The position numbers were made by a program, and so were the translations under genes. From Henricia sp. BOLD:AAB3569 (Eukaryota; Echinodermata; Asteroidea; Spinulosida; Echinasteridae), in assembly GCA_037783545.1 (NCBI GenBank), contig JBBELK010000482.1, forward strand, positions 992,001 through 1,056,000: a DNA stretch of 64,000 bases, in the 5' to 3' direction. Positions within the stretch are counted from its first letter, which is position 1. Each line of letters begins with the position of its first letter. This document shows positions 1 through 64,000 of the stretch, piece by piece. The notes under the pieces are model-generated. The model had not been told where the DNA came from, searched no databases, and saw only the letters and a program-made list of their open reading frames with translations.

Positions 1-250
1 TTATTTCTGTCAAAAATGGTATTTTGTGTGAGAAATTAACAACTGAAGGTGGTTTTCTAAAAAAGACTTGTTTACCATTCAACTCAACACAACAGCCATG
101 AATGGATTTTGCAAGTTTTCTGAAGTATTACTGCCTCCCTGAGATTTCTACACGGCAGTTTTACTTTTATCAACATTGGCTTTTAATCACGAGTGGAAAT
201 AATGCCCTTTGTAACAGTTTACCAATCATGTACTCTACCTTTAAGCACAA
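1..250 (-). repeat. Dispersed repeat copy, family also at 23.3 and 37.7 kb
   Basis: Read on the minus strand, this stretch shows the same order of short blocks as 23318-23560 and 37680-37880: 'acatgattggtaaa', a 'gccc(a)tgtt' block, a 'cagtaatact' block and an 'ttcaatggtaaa' block. No coding potential is seen. It is probably a degenerate non-autonomous element. The left end may lie outside the window. Confidence 0.55.
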
Positions 251-263
251 TTTCACTTTTTTG

Positions 264-306
264 TGGGGGTGGGGGTGGGGGGGGGGGGGGGGGGGAGTGG
301 AGGGGA
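264..306 (+). repeat. Poly-G tract
   Basis: Runs of five Gs are followed by an uninterrupted G run of about 20. The run could form a G-quadruplex and is prone to sequencing and assembly error. A similar tract lies at 30916-30941. Confidence 0.85.
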
Positions 307-337
307 ACTCAACAAGTTGATGGGTACTTTAGAGCTG

Positions 338-590
338 TGTTCACATTAAACTTTTTTTTCTGAAGGATTTACACACAATGTAGCCATGTACACATTGGTC
401 TTTTTTACCTAAAAGATTTAGCCGTGTTCACAATGGACTTTTTCCTGACAGATTTAACCATGTTCACATTGGATTTCATTCAAGACGGATTTAACCATGT
501 TCACATTGGATTTTTCTTCTGATGGATTAAACCATGTTCACATGGGGCTGTTTCCTTACAGATTTAGCATGCTCACATTGGATTATTCAA
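338..590 (+). repeat. Degenerate minisatellite, about 35-40 bp unit
   Basis: About seven imperfect copies of a unit built on 'gatttaaccatgttcacatt' plus a T-rich spacer lie head to tail. The frames open across it are by-products of the repeat. Confidence 0.75.
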
Positions 591-1368
591 ATACAACACC
601 TTCACTACCCTCACATGCAGGTACCTATTTACTCTGTGATGCAAAAAGAGTAGCACACACACACCATAAATGCAGCCCTGCAAGCTGCAAAATTAGTCAT
701 GGTCTTGAGCTTGATAATACCAAATCACTTGAATTTAAATTTTTTAAAAACCTTTAAATCAGTTCAAAAGAAACATTATTTGATAATCAAACAAAACAAA
801 CAAACAAAACATAGAAGTGAATCGAAATGACATGTGAAACCACGACAAATAAAAGACAGTCTGCATCCATTTAAAACCACTAGACGGGAACCGGTTCATG
901 CGCTGTGTTTTGTGTCATTAGACATTCACCCTCGGCAGTCAGAGACAAAGGCACTAAATCAAGTTTTACGCAGCCCGCAACATGTTCAACGTTTTCAATC
1001 TGGCTAGTATTATCATTATCAACATGCCACATGTGTGTGTTTAAGTCAGATATGGTTATACCACACAAATTAGAATTGTACCAGGGGAAATTCATGTTTC
1101 TATAATGCAGTCTCTGATCCAAAAAAAATTTGGGAGGATTTGTGATTTAAAATATTTTTCATTAAATATTTATACAAAATATTAAAAAATTTCCTTGATT
1201 TGGCTGTTTTCTACACTTATTCAGTTGAAAAAACATCCTTGGAATTTCGCAGATTACCTTGCTATAACAGAAACCTTGTATTATCAGGAATGAAAACAAT
1301 GAAGAACAAAGGATTGGGAGCTAAACAAGTTTTTAAAAGTTGTTATAACCAGAATATTGTATTAATTA
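591..1368. other. No gene seen
   Basis: AT-rich sequence with a short CAAA-type run near 790-810. No splice-bounded open frame, RNA gene or clear repeat was recognised. Confidence 0.5.
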
Positions 1369-1511
1369 TATAATATTGGATGGCTTTGAGGGTGATATGA
1401 GAATATACCGCACGAGTCATGAAAATACGGAACGAGCCGAAGGCGAGTTCGATATTTTCATAACGAGTGCGGTATATTCTCATATCTCCCGAAAAGCCAT
1501 CCAATATTATT
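1369..1511. mobile_element. Foldback (hairpin) MITE
   Basis: A near-perfect palindrome of about 143 bp. The outer arms read 'ataatattggatggcttt' on the left and its complement on the right, followed inward by 'gatatgagaatataccgcac'. The tip is the small stem 'gaacgagccgaaggcgagttc'. This is a typical non-autonomous foldback element. Confidence 0.8.
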
Positions 1512-1513
1512 AT

Positions 1514-1828
1514 TGTTATATAAAATGAAGCTTCTGTCTTCTTTGTTTTGTGATTTCCACAAGATTTTTGACTGTTTTGTGTTGAAAACTTCATTTCTTT
1601 TCACGGTTTACAAATGCATGTGCTTTTGTTACTGTTGTACAGTATTTTTTTGTTACTGTACTCTTGCGTGCGTTGCACACGCACGCAATCCATTCCCTCG
1701 ATCCACGACGCGCACGTACGCGTGTGTTCGTGGTGCGCCCAACGTCCACGCACATCGAATCTGGGCTCTGTGCTGCACAGTAACAGAAATGCACGGTGTC
1801 CGCGAAAGCTTCATTTTATATAATAATA
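1514..1828. mobile_element. Second inverted-repeat element abutting the hairpin
   Basis: Terminal inverted repeats 'ttatataaaatgaagctt' (1517-1534) and its complement (1806-1823) enclose about 270 bp. The interior is rich in CpG and alternating purine-pyrimidine (cacgcacg, gcgcacgtacgcg). It directly abuts the 1369-1511 hairpin, so the two may be one compound element. Confidence 0.6.
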
Positions 1829-2762
1829 CCTATTATCGAGGTTTGACCGTACATTTGGAGAAATTATTGATTAATTACTGCTGTGAAGATTTTCTACAAA
1901 GGAAATTTTGAGTGAAAAATTGACCAAAATAATACCGTAGACATCTGTTGCAAGCATTCAATTGCAAATGCCAACTGACCGGAGTTTTTCTACTAACACT
2001 TCTGATGGCGACAACAGACCCAAGCCAGAGTCAATTAGGACACGTGGCTAACGGTTTATATTTTCTTCACAGATCTCCGGTATTGGTGGCTTGGTGCGTA
2101 TACATGTAGGGCCCCTATAACCAAGACCTATTTCTTGCTCGCGATCGGGTGGCCTAACCTGCCATGAATCATTTACTCTCATCCTGAGGTCTGGCCAAAG
2201 CTGACAGACCATTTCCCAAACAGACAAACAAGCGGCTTGCTGATAAAATGAATACAGGGTTCAATAAGTCACACAGGCATATGGCCTACTAATATTTTTG
2301 GTAGGCGGGGATATGATAAGACACAGAATATGACACAAATATCAAATGAATACTTTTCTTTTCTTTTTATAGGAACAAAGAGATAGTATTTCTTCCATTT
2401 CATTTTCGGTTAGTGCCGTGTTTTTGTTCAGACTTGGTGACCGATTTTTAGATATTTTCTTTGTATAGATTTTAACTTTTAACCATTTTGACGCCGGAGA
2501 ATGCCGGTGTAAACACATCAGAGTTTTGCAAAGTATGATCTTTTGGTGAGAAGATTTATAGGCCCTACAATGAATGTAGAAATGACTCTCAAGAGTCAGT
2601 ATTTGTGGTGCTCGACCTGGTCTTAACTTTTGTCTATCACATAATTTGCCTTTTTAGAAAAATTGGCAATTGGCTTGACTTTTAAATCTTTTGGCTTTAG
2701 TTTCTAAAGACCAACCGGTACAGTTTTTCTAATTTTGATAAATAGGAAAAGGCTTTTTCAGA
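1829..2762. other. No gene seen
   Basis: Downstream of the nuclear receptor exon on its strand, so probably intron. No second receptor exon with a recognisable DBD extension or ligand-binding domain was found here. Confidence 0.5.
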
Positions 2763-2911
2763 CTATAGACCATATCGAATAGCCGCCATTTCGTGGGGCA
2801 CCTTTTGTTACTTAAACAATGGAAGCACAATTTTAATATGTGCAACCATGCATGTCCTCAAGGAACAAAGAAACTGCCCCACGAAATGCAGCTATTCGAT
2901 ACGGTCTATAG
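2763..2911. mobile_element. MITE, 'ctatagacc' family, copy 1
   Basis: Terminal inverted repeats of about 38 bp begin 'ctatagaccatatcgaatag' and end with the complement, enclosing a short core. A second copy lies at 21558-21676 and fragments lie at 57252-57345 and 58031-58053/58407. Confidence 0.8.
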
Positions 2912-2968
2912 TGCTCAGGAAAAAAATAGATTAAATACAAAGAAATAAAACAGTGACATTTGACCTAC

Positions 2969-3926
2969 CTTCAAGCATCATGCCCATCCGCAAACATTTC
3001 TGGAATCGACAATACTGGCAACGATTTCGCTGCGCTTTGGTCACTTCACAGTTTCCGCTCCCGACGCAGGTGTACACCCGCTTATTCTGCACAGTTCTCT
3101 TGAAGAACCCCTTGCATCCTTCGCACGTAATGATACCGTAGTGCAGCCCGGTCGCTTTGTCGCAACAGATGCTGCAAAGCATCAGCGAATCGTCCTCATC
3201 CGAGTTACTCTCCTCGCTGTGCCCCTGACTGTCCATTCCCGAGACCACGCTCTCCGACTGCGATCGCATCTTAAGTTCGCTCTCTCGCAAGAACTGGTGG
3301 GTCTGGAATGGCAGTTGCGGAGGGGGCGGGAACGGGAACCGCGAGGATGCAGTGGAGAACGGGATGCCAGCCGTGAAGGGTGGAAAGAGGAAATTGCCGT
3401 TGGATAGAGACGGTGGGAGGAACGCGCCCGGTGTGGGAAGACTGGGTGTCGGCGAGGGCTGGCAGGTGGGGGACGACAGGACGGAGAAAGGACTGATGGC
3501 GCACATGGGGGAGTCGATGCCTCCTAGGGACGGCCGCCGACTGCTCTTCAGCAACAACACATTCTCCGACGTTACAGCCACCGATGACTGACATGGACTC
3601 GACGGTATAAGACCCGGTACCATCAATAAAGGCGGTGGAGGCAACGGGGGGCGATAGATCCCGTCCATTGGCGATTCCTCGCTTAAAAAGACATCGTCCC
3701 CGCCCGGACTTCTGGACAGCGGAGAAATGGACATGCGATCGTCGCTACCCTTGTAGAAGCCTCTCCAACGCTTAGTTGGTGGCAATTTCTTGAATACGGG
3801 CTCGTTGTTGTTATTGTTATTACAGATGAGATCCATTTTGGGGGATTTTGAAGTGAAACAGACCCCGTTCGGAAACTCGATGTCCATAGAGCTATGCATA
3901 TTTATCATACTGTGTGTGTATTGAGG
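2969..3926 (-). CDS. NR6A/HR4 (GCNF-type) nuclear receptor, exon with A/B region and DNA-binding domain
   Basis: Partial gene: one 958-bp exon of an orphan nuclear receptor, a zinc-finger transcription factor. The acceptor is 'caacag' just above 3926. The donor is GTAGGT at 2968-2963, in phase 1 directly after '[10 protein letters not shown]'. The frame is open from the acceptor; the first in-exon ATG is at 3908 (numbering below), so upstream coding sequence is possible. Residues 1-240 form a disordered region rich in Ser and Pro, with a six-Asn run, a PLPPPPL stretch and an acidic segment [10 protein letters not shown]. The DBD starts at C245. Finger 1 uses C245, C248, C262, C265 with P-box CEGCKG; finger 2 uses C281, C287, C297, C300. 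'[20 protein letters not shown]' and '[12 protein letters not shown]' match the insect HR4/vertebrate GCNF (NR6A) type better than NR5 or NR2. The ligand-binding domain must lie left of this exon and was not found. Confidence 0.9.
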
Positions 3927-4337
3927 CTGTTGAAAAAAATAAAACGAGAAAAAAAAATTAAGCATTTACACCAACAAGTCCAAAATCTGCAAAGAAACAA
4001 GACATAAATCTGAAAAAGAAATATTCTGTGCTTAAAAATGTACAATAATCTCAAATTGGGTTCAGAAATTTTGGCAAACCAGGATTCGAATGCAAAAGCA
4101 CATTGAACATTAACACAAACAACTGATAAAAAAAAATTTGTTGAAAAACAAATCCCTAGATCAATAATACGCTGTCCAACAACTGATAGTAACACAGGAC
4201 ATTCGAAAGCATGAACTTTTATACTAGGAATTGCAGGAAATAAGGATCGGATTTCAACATTCCGACAGAAACCTTTATCCTTTATAATAAATTGCAAAAC
4301 AACATTTTTGAAACGCCCTAATGTTGCACTAAATACT
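3927..4337. other. Intron or upstream sequence of the receptor gene
   Basis: The sequence immediately upstream of the receptor exon acceptor is A-rich on the plus strand, giving a T-rich pyrimidine tract on the gene strand. A frame open on the minus strand across 3905-4297 has no coding character. Confidence 0.5.
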
Positions 4338-4913
4338 TAAAGGGCCCCTGAAATGCTCAATAACTTTATGCACAGTTTTTGCTGCATATGAAGGATTACT
4401 TGTGTAGAAAGACAATATACTATTCATTTTGATGCCCCATGAATAAAAAGTGGCATTTTTCAACTTTGAACATTTCTTCACATAAACTCACAGAAATGTC
4501 ACGGCATGTCACTTTAGGAACACACAGCAGAAAAGCAAAGAAAAAACATAAGACTTCAAACTAGAATTGTGGAAAAATGCTGCTGTTTCCAGCCTTAAAT
4601 TGTTCATGGTTTGCAACAGGCAACATGTAAAACAAACCTAAACCGTCATGGGTTACAAAAGTTTCAGTAAGTTAGAGAACATTTTTGTGGAAACTTTTGT
4701 GCACAGTTGAATGAGATTTTCCTGTGTTTTCCTAATGTGACATCACCACTTTGCTCATGCATGTGTAAATTTTCATTAGCATAAAAACTAAAAACCTTGA
4801 TTTGAACCCCCGAACAATTTCCAAGTAGGGTTTTTATGATTGTAAATTAATGGACTAGTTCCAAATCACAGATTTCATTGATAAAAACACAATTTCAGGC
4901 CCTTTAAATACAT
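4338..4913. mobile_element. MITE-like element, TIR 'ttaaagggcc'
   Basis: The left end 'ttaaagggcccctgaaat' and right end 'atttcaggccctttaaat' are inverted repeats bounding about 576 bp with no open frame of note. Likely non-autonomous element within the receptor gene. Confidence 0.6.
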
Positions 4914-5350
4914 TTTAGAATGAACAAAAACCATGGTTGATCGGTGTTTCTCTACTCATAAATTGCCTGTTATAAAATGTAAAGCTAAAAATTTAAACAT
5001 TTTGTTTAATTTGTGCAAATGAATGTCACAAAGTTGAAAAGCAATAAATATTTCGTATTAAATAACATAAATAGGACTTTTGATGTATTGTTGTATAAAT
5101 AATATTGTTGATGTTTTGTTTTTGAACAGAAGGGTCAATGCCCATATTCAATTTGGTAAAATGCCAAATTTACATGGATTAAACCCTTTTCTGTATTCAC
5201 CAAAGAGTCATGAAAAAAGCTGACAAAAACGTTTGTGGAAATGTGACAAAAATTGATGCCTTGAATTTTTTAGCATTAATAAAATATATTTTATTGGGCA
5301 GGTTATGGCCAAGACAAACAAACTGCGGCTTACTTCCACATTGAATTCAA

Positions 5351-5962
5351 TAATATAGGTTTTCTCACTCGAATTCATCAGAAATGCATTCGATTTCGTT
5401 TGAGGAAGTACGTATTCAAGTGATTTTGATCAGGACGATTTTGATCTGATCTGATTCTTATTCATTTGCACGTTATTCAGTTTCGTTTAAAGACATTCAC
5501 ATTTGTTCGCTAAGACATCCAGATTAGAATTTGCGTCATTCAATTCCAAAAAAAAACATTGAATCTTCATTCAATTTAGCACAAGCTCGGGGCTTGGGCG
5601 AATTTGAATGATTTTCGCTGGTACTGGTATTTTAAAATTGAATGCGCGTATTTTTATGTTTGAGTGCAGAATTTTCCCGATTGCACGCTCAAAAAACCAA
5701 GTTGAATGGTCTCTTTAAATAAAAGTAGTTGTTGCTACGAAAGTTCATGCACTATTTATTATTTTGTTAGCTTTTTAGTGCTACTATATTACTTTTTGCA
5801 TTATTTCGAAGCTATTAACACGGCTGATCTACCATTTTGTACTCATTAAATAATTTAAGGATGATCCCAAACTGCATTCAAATTCGCTCTAAAACGAATG
5901 CATCTGAAATGAACTTGGGAGGTAATTTGTTAAAACTGAACGAGAAAACCTATATTATGAAT
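5351..5962. mobile_element. MITE-like element, TIR 'aatataggttttctc'
   Basis: 'aatataggttttctc' near 5352 and its complement near 5946-5960 bound about 610 bp. The interior carries several 'cattcaatt/aatgcattcg' motifs in both orientations. No transposase frame is visible. Confidence 0.6.
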
Positions 5963-7200
5963 TTATTAATGTTAGCCAAAAAGAAATTTAATCCAAACAA
6001 GAAAAAGTGAAATGTTCTGATAAAAATGTTTTACATATTATAGGCCTATGTCACTGTTACATATCACTTTTGAACAACATTGCAACAATATTCAATACTT
6101 TTTTATACCTCTCTGTCTAGTTTATTATAATAGCAAAAATTGATTAAACAAATGCAGACTGCTTTAGTTAAGCATGAACTAACAGTAGTGTGTGGTTTCT
6201 TGCCAACAAAAATGTCAATGTACTTTTGACAAAGGGGAATACTTTGCGTAATAATTGAATATTTATAAGGATTGGGTTTTGGCAAATACTGCACTTGTAT
6301 AATTTCCTGTTTGTGGCACTGTCTCTGACAGTTTAAATTTAACCTTCTCATTGTCTATTAGTTAAATCTAAAAAGAAAGAAATGACAAAAAATAAATAAA
6401 TTAATTAATTTAAAAAAACAAAAATATTAAAAGGTGACGTAAATTTGCCAGTTAAATTAGTTGATAGAAAATATTTATTTTTTGCTTGATAATTTTATCA
6501 AAAAAATCAACATGCTAATGTGTTCCCAAAACAAAATCAGTGTTGGAATTTCACGAAGGCCACGGAGGCCATTGCCTCCGTTGCCCCTGTCCTGGCCTTG
6601 GTGCCCTTTTTAAATCCTCTCATAGACCTTTTGATTTTCCAACGGAAGTGCCCTTTTTAAACACAAAAATGGCAGTGATGAAATTTCGTGATGAAATTAC
6701 TACACTGCAAAATGATACAAAATTATTCCATTGGAAAAGTACTGATGATTTTCTTTTTCATGATTGGTTTTATGATAAATAATGTGACAGATATTTTGCC
6801 CTGCACACATTATTTACACACTGTCTGCGCCTGTACTTTGTATGCAACACAAATTACATTATTTATGCACTAAACTTGATGAGACTTGTTCCGCGATTGT
6901 ATTTTTAAAAGCAAAATATTCAGAAATTATTTTATTTCCCTTGGAAAAAAATATGGGCACAATAGTTATAAAAGTTATATTTATAAGCAACAAGAATTAA
7001 AGCTTTCAAAAATAATTCGGGGAAATGATATACACTGGCATTAGAATTAGTCGGCAAAATAAATGAAAAATATTGCACTACTTTGGGCAAAATGTTATTT
7101 TTATGTAGGTCTATTAGATTTCAATCGATAATTTTCTAATATCGACCATATGGGGTGTCGCAAATCTTAGTGCATCAATTGACCGAATTAAAATTCAAAG
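5963..7200. other. AT-rich, no gene seen
   Basis: Long AT-rich stretch. The frames at 6103-6351 and 6540-6782 lack splice context and resemble no family. One short GC-rich patch, 'cacggaggccattgcctccg', lies at 6562. Confidence 0.5.
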
Positions 7201-9566
7201 ACAAAGCGGCGCGCGGGTTTTGATAACATCACGAAGACGGAAAGTGTACGTTGGCGCTTGGAAAAAGGATTCAAACCGAAATAACTGGCGCGAAAATTGT
7301 TAATTTCATGCACAATTTGTGGTATAAAAAGACCTTTTCAAAATTAGAAGGTTTGGGGACTTGCTCACCCGTCTCCGACTCCGAGCGTAAAACATCCGTG
7401 ATTGTCACCGCGGTTCCGCATCAGAGTTGACCGGCTGTTGCAGCTCGACGGCCCGTCCAAATTTATTTTATCTTCGGTAAAGTAAAGATGCCGAGTCGGA
7501 ACAAAATACGGACAAAAATCGTTGATTTTACTCGAGATTTAGAGCGATTTTCTGTCCGATGGTGAGCCTCCTAGCCCTACAGCATGCATACTGTCGTAAG
7601 AAATTACCGCAGTTGGTTTTCAGTCAAGCCGGTCGCCGCGCACTCTGCGAGTGTGAGGCGAGGGCAGAGCTAGCGATCATCGACCCCGAGCCCCGGCGTG
7701 CAAGCTCCGTGGCCTACATTCATAATATTATCATCGCGGTAGGCTAACCCCTCTCTTATACCATCAAAACAAAAAGGGCGAAAACATGAACTCCAAAAAC
7801 TCAAATCCCGTATACAATATAAAGAAGACTTGTTCTTACCTTTAGGAGGATTTAAACATCCGATCTAAGCGAAGGAACCCAAAAATCGGAGATTTTTCAC
7901 CGGGCAGTTGTGATGAAAAAGTGTCGCATCTGTATGATAAAACTCTCCGGATTGTAGACGTGCGCACATGCGTTGGCGGACAGACAGCGCGCGTGTGTGG
8001 CTGACTCGAACTGATCACAGGGTTCAAAACGGACTGAAACTAGGCTATAAATACAGCGTGATTAGTAATGCTCGGCTGCAGGCCACAAAGTACAAGTACA
8101 GCATCACAACTCTTTTTACTTATTCATGAAGCTCTCTCCAGCTAGCTATCAGGTTGAATGACCAACACTTTCAATGTCAGCAACGATCGCGGTGTAGTAG
8201 CTCCTGGAGCAACACAATGGAGCAGTCACGGCCTCTTTTTCTCCACAAAGGACAATCCCTTTTTTGGCGATCTATTTAATCGTCGAGTATGGTTTTCTTT
8301 GTGCCAGAAATTGCATCAGAAGTCGAGGAAAAATGAGCCGACTACGACATGACGTCGTGGGCGTTCAATGTTTAACTCGGTGTTTATTTATGTATTACAA
8401 ACTAAATATTCACAAAACGGATTCACGTGACTTCGGGAAATAAATTATTACTAAAATTTTCCATCTTTTCAAATGCCTAAAATTTACTCATACCCGGGTC
8501 TAACCCGAACACTTACCCAAATTGACCAAAACCAGATTTGCTTTTTTAAATAGCAAAATGTTTTCATCTCATTCAAATAATCTCCTCGCGCCCTTGTCCG
8601 AAAAACCGAATCTACACAATATTCTTGCTTTCCTTTGCCAACAAACCAAATGCAACAACACGTCACACAATCAAACGAATTCATAATGCGCCCGGCCATC
8701 AATCAACACGTTTATAGGGTCACAAAAGCGAGCGACACGCCCGCTAGGTTAATGTTTTATTTTTCGGGTAACTGTTATTTTCTGTCCCTTTTATGTTTTG
8801 TCGAAAAGGGCAGTTGCACTTTTGGCTGTCGTGTTTGCAGAAATGAAAAATTTCGTGTTTTGTTTTGTTTTGTTTGGCCTTCAATCATATTACAAAAATA
8901 ACATTTGGGAATTATGCAAGTGTAACGGGAATCGAATTTTGAATGCTTTTATTTCTAACTGTTGCAAAAATAATTTGTCATGATCAATCCCTTATCCCAG
9001 AAGGTTTTTAGTCCGATTAAGAGTAACATTGGAGATTTTTGGGAAGCGGAAAATGATATTTTCGCATTTTCAGCTGACAATGAGCCTAATTAATTCTGTC
9101 ATGTTTTAAATTTCATATATAGTAAGCAATTGTTTTTAGTATTTTAACGATGGCAGATGCCGAAATTTTAAAGGCCAATTGTACCGTCCGTAGTCGAGTT
9201 CTTATGGGGCGACGTGTGCCCCAAAATAATCACCGATTTATAATCTAAATTTCGCATCAATCCACATGTTTATTGCATGCTGAAATGTAGATCTGTAAAT
9301 TAACATGCAATCGTTTTCGCCACTGTTTCCGCCGCGCGGATAGGCAAAGCCGCCCAGCATTTATTCCTAGTAAAACATTAATACGCGGAATTGAAATAAG
9401 CACCTGTTCGGACTGTTAATGAGTGACCGTGGTTAATTTTTGTTTTTTCGGGTCCAATAGAATAAGAATTTGTAAAATGTAGTAATTAGAATGGGGAGTT
9501 AATTTCATTCAATTGAAAACCGGAATCTCAGATCATCTGTGCAAAACATAGTGTAATAATAAATAC

Positions 9567-9669
9567 AAGACACAGGCTCGTCAGCAATGCGCGCGTGCCT
9601 TTGCTGTGGAGTTGCGTAATTCGTGGCACGAATTTGGCGCGCGCACATTGCTGACGACTTGCCTTTAAC
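9567..9669. mobile_element. Foldback MITE, 'caggctcgtcagcaatg' family
   Basis: 'caggctcgtcagcaatgcgc' on the left and 'gcgcacattgctgacga' on the right form arms of about 30 bp. Relatives lie at 48237-48373 and 49280-49356, with a fragment near 60105-60165. Confidence 0.75.
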
Positions 9670-10004
9670 TTGTTTAAGGATTTATGTTCATGCTTGGGAA
9701 AGCAAGATTTGTTTTCTTTGCTGTTCGTTTCCCTGAGTGAGACCCAATAATATATGAAAATTTATATAGATAATTATCATAATTATCACAACGCTGAATG
9801 CCGCAATGGGGCGACATTTCGGGAAGACTCTCACCGGAGACCACCGAAATTTGGGCAAGAGTCACTCAAAATGACACCTTATTTTTTTACCCAAAGCTCC
9901 CGGAGATTGTCACAGACCGAAGAGAAACAACTCCAGTCCCCATAAAAATGGTTCTCGACCTAAAAAAAAGAAGTTTTTGGACCTAAAAAAATTAATTTTA
10001 AACT

Positions 10005-10095
10005 CAAAAATATTAGGGCGACACCAAAATGTCGCCCTATTGAGCACGTCGCCCTAATATACCTTTTTTACACACGATTTGTCGCCCTATTCTAG
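10005..10095. repeat. Short repeats of 'tgtcgccctat'
   Basis: 'tagggcgaca' and its complement 'tgtcgcccta' form a hairpin at 10013-10040, followed by two more 'gtcgccctat' copies. Probably a MITE end; its other end could be near the 'ggggcgacatttc' at 9806. Confidence 0.45.
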
Positions 10096-12325
10096 CATTG
10101 ATAGTAATTATCTTTATAAAATCGAATGTGACAATAACAAATAAACCAGGCCTTGGTTGTCAGTTTCCCCGGGAAGAAATGTAAAGTAACGTCTGTTTTC
10201 ACATGACTGTTTTTCTCTGAAGCATTGACCAGTCTAGCTGATCATTCTGGCCGGACGGTGGCGCTCTTACGTAATAACCGAGCTAGTGACCAAGCTAGCT
10301 GCACTCTGCCGGTTCGGCGGACGCTATGCGTTATTTTTCGACAGCCATATAACCGCGACTTTATCCGAATATTATTGATCTAGGCTAAATAGAAACCGGT
10401 TGCGCGTTCTGGTAACATATCTGGTGGAAAGAAAGTTTGATAGTTTTTCGAATAGATACTGCCAAGACATGTTAATTTGCAAAGTAGAGATTACCTCCGA
10501 GCAAAGTTAGTGAACAATTTGCGATTACAAGTGTTGTCATGAGCACCAAAAACATACGCCGTGACGTTTCAACATCGTTTTTCTACAAAAATCGTTGCAT
10601 TTGTCAACACACATGACGTTCAACGTAAACATTTCACCAGGAAACCCGCGTGAATTGTACTTTTTTTCTGGACAAAACAATTGCAGGCCAGACACAAGGT
10701 AACAAAAATCACATTTCCGTTTCTTACATGCGCAGGGACGCTCCCTGCTGCACCGTTTCCTAGCAGCGACCAATCAGCTGCGTGCGCCGGCGGCCATATT
10801 GGATGGTCTCTTTCCCCAACAGAGCGAGTGTGAATACACGCCTGTCGTTGCTACTTGAAAGACGTCTTCATTTTCCGGCGCGGGCGCAGAGGTCCGGTCA
10901 CTGGCTGGGAGCATTTTAGCGTGGCTGAATTCAGCCCGGGCCAAGCTAGGTGACGGCTGTGACGAGCTTGCTCGACTAAGCCCGGGTCGGTGTTCGCGAG
11001 TTCTACTTTTCCCCGGCAAGCAACCAGGGACTTCCTTACTCACGCGCCGGGTTGTTCCCCGTACAGCGCCGCGGGGCACAGCTAACCCGCTTTCGAGCGA
11101 CGCGCTCCCGTCCCTTGCCTAGCCTTGCTCGATGGCTGGCCGGCAGACCTAACAGGCCGTCCCCACCCACCCCAACTCTCCCCCTTGTCTAATCCACTCA
11201 CCACCCTCACTGACAAGGACGATGATTGTCATGGCTTCGTAGGTCATCAATAATTGCCCCTCGCAAATGAACACGATGCAAGATAATTAAGAATATATGA
11301 CCTGATTGTTTCGTTTGCTATAGAGCAACATGTAAATGATCAACAGAAATGCTAAGCAGACTGTTATGATATTAATGAGTTGGTAGTTGGTAATAAAACA
11401 TGAAAACAGGAGATTTCTGGTTTTGTTGCTATTTTTTATTGGTGTAAATAATAGACGGGGTTGCGAATGATGAATTTTCTTCCGTTTCCCCCTCTTTCGA
11501 TTTTTTTTGTTTCTCTCTTTTCGGAATAAAGGTCAGTGCCGTCCACATCCCCAGAATCTATATCCTATACTTGGCAAACCATAGTAACAATGACGTCTGT
11601 AGCTCCTCCGCTCGGAGCCTGTCGAGTCAAAAGTGCAGGAAGTGCATTCAACTAGCGCCGTGCTGAGCCACATCGGGTCAGCGACCCAAGCGAACAAGCA
11701 AACCAACCCCAGCTTAGCCGGCCAGGCAAGCCGACTGTGGTTCAGCGCTGCTCCCTTGCCAAGTCCGCTGAAAACCCTCATCGATTTTCATCCACCTCGA
11801 AATCAAGTCTTTGCGCTACATCGCTTCCGGATGAGAGCCCACCCTGTACCCTTTTTTGCATCTCGGGACGACACGGCCGCAATAACATTGGCCAGGTTTC
11901 TACGGGAGGGACGGGATTAATCGAATTTTCAGAGGGCGAAAAGCATTTTCCTTCTCTCCGAGTTTTTCCCTCGAGCCCGTGAGCCAGCTCGCTGGCTGGA
12001 AAGGCTGACTGAACTCTCCCCCTCCCAGCCTCATCAGCATAGAGCAGGCGATGAACCCGGCTAACACCGCTCTGCGCGGGCGCACAATTCTGGGTCAATT
12101 GATTCAAGCGAGGCACAGTTGCCTGCCCTCGACCTTCGCACGACCGTGACTTTGAATGCCGCTCCTGCTGCCAGCCCTGCGTCGGCTGTTTACCGCTGTT
12201 CTATTTTTGTCGCCTGCGCCAGTAGAGTGTTGTGTGTGCGAGAGCGTGTGAGTCAGCCGGAGCTGGCAGCAAGGGAAGAGGGCACGGAGTTCAACGTTCC
12301 TCATTCGCCCCGTGAGCTAGCCTTT

Positions 12326-12421
12326 TGACAAGGCCTTATGGCTTTGGGGTTTGGGCGTCTTGAGCGGAGTATACGAAGGCTGTGCAAACGCTATGCCTTC
12401 TGTTTTGCCATAAGGCCTTTT
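12326..12421. mobile_element. Small hairpin element
   Basis: 'aaggccttatggctttgg' on the left and 'tttgccataaggcctt' on the right enclose about 60 bp. The end sequence and size suggest a short MITE. Confidence 0.55.
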
Positions 12422-13140
12422 TCGAACTGGCAACTGCTACATTATTCATTACATGCAAGCAGTTGACCCGAATGTGCAACGTCACAACATTACCCACGCC
12501 CCACTCTGCACGTAAAGATTTTGAAAACAGAAATCGAAAACAAACATTCAACTGAGCCAATGGGCGCTAGGAGCTTGTTTTGCACGCGCGCGTGTGATGC
12601 AAGTCACGTACAGTTCCCGCAGGACAAATTGACCAATCACATGGCTTGCGGCGTTATGGCCTCGTTCATTACCAACGTAGGTACGGCACTTATATTTACT
12701 TCGACACAAAACCATCGAGCTTCATGAAAATACGTTTATATTTGACATAAATTGTTTATTACATCAACATTTTATACGGAACTAATATAATTCCCATTTG
12801 ATTTAATTTATTTGCCGTTTAATGTACCCAGTAAATTCAAAAGCGTAAGCCTACCTCCCTTGTTTGTAGGAGCTCCCTGCGTAATTTGCATGGAGTGACC
12901 TGCACGTGACTGGCTGATTTCTGCTACCACTTTTGGTAGCAAAAATAAAGAAAAACATAAGAATTGCCTGTCAGTTCGAAAAAGGCCAAGTGAGTAATTC
13001 ACTCTGCGCGTATAGACTCTACTCAAGTCACCAAATCGCCCAAATTCACGAGGCCTTGACAAAAGGCTACCCGTGAGCTGGCTCACAATCCGCTCGCGTT
13101 TTCGCCGAGTAGGGCGCTCTTCATACTTGCGCGGTCTCCC

Positions 13141-14134
13141 AACCGAACAATTTTGTCATAACTCGTGACATCTTTCTTCAGAAAAATAACTAAACCAAAG
13201 CAGTCGATACTTCTGATATACGAACGAGAATACTGTAAAAATATCGATTTTGTGTGTGGAAAATAAAATGCAGGTCAGGCACAGTTCACCGAGTAAATAT
13301 GCTCGTTGTCTGTCCTGACTTGAACTTCACCGAAGTAGGTCGCGGTTGCGGAATGTTTGTCTTTGGTGCCCGGGTAAACTTGGGCGGGCAAGGCCAGGGT
13401 CACTAGGCCTCTTCGGTTACACTACTGCCGGCTTCGCCATTATTGTTACAAGCAGCCCTCGACCCTGTGCCTGGGGTACGAGTATTTACATAAAGATGGC
13501 AAAATGTTCTTGTATTACTTGTTCCCTTGCTGAAGCGAAAGCGAGCAATAAAAATTTATGAAGGCAGCATGTCGTAAGCCGGATGGTAAAGATACCAGTA
13601 ATATTTCTGAGAGGTTTGCAAATCATGTGGTCCATTTCATTTCTAGACCAAAAGTCCTAGATCGGTTACGAAGGTAAATGCCCGACCTGACGTACGAAAT
13701 TAAGGGACCCTGTGACAGACGGTGTCAAATAAAAATGTTAAACTGTTAAAACTGTTAAAAGTCAGACGTAACTGATTTCACAATAAGAAAAGTAACGTCT
13801 TCATCCATTTTGAAAGGTATAAATAAGCATGCTAAAACATAGACCAAAATGACCGACTTGCGATGACTATGCATTTCAACGAGGACTGTGCATTTCAACA
13901 TTTCTCGGAAATTAACACTTAGCAACCATTGCTCCCTATAACGAATGGGGTCATATAGTTAAATTGGCAAAGTTGAACAAGGTTCATATATATCTGGAAG
14001 TAATTGCCAAGTCCCGTCTACTATAGACAGAAATGAAACGGAGGCATCATATGCGGATCGTGGATATGAAACTTGAAAGACCTTATTAAAACTAGAGAGA
14101 CTGTTCAGTGGTTCCCAACTCTACCCTTTGGCCT
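13141..14134. other. No gene seen
   Basis: Intergenic-looking sequence. The frame at 13346-13561 has no start context, partner exon or family likeness. Confidence 0.5.
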
Positions 14135-14482
14135 ATTACCCTGTTTACACCGAAATCCCGAGGGACTTGCGAGTGATTTACGAACAAAAATTGGTCAAAA
14201 TGGCATTTCCTCAGGAGTTGGTCGGCAAGATCTTAAGTTCCTCCTATGTTACTTGTCAGAAGGTCGTAAGTTAGTCCTGAACACTCGCAATAACTCGGGG
14301 GGAATCGCCATCGCTCGGCACAAGTTCCCCGACCGTATGGAACGGTTCAAAACGGTCGGGAAACTTTCTCGGTCGCCCCCTTTACAAAAGTTTCATGACC
14401 ACTCACGAGTCCAAGAAATACAGAATTTTACAACTCGTAAGTCGACCCTAACTTGGTCGTGCTTCGGTGTAAACATAGCATT
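14135..14482. mobile_element. Inverted-repeat element, TIR 'tgtttacaccgaa'
   Basis: 'tgtttacaccgaa' near 14142 and 'ttcggtgtaaaca' near 14464 bound about 335 bp. The interior repeats 'cgaccgt/acggtcgg' and 'cttgcgag/ctcgcaa' in opposite orientations. The 202-codon frame that runs across it (14073-14681) continues into unrelated flank, so it is not taken as a gene. Confidence 0.55.
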
Positions 14483-17239
14483 AACAAAAATAAAACTTCT
14501 CATCATCCAAATAGGGCCTACACTTTGTGCATTGTGGGATCCACAAGATCAAAGAGGGCTATACATTCAGCAACCTGTATGGCCATCCTTCCTCCATGGT
14601 ATGACCACCTCGTGTGGCAAGGCTGCATTGGCCTCCATCATGTCCATAAGAGCCACTGAGGTATGGTGTGCCTCTTCCTAAAGTGCCTTCCAATAGCTTC
14701 CAATGCTGCATCAACTTTTGTTCTCATCCGATCTAAAATTGATATTTTTTTCGAAGAGCATATGAGTTGAGGAAATTTAGAGCATATAAAGTTGACTTTA
14801 TCTCTCGTTCTTAACTATTTATTATCTAAGACTTTGGTAATATGTCTTCTTACCTTTTCTTGACATCGAGACATGTTTGGTATACAGGTGAACTGGGGAC
14901 GAAGAGAAGACGGTGTAGGTTTCGTCAGGTATTCACTGTGCGATTATACGAATTTCCCACGATAAAGTATTTTGTTGAGGTCACCCGGGTATATGAGACG
15001 TGGATGTGCTAAACACGAATAAAAGGATTATTGGCGAAGGGTTTTGTTGTGAGGAAAACTTGTTGCATCCAACTTTAAAAGCTGCACGATGGTATTTAGC
15101 CGACCTGCCATTGACTAGTACTATAGTAGTACTCTGAAACTTGATCCGAGTATTTTGGATGTAGCCGAATTATGCCCTTCTCATAATGACTGCTTGAGCG
15201 GTGAAGTGGAACTGTTTTGTTCAAGCAAAATTATTTTTGTTTGCCAAATTTCCTGATAAGTATAAAATGTCAAATTCCACGAAAATGGAAACTTCTTTAG
15301 GCGTTCGTTTTCTCGGATAACGACCATTGCATGTTTCTGCTGAATACAGGACTATGTGAGAAAGCGAGAGGTTTGTCTAGGATTGGAGACCTGGAGTTCA
15401 ATAAACCGTGAACCGGCCAGGTGTCGAAAAGGGGGAGGGGGAAGGGTAAAAAAGAGTCCCGAGGTTACGAGTCTGAGGTCAGGTGCTGACGCGGAGGGGA
15501 AATGTGGAATTATGACTGTCTGGAGATTTCATCAGGAGCTCGCTCGGGGTCACGCGCCGGTCGAAAGAGGGAGGGGAGAGCTTCGCAAACAACTGGCCCG
15601 CGTCCGAGTTTTTCTTTCAGAGTGCCATAAAACTGCCACATCTGTTTATTCGCTAAAGAGTTTGCCTTGCCTGGAAACGTGGTCAATGAAATGTGGGCCA
15701 CTTCTGCCGGATGTGAATACAAGTTGACTCGGAATTCGTTGAACTTGGCAATGCGTTGTGAACTCTAGGCGATCATATTATTGTAGGCAAGACTGCATTG
15801 TTTTGAAGGTTGTTGCCAGCTTTTAGCCCGATTCGAATATTTTTATGAAAATATTTCTGGAAAGCTTGGTGTCAATAAAAACTTGTGCAAGAACACACAC
15901 ATGTAAAATGGGACCTTTTGTACGCCAACAGAGACCTTTTTGACAACATTCGCCATTCAACTCGCGATGAATAAAAAGTAGCCTACGTAGCATTATGCGT
16001 TGGCTGCTATAGACGCATCAGTTCTGCAGTGGAGTAAATCGTCAGTTCAACAATAAAAACACAAGTCAAAAATCTCGGTTGCACAGTTAATAAAAACTGA
16101 CTAGACTAACCCTGGTCATACTATATTTTAACTTGAAGTCTAGTCGAGAATTAGTGCTGATGGACTTGTGAGCTTCGACAAAGACATGTTATGGACTGTC
16201 GGCTACGCAACTGGGTCGCTTCTCCCGTTGAAACAAAATCCCCATAAATTAGATGATTCCCAAAACCCTAACATCGAGCGGACACTTCATTTCCGTTGGG
16301 CCTGCTGAATAATTACGGCTGGGAATTTCGGCCACTGCTTAGGTCATTGTGTGGCCGGATGCAGACAGACCTGAAGAAAGCCAGCGATTTATCAAACTGA
16401 CCGTCCAATCGAGTCTGCTGACCAGTGCTTAGCGTCCGCGGATCTTTTAACAGCCTTTTCCTTCCTTTCTGAAATAGCATTTCTGTCTATAAGCTCGCCA
16501 TATGGCCATGTCATAAGTCCCATATCCGCCGGTTTGTGGTTTTTGTTTTGCATTCTGTAATGACCGTTGCGGTGAATCGTCCACTCTCCCCCGACGGATA
16601 GTGGATAGTGTCAATTATTAAAAGTGTCAAGGCGAATGATTAATTGGGACAATGACACACAATATGGGCGGTGTGACCAACCCGTCTTGACCTCAAATCT
16701 GTTCTAAATAGGATGTCGGCGCATGCGTGGTTGTGGAAGTGTTAGGCCTATACTCTGAAAAAAAACAGCACCATATTTATTTTTTCTGTTCGTAAAATAA
16801 CGAAAATAGCTTATTTTCCTGACCTTTTGAGCAACTATATATGAGACAGTATGAACGCGTATCCAGTCGCCATCTTGGATTTTTTTAAAAATATTTTTTT
16901 TAAACAAATTTCATCATTGGCCTTGCTGAATTCAAACTAGTTCCCCTACCTCGTTCGTGTCACTGACCTCTAAATAATGGACGGGACAGCACATGGCTAT
17001 GCGAGAATTAAAGCAACACATCGGCCATCTTACTATAGACTCCCTGGTCCATACGATCACTTGCACTCCACTTAATAAACACATGTACTTAATAGTAAAA
17101 CCATGGAGCTATAAAAAGTAGCTGGTGAAACTAACGAACACAATATTTGGTATGGTGCCTAAATAATGAAAGCAATATAACCACCAGTCTACAAAATGCA
17201 TTATCCTCTCACCGTTGCTTACTTTTTCAGGGAGTAGCT
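14483..17239. other. No gene seen
   Basis: Intergenic sequence. At 14560-14700 the minus strand shows a brief protein-like segment (VALMDMMEANAALPHEVV) with no extension and no splice sites. The other frames (15356-15727, 16704-16907) look random. Confidence 0.45.
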
Positions 17240-17315
17240 TTAGCAGTCCATTTTTTTTTTAGGTAAGTGGGCTTTTCCTCCCACATCTAAAACTGAGCTT
17301 CGGGCCTGTATGATA
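17240..17315 (+). repeat. SINE fragment, 'cctcccacatctaaaactga' core
   Basis: Shares 'cttttcctcccacatctaaaactgagc' (in pieces) with the longer copy at 27165-27365. No tRNA-like head remains. Confidence 0.5.
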
Positions 17316-19679
17316 TTATATTGCCGCAGATGCTTTTGAGGTGTTTCAATACCAGAAAAAAGGCCTAATTTTCGAATTGTGTGAAGGATGCGCAGAAACC
17401 ATGATTAATTCCAAGTACATGGGCATGTATTGGAGTTAATAAGCAACCACACATATAATTTGCACCCTTAAAAACCCATTGTATTTTGTACCGGTAGTAG
17501 GCCTATGGTACGACCGAACATTAAAAAAGGAAAGCACGCCGAACGATATTGATTATGTTTACGCACGGAGGCAGGAGTGAGGAAAGGTTCAAGTTCGGGG
17601 CCAAGTCGACAAGGGTTTGTTTAATAATTGACCCGGAGCGAACCGCGCGACTCGTACGAAATGATCCATTGGACACCGTCTCGCCCGGTCGCGCGCCTTG
17701 CCCGACGAAACATGGCGCCAGTCGCCATATGGGAAAACGATAATAAGGCCGTTCAGAATCTAGGTTACACTGTTTTTGTCTGGGAGCACGTACGTTTTGT
17801 TTTCCCTCTCTTTACGACCTATGATAATGTTAATGAGATGTGATCATGAGTCGGTCTTGGTTAGTTAGGTTTAAGTTTGGTTGGTTAATTATTAGTGGAC
17901 GCGATACTAGTCTGGCTTATTTGTTAAAGGTGAAAAATATATTCGTTTTTAAGGACACAACGCTTCGAACCATGGGAGTATCTAGGCCTATAAATATCCA
18001 AAAACATGTGAAAACCTCTAAATCGATTCAATTGTATTTTGAATATTAGTTCGTGGAAATGGCACTTTTCGCCCAAATGCTTGTCTGTTTGGTAATATTC
18101 AGATCTTGCACCGGTTGGAAATTATTGACTAATCGCGATGGACCACCCCCATAAAATTGTACATAATTAAAGAGATAAGACTTCAAGGAATATTTTGCTT
18201 TTTGTCCCGAGGCGCTGTAAGAATTTTAAATGTTTTAAAATGATTTTTGAATATTAAGCATTTTAGCATTGGTTCCTAGGTGCGCTTATTTTGTCCGATA
18301 TCTTATAGGCACAGAAATAGACTACTAAAGTGAAAACGTCACCCTTTATGTGTTGCCATGGTTTTTGGGTCTACACTAAAACCAGTTGGTAACCCATTTT
18401 GGCAAAGTGAATGAAATCTGTGCTTACATCATTTTCTGTGATTAACAGCTTCGTGAAATTGGTGCCAGACAGACATTGAACCCACCAACTATTAAATTAC
18501 AATTTACAGCATGGTCCGACCTACTTAAAATTTGGGGTGTTTTGTTTTTTTCAAAATAAAAAGGGAGGAGCGGGTAAAAATGTGTTTACAACGACACTAT
18601 GACCGTGACCCCGTCTCCTGTGGTTAGCCGGGCCCGGGACGGAACGCCTTTCCAGGTAGGTCTGGCCCCTGGTTTGTCTCACCGCGGAAGGCTGAAATAG
18701 CACTTAAATTCCTTGAAACTAGGCCAGCGCCAGGCCGTTGACTTTAGGCGCTCGGATTTCAGGCCAAAAGGTCGATTTTGTTGCTTCTTCCAAAATCCCT
18801 AAACAAAATGTGTAGACTTTGTGGGCGTGTCATTTTTAAGTAGAGTAAAGGTTTGTATGATCAAGAGAGGGCGCTGTACTATCCTACCGTGGGTGCTTCG
18901 CGTTTTCAATCTCTTGCTTGAAGATTAAAAGCCCTTTTTACCCATAACTTTTTGGGTTTTTATGTCGCAGATATTTTTTCGAAATCTCCCTTAAGTTAGA
19001 ATGCTGATATTCGAGGGGTTGCAACAAAAAGCATACCAAGAGTCGCGGCATTATCCGGCATAGGACTTTTCATCCCGTTACCATGGTTTATATGCCTATG
19101 GAGGTAAGAATTTTGCACGCCCCAACGACCAAGAAAAGCAACTGCGCCCTCTCTTGAAATTTTCCGAATATTGTGTGAAGTTCTAAATAATTTTTCCCAT
19201 GAAAGATTTTACTTTTAAACTTGAACCTTTTTGATGATTTTTCGACTTGAATGTTAGGGTGCGGTGCCCTATGAAACATTTGAAGTAAAACAAAAGAAGA
19301 AATTAAACATTTTATTAGCCAAAACCTTTTCTTCAAATGCTTTTTGATGTAAAATTTAATAATTTCCAGATCCATATAGGCCTATATACTGTTATTCTGG
19401 TCATTTTCTAAGAAGTTTTTGTATGACTCAAAAATATACATTTTATGCAAGATAGGTACATTATCATGGTGTTTTCTTATTCCTTTTCTCTGACAATGAA
19501 TTATTGTGCAGTCGAAATTAGCAAAACTGCAAGAGGTTCGCCTTATTTTTTGTCAAATGTTGCAAAAATTTACCCTTTTCCCCCAAATGACTAGAAATGC
19601 TTGTTTAAACAAGCATAACAACATGGTCAATATTAGCTATCGAAGCATTTCTCAAGTTAATAAACAACTAAACAACAAT
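17316..19679. other. No gene seen; one MITE end near 18315
   Basis: At 18315-18400 the sequence 'agactactaaagtgaaaacg ... tgttgccatggtttttggg' matches the element at 57750-57930. Nothing else was recognised, although two 'agagagggcgc' or 'gcgccctctctt' blocks at 18864 and 19145 are in inverted orientation. Confidence 0.45.
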
Positions 19680-19975
19680 TAAGGGCAAAACCTTAATTAA
19701 CATTCATTCTCCCCGACGCAAGCTCAATCAATTACTGACTAATTGCGATCCCCGTTGCTAACTGATTCGAACCGGCCGCTCAACACCGGCTAGCTCGGTG
19801 GTCGAGACGTCTGTCTTGATTGCAGGAGGTCGTGGGTTCGAATCCCACCCGAGCACGCTATGAAGTTTTTCATAGTGTCTCGGGAAAGCACTGAGTATAC
19901 AGTGCTAATATACACGGGTAAGGGAAAAACCTTAATTAACATTCATTCTCACCGACGCAAGCTCAATATATCAAT
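19680..19975 (+). repeat. tRNA-like unit between direct repeats
   Basis: A tRNA-like core at 19788-19857 has box A 'tagctcggtggtcgag' and a perfect T arm (gtggg-ttcgaat-cccac), but its acceptor stem does not pair, so it is not a working tRNA. It is flanked by two copies of 'ccttaattaacattcattct' (about 19690 and 19929). Related T-arm ends lie on the minus strand at 47095-47160 and 37085-37145, so this is a tRNA-derived repeat family. Confidence 0.6.
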
Positions 19976-21557
19976 TACCAACTTAAAGAAGTTGCCAACT
20001 AGTTTGTCAACTCCAAATACTGTGAGAGCTAATTTTCGCACACAGGTACAGCGGACCTTTGACATGCATGTACTATGGACCGGTTCCTAATCCTTTTGCT
20101 TATTGCAGAATGCCATCTACTCAGGAACCAATCCGGTGTACCAAAAATGCATGAGTATGCTAATTCCATTGTGCAAAAACTGGTCTATAGGGCGCTTTCA
20201 CAGGGGTCAAAAGGTCACATGTTATTATTGCTTGTCCGCCATGAGCATGATGGATACCGGCGCATTATAAATTTTCATTATTATTATTATATCAATCGAG
20301 CCACGACATGGCTCTATTCTCTCCCAATCAAACACCCTATTGCAAATTGTCAAATCACTATTCTCTGCAAAAAAACATCTCGACATATAGATTTTCATTT
20401 TATTGTGCCTGTAAGATTAACCCCAACACTCCTCAATCAATACGATTTTACACACACCCTAGGGAGTTTGGGTTAATTAAATATGCATACAATGTTTTAT
20501 TTAATCTTGATCTCTTTTAAATCAACTCTGTGCCAATCCGAGTATACAAAAGAAATGCTTGAAAAAGGATTGGACTTAAACATATTTCACCACTGTCCAC
20601 TATTAACCCAATAAACAATTTGAATAGATTTGATGAAAACTCCAGTTTCATTATGCCCACTTATAAACATAACTAAATAAACATTCTTAACTGTTTTTAA
20701 AGATAGGAAAAATTAGATTTTATTGTTCCTAAATCCGCCTCATAATGTTTTTAACTTTTATGAAATAGGACCCTGGTCATGTATAATTAATATCAATTCA
20801 TAAATACCTTAGACAGTTTACGCATCCTCATTGGCTGAGAACACATCAAGTGGCCAGTTTTAAACAAATGATAATAACCAGTGTTTAAAACTAGCTGGCT
20901 CTCGTTGAGAAATTTAAACCTCGTGCCAACCCCGAGATTGGTTTCAACCCGGGTTGAAAACAGTACTGTAAAACGAGCAGGGTTGACATTTTTGCTGCTT
21001 GTATTTAAATAATTTGCATGAATACTACCTGCCGAATGTGTTCAGGTACATGTTTTAGCGACACACACATGAACATATATGCATGTGATATGTGTGAAGA
21101 TCAGATCGCCATTTTGAAAGGCTATTTTTTACATTGTCCGTCATTCACTTTTCTGTCGTTAAAAAAAAACGGGGCAGAAAAGCGGTGATGAATTCGGAAA
21201 ATTTGAACCATTTCCAGCAGGGTACAGCACTTACAAATGCGCGCAACGCTCGATTATCACCCACCCTGTGTTGGCGTGTATCCTCCCCTGGTTTGGACGA
21301 AGTAGTGTGAAAAGGCCTCTAATGGCAGGTGCAGTTTAGAAATACAATGCTAATTAAATGTGCAGCCTTTTTCAAAAGGAACATTTTTAGCAATTTAAAC
21401 ATTAGGAAATGGTATGTGTTGAATATCATTCTCTTTAAATCACTTTAAGTGGTTATTTAAGACACAGCTGCTATCTTTAAATATACAAAGGGGGAAAAAA
21501 ATACTAAAGAGTAGAGGACGGATGAATTTTTTTTTAACCTGGCTCAACCTATTTAGA
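19976..21557. other. No gene seen
   Basis: Intergenic sequence downstream of the aminotransferase gene. 20800-20850 shares 'taccttagacagtttacgca' with 48480-48500. Confidence 0.5.
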
Positions 21558-21676
21558 TATAGACCGTATCTTGTGGGGCACCTTTTGTTACTTAAACTGT
21601 TCAACAATGTAAATACACCATGCATGTCCACAAAGAAACTGCCCTACAAGATGGCGGCTATTTGATACGGTCTATA
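21558..21676. mobile_element. MITE, 'ctatagacc' family, copy 2
   Basis: Same ends and core as 2763-2911 ('tatagaccgtat' and 'atacggtctatag', core 'gtggggcaccttttgttact'). Confidence 0.8.
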
Positions 21677-21868
21677 GCACATTCTATGTCTATTGGGAAT
21701 CGCCTAATATAAACATTGAGCTGCATAGGTAGGCAGCCAAGCTTTAACACCATATACTCTTTGCAAATAAGGTCACAAGTGCATATGCGGCTATACATCC
21801 CATCCGAAGGAGGGAGCAATTAGGGTCAAGTGCCTTGCTCAAGATCACAATGCTTGGGTGTTTATACG

Positions 21869-22168
21869 TTAAGGCCAATTTACACGATCCTACTTTTGTT
21901 CAAGAACTTCATCCAACATTTGTATGATGATGTTCAGGAGAAAATGTTCTATCGTGTATTTGCGAACAAGCTTGAACATGTTGGGCGATGTTTAACCTCT
22001 GAACCAACCAGATTACAGAATTGGGTCACATGGTATTTCAGGTCGCAAGAAAATCCACAAAATACATAAACATTCTCTGGGACTTCTAGTGACCTTGAAC
22101 AAGTGTGAACGTCGTCATACATTTGTTGGATAGAACGGAGTATGATCGTGTAAATTGGCCTTTAGGTT
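21869..22168. mobile_element. MITE, TIR 'aaggccaatttacacgatc'
   Basis: 'ttaaggccaatttacacgat' and 'atcgtgtaaattggccttta' bound about 300 bp with no coding capacity. It is preceded at 21795-21860 by a degraded SINE piece ('catcccatccgaagga', 'aagtgccttgctcaag'). Confidence 0.75.
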
Positions 22169-22185
22169 TGCAAGTTAATGACCCA

Positions 22186-22582
22186 AAATATGGTTAAAGA
22201 CAGTATACATGATTGGTAAACTGTTACAAATAGTTTTATCCCCCTGTGTGATTGAAGATATGCATGATTAAAACCAACCTGAGCAAAAACCAGCTCCGTA
22301 CTTCGTCTAACTTTTGAGAAAACAGTCAAAAAAGGGTTTGCAGCCACTTCGCCCTGAACCATGGCCTGTGCGCGAAGTAGCATTTGGACGAAGTGATTTG
22401 GGGCAAATTGAATTTTCGTCTCATGAGACGAAAACTAATTGTTTTTCTCAAAGACTATAGCACTTCAGACAAAACCATTTCAGGGGAAGTTTTCTACGGT
22501 CATGTTTATATCGTGTAAGTTAGGCGTAAATCTGTGCACTTTTTGAGATAACAATCATGTACAATGTATACTGCCTTTAAAT
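22186..22582. mobile_element. MITE family 'ttaaagRcagtatacatgat', copy 1
   Basis: Ends 'ttaaagacagtatacatgat' and 'atgtatactgcctttaaa'. The interior holds 'cgtctcatgagacgaaaact' and a 'cacttcgccc' motif. An inverted, expanded copy lies at 24808-25321 and a partial one at 53790-54110. Confidence 0.8.
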
Positions 22583-22658
22583 TCAAGACCAAAAATAGCA
22601 GTACCTTTACCCATACAGCAAGAACCTAAATTTCTCAAAATTAAGAACGAATACATCT

Positions 22659-25600
22659 TTATTTTCCCAGGTATTTTCTTGTTGCTGCCGCAACCGCCTT
22701 GGCGCCTGCTTGCAAGTCTTCGTCACCATAGTAACTAAACGACAGCCGCAAGCAGTTGGTGAAATTTCCACACGGCGAGGCTCTACGAAGAAAAATTACC
22801 CCAAGAACATCAAAGTGTGAGTGACATTTGAAATAACACAATACTGTACAAATTTCCCATGTAACTTGCGAAACGGGACAGACAAAGATGTTTCCACAAG
22901 TGTCTGTCCTTGTTATGCGAGTTAATAAGAAATTTACACAGGGTGGTTTTAGAAAGGCTATGTTACCTTTTAGGGCTTATAGGCCCTATGTATCATTTGC
23001 AAGATAGACCTTTTTGCAGATTCGTGGAATAAGAGTGTATCATATCTATTAAGGAAGAATTTTGGTAAACTAGCCTGAAGAAATTTTAGCTACTTAGATG
23101 CATCAATGCTTCAGAAAACCTTGACAATCAGGAATAGTAAAAAAAAAAAAAGGCCCCTGCACAGGACATTTTTAGAAAACCACCTTCGGCTGTCAATTTC
23201 CAGCACGAAATACCATTTTGGACGGAAATAAATTCATGTGGTGTTTGTTACCATTGCTATTAACACTGAATTTTTCTTGTCAACTCATGAAAAACAAAAT
23301 TGGGTCATTGCAAATGACACAATGGGCCTTTAAAGATGAGTACATGATTGGTAAAAAGGGTATTATTCCCACTAAAAGCCCATGTTGGCAAAACTGCCGT
23401 GTACCGGTAAAACTTTTCAGCCACATAGAGGCAGTAATACTTCAGAACAATTGAAAAATTCATTCATGGCTTTTTTGTTGAGTTCAATGGTAAAAAAAAA
23501 GTCTTTTGCAAGTAAGACTTTTTAAGAAAACCACCTTCAGTCGTTAATTTCTCATACGAAATTAAAATTCATGTGATGTTTGGTACCATTGTTACTAACT
23601 CTTTTAGTAAGGTTTTTCTTGTCAACTCATGAACAAAAATTGGGGTCACTGCAGTCTGCAAATGATGTATTCTACCTTCAAGTTATTTTCTTTAAACAAG
23701 TTAAAGTTATTTCCTCTATTTTGGAGGAAATTGTTATCGTTATTGCCAAAAGGCAATTCAGACACCATCAGTTTTACGTTCCGAGCCAAACCCAGCTTGC
23801 TCTAAAACTGTCACACAATGATTTTAATTAACTTTTCCATTCGTGAATCACGAATTGTAGACCTACCGTTCTCCTGCCAAGTAAGCAACCTTGAATTCCT
23901 CTCGCGCTATCTTAAGAATCTCAGTGGCGTTAGCGCCCTCAGGAAGCTCAACCCAAATAAAATAACCACCCTGTCCAAGCGAATAGATAATTATAAAAAA
24001 TATTACAGGACTGGGGAAAACTGTTACAAACGGCATTATCTTCATGTGTGATTGAGGATGTGTGTGCAGAAAAAACATTGAAAAACTGCATCCATGAGCA
24101 AGTTTGATACGGTCTGTACGACAAATATTAGGGGCCTTCACAATAAGGGCACCCGTGTAAAAATGTGTGCGCACGGGAATTTTATTATTTTTTTATAAAA
24201 AAGATATCTCATTGCATTGGACAGTTGGAACCACTTGAGTTTAAGGTTTTTCCCGGTGAAATGATTGATTATAATTTTGCTGTTATTAAGGGTTAAATAA
24301 TGACATCTAACCTTGGGTTCTGCAATGCGAGTTCCCTCTGGCATTTCATCTTGGAGTGTTTTCCAAAAGGCTCTGGAAGAGGCCTGTTAACAAGAAAATA
24401 ACAAATATTTTTGGCAAATCAGTTTGTGGTTTTGTGTGGCTTTTAGGCAAGTATTCAAATAAATATCTTATCTGTTTCTAGTACTACAAACCGGTATTTG
24501 GCAAGCTATGCGTGCGCGGCACACTCTTAAAAAGCATTGTTGGATGTTCCTACTGCCAAAAAAAAGTACGAAAGCATTTCAAAACATGTCCGGACATGTT
24601 CGCTAATACATCACAAAAGCTACATGTACTTACAGCATAAGTTTTTTTGAGATTGGCTAGATGATTGTCGACAAGCCCCATCTCTAAGGCAGTTCCCACA
24701 AGGCCTGATGTAAAAGTGTTGAAGTTACCGCCACTCATCAGATATGCACTGCGAATCACAAAATAGTAACACATAAAAAAATGACCTCACAAAATGTGCT
24801 AAGACATGTTTAAAGGCAGTATACATCATTGGTAATCTCGAAAATCAGAAATGTTCACAGACTTACGCCTAACTTACACAATATAAACATGATGACCGTA
24901 GAAAACTTCCCCTGAAATGGTTTTGTCTGAAGTGCTATAGTCTTTGAGAAATGAGTAAAACAATTAGTTTTCGTCTCATAAGACGAAAATTCAATTCGCC
25001 CCAAAACCATTTCGCCCAAGTGCCATTTCGCCCCAAACCACTTCGCCCCAAATTACTTTGTCCAAACACTACATCGCCCAAATGCCACTTCGGCCTAAAA
25101 CCACTTCGTGCACAGGCCGTGGTTCAGGGCGAAATGGTCCAGGGCGAAGTGGTTTTGGGGCGAAATGACTGCAAACCCTTTTTTGACTGTTTTCTCAAAA
25201 GTTAGACGAAGTACGGAGCTGGTTTTTGTTCAAGTTGGTTTTAATCATGCATATCTTCAATCACACAGGGGGATAAAACTATTTGTTACAGTTTACCAAT
25301 CATGTATACTATCTTTAACCGTTTGTAAATTATTTTAAATATTCTACATTTTTAAGAAATTGCACAGAAATTTCTTTAAACAATTTTGTTAACTTGAAAA
25401 TGCATCAAAATGTCACTTTGGCTCCTGTTTTTGTGGAAATACCCAAGTCTATTGTAATTCTATTTTCTAAAGATCTTACAAAATTCTATTACAACATTTT
25501 TTCAAACCTCTTTGTCATTGATTTCAGTATCCAGGGTGCCGTTTCGAACCATCCAAGCCGTAGACCAGGGCCCATAAACTTAGAGAACGTCCCGCAAGAT

Positions 25601-28600
25601 ACAACGTTGCCTTTGTAGTTGGGGTCGTCCTTTTTGTCGTACGAGACCAATCGTGGTGGGGCGAGACCCAAGGCGTCGCCATTGCCGGATGTCCACGACA
25701 ACACGTTGTACACGTCGTCGCACACAATCAGGATGTCATATTGTCTTGCAAGTTCAATGATGCGTCGGCATTTCTCTGCAAACGAAATCGAATACTGATC
25801 TTGGAGTTTGGGAACGTTCCGCCAAACGAATTTACTGTGACTGTACTGTGCAAGCCCCATTCAGTGTTCTCCACTACTAAAATTTCGTCCGGGTGCGCTG
25901 AGCAGCGCCCTGTAGCAGCGAATCAGTGTTCGCCGCGTGAGGGCACTGTTCAAACGAATGCATGCAACTGCCGTTAGTGTATGGCGTGTATGGCGGACAC
26001 AATAGACTTTTATCACGGTGCATCCATCTTCATCTTGTTCCCCACTGCATTGTACGTGTCGGGCATGATCAGTGCGTGTGCGTGTCTGCGCGATAGGAGG
26101 GCGCACTTTGAAGTGGGTATAAAATCGAATAAAATGCAATATAACTGTATTTTTCACTTTGCACTTATTTATTTTGTTTTTGGAAAGAAATACAATTATT
26201 AAAAAATTCATACCCAAATAAAATTACGCCCACTCCTTTGTTCCACCATACTTCTAAAAGACTTATGGCCGATGCGATAGATATGCGTGATTTATAATAA
26301 GTGAACGATAATGACACCAGTGGCTAGCTAATCATGTTTGGTGACTTTACACCTAATTTTGGAATGACTTGGCTGTACTTGTTTTAGAGGGGAAAATTGA
26401 TTATTTTTGTCTGGGCGGCGCGCCCCTGACAAAACCAGTAGTGGAGAACGCTGCCATTGTTTACTGCAAGGTTGTGTTATTTTACAGGACAAAAATGTTC
26501 TTGAAGGATTACTTTTGTCTCTGTATAAGCCGAGTGGGAGATTCCTGTGGCCTCAATGTTTTAGAAAAACTACACTACCCATCAAAACTTTGGAAACACC
26601 TTGAAAGTTTCAGGTTTTTGAGTAGAAAACGTATAATTTTGTGAATGTTAATTTTGTGAAAGCAAATGTAGGTGTATTCTAACAAAAAGCAATATATACA
26701 TGTTAATTTTAGTGCCATCTTCGGCCTCGGCAGTGGGCTTTATCAACAAATTGGAGAGCATGCAAAAAGAAACGGCTAAACTTGATGTTCATCAAAGAAT
26801 CCCCCTCTTAGCAGCTATGACAGCTACACACAATCTCTGCATCCTATTGTCAGTTTTCCAAAATATTCAGTGGAAATACACCTCTTTTAAGACTCTCCAG
26901 AGGTTTTTATGATCCAACTCCTCCCAGAGCAGCTCAATGGGTTTGAGATCAGGTGACTGGGCAGGCCATTCCATGATGGACAGCACTCCAGATGACTGCT
27001 TTCTCTCCAGGTACACCTCCGTTTGCTTTAATAGCTTGGTTTATTATAAATAAACAAAATAATACTTCCTTCTCAAAAACCTAAAACTTTCAAGGTGTTT
27101 CCAAAATGTTGATGGGTAGTGTATATTGCTTCATTTGATGAAGATTCGACGATGATTTCACAAAGGGAATCACGTTGGCATAGTAGTGCTTTCCTCGCCT
27201 TTCACCTCTGTGGCCCTGGTTCAAATCCCATCTGGGTCAGTATGTGGGTTCTCAGTCCCTGCTTGATTCTGTGGGTTTCTATCATACATAGGGGTTTTCC
27301 TCCCACCTCTAAAACTGAGCATTTCTTCATCGTTTTCTCTTCACAGGTTTCATCAGGCTTATGAGCTACAGTGCCTTGGGTCTCTTCATTCGATAAAACA
27401 AAACAGCTCCACGGGACTCCCCTTTATGAATATACATGAGGTATGTTAATAAGGAGTAGATACTTTACCTGGTGAATAGGAGATTGTCGTTGGGTTATGG
27501 AAGACTGTGATGGCATATAGCATAGCACGGAAAGGCCGAGTTGATGTTAGTTCACGTTTATCGTTGGCTTTAAGTTCCTTCAGTTTCGTCTCAAGAATTT
27601 CTGTGTCGATGCCATCACTCTTCAAGGGAACTTGGTAGGAGGTTGACGTGTATGGTGTTAGTTACAAAAATATAAGGCGGTCTACCGTCTTTCCAGAAAA
27701 ATGGGAGCCAAAGTGTGACATTTTGATGCATTTTTAAAAATTGCTTTTTTCAAGTTCTAAGTTTCTGTGCAATTACTAAATAATTGGGGCAAATATTAAG
27801 TGATCTCAGGGAGGGGTGGTTATCTCATTGAAGGGTTTATCCCTCTGTAGAGCTTGTTAAGCTCACGTGATAGCCAATCCCAATCTGTGAAGAACAACTG
27901 CAATACCCTGTTTCGAGACAACCAGTTGGCTTCATAGCTCAATTGGTAGAGCGTCTGCTCATTAAGCAGGTCTGCGGTTCAAATCCCGGTGGAGCCAAGG
28001 TGTTTTTCACTGCATCTACATTACCCAAACTCACTGACATTTGTCCACATTTGTATGCAATTACTAAATAGTATAGAATGTTTAAAATAATTTGCAAACG
28101 GTTAGACATGTCTTGGCATTATAATTTTGATAATTCTCAAGAAACTTGTTTGATGACGCATTAAGGGAACACCAAGGTATTTTTCAACTCTAACAATTAC
28201 ATCTTAAGAATGGTGCTGGTTTTACCCACCCAATAGAATCTGTAATTTGTAAATTTGGAACACATTTGTGCCCTTACAATGCATAGTTCCGACCTGTCAA
28301 TCAAGCCGAACCCGCGACCAATCACAACAGAGCTAGCAGACGGCGCCCACAAAGGTCAAAGTGATGCAATCATCGATCACAATCACGCAATTGTTTTGCC
28401 CATACAGTTTGTATGTTGTATGCGCACTGTGACCGGGTGAATTTTGGTTTCAATGTCGGGCGATTCGCTGTTCAAAGGTAGGAAAGCGCATTTTTATGAA
28501 ATATATGTCATCCCTGCATTACTAGCCCTTCGCTCAGTGTGTGCTACGGTAACTGTCGACCCCAAAACATAAATACCTTTGAGTTTTCTCCAATTAATCT

Positions 28601-31600
28601 GTGCTTTCCATGCCGAGTCCCGTTGCTTTGTACGTACATGTCGCCATTTTTTTGCGATGGCTTGTGAGCACATAGCAACAATATCTAAGGGGCGGGGTTA
28701 ACTGGGCAATCTCGGAACTATGCATAGACTGATCTAGAAACGTTTATGTCACGTCCCCCGTAAATTCCACAAACTAATCGTTTTGAAGGACAATAGTGGT
28801 CCTTGTATTCTTTTGGTGCACCGAACAATCTGATGATTGTGTGCACTTTCAAGTTGGTAGACTCATTCCTATGGGGGCAGTGCTGTCTAGATTGGTCTAT
28901 TGTCCTTGATATATCTGTTAACCAGAATTTCAACCTTTTGGGGGGAAACTTACTCATACGATGGGTACTTTTCCCATTTTAAGCACAATGTCCAGCAGTT
29001 ACTATTCCTGGCGAACTTTTGCCCAGGAAAATTGACCAGGGCACTTTTCCCGAGACGAAAAGTCCAATACAAGGAAACAGCTAGTCGGTAAAAGTGCTCT
29101 GGAAGCGTACGTCCCGGTCGTGAAGGTCATACTGTGAAGGGACACTGCACATGCTCTCCCACGGTCTTGATAACATTTTACAGTGTCCAAAAGTCCAAAT
29201 GCAGACAGCAGTAAAATTTAGCAATTTGTCATTTTATCATCGTCTCAGTAAAACCTCCCAAAAAACAAGTCCAATGCGGACACGGCTAAAAACTTTAAGT
29301 GACTTTAAATAACCATATCTCTACAGATTTTGAACCAGTGTACATCCGCATACCTTCTGAGTAGTGGCAATGTCATTTTTCAGTAGAGTCATTGATCTTT
29401 TCAGATAATAGATATCAAAGTGACAAATCAGCAAAATTTGTGTTATGCATGGGACATTCTCTAGTTGATGCGAAAAGCATTATGCATGGGACACATATGT
29501 ACATATATAATTTCCAAAACAACATTTTAAGAATGAAATTACTGGGTAAGGAGCCCAGTCCGAGAACCCACGAAGGGAGATAGCCCCACGGCTTTGGAGT
29601 GGAACCGGAAATCGACGCGAGCGTTCGTTGGTTGAGTCGATAGACAATCGCGGTGGGCCCATTTTATTTATTTATTTATTTTTCTCCGGAGTATAAATAT
29701 TAATTATTGCAAATTTATAACCTGATTCATTTAAATGAAACATGGAGTAAAATATATACATAAACAGGTATATATATTGAGTCCGAATTTTGCAGATAGA
29801 TTTTCCGTCCGGTGGAGGTTATAGTAATTTCGAAATAGTTAGGCTTAGAAACTAATGGCAGATTTAATCGTATTGTTAATAATTTTTGGTATATATTAAT
29901 TTGATAATAAATCCCTCTACATTTCACTTTCTCATAAGCAATTTGATTTGAAGAATCAATTGTTCAGTTGTTGTACCGGTGGTTTTGGGTTACCTTGCGA
30001 TTTTCCCTAGAACATTTTGTCATTTTCAAAACCGGGGCAATGCCCAACACCCAAACATTTCATATGAACTTGAAATTTCATTTTATTTTGAAACAACCCA
30101 TCTCTTAATTCTGACAACTTGAACACCAAAGTGGCTTCTTCTGTTTTTTTCTCAAGGTGGGGACCTGTTTTTTTAACCAACCTGACACAATTTTCATTCC
30201 AGCATCTTTGAAAGCAGCAAGGTTTATGAAATATGTTGGGTCTTCTACGATGACGGTGTCTCCCATTTTAAAGAAATACGACAGGAGAAAGGCCAAGGCT
30301 TGTGTAGCGCCCCCAGACAACAACAGGTCGGCACTAAAAAATGGAAAACGGAAATAACACAATCAGATTTTAAATGGACAGGTAAAGGTTACGTTAAAGT
30401 TATATCATTGATTTTTTTATTTTTTTATTTATAATTATACAGTGAACATCAGAGCTGACTCAATTCGAATAATTTACTATATTTTTACTATAATTTACGA
30501 ATAATTTACTGTTACACGTATTAGAATATTCTAACCAAGTGTTAGATTGAATATTCGTTTAGCCTGATTTAGTCATGATTAGATGTCAATTCACGAATTA
30601 GCCTACATCATACATGCAAATTTTAATGCAGTACGAAAACTGTGATCAGTCTAGAAATGCCCAAATTAAGTCCACTGCATACATTTGGAGCACCATTATT
30701 AGAGCAATATCATTCTTGTAAAAAAACATAGATTTTGTTTCCCTCCCAATTGACTCATTACTTATCAACATTTTCAAATATTCGAATACAAAAATCATTA
30801 TTCAAATATTCGAATATTTGGCACAAATAGTGGCCACGACAAACAGGTGGCCTTAATAGGAGCTTTGACTGTTAATTAGTAAGTTAGTCAGTAACAATGG
30901 CCAACAGCTGCTGATGGGGGGGGGGGGGGAGGGGGGAGGGGATGAGTTGTGCTGAGTGGGCTATATTTTCTGGACCTTACAATGTAAAAATATACAAACA
31001 AAAAACAATGTTATGGTTGAGATCCTGCCAATTATTTACGTAGCACCAAGAAATTTAATACCAAAGTTTAAAGGTGTATCGGGTTTTGCAACTTGTGAAT
31101 CTACATGTACCTACACTCTAGCAAAGCCCCAGCACAAAGGGAAAAAGGAGTAGGCATTTGGGGGCTAGGCCCCCCTTCATATTGAACTTGTTATGCCAGG
31201 GTTGTAACGAGTCTCCCTCTGCTCGAGTCTCAAGTCAACTCAGGTATGGTGGTCGAGTCAGTTCAAGTCAAGCAGTATTTGTTCAAGCTAATTTCAAAAT
31301 GAGTGTAAACCCTGAATCTTGCATACATGTAGGGTATTTTTTGTTGTTCTGGCCAACAATGCTCCATTTTAAAAGAAAGCTTTAGTTCTGAAAAACAATC
31401 CGGTCCTCAAAGTAACAAAAAATGCAGAAAAGTTCAATTTCATTTTTGCTAGACCAAAAAAAAATGCACAAGTCCGAGTCAATTTGAGTCATTTAAGGTT
31501 CGAGTCTTAAGTCTAGTCCAAGTCATTATAACCCTGGTTAGGCCACCTCTAAACGTATTGCTGGGAAGTTCTCAAACCTTGCAAGTCCAAGCCTATTCGA

Positions 31601-33907
31601 GACCAGGACCAAACAAAATTGGGTATTAATTTTGTTCACTGGTCGCCACTGAGATGGCGTGCGGTAAGTCTATGATGGAAATTGTTGAACATTTTTCACA
31701 CCTAAATTCACTTCCCTTTAAAACACATTTTGGTGGTTATTGAGTCATTATAAGAAGATTAGAAGAATTAATGGAATTCTTTCCCAAAATGTTCTCGAGA
31801 CCAAGACCACTGGGTTTTATATGCCAATGTTCGTCGTTTGCAATTATGTTCATCTACTCACACGTCAACCGGACTTCCGTATCCTTGACTAAGGAACTTG
31901 GCTAATTCCAGTCGGCAAATCGGATCACCAAAAGTGTTTCCATACTGAAAAAGATCCCCATCGCCTGCATTTTCTTCTGCCTATGGATGGAAGAGGGTTA
32001 AAAAAAAAAGCAGTTGATACGTAGTTGGCGACATTTCTCGGAGTGATTAGTTGAAAAAGTAAGAATTGAAAAGTTGATCACTGGTTTGTTTTGGTATTTT
32101 TTTTTCGTATACATTGAACAAAGATTTGGAAAAAATTACCTCTTGGAATCAACAGATCATCCAATTCTGAGATATACATGTACTTCCCCACTTGATTATC
32201 TTAATGAATGCAATTTTTGTAGAGAAACATTTGCGACAGAAGTGTGGAAGAGCGTGGGGTATGAAATCAGAGGTTGTGGGTTCAAAATTAATGAATTTTC
32301 CACTCTAAAACACTGTGAAAGTACTTAACACACAAATCTATCGCATTAACGTCAATATTAGTCAGTGAGCTTTCCTTTCATAAAGTGGATTGTTGTCATT
32401 TTGCCTCGAAATTAGAATCACACCCAAAAATGTCCTCCTAGTTGTGTCCTACAGTGGTTTGAGATGTCCATGATTGGAAAATGATTCGAAAAAAAGACTT
32501 ACAGAACCGATTTTGAAGCCAAAATTTCCTCTTGCGTGGAATCCGGACGAGGATTTTCTTCGTAACTGTAAATTCTGGACGCTAGAGGGCGCTGTTACGA
32601 ACTAGTGGCTTTGGCTATGGCTTTGCTGTTGCAATGGGCAGACAATAAAGGTCCTTAGAAACAGCATAGTAACAGCATAGCCATAGCCAAAGCCACTAAT
32701 TCAGAATTTACAGTTACGAAGAAGATCCTCGTCCGGATTCCACGCAAGAGGAAATTTTGGCTTCAAAAACGGTTCTGTACATCTTTTTTTTGAATCATTT
32801 TCCAATCATGGACATCTCAAACCACTGTAGGACACAACTAGGAGGAAATTTTTGGGTGTGATTCTAATTTTTAGGCAAAATGACAACGATCCACTTTATG
32901 AAAGGGGTTCCTTCTGTCCCTACGGGAAATCCCGTAGGGACAGAATCATTCTGTCTACATCAATATAACACCCAGCAAACGAAAGTCGCAGCCCGGACCA
33001 TTCACGTGCCTCTTCTGTGCATTGAACATGATTAGTAGTCTGGTCTACTGATTTGTCGCGCACAACGGAATCGAACTCGAAGTGTTCGATTAATATAAAA
33101 TGCAGCTGCAGACACTGGCTGCCATTATGCGATTCAATCAATTGATATTCCAGCTAGTACAAAATTTGACGAAAAATCGGCATAAATCGCTTCTCTGCTC
33201 TCAAATATCCACCTCTACCGTGCATAGTTTATTCCTGACTAAGAAGGCCATGGCAGACTGTATACCAATCAAAAAGAGACGTCTGGAAATTGAAGATTCC
33301 GGCCAGTTTGCAGAAAATGACTTCAAGTCAGGGTATTTTGTACACGGCAGAATAGCAATTGGGAATTTAACAGACCATGTGACATCGCAGGTCCTACTTG
33401 TCAGTTTATAAATTCTTTCCCAAAATAATGAAATAAATTCACATTTCCTCACCAGATTTTAAGTAACTGTCAATTGTCAAGCCGTAAGAAACTATTCTTA
33501 TTGAGAATAATTTGTGTATACAGAATAAAATGACTATGAAACCTAGCAAAGAATCCAAACCAAATTACCAATCTTCTCGCAGCGGCCTGTGACATGAGAG
33601 CGGCCACCGCCTTCAGCCTATCGGGGCCCGGCCCGCCGATGCTCAGTTGTTGGTTCACGCCGCTGAACAAGTTCCTGGACTTGAAGTCATTTTCTGCAAA
33701 CTGGCCGGAATCTTCAATTTCCAGACGTCTCTTTTTGATTGGTATACAGTCTGCCATGGCCTTCTTAGTCAGGAATAAACTATGCACGGTAGAGGTGGAT
33801 ATTTGAGAGCAGAGAAGCGATTTATGCCGATTTTTCGTCAAATTTTGTACTAGCTGGAATATCAATTGATTGAATCGCATAATGGCAGCCAGTGTCTGCA
33901 GCTGCAT
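22659..33907 (-). CDS. PLP-dependent class I/II aminotransferase (KAT/aminoadipate-like), 9 exons
   Basis: Exons (minus strand): 33569-33907, 31862-31980, 30182-30333, 27469-27630, 25508-25775, 24634-24748, 24312-24383, 23867-23970, 22659-22782. All introns are GT-AG, all phases agree, and the total is 484 codons plus TAA. An in-frame TAA lies three codons before the ATG. The family transfers amino groups from amino acids to 2-oxo acids. Key features: PGPD motif in exon 1; LFQYG in exon 2; SGGATQAL (PLP phosphate site) in exon 3; HNPT in exon 4; D277-x-x-Y280 and PLP lysine near K323 (GTFSKFMGPG) in exon 5; GGYFIWVELP in exon 8; CLRLSF, holding the substrate-carboxylate Arg, in exon 9. The first 80 residues are basic and Ser/Thr-rich, which suggests mitochondrial import. 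Most like fungal YER152C and kynurenine/aminoadipate aminotransferases; the substrate cannot be told. Introns hold many MITEs. Confidence 0.92.
23160..23680. repeat. Tandem pair of dispersed repeats in aminotransferase intron 8
   Basis: Two related blocks start near 23170 and 23525 with 'agaaaaccaccttc(g/a)g' and continue through 'attcatgtg(g/a)tgtttg' and 'ttttcttgtcaactcatga'. The segment between them matches the repeats at 1-250 and 37680-37880. Confidence 0.6.
24808..25321. mobile_element. MITE family copy 2, with internal 'cacttcgccc' expansion
   Basis: Inverted relative to 22186-22582, sharing 'cgtctcat(a/g)agacgaaaa' and 'gttagacgaagtacggagct'. The centre (24995-25160) holds about ten degenerate copies of a 13-16 bp unit built on 'ccacttcgcccaaa'. 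Lies in aminotransferase intron 5. Confidence 0.8.
25995..26105 (+). mobile_element. MITE end, 'agaccTTTATCACGGTGC' family
   Basis: 'agacttttatcacggtgcat' followed by 'gtgtcgggcatgatcagtgc' matches the two ends of the fuller element at 59517-59790, so this is a partial or rearranged copy. Confidence 0.55.
26573..27121 (-). mobile_element. Deleted Tc1-type DNA transposon
   Basis: Inverted ends 'cactacccatcaaaactttg' and 'gatgggtagtg' are each flanked by TA, the Tc1/mariner target duplication. On the minus strand, about 26880-27005 translates to a transposase C-terminal segment containing 'WPAQSPDLKPIELLWEELD', which holds the last catalytic acidic residue of the DDE triad. The rest of the transposase is missing, so the element is dead and non-autonomous. 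It sits in aminotransferase intron 4. Confidence 0.88.
27165..27370 (+). repeat. SINE copy with tRNA-like head
   Basis: A degenerate box-B-like 'ggttcaaatcccatc' at 27218 is followed by 'ggttttcctcccacctctaa' and 'actgagcatttcttc'. A piece of the same family lies at 17240-17315. Located in intron 4. Confidence 0.5.
27934..28002 (+). tRNA. tRNA-like sequence, probably a pseudogene or SINE head
   Basis: A full 7-bp acceptor stem (ggcttca/tggagcc), a good D arm (gctc...gagc) and an anticodon stem are present, with a TTTTT run just downstream. The variable loop is too short, the T stem has two mismatches, and position 33 is C rather than T (loop TCATTAA). It is therefore unlikely to be functional. 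It lies in aminotransferase intron 3, on the opposite strand to that gene. Confidence 0.45.
28278..28726. mobile_element. MITE of about 450 bp, TIR 'caatgcatagttccga', copy 1
   Basis: 16-bp ends 'caatgcatagttccga' and 'tcggaactatgcat(ag)' enclose a core with 'cctgtcaatcaagccgaacc' near one end and 'ggggcggggttaactgggca' near the other. The same element lies in the opposite orientation at 47222-47687. No transposase frame. Confidence 0.85.
28727..30181. other. Aminotransferase intron 3, no gene seen
   Basis: Contains short inverted segments around 28950-29090 and a TTTA microsatellite at 29663-29684. No extra exon is needed, because the flanking exons join in phase. Confidence 0.6.
30334..31861. 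other. Aminotransferase intron 2; MITE at 31194-31556
   Basis: Holds AT-rich 'attcgaata' repeats (30470-30830), a G-rich tract (30916-30941), and an element whose ends are 'ccagggttgtaacgagtc' and 'gtcattataaccctgg'. The interior of that element is made of short 'gagtc/aagtc' repeats. Confidence 0.6.
32088..32330. mobile_element. Degraded copy of the 'ggtatttttttcgtatacat' MITE
   Basis: Shares 'ttttttcgtatacattgaac', 'ttggaatcaacag' and 'aacatttgcgaca' with the full elements at 48772-49176 and 54586-54992, but the right end is lost. In intron 1. Confidence 0.6.
32374..32905. mobile_element. 532-bp palindromic foldback element
   Basis: Arms of about 235 bp are near-perfect complements, from 'cctttcataaagtgga' to 'tccactttatgaaagg'. 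The centre lies near 32640, in 'ggctttggctatggcttt ... agccatagccaaagcc'. The left arm has an extra 25 bp (ggacgctagagggcgctg...). A second, separate perfect hairpin (ttctgtccctacggg-aaat-cccgtagggacagaa) directly follows at 32910-32943. Confidence 0.88.
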
Positions 33908-34034
33908 TTTATATTAATCGAACACTTCGAGTTCGATTCCGTTGTGCGCGACAAATCAGTAGACCAGACTACTAATCATGTTCAATGCACAGAAGAGGCA
34001 CGTGAATGGTCCGGGCTGCGACTTTCGTTTGCTG
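32972..34034. repeat. Perfect inverted duplication of aminotransferase promoter and exon 1 start
   Basis: 32972-33329 and 33680-34034 are inverted copies that appear identical by eye over about 355 bp, separated by about 350 bp. Each arm contains the proximal promoter and the first 77 or so codons of exon 1. A third, diverged copy lies at about 55140-55480. Confidence 0.9.
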
Positions 34035-37000
34035 CTGTTTTACCACATGATCTATCCGTTTGAAAATCAAGGTTGGGTAAGGGCGGGGCGTAACCCCGGC
34101 CGTATATTATATTAGGGAGGTTTAGATGCACGTAAAACGCGAACGTGAACGCAAAATGCTTTGAGCACCTTGGTCGTTACTTTGAGGACATCTTAGATTA
34201 GACAGGGGCACGGGTTCTCCTTTTTCATATGCATTTTTTCATACTTATCAAGGAAAGAACTTTAAAATGTCAAACCCTTCGTGGTCAGTTTCACTTTTTT
34301 TTATTTGGTCAACATTTCACCCGAAATGCAAATTATGCAAATTTATACTGGATAGTACATCATTACGCAAATATATGCAAATTTATACTGGGTGGTACAT
34401 CATTACACAAATATATGCAAATTTATACTGGGTACATAAACTACACTGTACTACACTTCTGGGGCACGTTGAAACCCCAACAAAATGGGTTTTCTGAAAG
34501 CCCTTAATAATTTGAGCATTCTTCCACAAAATGGCACACTTCATTAAACAAATCCTTTTGGACCTGGATTTAAATTATTGAATCCAATAAACATCTCATT
34601 TAGGGGCTGTCTAAAGTTGTCAACATTTTCATGGAACTGCAAATCCTAAGAAGGGGATGGGGTAGAGGGCCGCATACACTCTTTGACTGTGCACAGTAGT
34701 GACAAAAACGGTTTAGTTGTATTTCAGGGAGGAGTTTGTTTGAAGAAGAACAAAATACGCTTTGTAGAACCAGGAAAATGTTGACAACTTAAAACGGCCT
34801 CTTACAAAAAAAGCAAAAAAGAAAAAGAAAAATGTCAATCATAAATACACAATAACTAATAATAAACTAATAAAACCGCCAAAAATTTAAAAGGATTTTA
34901 GGAACACTAGTAAACTGCAGGAATGTTCAGAGAAACTGCAAAACATATAAAGACGAGAAAAATACACAAGGCAAAAATTAAGTTAAAAATTTAACTTATA
35001 TGTTAAGTGGAAGTGTCCTCTCATTTGTATACAAATTGTGTCAATTTACAGTAACAATTTCTCCTTCTTCCCAAACAGAGAGAGCTCCTATTTTCTGCAA
35101 GGGAATCAACTAGATTGATGACATCAGGCTTTTACCAAAGAGAGGGTTTCCTTGAGAACGTCTTTCATCTTTCGATCACCTACAACCAAGGTAAGATACA
35201 ATGTTTTTCTCTTCAAATCTCCCCTATACCACATCTTTTAACACCTTGATTGTCAGAAACCTAATGACAAATTCTAGATCTACGGCATTGACTCCTTTTG
35301 CTATGCGGAGATGACCATTTTTTGTATCAATCTGCAGTATACCAAAAGCTGGAACTGTTGTGGCTTTTATTCCGAATAGGTTTGTTATTTATCACAGAAG
35401 AAATACATGTACTTGATCGATTTTGTCTTTGTGTGCTACAAAATGTTTCTGACAAAAATGTTCACATTTACTGTCATTGTTTCTGTTTTCAGTGCCATGT
35501 GCCATAGTGGTGACTGCATTCCAGTCATTTTTATGTCTGCGACGAATCTGACGATTGTGGGGTTTACACCACCGAACATGAATATGGTAAGTTGACAACA
35601 TTTCTTGAGAAATCTTAAAAGTTTAAAGCTGCTTTTTGAGAGTGGGAATTTTCAGCACATCGAAGCTTCATGCAGCAATATGTAATGAAGCTGTTAAGTG
35701 AATATTTTGATGTCAACTTAAAGACAGAGGCTTGTCAGCATATTTTGATTAAACTGAAATTTTGCATTTCTTTAGTTGCTTGGTATACATTGCATTTTGT
35801 CTTTTGTTTTCCCATTGCACTTTTGTGTAATAATCTGTAAGCAGAATGCAACATTATAAATTTAACGTGTCGACCCTATTTGTGAAATTTTCTGCACAGA
35901 AGCTTTCAAGTCATCACACAAGGCCGTCGTCTGGTCTATGTATCCTTAAATACTACATGAAGATGACACCTTCACCAAAAGGTATTGTGTTGTCGTACAT
36001 TTGTATTATCTTACCATTGTTTTAGTGCACAGAGTCTTGGTGTTGAAGCTTTGTTAACATAACAAGATAAATGTAACGGGTGGTTGTGTGTCATTCATCG
36101 ATCAGTTTTTGGCACCATCACACGTTTTGTATGGTTTTCAATGGTTCATATTTTGTGGTGTTTGTATTTGTAACAATAATGTATGGTGTTAAATGGATGT
36201 AATATTCTCTTACCCAATGCTATATGCACTATACAGGGTGTTTTTAAAAAAGGAAACCGAGATTAATTTGTTAATTTCGTGGAGATGGCTAAATATTTTG
36301 GAAATTGGCAACCACCATCTATTAGCTAATGATGTCCTCTTTCTTATGACACCACGAAATCCAATTTACGGTCACACATGACTGAGCACGGAGCAGTGTA
36401 ATCAACCATGTCAGAACTGGTCTTGCACCAAAAAGATGTTTTCATAATGAACCATGTCTGCCCAGTGCAGGGCTTTTGTTGGGCCTCCAAATTATGCAAT
36501 CCTCAGCCTGTTATTTCATTGCACACTCCTTAAAAGTTGGAAAGGTTGTTCATTTTCTCAGACCAGCAAAATGCAGCTAACAACTGAGCAGCGTGTGTTA
36601 GTGGTACAGAGTGGTTGAGGACTGGAAGCCTCCAGCAAGTAGCAGATGCCTTTGATCAACGTTTTCCTGGCCGTGCCATTCCCGCCAAGTCGACAACCAC
36701 TCTGTTACCACTAACACACGCTGCTCAGTTGTAAGCTGCATTTTGCTGGTCTGAGAAAATGAACAACCTTTCCAACTTTTAAGGAGTGTGCAATGAAATA
36801 ACAGGCTGAGGATTGCATAATTTGGAGGCCCAACAAAAGCCCTGCACTGGATAGACATTGTTTATTATGAAAACATCTTTTTGGTGCAAGACCAGTTCTG
36901 ACATGGTTGATTACACTGCTCCGTGCTCAGTCATGTGTGACCGTAAATTTGATTTTGTGGTGTCCTAAGAAAGAGGACATCATTAGCTAATAGATGGTGG

Positions 37001-38340
37001 TTGCCAATTTCCAATATATTTAGCCATCTCCACGAAATTAACAAATTAATTAAAACACCCTGTATAAACTAAGTGCTTTTTCCCTTCAAGCATGCTCTGG
37101 TGGGGCTTGAACCCATGACCTCCTGCATACTAGGCAGATGCATGTACCATGTCGTTCGGGACAAATTACATCCATTTAACGTCATACGGACCACTGAAAC
37201 AATAATTCCCTTATTTTAAAAATGTATGGGTTGCACTTGTATTTCGATTCTTAAAGGAGCATGACCAGAGTTTCTGGAAAATAGTTTTCGATGTAACTTA
37301 CCAATATTATCAAGTAACTCCCATACACACCTCCCATGTCCCAAAAACCCGAAAACATTCGCGATTTCCAGTAAAAGATTGAACAAAACTATCGTCGGCT
37401 TTCAGTGGATAAACGTTGATACTGGAAAATTAGTTTACAAATAATCGGTGGATTTTCGACGATATCCTCGGAAATATGCGGCCTAGAAGCGCGGGAGTTT
37501 CAGTTTCGTAATCAGAAAAATATAACAGATGTTATGATATAAAAATCTCATGACCCATAAGGTAAGTCCCGGGGAGTTATGGGTAAAAAAAAGTGATCTG
37601 GTCACACTCCTTTAAGTATACTTCTCTTTTAAAGTTGACACAGTTTCACAATCAAAAGCATACGACTTCAGAATACTTAAAGGTAGAACACATGATTGGT
37701 AAACTGATAAAAGGGGCGTTATTTCCACTTATGATTAGAAGCCCATGTTAATAAAACTGCCCTGTAGACATTTCAGCCACATAGGTGCAGTAATACTTCT
37801 GAAAACTTGAAAAATCCATGCGTAGTTTTTGAGTTGAGTTGAATGGTAAAAAATCTTTTGCAAAACAAGGCATCAATCTTTATGTCATCCATGCAATCGT
37901 TGCATGGTTGACGTCGTTATCAGCACATAGTTGCATTAGTTTATCATCACAATTGTGTTGCCGACGTTGAAAACAAGATTCTCTGATTCTCATTCAGGTT
38001 TATGCACCTGCAATATACATCGGTAATACTTTTGATTAAATTTGTTGCTGACTTCAAACAAGTGTCATCCCTTCAGAGCATATAGTCATAACTTCGGGAT
38101 CACCTTGTGCCCATAATCTTAACCATGCCCCTCATTGTAGTCAATACTTGTATATTGTCTCACCTCGCTCCTGGTTTTGCCCCCTCTCCTGCTGCTCTAT
38201 TATTATTACATGTACCAGCACATGGTGTGTGCAAAGAATACATTTTTGAAATTTACAATTTACATATGTACTTGTTTTTTCTTTCTTTCTTTCCAGACAC
38301 CGAGGGCCTCCTGTTGTCTCTGAGGGAACAAATAGATTGA
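33100..38340 (+). CDS. Probable small six-exon gene of unknown function
   Basis: Candidate exons (plus strand): 33100-33390, 35079-35190, 35349-35379, 35493-35586, 35900-35981, 38297-38340. All introns are GT-AG and the phases match throughout, giving 217 codons and a TGA stop. I do not recognise the product. Visible pieces: exon 2 ends FLENVFHLSITYNQ; exon 4 has CHSGDCIPVIFMSATNLTIVG; the C-terminus is DTEGLLLSLREQID. Exon 1 is the weakest call, because it is the inverted copy of aminotransferase exon 1 followed by 18 new codons to a CAG/GTCCTA donor. If it is real, the protein shares its basic N-terminus with the aminotransferase; otherwise the true 5' exon is elsewhere. Exons 2-5 recur in inverted orientation at 48594-53716 with the same splice sites, which supports genuine exons. 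The 31-bp exon 3 uses a weak acceptor (ccaaaag), replaced by ccaatag in the duplicate. Confidence 0.5.
34035..34110 (-). promoter_or_regulatory. Candidate aminotransferase promoter with GC box
   Basis: A GC box 'gggcggggc' lies at 34081-34089, about 175 bp upstream of the exon 1 ATG. The third copy of the region (near 55515) has lost it ('gtaaggggcgtaac'). Confidence 0.45.
34338..34440 (+). repeat. Three tandem copies of a 40-48 bp unit
   Basis: 'gcaaatttatactgg' plus 'tacatcattac(g/a)caaatata' recurs three times. A single diverged unit is seen at 46790-46840. Confidence 0.7.
34600..34810. mobile_element. MITE, TIR 'ggggctgtctaaagttgtca'
   Basis: 'ttaggggctgtctaaagttg' with 'tcaacattttc' on the left and 'gaaaatgttgacaacttaaa' with 'acggcctctta' on the right form arms of about 32 bp. 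The right end, with its flank to 35010, recurs in the same orientation at 46845-47050. Confidence 0.7.
36232..37064. mobile_element. Foldback transposon carrying a duplicated transposase N-terminus
   Basis: The ends 'tacagggtgttttt' and 'aaaacaccctgta' are flanked by TA. Arms of about 370 bp are complementary (36232-36610 against 36690-37064). Each arm encodes the start of a helix-turn-helix transposase segment, MQLTTEQRVLVV, continuing after a frame change as 'QQVADAFDQRFPGRAIPAKS'. This resembles the N-terminal domain of some IS630/mariner-group transposases (DUF4817-like). No catalytic domain is present. It sits in intron 5 of the unknown gene and is absent from the 47-55 kb duplicate. Confidence 0.8.
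37680..37885 (+). repeat. Dispersed repeat copy (family of 1-250 and 23318-23560)
   Basis: 'acatgattggtaaactgat', 'gcccatgttaataaaactgc', 'cagtaatacttctgaaaa' and 'gttgaatggtaaaaaa' occur in the same order as in the other copies. Confidence 0.6.
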
Positions 38341-38859
38341 TACAAATTTCTGGATTTACCAACAGGGCGCGAGCAGGACAAGGAAGTGTTTAAGACTGGT
38401 CAGTTTTTATCATCCGTTTAAGACTGGCCACAGGACGTGCTTTAAGTCTATACGGATGCGTAAACTGGCAAAGTATTCATGATTATGTATTTTACAATGG
38501 AAATGAACAGTGTCTCTGGCCGTCGGCTGCCAATGGCACCACCCACCCACCTATGTATGCAAATTGTCTTCAGGAACAAGCATAATCAGATGTAAAACTT
38601 GTTTCTGAGGAAAATTAATGTACTGACAGCTTTAAGTATGACTGCATAAAGTTTTGCTGAAAATTGTTTTTAGTTAAAAAATTAAAACAATTTAAAAAAT
38701 AAAACCTTGGGAACATTAGGTGAAAGAAACTTGTAAGCTTCATGCAACTCGGCCTATGCGCTGCGAAAGTGAACATGTTATGAAATGTGCGTAATATAAA
38801 TGTACTAATATGTTATCTTATGTTATCTTATGCTTATGTTATCTTATGCTTATTGTAAC

Positions 38860-39110
38860 ACCCAATGTTATGAAGAGATTTTTGCCACATAGTGGAAGCG
38901 AAATGATTCTGGTGATTTCCTGATGGCAGCGGTGCCAAGATTACCCTCATGTATAGATATGTATGCTATACAAGAATCTAACATTACTATTTGTGTATCG
39001 CTAAACATATGTTTACTGTCTGAAAGACTACAATAGCTAACGCTCAATTTTGGCAAGAATCTCTTCAGGTCTTAGTCCTCATTTACGTGGTTCTCTCTTT
39101 GAGCCAGCAG
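38860..39110. repeat. Dispersed 'tatagcgcacatatc' repeat, left-arm copy
   Basis: On the minus strand it reads 'attcttgtatagcatacata', 'ggcaccgctgccatcaggaa' and 'agaatcatttcgcttc'. Paralogues lie at 47760-47960 (the duplicate) and 63720-63845 (an independent insertion). Preceded by a 'ttatcttatgct' microsatellite at 38812-38850. Confidence 0.6.
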
Positions 39111-39204
39111 CAAATTCAACTCAATTCCCCATCATCCACCGTCGTACCAATTATTGTAAGTTCCATAAAGTTCGATCCCCGCCCGTGCATAACGTGTCTT
39201 CAAA

Positions 39205-41275
39205 AACCCCCCCCAAAAAAACAAAAAAAAACCCAAAAACGAGTGGTAGGGTACCAAAAAAAAAACCCAAAAAACAAGTGTGGTAGGGTACCAAAAAAAA
39301 CCCCAAAAAAACAAGTGTAGGGTACCAAAAAACCTTAAAACAAGTGCTTAAAAACAAGTGTTGGGTACCAAAAAAAACCAAAACAAGTGGTAGGGTACCA
39401 AAAAAAACCAAGTGGTAGGGTACCAACAAAAAACAAAAACAAGTGGTAGGGTACCAAAAAACCTTAAAACAAGTGCTTAAAAACAAGTGTAGCCTAGGGT
39501 ACCAAAAAAAAACCTTAACAACAAGTGCTAGGGTACCCAAAAAAAAACCCAAAACAAGTGCTAGGGTACCTACCACTTATTTAGATTTTTTTTTGGGTAC
39601 CCTACACTTGTTTTTTTTTTGGTTTGGTACCCTACCACTTGTTTTTAAGCACTTGTTTTAAGGTTTTTTGGTACCCTACCACTTGTTTTGGTTTTTTTTT
39701 GGTACCCTACCACTTTTTTTTTTTTTTTTTTGGTACCCAACACTTGTTTTGGTTTTTTTTTGGTACCCTACACTTGTTTAGGTGTTTTTTTGGTACCCTA
39801 CCACTTGTTTTGGTGTTTTTTTGTTACCCTACCACTTGTTTTGGTTTTTTTTTGGTACCCTACCACTTGTTTTGGTTTTTTTTTGGTACCCTACCACTTT
39901 TTTTTTTTTTTTTTTTTTGTTACCCTATCACTTTTTTTGGTTTTTTTTTGGTACCCTACACTTGTTTTGGTTTTTTTTTGGTACCCTACCACTTGTTTTT
40001 GTTTTTTTTTGGTACCCCTATCACTTTTTTTGGTGTTTTTTTGTTACCCTACCACTTGTTTTGGTTTTTTTTTGGTACCCTACCACTTGTTTTGGGTTTT
40101 TTTTTGGTACCCTACCACTTGTTTTTTTTTTTTTGTTTTGTTACCCTATCACTTGTTTTGGTTTTTTTTTGGTACCCTACCACTTGTTTTGGTTTTTTTT
40201 TGGTACCCTACCACTTGTTTTGGTGTTTTTTTGTTACCCTACCACTTGTTTTGGTGTTTTTTTGTTACCCTACCACTTGTTTTGGTTTTTTTTTGGTACC
40301 CTACCACTTGTTTTTGTTTTTTTTTTTTGTTACCCTATCACTTGTTTTGGTTTTTTTTTGTTACCCTACCACTTGTTTTGGTTTTTTTTTGGTACCCTAC
40401 CACTTGTTTTTTTTTTTTTTTTTTGTTACCCTATCACTTGTTTTGGTTTTTTTTTGTTACCCTACCACTTGTTTTGGTTTTTTTTTGGTACCCTACCACT
40501 TGTTTTGTTTTTTTTTTGGTACCCTACCACTTGTTTTGGTTTTATTTTTTTGTTACCCTATCACTTGTTTTGGTTTTTTTTTGGTACCCTACCACTTGTT
40601 TTGGTTTTTTTTTTGGTACCCTACCACTTGTTTTTGTTTTTTTTTGGTACCCTACCACTTGTTTTGGTTTTTTTTTTTTGTTACCCTATCACTTGTTTTG
40701 GTTTTTTTTTGGTACCCTACCACTTGTTGTGGTTTTTTTTTTGGTACCCTACCACTTGTTTTTGTTTTTTTTTGGTACCTACCACTTGTTTTTGTTTTGT
40801 TTTGGTACCCTACCACTTGTTTTGGTGTTTTGTTGTTACCCTACCACTTGTTTTGGTTTTTTTTTGGTACCCTACCACTTGTTTTTTTTTTTTTGGTACC
40901 CAACACTTGTTTTGGTTTTTTTTTGGTACCCTACCACTTGTTTTGGTGTTTTTTTGGTACCCTACCACTTGTTTTGGTGTTTTTTTGTTACCCTACCACT
41001 TGTTTTGGTTTTTTTTTGGTACCCTACCACTTGTTTTGGTTTTTTTTTGGTACCCTACCACTTGTTTTTGTTTTTGTTTTTTGTTACCCTATCACTTGTT
41101 TTGGTTTTTTTTTGGTACCCTACCACTTGTTTTGGTTTTTTTTTTTTTTGGTACCCCACACTTGTTTTGGTTTTTTTTGGTACCCTACCACTTGTTTTGG
41201 TTTTTTTTTGGTACCCTACCACTTGTTTTTTTTTTTTTTTGGTACCCTACCACTTGTTTTGGTTTTTTGGCTGTT
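39205..41275. repeat. T-rich minisatellite with GGTACC core, switching orientation near 39575
   Basis: The unit is 'ggtaccctaccacttgtttt' plus 'ggttttttttt', about 31-36 bp. From 39205 to 39575 the units run as the complement (caagtggtagggtaccaaaa); after 39575 they run forward for about 48 copies. The variants gttaccctatcac and ggtacccaacac recur. Three overlapping forward frames of 548-586 codons are open only because the unit lacks stops. A further block lies at 43556-43735. Confidence 0.92.
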
Positions 41276-43470
41276 CCAACACGGTTGGGAACAGCCTTTG
41301 TTTTCGTTACGATTTTTTTTTTTTTTTTTCTTTTCCTTCTTCCACTTTTTTCGGACGCTATTTCGGGCACTTGCACATTCATGATTGACTTCAAACTTCA
41401 CATGGACATTGGTCACTATGTGAATTAGTGCATAGTACTAATGACGTAATCATGACGTCATCACGTGTCAGATTAAAGGGGTATGAAGTTTAATAAATTA
41501 AATATTCAAAAATCAATAAAAATTCAACCGTTTGACCTACGATCTTGATTCCTTCGCCATATACGATGACTAACAAAAGTCTTTAAGATGCGCACACGCC
41601 TTGACCTTTGACCTCGTTTCCTATTGGTCAAACAGATTTTGCCTTGCCATTTGAAAGTGGTGCAAGATATTTGGACAAAGTCACTTGTGTTACACTTCGA
41701 CTAGGGTGGGGTATCTAAAAAATATGTTGGTGACCTTTGACCTTGCTCACTTCCGGTCGAAACCGGAAGTGGCCCTTAGTTTGAAAGTGAAAGGAGGTAT
41801 TGAGATGGGGTCAATGGTGTTATTACCAGAGGCCCTTAAGCTTTCCAAAAATATAAGTGATGACGTCATCGCACGAAATAGCGCCCTCTACCGACAAGAT
41901 GATTACGTAATTAAATATTCAAAAATCAATAAAAAATCAACTGTTTGACCTACGATCTTGATTCCTGTGGCATATACGATCACTAACAAATGTCTTTAAG
42001 ATGCGCACAGGGCTTGACCTTTGACCTCGTTTCCTATTGGTCTAACAGATTTTGCCTTTCCATTTGAAAGTGGTACAAGATATCTGCATGTGGTCAACTG
42101 TATTACACTTCGACTAGGGTGGGGTATCCAAAAAATATGGCGGTGACCTTTGACCTTGCTCACGTCCGGTTCAAACCGGAATGGGCTATATAGACTGTGC
42201 ACTACTAATAGGGAAACGCGAAATTGAGTATTTCACTTGTACACAAGCAATGGCCTATTGACTGTGCACTTCGAGGAAACATGAAAATACGTATTTTGGT
42301 TGTACACAGGCAATGGCCTATTGACTGTGTACTGCGAGGAAACGGGAAACTAAGTATTTTGCTTGTACACAGGCAATGGCCTATTGACTGTGCACATCGA
42401 GGAAACATGAAAATACGTATTTTGCTTGTACACAGGCAATGGCCCATTGACTGTGTACTTCGAGGAAACGGGAAAATACGTAATTTGTTTGTACACAGGC
42501 AATGGCCTATTGACTGTGCACTGCGAGGAAACGGGAAACTAAGTATTTTGCTTGTACACAGGCAATGGCATATTGACTGTGCACTTCGAGGAAACATGCA
42601 AATACGTATTTTGCTTGTACACGGGCAATGCCCATTGACTGTGTACTTCGAGGAAACGGGAAAATACGTATTTTGTTTGTACACAGGCAATGGCCTATTG
42701 ACTGTGCACTGCGAGGAAACGGGAAACTAAGTATTTTGCTTGTACACAGGCAATGGCATATTGACTGTGCACTGCGAGGAAACGGGAAAATACGTATTTT
42801 GCTTGTTGGCTGTGCATCTCTTTTTCTTCTTCCACTTTTTTCAGACGCTATTTCGGGCACTTGCACTTTCATGATTGACTTCAAACTTCACATGGACATT
42901 GGTCACTATGTGAAGTTGTGCACAGTACTAATGACGTCATGATGACATCATCACGTGTCAGATTAAAGAGGCATGAAGTTTAATAAATTAAAAATTCAAA
43001 AATCATTAAAAAATCAACCGGTTGACCTACGATCTTGATTCCTTCGCCATATACGATGACTACCAAGGGTCTTTGAGATGCGCACACCCCTTGACCTTGG
43101 ACCTCGTTTCCTATTGGTCAAACAGATTTTGCCTTGCCATTTGAAAGTGGTACAAGATATCTGGATGTGGTCAACTGTATTACACTTTGACCTAGGGTGG
43201 TGTATCCAAAAAATATGGTCGTGACCTTTGACCTCGTTTCCTATTGGTCTAACAGATTTTGCCTTGCCATTTGAAAGTGGTACAAGATATCTGGATGTGG
43301 TCAACTGTATTACACTTCGACCTAGGGTAAGGTATCCAAACATATAGCAACACCTTTGACCTTCCCTACATGTCAGATTAAAGGGGCATGTAATAATATT
43401 CAATATTTAAAAATCGATAAAAACTCAACCGTTTGACCTACGATCGTGATTTATTCATATACGATCACTA
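41276..43470. repeat. Block of complex repeats with DR1 sites
   Basis: A segment of about 300 bp at 41325-41640 recurs at 42825-43130, and its second half recurs at 41915-42180 and 43190-43370. Each carries the theme 'tttgacctacgatcttgatt', then a 'ttgacctttgacctcg' site, then 'cctattggt' and 'tttgaaagtgg'. Five perfect TGACCTTTGACCT sites start at 41602, 41731, 42015, 42144 and 43222. Palindromic CRE-type sites (tgacgtca) lie at 41453 and 41860; the first abuts an E-box (cacgtg). Confidence 0.8.
42192..42808. repeat. 63-bp minisatellite, about nine copies
   Basis: Unit of 62-63 bp built on 'ttgtacacaggcaatggcct', 'attgactgtgcac' and 'cgaggaaac(gg/at)gaaa'. Because 63 is a multiple of three, 21-residue repeat frames stay open on both strands (161 and 168 codons). 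No signal argues that either is translated. It sits inside the DR1 repeat block, dividing its two major copies. Confidence 0.9.
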
Positions 43471-43735
43471 ACAAAGGTCATCCCGAACACCATATATGTT
43501 TATAAAAAGGAGGGGAACAGCCATGTGTTCGTTGTCAAGAACGAACACAGGTCTAGTTTTTTTTTGTTACCCTATCACTTGTTTTGGTTTTTTTTTTGTA
43601 CCCTACCACTTGTTTTGGTTTTTTTTTTGGTACCCTACCACTTGTTTTTTTTTGGTACCCTACCACTTGTTTTTAGGGGTTTTTTTGGTACCCTGCGGTA
43701 GCAGCTGTAGCACTTGTTTTTTGGTAAACATAGTG

Positions 43736-46604
43736 CTTTTTGTAGAAGCTCTACGGTAACCCTAGTGCTTTTTGTAGAAGCGCCACGGTAACCCTAGTGC
43801 TTTTTGTAGAAGCGCCACGGTAACCCTAGTGCTTTTTGTAGAAGCGCCACGGTAACCCTAGTGCTTTTTGTAGAAGCGCCAAGGTAACCCTAGTGCTTTT
43901 TGTAGAAGCGCCACGGTAACCCTAGTGCTTTTTGTAGAAGCGCCACGGTAACCCTAGGGCTTTTTGTAGAAGCGCCACGGTAACCCTAGGGCTTTTTGTA
44001 GAAGCGCCACGGTAACCCTAGGGCTTTTTGTAGAAGCGCCACGGTAACCCTAGGGCTTTTTGTAGAAGCGCCACGGTAACCCTAGGGCTTTTTGTAGAAG
44101 CGCCACGGTAACCCTAGGGCTTTTTGTAGAAGCGCCACGGTAACCCTAGGGCTTTTTGTAGAAGCGCCACGGTAACCCTAGGGCTTTTTGTAGAAGCGCC
44201 ACGGTAACCCTAGTGCTTTTTGTAGAAGCGCCACGGTAACCCTAGTGCTTTTTGTAGAAGCGCCACGGTAACCCTAGGGCTTTTTGTAGAAGCGCCACGG
44301 TAACCCTAGGGCTTTTTGTAGAAGCGCCACGGTAACCCTAGTGCTTTTTGTAGAAGCGCCACGGTAACCCTAGGGCTTTTTGTAGAAGCGCCACGGTAAC
44401 CCTAGGGCTTTTTGTAGAAGCGCCACGGTAACCCTAGTGCTTTTTGTAGAAGCGCCACGGTAACCCTAGTGCTTTTTGTAGAAGCGCCACGGTAACCCTA
44501 GTGCTTTTTGTAGAAGCGCCACGGTAACCCTAGTGCTTTTTGTAGAAGCGCCACGGTAACCCTAGTGCTTTTTGTAGAAGCGCCACGGTAACCCTAGTGC
44601 TTTTTGTAGAAGCGCCACGGTAACCCTAGTGCTTTTTGTAGAAGCGCCACGGTAACCCTAGGGCTTTTTGTAGAAGCGCCACGGTAACCCTAGGGCTTTT
44701 TGTAGAAGCGCCACGGTAACCCTAGGGCTTTTTGTAGAAGCGCCACGGTAACCCTAGGGCTTTTTGTAGAAGCGCCACGGTAACCCTAGGGCTTTTTGTA
44801 GAAGCGCCACGGTAACCCTAGGGCTTTTTGTAGAAGCGCCACGGTAACCCTAGTGCTTTTTGTAGAAGCGCCACGGTAACCCTAGGGCTTTTTGTAGAAG
44901 CGCCACGGTAACCCTAGGGCTTTTTGTAGAAGCGCCACGGTAACCCTAGGGCTTTTTGTAGAAGCGCCACGGTAACCCTAGGGCTTTTTGTAGAAGCGCC
45001 ACGGTAACCCTAGTGCTTTTTGTAGAAGCGCCACGGTAACCCTAGGGCTTTTTGTAGAAGCGCCACGGTAACCCTAGGGCTTTTTGTAGAAGCGCCACGG
45101 TAACCCTAGGGCTTTTTGTAGAAGCGCCACGGTAACCCTAGTGCTTTTTGTAGAAGCGCCACGGTAACCCTAGTGCTTTTTGTAGAAGCGCCACGGTAAC
45201 CCTAGTGCTTTTTGTAGAAGCGCCACGGTAACCCTAGTGCTTTTTGTAGAAGCGCCACGGTAACCCTAGTGCTTTTTGTAGAAGCGCCACGGTAACCCTA
45301 GTGCTTTTTGTAGAAGCGCCACGGTAACCCTTGGGCTTTTTGTAGAAGCGCCACGGTAACCCTAGTGCTTTTTGTAGAAGCGCCACGGTAACCCTAGTGC
45401 TTTTTGTAGAAGCGCCACGGTAACCCTAGGGCTTTTTGTAGAAGCGCCACGGTAACCCTAGTGCTTTTTGTAGAAGCGCCACGGTAACCCTAGTGCTTTT
45501 TGTAGAAGCGCCACGGTAACCCTAGGGCTTTTTGTAGAAGCGCCACGGTAACCCTAGTGCTTTTTGTAGAAGCGCCACGGTAACCCTAGTGCTTTTTGTA
45601 GAAGCGCCACGGTAACCCTAGTGCTTTTTGTAGAAGCGCCACGGTAACCCTAGTGCTTTTTGTAGAAGCGCCACGGTAACCCTAGTGCTTTTTGTAGAAG
45701 CGCCACGGTAACCCTAGTGCTTTTTGTAGAAGCGCCACGGTAACCCTAGTGCTTTTTGTAGAAGCGCCACGGTAACCCTAGTGCTTTTTGTAGAAGCGCC
45801 ACGGTAACCCTAGTGCTTTTTGTAGAAGCGCCACGGTAACCCTAGTGCTTTTTGTAGAAGCGCCACGGTAACCCTAGTGCTTTTTGTAGAAGCGCCACGG
45901 TAACCCTAGTGCTTTTTGTAGAAGCGCCACGGTAACCCTAGTGCTTTTTGTAGAAGCGCCACGGTAACCCTAGTGCTTTTTGTAGAAGCGCCACGGTAAC
46001 CCTAGTGCTTTTTGTAGAAGCGCCACGGTAACCCTAGGGCTTTTTGTAGAAGCGCCACGGTAACCCTAGTGCTTTTTGTAGAAGCGCCACGGTAACCCTA
46101 GTGCTTTTTGTAGAAGCGCCACGGTAACCCTAGTGCTTTTTGTAGAAGCGCCACGGTAACCCTAGTGCTTTTTGTAGAAGCGCCACGGTAACCCTAGTGC
46201 TTTTTGTAGAAGCGCCACGGTAACCCTAGGGCTTTTTGTAGAAGCGCCACGGTAACCCTAGTGCTTTTTGTAGAAGCGCCACGGTAACCCTAGTGCTTTT
46301 TGTAGAAGCGCCACGGTAACCCTAGTGCTTTTTGTAGAAGCGCCACGGTAACCCTAGGGCTTTTTGTAGAAGCGCCACGGTAACCCTAGGGCTTTTTGTA
46401 GAAGCGCCACGGTAACCCTAGCGCTTTTTGTAGAAGCGCCACGGTAACCCTAGTGCTTTTTGTAGAAGCGCCACGGTAACCCTAGTGCTTTTTGTAGAAG
46501 CGCCACGGTAACCCTAGTGCTTTTTGTAGAAGCGCCACGGTAACCCTAGTGCTTTTTGTAGAAGCGCCACGGTAACCCTAGCGCTTTTTGTAGAAGCGCT
46601 CGGG
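43736..46604 (+). repeat. 32-bp satellite, about 90 copies
   Basis: Unit 'gcgccacggtaaccctag(t/g)gc' plus 'tttttgtagaa', with an exact 32-bp period over 2.87 kb. Copies differ almost only at one site (tagTgc or tagGgc), with rare 'tagCgc' and one 'ttgggc'. The left edge grades out of the GGTACC minisatellite (43681-43740). At the right edge (46605-46720) units are degenerate and some are inverted. Confidence 0.97.
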
Positions 46605-46734
46605 TTACCGTAGCGCTTTCTGTAGCGCTTTTTTTTAAGGGCTACGGTAAGCCTAGCACTTTTTGTAAAAACGCTAGGGTTAACGTAGCGCTTTCACAAA
46701 AAGCACTAGGGTTATCGCGGGTTTCTCTAAAATG

Positions 46735-47060
46735 AATTGGACTAAGAGCAGATTACTACACTAATTTAGGAAAGAACTTTTTATTGGTAAACTATGCAAA
46801 CTATGCACATTTATATCGGGTACATCACTACGTAAATAATCGTGAATGTTGACAGCTTGAACGGCCCTACATAAAAAGCAAAAAAAAAGTGAAATATAAA
46901 TACACAACAATAACTAACGAAATAAAACCACTAAATATTAAAAATGATAAGTAAACCGCTTGTTTAGAGAAACCGCAAAACATATCAAGACATGAAAAAT
47001 ACACAAGGCAAAAATTAAGTTACAAAAGGAATCTATATGTTTAGTGGAAATAATTTGGCC
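46735..47060 (+). repeat. Direct copy of the 34.8-35.0 kb segment
   Basis: 'aaatacacaaggcaaaaatt', 'gagaaa(c/t)(c/t)gcaaaacatat' and 'gttgacagcttgaacggccc' align in the same orientation with 34770-35010. This is opposite to most of the neighbouring duplication. Confidence 0.75.
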
Positions 47061-47089
47061 CATTCACGACACGTTATGCACAAAGTGCA

Positions 47090-47165
47090 CACGCTAAACT
47101 CCTAGCGTGCTCGGGCGGGACTCGAACCCACGACCTCCTCTTGCATACTAGGCATCATGAATAGG
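47090..47165 (-). repeat. tRNA-derived repeat fragment
   Basis: The minus strand gives a T-arm-like 'gtgggttcgagtcccgc' followed by 'ccgagcacgct', the same end as at 19830-19862. The 5' half is replaced by 'gcctagtatgcaagaggagg', which is shared with 37085-37145. Confidence 0.6.
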
Positions 47166-47221
47166 CACAATTACTTCTACTCGTTTCAACCTAAGCAATA
47201 ATTCCTTACTTCATGGAACTT

Positions 47222-47687
47222 ACAATGCATAGTTCCGAGATTGCCCAGTTAACCCCGCCCCCTTGGATATTGTTGCTATGTGCTCACAAGCCATCGCAAA
47301 AAAATGGCGAGACTACGTACAAAGCAACGGGACTCGGCATGGAAAGCACAGATTCATTGGAAAAAACCCAAAGGTATTTATGTTTTGAGGTCGACAGTTA
47401 CCGTATAGCGTAGCACACACTGAGCGAAGGGCTAGTAATGCAGGGATGACATATCTTTCATAAAAATGCGCTTTCCTACCTTTGAACAGCGAATCGCCCG
47501 ACATTAAAACCAAAATTCACCCGGTCACTGGCGCATACAACATACAAACTGTATGGGCAGAACATCGCGGATTGTTTGTGATGATTGCATCACTTTGACG
47601 TTTGTGGGCGCAGTCTGCTAGCCCTGTTGTGATTGGTCGCGGGTTCGGCTTGATTGACAGGTCGGAACTATGCATTGGTACGACAGT
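47222..47687. mobile_element. MITE 'caatgcatagttccga', copy 2
   Basis: The same element as 28278-28726 in the opposite orientation, with perfect 16-bp ends. The matching place in the left duplicate (near 39140-39155, 'ggtaccaa-type' flank 'tcgtaccaattattgtaagt') has no element, so this copy inserted after the duplication, or was lost from the left. Confidence 0.85.
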
Positions 47688-48236
47688 GGACGATGGAGAA
47701 TTTAGTTGAATTTCTCGATTTGCTGCTGGCTTAAGAGAACCACTGAGGACTTAGACCTGAAGAGATTCTTGCCAAAATTCAGCGTTGTAGTCTTTTAGAC
47801 AGTAAACATACCTTTTAGACAGTAAAGCGATACACAAATAGTAATGTTAGATTCTTGTATAGCGCACATATCTACCCTATACATGAGGGTAATCATGGCA
47901 CCGCTGCCATCAGGAAATCACCAGAATCATTTCGCTTCAACTAGGTGGCAAAAATATCTTGATAACATTGGGTGTTACAATAAGCATAAGTTAGATAACA
48001 TAATTAATAAATTAGTAAATTTATATCAAGCACATTTCATAACATGTTCACTTTCGCAGCGCATAGGCCGAGTTGCATGAAGCTTACAAGTTTCTTTCAC
48101 CTGATGTTCCCAACTTTTGTTTTTTTTTGTTTTTAAAAAAACCCCAATTTTCAGCACACCAAAGCTTTATGCAGTCATAGGCCTACTTAAAGCTGTTACA
48201 TTAATTTTCCTCAGAAACAAGTTCTACATTTGATCC

Positions 48237-48373
48237 AAGGCTCAGGCTCGTCAGCAATGTGCGCGCGCCAAATTCGTGCCACTAGATACGCAGCTCCATA
48301 GCAAAGGCATGAAGCTGTGTATTTCCTGGCACGAGTTTGGCACGCGCGCATTGCTGACGAGCCTGTGCCTTTA
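48237..48373. mobile_element. Foldback MITE, 'caggctcgtcagcaatg' family
   Basis: Arms 'ggctcaggctcgtcagcaat' and 'attgctgacgagcctgtgcc' with a core of about 70 bp. Absent from the equivalent position near 38580 in the left copy. Confidence 0.8.
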
Positions 48374-48771
48374 AACTTGTTCCTGAAGACAATTTGCATA
48401 CATAGGTGGGTGGGTGGTGCCATTAGCAGCCGACGGCCAGAGACACTGTTTATTTCCATTGTAAAATACATAATCATGAATACCTTAGACAGTTTACGCA
48501 TCCGTATAGACTGAAAGCACGTCCCCTGGCCAGTCTTAAATTCAGTGCACTAAAACAATGGTAAGATAATACAAATGTATGACAACACAATACCTTTTAG
48601 TATTGTCAACTTCATGTAGTATTTAAGGATACATAGACCAGACGACGGCCTTGTGTGATGACTTGAAAGCTTCTGTGCAGAAAATTTCACAAATAGGGTC
48701 GACACGTTAAATTTATGATGTTGAATTCAGCTTACAGATTATTACACAAAAGTGCAATGGGAAAACAAAAT

Positions 48772-49176
48772 GGTATTTTTTTCATATACATTGAACACGG
48801 ATTTGAGTAAATTTATATATTGGAATCGATAGCTTATTAAATTCTAAGATATACTTCCCACTGACGCTTCCGTCGCAAATGTTGCATTTCTGAGATAAAT
48901 AAATGATAAAATTACTGCATAAAGTAATGCACAAAATGACGCGGCGAGCGGTCTGTGCGTAAGCGCGACAACAGAGGGCGCTGCGCGCGCGTGTGAATGG
49001 TTATCTTGTGCACTAACTGAAGGCAATTTTTGAAGAAGAAAACGTGATTTTTCTACAGAAAAGCAACATTTGCGACAAAAGTGCAAGTGGGAAGTATATC
49101 TTAAAATTACATTATCTGTTGATTCCAGGAGATAATTTCCTTAAAATATTTGTTCAATGTATACGAAAAAAATACC
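48772..49176. mobile_element. 405-bp MITE, TIR 'ggtatttttttcgtatacat'-type, copy 1
   Basis: Arms of about 120 bp start 'ggtatttttttcatatacat' and end with the near-complement 'gtatacgaaaaaaatacc'. It is flanked by AACAAAAT and AACAAAAG. The uninterrupted site in the left duplicate (near 35803-35810, read on the minus strand) has AACAAAAG once, so the target duplication is 8 bp, as in hAT-type elements. The interior has 'acagagggcgctgcgcgcgc'. Confidence 0.88.
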
Positions 49177-49279
49177 AACAAAAGACGAAATGCAATGTAG
49201 ACGAAATGCAATGTATACCAAGCAACTAAAGAAACGCAAAATTTCAGTTTAATCAAAATCTGAATTTTTTTTCGTTATT

Positions 49280-49356
49280 AAAAGGCACAGGCTCGTCAGC
49301 AATGCGCGTGCGCCAAATTCATGCCACGAAATACGCTGACGAGCCTCTGTCTTTAA
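49280..49356. mobile_element. Shortened 'caggctcgtcagcaatg' MITE
   Basis: 'aaaggcacaggctcgtcagc' on the left and 'gctgacgagcctctgtcttt' on the right with almost no core. The left duplicate keeps a remnant (aaagacagaggcttgtcagc at 35720-35740), so it predates the duplication. Confidence 0.75.
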
Positions 49357-49777
49357 GTTGACATCAAAATATTCACTTAACAGCTTCATTACATATTGCT
49401 GCATGAAGCTTCCATGTGCTCAAAATTCCCACTCTCAAAAAGCAGCTTTAAACTTTAAAGATTTCTCAAGAAATGTTGTCAACTTACCATATCCATGTTC
49501 AGCGGTGTAAACCCCACAATCGTCAGATTCGTCGCAGACATAAAAATGACTGGAATGCAGTCACCACTACGGCACATGGCACTGAAAACAGAAACAATGA
49601 CGGTTAACATTTTGTCAGAAACATTTTGTAACACAAAGACAAAATGGATCAAGTACATATATTTCTTCTGTGATAAATGACAAACCTATTCGGAATTAAA
49701 AAGCCACAATAGTTCCAGCTATTGGTACTACAGATTGATACCAAAAACGGTTATCTCCGCGAAGCAAAAGGAATCAA

Positions 49778-52700
49778 TGCCTGTCGGCGCCGATGACCCC
49801 GGTCCTGGAAAAAAAGAAAGTCCTGAAATCTGCCAAAATGAGGTGGGGATATGCTAACTTTTCATTTAGGATTATTTCTAAGGCATTTTCGGAAGAGTCA
49901 ATTTTTTGTAAATTTTGTAAGGACCGTACCTGTCGGCGCCGATGAACCCGGTCCTGGAAAAAAAGAAAGTCCTGAAATCTGCCAAAATGAGTTGGGGATA
50001 TGCTAAATTTTCATTTAGGATTATTTCTAAGGCATTTTCGGAAGAGTCGATTTTTTGTAAATTTTGTAAGGACCGTACCTGTCGGCGCCGATGACCCCGG
50101 TCCTGGAAAAAAGGAAAGTCCTGAAATCTGCCAAAATGAGGTGGGGATATGCTAACTTTTCATTTAGGATTATTTTTAAGGCATTTTCGGAAGAGTCGAT
50201 TTTTTGTAAATTTTGTAAGGACCGGACCTGTCGGCGCCGATGACCTCGGTCCTGGTAAAAAAGGAAAGTCCTGAAATCTGCCAAAATGAGGTGGGGATAT
50301 GCTAACTTTTCATTTAGGATTATTTTTAAGGCATTTTCGGAAGAGTCGATTTTTTGTAAATTTTGTAAGGACCGGACCTGTCGGCGCCGATGACCTCGGT
50401 CCTGGTAAAAAAGAAAGTCCTGAAATCTGCCAAAATGAGTTGGGGATATGCTAAATTTTAATTAAGGATTATTTCTAAGGCATTTTCAGAAGAGTCTATT
50501 TTTTGAAAATTTTGTAAGGACCGTACCTGGCGGCGCCGATGAACCCGGTCCTGGAAAAAAAGAAAGTCCTGAAATCTGCCAAAATGAGGTGGGGATATGC
50601 TAACTTTTCATTTAGGATTATTTCTAAGGCATTTTCGGAAGAGTCGATTTTTTGTAAATTTTGTAAGGACCGTACCTGTCGGCGCCGATGACCCCGGTCC
50701 TGGAAAAAAAGAAAGTCCTGAAATCTGCCAAAATGAGTTGGGGATATGCTAAATTTTCATTTAGGATTATTTCTAAGGCATTTTCAGAAGACTCCTCTAT
50801 TTTTTGAAAATTTTGTAAGGACCGGACCTGTCGGCGCCGATGACCCCGGTCCTGGAAAAAAAGAAAGTCCTGAAATCTGCCAAAATGAGGTGGGGATATG
50901 CTAACTTTTCATTTAGGATTATTTCTAAGGCATTTTCGGAAGAGTCGATTTTTAAAAAATTTTGTCAGGACCGTACCTGTCGGCGCCGATGAACCTGGTC
51001 CTGGAAAAAAAGAAAGTCCTGAAATCTGCCAAAATGAGGTGGGGATATGCTAACTTTTCATTTAGGATTATTACTAAGGCATTTTCGGAAGAGTCAATTT
51101 TTTGTAAATTTTGTAAGGACCGGACCTGTCGGCGCCGATGAACCCGGTCCTGGAAAAAAAGAAAGTCCTGAAATCTGCCAAAATGAGTTGGGGATATGCT
51201 AAATTTTCATTTAGGATTATTTCTAAGGCATTTTCGGAAGAGTCGATTTTTTGTAAATTTTGTAAGGACCGTACCTGTCGGCGCCGATGACCCCGGTCCT
51301 GGAAAAAAGGAAAGTCCTGAAATCTGCCAAAATGAGGTGGGGATATGCTAACTTTTCATTTAGGATTATTTTTAAGGCATTTTCGGAAGAGTCGATTTTT
51401 TGTAAATTTTGTAAGGACCGGACCTGTCGGCGCCGATGACCTCGGTCCTGGTAAAAAAGAAAGTCCTGAAATCTGCCAAAATGAGTTGGGGATATGCTAC
51501 ATTTTCATTTAGGATTATTTCTAAGGCATTTTCGGAAGAGTCGATTTTTTGTAAATTTTGTAAGGACCGTACCTGTCGGCGCCGATGACCCCGGTCCTGG
51601 AAAAAAAGAAAGTCCTGAAATCTGCCAAAATGAGTTGGGGATATGCTAAATTTTCATTTAGGATTATTTCTAAGGCATTTTCAGAAGACTCCTCTATTTT
51701 TTGAAAATTTTGTAAGGACCGGACCTGTCGGCGCCGATGACCCCGGTCCTGGAAAAAAAGAAAGTCCTGAAATCTGCCAAAATGAGGTGGGGATATGCTA
51801 ACTTTTCATTTAGGATTATTTCTAAGGCATTTTCGGAAGAGTCGATTTTTTGTAAATTTTGTAAGGACCGGACCTGTCGGCGCCGATGAACCCGGTCCTG
51901 GAAAAAAGGAAAGTCCTGAAATCTGCCAAAATGAGGTGGGGATATGCTAACTTTTCATTTAGGATTATTTCTAAGGCATTTTCGGAAGAGTCGATTTTTT
52001 GTAAATTTTGTAAGGACCGGACCTGTCGGCGCCGATGACCCCGGTCCTGGTAAAAAAGAAAGTCCTGAAATCTGCCAAAATGAGTTGGGGATATGCTAAA
52101 TTTTAATTTAGGATTATTTCTAAGGCATTTTCAGAAGAGTCTATTTTTTGAAAATTTTGTAAGGACCGTACCTGGCGGCGCCGATGAACCCGGTCCTGGA
52201 AAAAAAGAAAGTCCTGAAATCTGCCAAAATGAGGTGGGGATATGCTAACTTTTCATTTAGGATTATTTCTAAGGCATTTTCGGAAGAGTCGATTTTTTGT
52301 AAATTTTGTAAGGACCGTACCTGTCGGCGCCGATGACCCCGGTCCTGGAAAAAAAGAAAGTCCTGAAATCTGCCAAAATGAGTTGGGGATATGCTAAATT
52401 TTCATTTAGGATTATTTCTAAGGCATTTTCAGAAGACTCCTCTATTTTTTGAAAATTTTGTAAGGACCGGACCTGTCGGCGCCGATGACCCCGGTCCTGG
52501 AAAAAAAGAAAGTCCTGAAATCTGCCAAAATGAGGTGGGGATATGCTAACTTTTCATTTAGGATTATTTCTAAGGCATTTTCGGAAGAGTCGATTTTTAA
52601 AAAATTTTGTCAGGACCGTACCTGTCGGCGCCGATGAACCCGGTCCTGGAAAAAAAGAAAGTCCTGAAATCTGCCAAAATGAGGTGGGGATATGCTAACT

Positions 52701-53515
52701 TTTCATTTAGGATTATTACTAAGGCATTTTCGGAAGAGTCAATTTTTTGTAAATTTTGTAAGGACCGGACCTGTCGGCGCCGATGAACCCGGTCCTGGAA
52801 AAAAAGAAAGTCCTGAAATCTGCCAAAATGAGTTGGGGATATGCTAAATTTTCATTTAGGATTATTTCTAAGGCATTTTCGGAAGAGTCGATTTTTTGTA
52901 AATTTTGTAAGGACCGTACCTGTCGGCGCCGATGACCCCGGTCCTGGAAAAAAGGAAAGTCCTGAAATCTGCCAAAATGAGGTGGGGATATGCTAACTTT
53001 TCATTTAGGATTATTTTTAAGGCATTTTCGGAAGAGTCGATTTTTTGTAAATTTTGTAAGGACCGGACCTGTCGGCGCCGATGACCTCGGTCCTGGTAAA
53101 AAAGAAAGTCCTGAAATCTGCCAAAATGAGTTGGGGATATGCTACATTTTCATTTAGGATTATTTCTAAGGCATTTTCGGAAGAGTCGATTTTTTGTAAA
53201 TTTTGTAAGGACCGTACCTGTCGGCGCCGATGACCCCGGTCCTGGAAAAAAAGAAAGTCCTGAAATCTGCCAAAATGAGTTGGGGATATGCTAAATTTTC
53301 ATTTAGGATTATTTCTAAGGCATTTTCAGAAGACTCCTCTATTTTTTGAAAATTTTGTAAGGACCGGACCTGTCGGCGCCGATGACCCCGGTCCTGGAAA
53401 AAAAGAAAGTCCTGAAATCTGCCAAAATGAGGTGGGGATATGCTAAATTTTAATTTAGGATTATTTCTAAGGCATTTTCAGAAGAGTCTATTTTTTGTAA
53501 ATTTTGTAAGGATAT
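49778..53515 (+). repeat. 149-bp satellite, about 25 monomers, with an 11-mer higher-order repeat
   Basis: Monomers of 149-152 bp run 'cctgtcggcgccgatgaccc' - 'cggtcctgg' - 'gaaagtcctgaaatctgcca' - 'ggggatatgctaa' - 'ggattatttctaaggcattt' - 'gtaaggaccg'. Diagnostic variants recur exactly 1645 bp apart: 'cctggcggcgcc' at 50526/52171, 'gactcctct' at 50790/52435 and 51690/53335, and 'tttttaaaaaattttgtcagg' at 50950/52595. The array interrupts the pseudogene at a place that is uninterrupted in the left copy (near 35285). Confidence 0.96.
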
Positions 53516-53789
53516 GCTACACTAACTCATCTAGAATTTGTCACAATCAAGGTGTTAAAAGAGGTGGTATGAGGAGATTTGAAGAGAAAAACATTGTATC
53601 TCACCTTGGTTGTAGGTGATTGAAAGATGAAAGACGTTCTCAAGGAAACCCTCTCTTTGGTAAAAGCCTGATGTCATCAATCTAGTTGATTCCCTTGCAG
53701 AAAATAGGAGCTCTCCCTGTTTGGGAAGAAGGAGAAATTGTTACTGTAAATTGACACAATTTGTTGTATCCAGATGAGAGGACATTATA

Positions 53790-54110
53790 CTGCAAACCCT
53801 TTTTTGACTGTTTTTCTCAAAAGTTAGACGAAGTACGAAGCTGACTTTTACTCGATTGGTTTGAATCATGCATATCTTCGCACGCAGACCGTGGTTCAGG
53901 GCGAAGTGGTTCAGGGCGAAGTAGTTCAGGGCGAAGTGGTTCAGGGTTAAGTGGTTTTTGGGCGAAATGACTGCAAACCCTTTTTGTCTGTTTTCTCAAA
54001 AGTTAGTCGAAGTACGGAGCTGGTTTTTGCTCAGGTTGGTTTTAATCATGCATATCTTCAATTACACAGGAGGATAAAACTATTTGTAACAGTTTACCAA
54101 TCATGTATTA
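53790..54110. mobile_element. Partial copy of the 'ttaaagRcagtatacatgat' MITE
   Basis: Contains two copies of 'ctgcaaacccttttt(tt)g' with 'cttttgaga'-type ends and several 'ggttcagggcgaagt' units, ending 'gtttaccaatcatgtatta'. It marks one edge of the inverted duplicate. Confidence 0.75.
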
Positions 54111-54430
54111 CTTAGGCCAAACAACACTTCAGTTCATGCATTTGCGTGTTGTTTCTTTGAAACTCACTATTAACAATATTAAACATGTTCATGTACAAGT
54201 GTAGAAAATGTTATGTTCGTTGGAAATTATGTTCGTTGGAAATTATTGCAAATAGTGCTCATTTAAAATTATAAACTTGAAAATTGGCAATAAAAAGTTT
54301 GTGGTTGGCAATTTGGCCTTAAAAATTCCAGGTAAACACACCGTAAACACACCATTTATTTTGTTTGGCCTTATACTATCTTGAAAAACTTGGAATTCTT
54401 CTGAGTTGTCCTATAGTTGCAAGAGGGCTT
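54111..54430. other. Sequence unique to the right copy, no gene seen
   Basis: AT-rich sequence with no counterpart noticed at 33-39 kb and no repeat recognised beyond a short duplication of 'ttatgttcgttggaaatta'. Confidence 0.5.
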
Positions 54431-54585
54431 GTAAATTGTTTCCCAAAATAATCAAACATGCTAAATTCACATTTCCTCACCGGATTCACATTTTTAAATT
54501 ATTAATTAAGTCACTGTCAATTATTATTGTCAAGCCGTAAGAAACAATTTTCAATTATAATAATTTGTGTATACAGAAAAAAATA

Positions 54586-54992
54586 GGATTTTTTTTCGTA
54601 TACATTGAACACGGATTTGGGTAAATTTATATATTGGAATCGATAGCTTATTCAATTCTAAGATACTTCCCACTGACACTTCCGTCGCAAGTGTTGCATT
54701 TCTGAGATAAATAAATGATAAAATTACTGCATAAAGTAATGCACAAAATGACGTGGCGAGCGGTCAACGTAAGCGCGACAACAGAGGGCGCTGCACGCGC
54801 GCATGAATGGTTATCTTGTGCACTATTACTGAAGGCATTTTTTGAAAAAGAAAACGTGATTTTTCTACAGATAAGCAACATTTGCGACAAAAGTGCAAGT
54901 GGGAAGTAGGCCTATCTTAAAATTACATTATGTGTTGATTCCAGGAGGTAATTTCCTTAAGATCTTTGTTGAATGTATACGAAAAAAATACC
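54586..54992. mobile_element. 407-bp MITE, same family as 48772-49176
   Basis: Nearly the same length and interior as the copy at 48772. It lies inside the duplicate of aminotransferase intron 1. The original at 33525-33535 reads 'atacagaataaaatgactat' without it, so this too inserted after the duplication. Confidence 0.88.
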
Positions 54993-55069
54993 ATAAAATA
55001 ACTATGAAATCAAGCAAAGTATCCAAACCAATTATCCAGCTCCACCATGTACTAAAATCCACCGCATTC

Positions 55070-55505
55070 AACCATGCCCGGCCTGGCCCGCCGACGGTCA
55101 GTTGCTGGTTCACATGTTATGATGTTGCTGGCCGAGTTCCTGGACTTGAAGTCAAGCTTTCTGCAAACTGGCCGGAATCTTCGATTTCCAGACGTCTCTT
55201 TTTGATTGGTATACAGTCTGCCATGGCCTTCTTAGTCAGGAATAAACTGTGCACGGTAGAGGTGGATATTTGTGAGCAGAGAAGTGATTTAAACCGATTT
55301 TTCGTCAAATTTTGTACTAGCTGGAATATCAACCGATTGAATCTGCATTTTAGATTAATCGGACACTTCGAGTTCGATTCCGTTGCTCGCGACAAATCAG
55401 TAGACCAGACTACTAATCATGTTCAATGCACAGAAGAGGCACGTGAATGGTCCGGGCTGCGACTTTCGTTTACTGCTGTTTTACCACATGATCTATCCGT
55501 TTGAA
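55070..55505 (-). pseudogene. Diverged third copy of aminotransferase exon 1 and promoter
   Basis: From the ATG-proximal region to GQFAE it matches 33680-34034 with scattered substitutions and a loss of about 27 bp that removes the first ATG and the codons just after it. Beyond GQFAE the frame differs and the PGPD-coding part and the donor are broken. No exon 2 of the aminotransferase follows, so it is non-functional. Confidence 0.75.
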
Positions 55506-55697
55506 AATAATGTGTGGGTAAGGGGCGTAACGCATGAGACTGGGAGGATGTGATTTGCATTACACAGTACATTTTTATGTACAAGAACATTTTTTACATA
55601 AAAGCATTAAAGAAGAAAGAAAATATATTTGTATGTGTTTTGAGTACGTATGTTGTTGAAGTTGTTCGATAAAAGAGAGAGGAAAAAAACAACTTTA

Positions 55698-55770
55698 TGG
55701 TCAGTGTGGGGCTCGAACCCACGACCCTCGCGTTATTAGCACGATGCTCTGCCGACTGAGCTAACCGACC
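55698..55770 (-). tRNA. tRNA-Ile (anticodon AAT)
   Basis: A complete cloverleaf with all stems paired: acceptor ggtcggt/actgacc with one G-T pair; D arm gctc/gagc; anticodon stem tcgtg/cgcga with loop CTAATAA; T arm gtggg-ttcgagc-cccac. The discriminator base is A. No CCA is encoded, as expected in eukaryotes. A run of seven Ts on the transcribed strand (plus 55683-55689) 9 bases downstream is the Pol III terminator. There is no intron. Confidence 0.93.
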
Positions 55771-55997
55771 ACGACATGTGCAACTGGAATTAATTTAGAT
55801 ATGTACATTTAATGGACAATTTTAACAAAACTTTTATTTAATTGTCGTATTTACAACTTAATATATCATTTTTTACGATGAAGCCATACAAAATAACTGA
55901 AATTATTCCCCCCTTCTATGCAGCACATATTTGCAAACTTGCAGAGAAAAGTCTCAAATAGACTGGTTTCTAGTCAACATATTCCACAATATTCATT

Positions 55998-56442
55998 ATC
56001 GTATAGATCACGTTCACAGACGCCATCTTCGTAGGAAGAAATGCTACTGCGTATTAAACGCTATCAAGTACGCGCACGCACACGCTGGAACATGTTCCAA
56101 ACACGCGCGTGTGTTGTTCGAAATACGGCGCAATCGATGCGCGTCAACCAAAAATACGCTCAAAATCATGATGTGTTGTAGGAAGTGACGTCATTTGAAC
56201 GTGATCAATTGATCACGTTCAAATGACGTCACTTCCTACAACACGTGTACAAATTGCCACGTGCATCATGATTTTGAGCGTATTTTTTGGTGACGCGCAT
56301 CGATTGCGCCGTATTTCGAACAACACACGCGCGTGTTTGGAACATGTTCCAGCGTGTGCGTGCGCGTACTTTATGGCGTTTAATACGCAGTAGCCTTTTT
56401 TCCTACGAAGATGGCGTCTGTGAACGTGATCTAATCGTATGT
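55998..56442. mobile_element. About 440-bp near-perfect palindrome
   Basis: Arms meet at 56208/56209 within 'gtgatcaattgatcac' with no loop. Each arm carries, from the outside, 'gatcacgttcacagacgcca', 'gcgcacgcacacgctggaac', 'atgttccaaacacgcgcgtg', 'ttcgaaatacggcgcaatcg' and 'gaagtgacgtcatttgaacg'. The right arm has about 20 extra bases near 56240-56265. No coding capacity. Likely a foldback element. Confidence 0.9.
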
Positions 56443-56880
56443 GGAAGATAGGGTCCGGAAACTAGTCTATGGCAAGACTAGTTCGTGTACGTTGCCAACT
56501 CGACTCGAACCAACCACCAACTCGACCGTTTATACCATACTCGACTTATGTGCATCCATATAATAGATTAAATGTGTCATTTTTATCAAACCACTTACCT
56601 ATAGTGTTTCTCTTGATCTTTTTCTTTAGATTGACTAGATTATTTTTGTGAAAAGAGGGCAGGGTTTTGATTTTTGAGGGAAATTGTGGAGTGAAAACAG
56701 GAATAACTGCCTTAAGTTTTAACAAATTCAAGATGGCCTTTTATGCTCAATGAGCATGAAAGGCCGTTTTTGATTGGCTGAGAATGGTTTCACTTTAATA
56801 CCCGGTCTCTGATTGGTCAATGAGTGGGAGTTTTTTACAACATGAAACAGCAGCAGGCCAAATTCAAGTGAGTTTTTCTT
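56443..56880. other. No gene seen
   Basis: Short frames only. 56735-56825 holds 'ggccttttatgctcaatgag' and 'ctcaatgagcatgaaaggcc' in inverted orientation, a small hairpin element, and two 'tgattggct/tgattggtc' CCAAT-type sites. Confidence 0.45.
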
Positions 56881-56883
56881 ACC

Positions 56884-57250
56884 AAATATTATTATTATTA
56901 TTATTATTATTTCTTTTTTAGTATTCATACCAAGGATTCCTCAATTAATAGTGCTCATTGCACTGTCACTCGGAAGCGTGAGGAAACCCATGAAGAATTA
57001 GAATTTGGAATGGCCAGAGACACCGGGGAATCCCCTTGCTCTTTACGAAAGAATGCTCTGGGATCTTTAGAGTGCGTTACCATTACCTAACACACTGGAC
57101 CAACGGCTTTACATCCCTTCCGAAGGATGGAGCAAGTGTGGTTGAGTGCCTTGCCCAAGGGCACAGGTACCGCAGCCGGGAGGAGGTTCGAACCCGCAAT
57201 CCCAAGTTTTCACCCATGATTGCGAGTCGATGGCCCTAACCACTCGGCCA
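56884..57250 (-). mobile_element. tRNA-Ser/Leu-derived SINE, copy 1
   Basis: On the minus strand, the head has box A 'tggccgagtggttaggg' and box B 'gggttcgaacc', with a long variable arm of class II tRNA type. The body follows (tccttcggaagggatgtaaa; gttaggtaatggtaacgcac), and the tail is (AAT)n at 56887-56910. About 7 extra bases (ggaggag) sit in the T-arm region. Confidence 0.8.
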
Positions 57251-57251
57251 A

Positions 57252-57345
57252 CCACTAAACCGTTCAACAATATGTGCAACCATGCATGTCCTCAAGGAAC
57301 AAAGAAACTGCCCTACGAAATGGCGGCTATTCGATACGGACTAAA
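57252..57345. mobile_element. Right half of a 'ctatagacc' MITE
   Basis: 'aacaaagaaactgccctacg' and 'ggctattcgatacgg' match the right half of 2763-2911. It directly abuts the SINE head, so it is probably the remainder of a MITE that received the SINE. Confidence 0.6.
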
Positions 57346-57527
57346 AGTGAAGGTGTCTGCGTCTACTAACACCGGCACCTCTTAAAAAGTTGAAAGCACG
57401 TGTACATACAACAGCCGTTGGCATGCGCTTGAGCAGACGGCTGTTATGTTTCATGTGGCGCAATTGTGATTGGATACCGAGCGCAGTTCTCCGGTACTGG
57501 GATGGCTAAAATAGTTGTAATGCCATG

Positions 57528-57740
57528 GGGCCAATTTCATAAAGCTGTCAAGCAAAAAAATGTGCCTAATCAAAAAATTGTTTCCTTTATAAAAATGGGT
57601 TAATGGTTGAAATTGCATGTCAACTTGTGTTTTTCACAAGAAAATCTGCTGTTCTTGCTAAAAACACGACATGCAATTTTGACTAGTATTATTAACCAAT
57701 TTTTATAAAGCAAACAAATTTTTATGAAATTGGCCCATGG
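57528..57740. mobile_element. MITE, TIR 'ggccaatttcataaa'
   Basis: 'atggggccaatttcataaag' and 'ttttatgaaattggcccatg' with an inner second stem ('gcatgtc' arms) around 57620-57680. Confidence 0.8.
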
Positions 57741-57747
57741 TCACATC

Positions 57748-57932
57748 AATAGACTACTAAAGTGTGACGTCAGTTGCCATGGTTATTGGGTCTAAACATT
57801 CGCTGGTAATCTGAAACGTCCATTGGTATAGCGAAGGAAAACAGCTAGTTCACTGGTTTTAGTGTAGACCCAAAAAACCATGGCAACACACAAAGGGTGA
57901 CGTTTTCACTTTAGTAGTATATTGAATAAGAA
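57748..57932. mobile_element. MITE, TIR 'agactactaaagtg'
   Basis: 'aatagactactaaagtgtga' on the left and 'cgttttcactttagtagtat' on the right. Both arms carry 'gttgccatggtt(a/t)ttgggtct'. Single ends occur at 18315 and 63678. Confidence 0.75.
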
Positions 57933-58030
57933 AGCCTTGCGCCCCCAACATGGCTGCCGGTTGAAATGCTCTATATTATATAAACATATTTATGACAAAA
58001 ATCAAAATTGTGTTCACTCTTCTTGTCTAG

Positions 58031-58440
58031 TATAGACCGTATAGCGAATAGCTATTATTATTATTATTTTTTCTTTCTGGTATCCATACCAAGGATTCCT
58101 CAATAGTGCTCATTGCACTGTCGCTCGTAAGCGCGAGGAAACCCATGAAGAATTCGAATTAGAAATGGCCAGAGACACCGGGGAATCCCCTTGCTCTTCA
58201 CGAAAGAATGCTCTAGGATCTTTAGAGTGCGTTACCATTACCTAACACACTGGACCAACGGCTTTACATCCCTTCCGAAGGATGAAGCAAGTGTGGTCGA
58301 GTGCCTTGCCCAAGGGCACAGGTACCGCAGCCGGATTCGAACCCGCAACCCCAAGTTTTCACCCATGATTGCGAGTCAATGGCCCTAACCACTCGACCAC
58401 GGTACCACAGCTGCCATTTTGTAGGGCAGTAAGAAGGGGA
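58031..58440. mobile_element. SINE copy 2 nested in a 'ctatagacc' MITE
   Basis: MITE left end 58031-58053 (tatagaccgtatagcgaatagct). The SINE (minus strand, tail (AAT)n at 58054-58067, tRNA-like head to 58406) follows. The MITE resumes at 58407 with 'gctgccattttgtagggcag'. AGCT flanks the SINE on both sides, consistent with a short target duplication. The SINE is about 90% like 56884-57250. Confidence 0.8.
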
Positions 58441-58769
58441 ACTAAAATAAAGAGAGCCCAAGGACACTCATCAAATTGCAAATAATTTAATGCCATTTTT
58501 ATAAAATACAAAATGGGTATATAAAAAATTCATAACCGAGTTGAACATAAATACATGGAATTAATTGGTTTTGTAAATTTTTTCGAACGGTAATTTTGAA
58601 GTTACAATAAATATTAGAAAATGTGACCTTTATAGTTACTTATTGCTTTGCGTTATTATCAATGCATAGGGCAAATAATGAATAAATATTACAGTAAAAC
58701 GCCTAAGCAAAGCAAAAATATATTAAATTGCATGCAGGCCGTGTTTGTATAGTTATGCATATAATACAC

Positions 58770-59320
58770 ATGCTTTAAAGGCCCTGTAGATGATCTGTTT
58801 TTGAGCGATTCTGCGAATAAAACCATTATAAATCAAAAGAAAGACATCAACAAACTCATCCGAAGAAATTTCAGCTTTGTCAAATGTACCACGTTTAAAA
58901 AAACCATGAAAATCCATATGCATTTTCCTGGTCTTGGCGGGGTGTTTCAAATATTCGTTCTCAGTTGATCGGGTAGTATGTGGCTTGCGTCATGCACTCA
59001 GTGGCGCACATACTGTCTGTGCGCGCGATCTATAAAAATGCATCGCGTTGGATGGAACACGCACACGCAGTACACAGCGCCCATGCATTTTGGACCGCGT
59101 AGATGCGAACCAAAAATAAGTAAATCGTTTGCAAACGATCTAAATAATTTCATCTTTACGGATTATTTTCTGGTAAATTATATCATTTTGAGCGGAAACC
59201 TTTCATTGGGTAGTTGCTATTAATTCAATCTTTCCTTTCAGAACTTTTCCCCTGTAAACTCGTCGATTACTTGTTGGGGTCATTGCAAATGATCCACTGG
59301 GCCTTTAAAGGAGCGTGATC
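58770..59320. repeat. About 550-bp dispersed repeat, inverted copy at 62735-63210
   Basis: Shares 'gaaatttcagctttgtcaaa' (one strand), 'gcagtacacagcgcccatgc', 'tttggaccgcgtagatgcga' and 'gtttgcaaacgatctaaata' with the complement of 62735-63210. The interior is CpG-rich. No transposase or reverse transcriptase motif. Confidence 0.8.
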
Positions 59321-59467
59321 AGATCATATTTTTTGAACCACCATTTTTCCAGTGTGTGTGTTGAGATTTGTCACATACATGTATCATATCGTGCTGGGTA
59401 TAATTTTAGGATTTTCAGGTTAGAATAAAATGCATTTTCTGAAAAGAAATCTTAACAAGATCTTTTA

Positions 59468-60075
59468 AAGACGGAGGCTCTTACGGTCCCAGAGGGTGAA
59501 GGGCCATGGTGCAGGCTAATAGACCTTTATCACGGTGCGGCCATCTTCCCTTTTCTCCTATTAAAATGAACGTAACCAAAGCGAGGCTTGCAGAAAAAAA
59601 TAGTTTGGCCCCGTTTTAAAATTGTTCATTGTGTGCATCACAATAACGCAGGCATTGCGGGATCAAGAGAGCGCTTAGCGTGAACAATAATTCTCAACGA
59701 GAGTACCACGCGCGGATGCGCAGACGCACTGATCGTGCCCGACACTATGGGGAACAAGGCAAAAATGGACGCACCGTGATAAAGGTCTATAGCCTTGTAC
59801 ATTCTGCAAATAGGGTGTGTATCTTTTCGAAATAAAATACTTATCACAGAAAACACACCCATTCATGACATTTAGTTTCAGCTATATTCACATTATATTA
59901 CAGATATGGTCACATTTGCTTCAAGAAGGTGTCATATAGATCGGTGAATTGACCGTATATGGGAACAACACACAACCCAGCGCGCACGCGTGATTCGATT
60001 AGCCTAGCAACGCATAAACGCACTGTGGCGAGCTCTCATAAATAATGAGCCTCCACCCTCTGGGATTGTAAGCGC
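59468..60075. mobile_element. MITE (59517-59790) inside a larger inverted pair
   Basis: The inner element has 'agacctttatcacggtgcgg' and 'gcaccgtgataaaggtctat'. Outside it, 'cttacggtcccagagggtga' (59478) and 'ccaccctctgggattgtaag' (60052) are inverted relative to each other, which suggests an older element that the MITE entered. Confidence 0.65.
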
Positions 60076-60281
60076 AGCTGCCCTACTCGGGCAAGGTATG
60101 GAGCGCGGTGAAATTCGTGGCACGAATTTGTTCGTGGTGTACCGACGAGCCTGTAACTTGTGCTTTTAGCAATAGCGTTAACAATAAATACGAGAGATAT
60201 TTACATAGCGTTTACATACTGGAAGCCGCAGAAATCCATTTTATCATTATGTGGGTGGAGCAGGGATTTTTCTGCCCAATT

Positions 60282-60396
60282 AGGGGCTGTCCATAAAGTA
60301 TGTATGCACGAAATGCAGACCCCCTCCCCCCGTATGCAAATTTGGTTGGCTCTAACAACCCCTTCCCACGTACGTACTTTATGGACGGCCCCTAAA
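60282..60396. mobile_element. MITE, TIR 'ggggctgtccataaagta'
   Basis: 'ttaggggctgtccataaagt' and 'actttatggacggcccctaa' enclose about 70 bp. Confidence 0.85.
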
Positions 60397-61166
60397 CCAA
60401 GCCCCGATTCAGAGAACTAGATAGACTATGTAAGTTGACCTCGAGAACGCACGAGACCACTGTTATTTCCGGGCACAAGACCCTATCTCTTCAACGCACA
60501 TCTCGAGCGAAATTTATGGATTATTTTGTTTAGACAGGTTTTTGTAAACTCACACGGCCCAAAACGCGTATCTCTAAATAAAATCCTGCATTTCAATTGA
60601 TGAAGTGGGGTATATATTCAAAAATAATGTGAAAATTCACGATCTTTTCTGAGCCGACAATTTAAATCTTTGAAGATCGTATAAAACTACATGCAGCAAA
60701 AGATATGCAACACGCACGGCAGCCGACGTACAGTGTACATGATACAGTATATATGTACGTGCACAGTTCATCGATCGCATCGAGTGCTAGCGATAGTCGA
60801 AACACCATCTACCAACATGAATCCACACTTGGGTCATCCATTCCAAATTGGATTAGGAATATGCCAGCCGGGAAATTTATTCATGTCACGAAATTTTAAT
60901 TAATTTTTATCGTTTTGGGAGATAATTATGCATGTATTATATATTGTAAAAAAAACATTTTAGTTACCCGATTCACATCGGTTGTAGACTTAAGATTGAA
61001 CAGAAAAATTTATATACAAAAAACAAAATTTCGACCGTGTTATAAGAAAAGGCGTTTCAGTCGTGTTGTGCCCGGAAGCTCAGATTTGACCTTTGCCGCG
61101 AGACTTACATAGTCTATTGAACCGTCTTTCCACGTGAGTTGTCAATTTTAGGGTTGCCAATTTATT
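60397..61166. other. Downstream flank of PRDM12, no other gene seen
   Basis: Probably the PRDM12 3' UTR and intergenic DNA. No convincing extra exon; frames of 62-70 codons look random. A T-rich stretch and AATTAATT-type sequence lie near 60895-60910. Confidence 0.5.
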
Positions 61167-63494
61167 TTAATTTTGCGGGATCTTTGAAGAGCCGTGGTCG
61201 GGGTGGTGAAACGCCATTGGCTGCTGGGTTTGTGACGTCACTGGCGGAACGGCACTGGAAGGAGGTGGACGGTGGCGGGCACTCTTCTGGTGGGCCCGGA
61301 GACCAGCCAGTTGCGAGTAGGCACTGTGACATACGTCGCAACGGTATGGCTTCTCGCCTGTATACAAATAGATGCGAGGGGAACAAATTAATATTTCACT
61401 GCTAGGGTGAGGAGTCAAGGTCAAATTGAAGGAATATCATCTATGGGTCCTCAGCAACATTTCGTGCAATTTTGAAGAAAAACTGAATCATACATTTTTT
61501 TGTCAAAAATGAAAAATTTCATAAGGGGTTTGAGCACACCCACCATTGAGATTTAGGTACTACATGTATATCATTTGTCATTTTCTGACTCCGTTCCTAC
61601 GTCAGAAACTTCATTTCTTTTCTATATCTACCTCATGTAAAGACACCAAATAAAGCAATCGTGACACAAATTTCTTTGGTGAACATTTGGAATGGCTGCG
61701 GGCATGGAAAATTGCCTGTTTATTCATCAAACCATTTAAGCCAAATTCTTATTACATTTCTTACTGATTTAAATAGCATGACAAAAAGTTTGCTTCACTT
61801 ATCAAGGCTTTGGGTATCGGTCCATACAGCACGCTGCTGGTCCTCGGAAACCACGAAAAAACCCCTTTTTTAATTTCTTTATCTTTTTAGGAGGAAACGT
61901 GGGTGCATCCTAGGATACCAATGAGGGTGCACTCCCTTTTTCCTTGCCATATACCTAATTAAATGCTTAAACAGTAGAATTCTTGTGTGTGGGCGGGTGG
62001 GCCCGGTTTCAATGCTCACACCGAGGAGAAAGATACAATGCGAATAGCAGTCCTTATATAGGAAGGAGCATTGGTGCGTAACAAAGCATTATGCAAGAGC
62101 TCAATTGAGCGCACCTGATAACGAAAAGAAATTTCATTTCTCTCAATGTCACTATCTCAATCCCTATATTTTCAAGGATATCATTTTAAAAAAACACTGT
62201 TTTGTAAATTAATTTATCCACTTTACTTAAAGCAGTGCAGTGATTACACCAACATGTGTGCTTCCACATCCAAATTGAAGATTGCAAATTTCCTGTTTTC
62301 TTCCAATGGATAGTATTTTGGGGAGCTATTTAGAACAAAATCTAAACAAGCTCCTTTAACTAGCAAGTAGATCAATGATACAACCTCCCTCTGGAGTCGT
62401 TTGACCAACAATGCTCACCTGTGTGGAGGCGAACGTGGTTCCGGAGGGTGGAAGATTGACTGAATCGACGGTGGCAAAACTTGCAGACGAAAGGCTTGTC
62501 CAGGGTGTGAATGCGCATGTGTGAACGCAGGTTGCTGCGAGAGTTGAAACCCCGACGACACACCACGCAGTGCAGACGGCTGGCCGAGTTCGTCTGGTGA
62601 TCGCTGTTGCCAAGGTCTTCTGTGGTCATTTTAAAGATAGATTACATGATTAGAAAAAACAGCATTACCTAACCAATGCATGGTTTTTGTGTATGAATGA
62701 ATGGTGAAAAAGTTGTCTGTAGACAACTTTTTCTTAAAGGCCCAGTGTAACATTTGCAATGACCCCAAGAAGTAATCGACGAGTTTACAGGGGAAAGTTC
62801 TGAAAGTAAAGATTGAATTAATAGCAACTACCCAATGAAAGGTTTCCGCTCAAAATGATATAATTTTACCAGAAAATAATCCGTAAAGATGAAATTATTT
62901 AGATCGTTTACAAACGATTTACTTATTTTTGGTTCGCATCTACGCGGTCCAAAATGCATGGGCGCTGTGTACTGCGTGTGCGTGTTCCAACGCGATGCAT
63001 TTTAATGGATCGCGCGCACACGCAGTATATGATGTGCGCCACAGAGTGCATGACGAAAGCCACATAATAGTACCCGATCAATTGGAAACGAATATTTGAA
63101 ACACCAAAACCAGGAAAACGCATATGGATTTTCATGTTTTTGTTTTACGTGGTACATTTGACAAAGCTGAAATTTCTTCGGATAAGTTTGTTTGAGACCA
63201 GACAAAGGTATTTCCTCGAAAATATGGTCTGTGTTGCCAAAATTCCCCCTTTACTGTGAAAAGACCCAACTGTGAAAACTTTAGAGATTAGCCCCATAGC
63301 CAAATTCAAAGTCGGACGATTCGGACACAGAGTTAGAATGAGAAGGAGGTGGGGGCATTACCTGAACCGGCCATTTTGGCGGTGGTGTTGTTGCCGTTAT
63401 GCTCCGGTGAGGTTAGACCTATTGGGATACTATTCATAAACAGGTCGTAAGCGGCGCCATAGTAGACGAACAGTTCTTGATCTGGTGGGATGGT
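61167..63494 (-). CDS. PRDM12: PRDM12, last three exons (partial)
   Basis: PR-domain zinc-finger transcription factor; in vertebrates PRDM12 acts in sensory neuron development. Exons on the minus strand: 63362-63494, 62419-62619, 61167-61357. The GT-AG introns are phase 1 and join exactly (MAGS/EDLGNSD and [10 protein letters not shown]). The first exon shown ends the PR domain ([20 protein letters not shown]). The second encodes finger 1 ([21 protein letters not shown]) in two parts, [10 protein letters not shown] then NLRSHMRIH, and finger 2 [21 protein letters not shown] by the same pattern; the third encodes finger 3 ([20 protein letters not shown]), then a 41-residue tail and TAA. Fingers and linkers nearly match vertebrate PRDM12 from memory. 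The tail is rich in Pro, Gln and Ser, unlike the poly-Ala tail of the human protein. Earlier exons lie beyond the right edge. Confidence 0.95.
61358..62418. other. PRDM12: PRDM12 intron between fingers 2 and 3
   Basis: About 1.06 kb with no repeat recognised and no other gene. Confidence 0.7.
62640..63210. repeat. Repeats in the PRDM12 intron before the zinc fingers
   Basis: 62735-63210 is the inverted copy of 58770-59320. It is preceded by a short hairpin ('aaaaagttgtctgtagacaactttttc', 62707-62733) and a 'ttaaagatagattacatgat' MITE-like end at 62634. Confidence 0.75.
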
Positions 63495-63677
63495 CTGTGA
63501 AAAATAATAGAGGATGATCCAATTACGAACTTATCAAAAATGAAAAAATTTTGATTTATTAAAAAGGTCTTAACAAATTAAACACTGTTGCGCTTCCATG
63601 CAACACCGACAGAAAAAATTGGGTCCATCTTGGGAAACCTGAGGGAGTATACCACTGTGACTTATAGCTCAGTTGGC

Positions 63678-64000
63678 ACTAAAGTGAAAATGTCACCTTT
63701 TATGTGTTGCCGAGGTTCAATAATAATAATGGTGGATTCTTATATAGCGCACATGTCCACCCTGCGGGGTGCTCCTGGCGCTGTTGCCATTATTACCGCT
63801 GCCATCAGAGAATCACCAGAACCACTTCGCTTCAACTAGGTGGCTGCTGGCCAGGCGCTCAACCCTAACATTCCCCCTAACAGCTCCCCAAATATTGCTT
63901 GGGTTGACGAGGCAACTGGGATTAAGTGCCTTGCCCAGGGACACAGACATGTTGGTTTCAGATCACCAGTGAATGGTTCAACCCAGTTACCATAGTAACT
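63678..64000 (+). repeat. 'tatagcgcacat' dispersed repeat in the upstream PRDM12 intron
   Basis: 'actaaagtgaaaatgtcacc' (MITE end) is followed by (aat)n and 'cttatatagcgcacatgtcc', 'accagaaccacttcgcttca' and 'aagtgccttgcccagggaca'. The last block is also in the SINEs at 57148 and 58303, so this is a SINE-related element running to the window edge. Confidence 0.65.

Follow-up and report, generated by a model that had tools for sequence, protein, structure and literature searches.

The question raised by this locus is how part of the first exon of an aminotransferase gene came to be present twice, as an inverted pair, and whether the extra copy is put to use. An original prediction, made from the sequence, had read the two copies as first exons serving two genes on opposite strands. 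The window analysed here, a stretch of 64,000 nucleotides, comprises bases 992001-1056000 of contig C482 in an assembly of 740.7 Mb and 2104 contigs, with spliced genes that suggest a eukaryote; positions are given in window coordinates unless prefixed with the contig.

The inverted pair within the aminotransferase gene

The two arms are copy A (32973..33329, plus strand) and copy B (33678..34034, minus strand), which are reverse complements of each other, identical at 357 of 357 positions and separated by 348 bp; they are no chance match. The predicted perfect pair of ~355 bp with ~77 codons is thus present, each arm holding the 127 bp upstream of the first ATG together with 230 coding bases. 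A repeat finder stretches the arms to 366 nt with four mismatches, all at the inner end, and in BLAST searches and alignments the similarity of A to B is confined to the 357 bp; beyond them, these searches and alignments found no resemblance of A's flanks to those of B or of the third copy (copy C, below). When exon 1 (33560-33919) was used as a query against the organism's own genome it found three places, A, B and C, all within the window, and such place counts are lower bounds (at least three for exon 1). The possibility that the arms belong to a dispersed repeat or a transposon, such as a foldback element, was rejected because the exon 1 query found three places in the genome (a lower bound) and not many.

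Copy B is the source stretch in the aminotransferase gene itself, the 5' part of its exon 1. This exon (33569..33907, minus strand) opens with the ATG at 33907 and runs open for 113 codons to the donor TTG/GTAATT at 33568, from which it continues in phase 0 into position 31980, the first base of exon 2 (31862..31980, minus strand; acceptor CCATAG, donor GTGAGT). The in-phase splicing predicted for the minus copy therefore stands. Further aminotransferase exons, assigned by eye from a list of open reading frames, reach down to ~22.7 kb, and, read by eye, some of the donors on which the gene seems to rely are weak, GTTGGT and GTTTGA among them. A partial protein obtained by joining exons by hand matched the Pfam family PF00155 (Aminotran_1_2, class I/II) over residues 108-438 with an E-value of 6.2e-33, and its top match in the PDB was 1x0m (E 4.1e-43). 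All 56 PDB matches listed begin at residue 76 or later, so residues 1-77, the duplicated part, form a leader ahead of the enzyme fold; residues 78-113 of exon 1 are on the enzyme side and lie in the tail that is not duplicated in A. Copy A lies inside intron 1 of the same gene, carrying the upstream region and leader in inverted orientation, and the gene model is collinear on either side of it, with exon 2 to the left and exon 1 to the right. Read on the minus strand, the spacer between the arms (33330..33677) takes in the exon 1 tail with its donor, followed by the beginning of intron 1.

Age and origin of copy A

The original prediction had overlooked copy C (55143..55475, minus strand), an older copy of exon 1 that is 88% identical over the arm by BLAST. 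Similarity between B and C spans ~690 bp and takes in the upstream region, the exon and the intron. C carries a 26-bp deletion across the first start codons and, close to where the leader ends, an insertion of 2 bp, after which a stop comes early in the frame, and it looks decayed on account of these three changes; the tail beyond is also altered. Between B and C, 60 codons of the leader show five synonymous and three non-synonymous changes, which is compatible with selection having acted on the leader during some or all of the period since the B/C copying. The flanks of A and C do not match, and A was rejected as the positional counterpart of C. Nor is A a copy of a spliced mRNA, since it carries upstream sequence and breaks off inside exon 1, not at a splice site.

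The comparison with C also dates A. With no differences in 357 positions the rule of three puts the divergence of A from B below ~0.8%, whereas B and C have diverged by 11% in intron 1 (145 of 163 positions matching), and A is therefore either far younger than C or recently converted. Similarity to C picks up again within the spacer at 33406, in the orientation of B; since the spacer thus resembles C's intron in that orientation, A interrupts intron 1 of the aminotransferase gene.

Inverted repeats that lie close together can undergo gene conversion, and A might accordingly be an old copy held identical to B by this process. B and C are indeed most alike over nearly the same part that A and B share: 122 of 127 positions match in the upstream region (96.1%) and 195 of 204 in the leader (95.6%, 28 gap columns), against 89.0% where intron 1 begins (30 gap columns, with a repeat in C excluded) and 64 of 96 in the exon tail (66.7%, 23 gap columns); directly outside the arm the count is 49 of 60. 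However, selection on B's leader would also yield this pattern, A contains no internal mismatch, and no diverged remains of a longer copy were seen at its edges. We regard conversion as unlikely.

A further alternative is an error of assembly, in which a fold-back piece of exon 1 at the end of a contig was wrongly joined to intron 1 at 32972, and copy A is absent from the animal. The perfect identity of A and B without any similarity in their flanks is what such an error would leave. We looked at how common pairs of this kind are in 31 ten-kb stretches, 25 of them outside the window (16 on contig C482) and six from the window, taking inverted pairs of at least 99% identity and at least 300 bp with a spacer below 2 kb; pairs cut by the ends of a stretch may escape this count. 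Two of the 31 stretches held a near-perfect pair: A/B, and a pair at C482:1405588-1408724 / 1412533-1409397, 380 kb from A/B, with arms of 3137 bp that are 99.97% identical and a spacer of 672 bp. An open reading frame with one C2H2 finger was seen in this second pair. An inverted pair in stretch L021, 93.9% identical over 640 bp, is cut by the end of the stretch, and imperfect palindromes of at least 100 bp are common, with self-palindromes in 16 of 21 outside stretches. The occurrence of near-perfect pairs in two of 31 stretches may reflect either the genome or the way it was assembled, and to that extent adds to the case for an artefact. Against it, the window contains no N bases, and a fold-back read alone would be insufficient, as the wrong join at 32972 is also required in a gene model that is collinear across A. 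It is because of this collinearity on both sides of A that we rate an assembly error as a lesser, though by no means negligible, possibility. If A is an artefact, the A/B pair and the larger pair 380 kb away are a warning that read support is needed before genes are modelled on near-perfect inverted pairs.

Our favoured explanation, which we hold to be probable, is that A arose very recently, by inverted templated insertion into intron 1 of the aminotransferase gene. During replication or repair, DNA synthesis would have switched to the opposite strand; the switched synthesis would have copied 357 bp of the aminotransferase upstream region and first exon backwards, and the backward copy would have come to lie ~350 bp from the source stretch, within the gene's own intron 1. 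This copying mechanism is one that we infer, and a template-switch or gap-filling event beside hairpin-forming DNA fits the surroundings of A. An imperfect palindrome at 32374..32905, with arms of 204 bp that are 96% identical, stops 67 bp short of A; in the gap between this foldback and A is a shorter palindrome of 34 bp (32912..32945, 94%). Both palindromes, lying within 67 bp of A, were counted in favour of a templated insertion. Neither the foldback nor A's flanks had a second copy in the sampled sequence stretches. We saw no empty site in copy C, whose intron could be aligned only as far as ~33406, with nothing alignable to the left of A, and on an eye reading of the alignment the microhomology at A's ends is slight. 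The missing empty site and the slight microhomology were counted against a templated insertion, as was the length of 357 bases, which exceeds the great-ape maximum discussed below. The picture expected from a templated insertion is also the one that a misassembly, or gene conversion acting on A and B, would leave.

Copy A as a proposed first exon of a second gene

The original prediction went beyond the pair itself and gave the plus copy a function, as the first exon of an unknown gene. In this reading A is a working exon of the unit designated Y, and a single leader serves a gene on each strand, the two transcripts being antisense to each other. The left copy of Y lies within 35014-39151 on the plus strand. 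A second copy, like C overlooked by the original prediction, is inverted (47674..53784, minus strand), broken by repeats, and lacks a counterpart of 36034-38416 in the left copy. The left copy contains exon 2 as originally placed (35079..35190), which is open only in phase 0, an exon-like block at 35493..35586 preceded by TCAG and followed by GTAAGT, and a further exon-like block at 35900..35981, all on the plus strand.

Copy A brings an upstream region of 127 bp and an open reading frame (33100..33411, plus strand) that starts with an ATG at 33100 and has 103 codons, with the stop at 33409-33411 and approximately the last 26 codons antisense to intron 1. The donor proposed at 33391, CAG/GTCCTA, is present and in phase 0, and since the exon at 35079 is open only in that phase, the predicted in-phase join of the two is formally right. 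The signals involved are nevertheless ordinary. By a donor matrix written by hand, the site at 33391 stands at the 67th percentile of the 597 plus-strand GTs in 30-40 kb, and the GTs at 33379 and 33400, in the same open stretch and the same phase, outscore it. By the same matrix, an equally good phase-0 GT is available ahead of a stop within 40 codons at 26% of arbitrary frame positions, and an open frame of this kind is frequent by chance. From the end of the copied leader to the donor (33330-33390), the frame runs through sequence antisense to intron 1 of the aminotransferase gene. When A is joined to Y the frame runs to a stop at 35549, inside the next exon-like block, giving 153 amino acids, with two more junctions downstream of the stop.

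The two Y copies are 92-95% alike in five aligned blocks, falling to 82% in the last block (38585-39151). Exon 2 is well kept, differing at 2 of 112 positions, which speaks for the second gene; the next block differs at 4 of 95, a length that includes one intron base. Over the exon 2 frame to its stop the copies show one synonymous and two non-synonymous differences in 56 codons. The peptide of exon 2 had no Pfam match at E-values up to 1, nor did a hand-joined alternative Y peptide of 71 amino acids at E-values up to 0.1. Taken as sequence, the Y copies gave no clear sign of protein coding. The copies diverge ~65 bp before exon 2, where each runs into a different repeat (34777-35012 on the left, 53789-54108 on the right), and because similarity is lost at this point no first exon common to the two is seen. 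In their upstream regions the two show no more resemblance than chance would give: the alignment scores 43, and the best of 100 shuffles reached 49.

Copy C likewise lies upstream of the right-hand Y copy in the same orientation, which speaks for the second-gene reading, and copied or shared presequences have been reported in plants (in the available part of PMC2631504). However, the frame of C is shifted, and A is not at the position of C. Nor does A look like an old exon of Y, because it matches B over 357 bp only. The use of A by a second gene appears highly improbable to us, although A may still be transcribed. Of the two inverted first exons serving two genes, what stands is the perfect pair, with aminotransferase exon 1 as one arm and its intron 1 housing the other; service to a second gene is not supported, given an ordinary donor, a reading frame that runs into antisense intron, a stop in the next block and the lack of an upstream region common to the Y copies. 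That two genes use one first exon is unproven, with sequence signals no better than ordinary.

Consequences for the gene and comparison with known systems

With the second gene set aside, the effect of a templated insertion would fall on the aminotransferase gene itself, the model of which spans B and then A, so that both arms of the hairpin are within one predicted gene. If copy A and the gene model are right, the pre-mRNA holds a sense exon 1 and an exact antisense copy of it in intron 1, and can fold into a perfect 357-bp stem with the exon 1 donor in the loop; any core promoter within the copied 127 bp would also point into the gene. The predicted fold is a long continuous stem with an MFE of -798.2 kcal/mol, a value that stands without shuffles at that length. 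A search of the window against Rfam gave three tRNA matches, none of them within the A/B pair. We infer that at present there is either no effect or a slight drop in expression, brought about by double-stranded RNA or by antisense transcription. A bolder reading would make the pair a newborn self-silencing switch, in which an exon 1 hairpin and antisense RNA from a second promoter act on a leader-bearing, possibly mitochondrial, aminotransferase, perhaps varying among individuals, with the plus promoter possibly feeding Y; we think this very unlikely. Should A prove both genuine and recent, it would offer a clean natural example of a single copying accident placing an antisense duplicate of a gene's upstream region and first exon within that gene's own intron, and such a duplicate is raw material for hairpin-RNA loci or for the sharing of leaders between genes.

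The literature searched, which is thin on subscription journals, yielded no match for promoter duplication combined with inverted duplication and first exon, none for an inverted first-exon copy on the opposite strand, and none on fold-back assembly artefacts. A search combining inverted duplication, exon 1, intron 1, hairpin and double-stranded RNA matched work on plant Dicer alone, as far as the available text of the matches goes.

Several known systems are close to the pair in one respect or another. In plants, the presequence of rice rps11-1 seems to have been copied from atp2, and maize and rice presequences are shared by alternative splicing, according to the available portion of PMC2631504. 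The resemblance to A is that an N-terminal leader becomes available to another gene; unlike in A, where the leader's second use is hypothetical, use by a second gene is reported for the plant cases in that portion. The de novo hairpin RNA locus Dsim-hp58 of Drosophila simulans arose one gene away from CG17385, and its inverted repeat corresponds to part of exon 2 of CG17385 (PMC10317233, in the part available). Like that locus as described there, A/B is an inverted exon copy near its progenitor gene that could give exact double-stranded RNA against the progenitor, whereas A sits within an intron of the source gene itself.

For the copying event, the nearest parallels are transposons and template switches. 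Animal transposons with terminal inverted repeats, the Pack-TIRs, have been linked to filler copies made by template switching (PMC8277862, in the part of the paper available). As in the Pack-TIRs of that account, non-mobile sequence has been copied close to its source, beside a palindromic element and with little microhomology; unlike them, the flanks of A and the foldback are without another copy in the sampled sequence, and a transposon around A is hypothetical. Short inverted templated insertions attributed to template switching are a described class of mutation, and in the great-ape gold-standard set the copies have a median of 12 and at most 128 bases (PMC7954356, from the available sections). 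A differs from that set, as given in these sections, in its 357 bases against the maximum of 128 and in that its ancestral state was not seen. It resembles the template-switch mutations described there in that a nearby stretch has been reverse-complemented to leave a perfect inverted repeat near the source. Every part of the A/B finding has precedent, and a recent inverted templated insertion, an event of a known kind, is the most likely origin of copy A.

Layout of the exon-1 and unit Y copies

Aminotransferase exon 1 is present as a decayed third copy (copy C) at 55475-55143, and unit Y, an unknown unit, has a second, inverted copy at 53784-47674. Within the window, the order and orientation of the exon-1 unit (X) and unit Y are X+ Y+ on the left and Y- X+ on the right, an arrangement that is inconsistent with one simple inverted duplication.

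The intron of copy C contains a repeat of approximately 417 bp (54577-54993), which has a relative with 92% identity at 48764-49177 and similar pieces at 32089-32194 and in two sampled stretches (L010 and L015). A tRNA match scoring 63.6 bits lies approximately 220 bp upstream of copy C, at 55698-55770; weaker tRNA matches are found at 27928-27997 and 19792-19856. Elsewhere in the window, a minus-strand ORF (2931-3965) matches Pfam zf-C4 at E 1.4e-29 and so carries a C4 zinc-finger domain of the nuclear-receptor type.

Palindrome and tandem arrays

The left copy of unit Y carries a large imperfect palindrome (36262-37050), with 345 bp arms of 97% identity and a 99 bp spacer, as part of a 2.4-kb stretch that is absent from the right copy. 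No further copy of this palindrome was found in the sampled sequence. Within the right-hand copy lies a long array of 25 copies of a 149-bp unit (49780-53512), and a second long array, of about 91 copies of a 32-bp unit, occupies 43723-46625. A minisatellite at 39223-41268, with units of approximately 31 bp containing GGTACCCTACCACTTGTTTTGG, switches strand partway along, and the array is thus itself an inverted repeat.

A second near-perfect inverted pair

Contig C482 carries another inverted pair, C482:1405588-1408724 and 1412533-1409397 (sampled stretches L017 and L025), with 3137 bp arms of 99.97% identity separated by a 672 bp spacer. Besides tandem repeats, the arms contain an ORF that bears a single C2H2 finger. 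This pair, 380 kb beyond the inverted exon-1 copies A and B on the same contig, resembles them in style.
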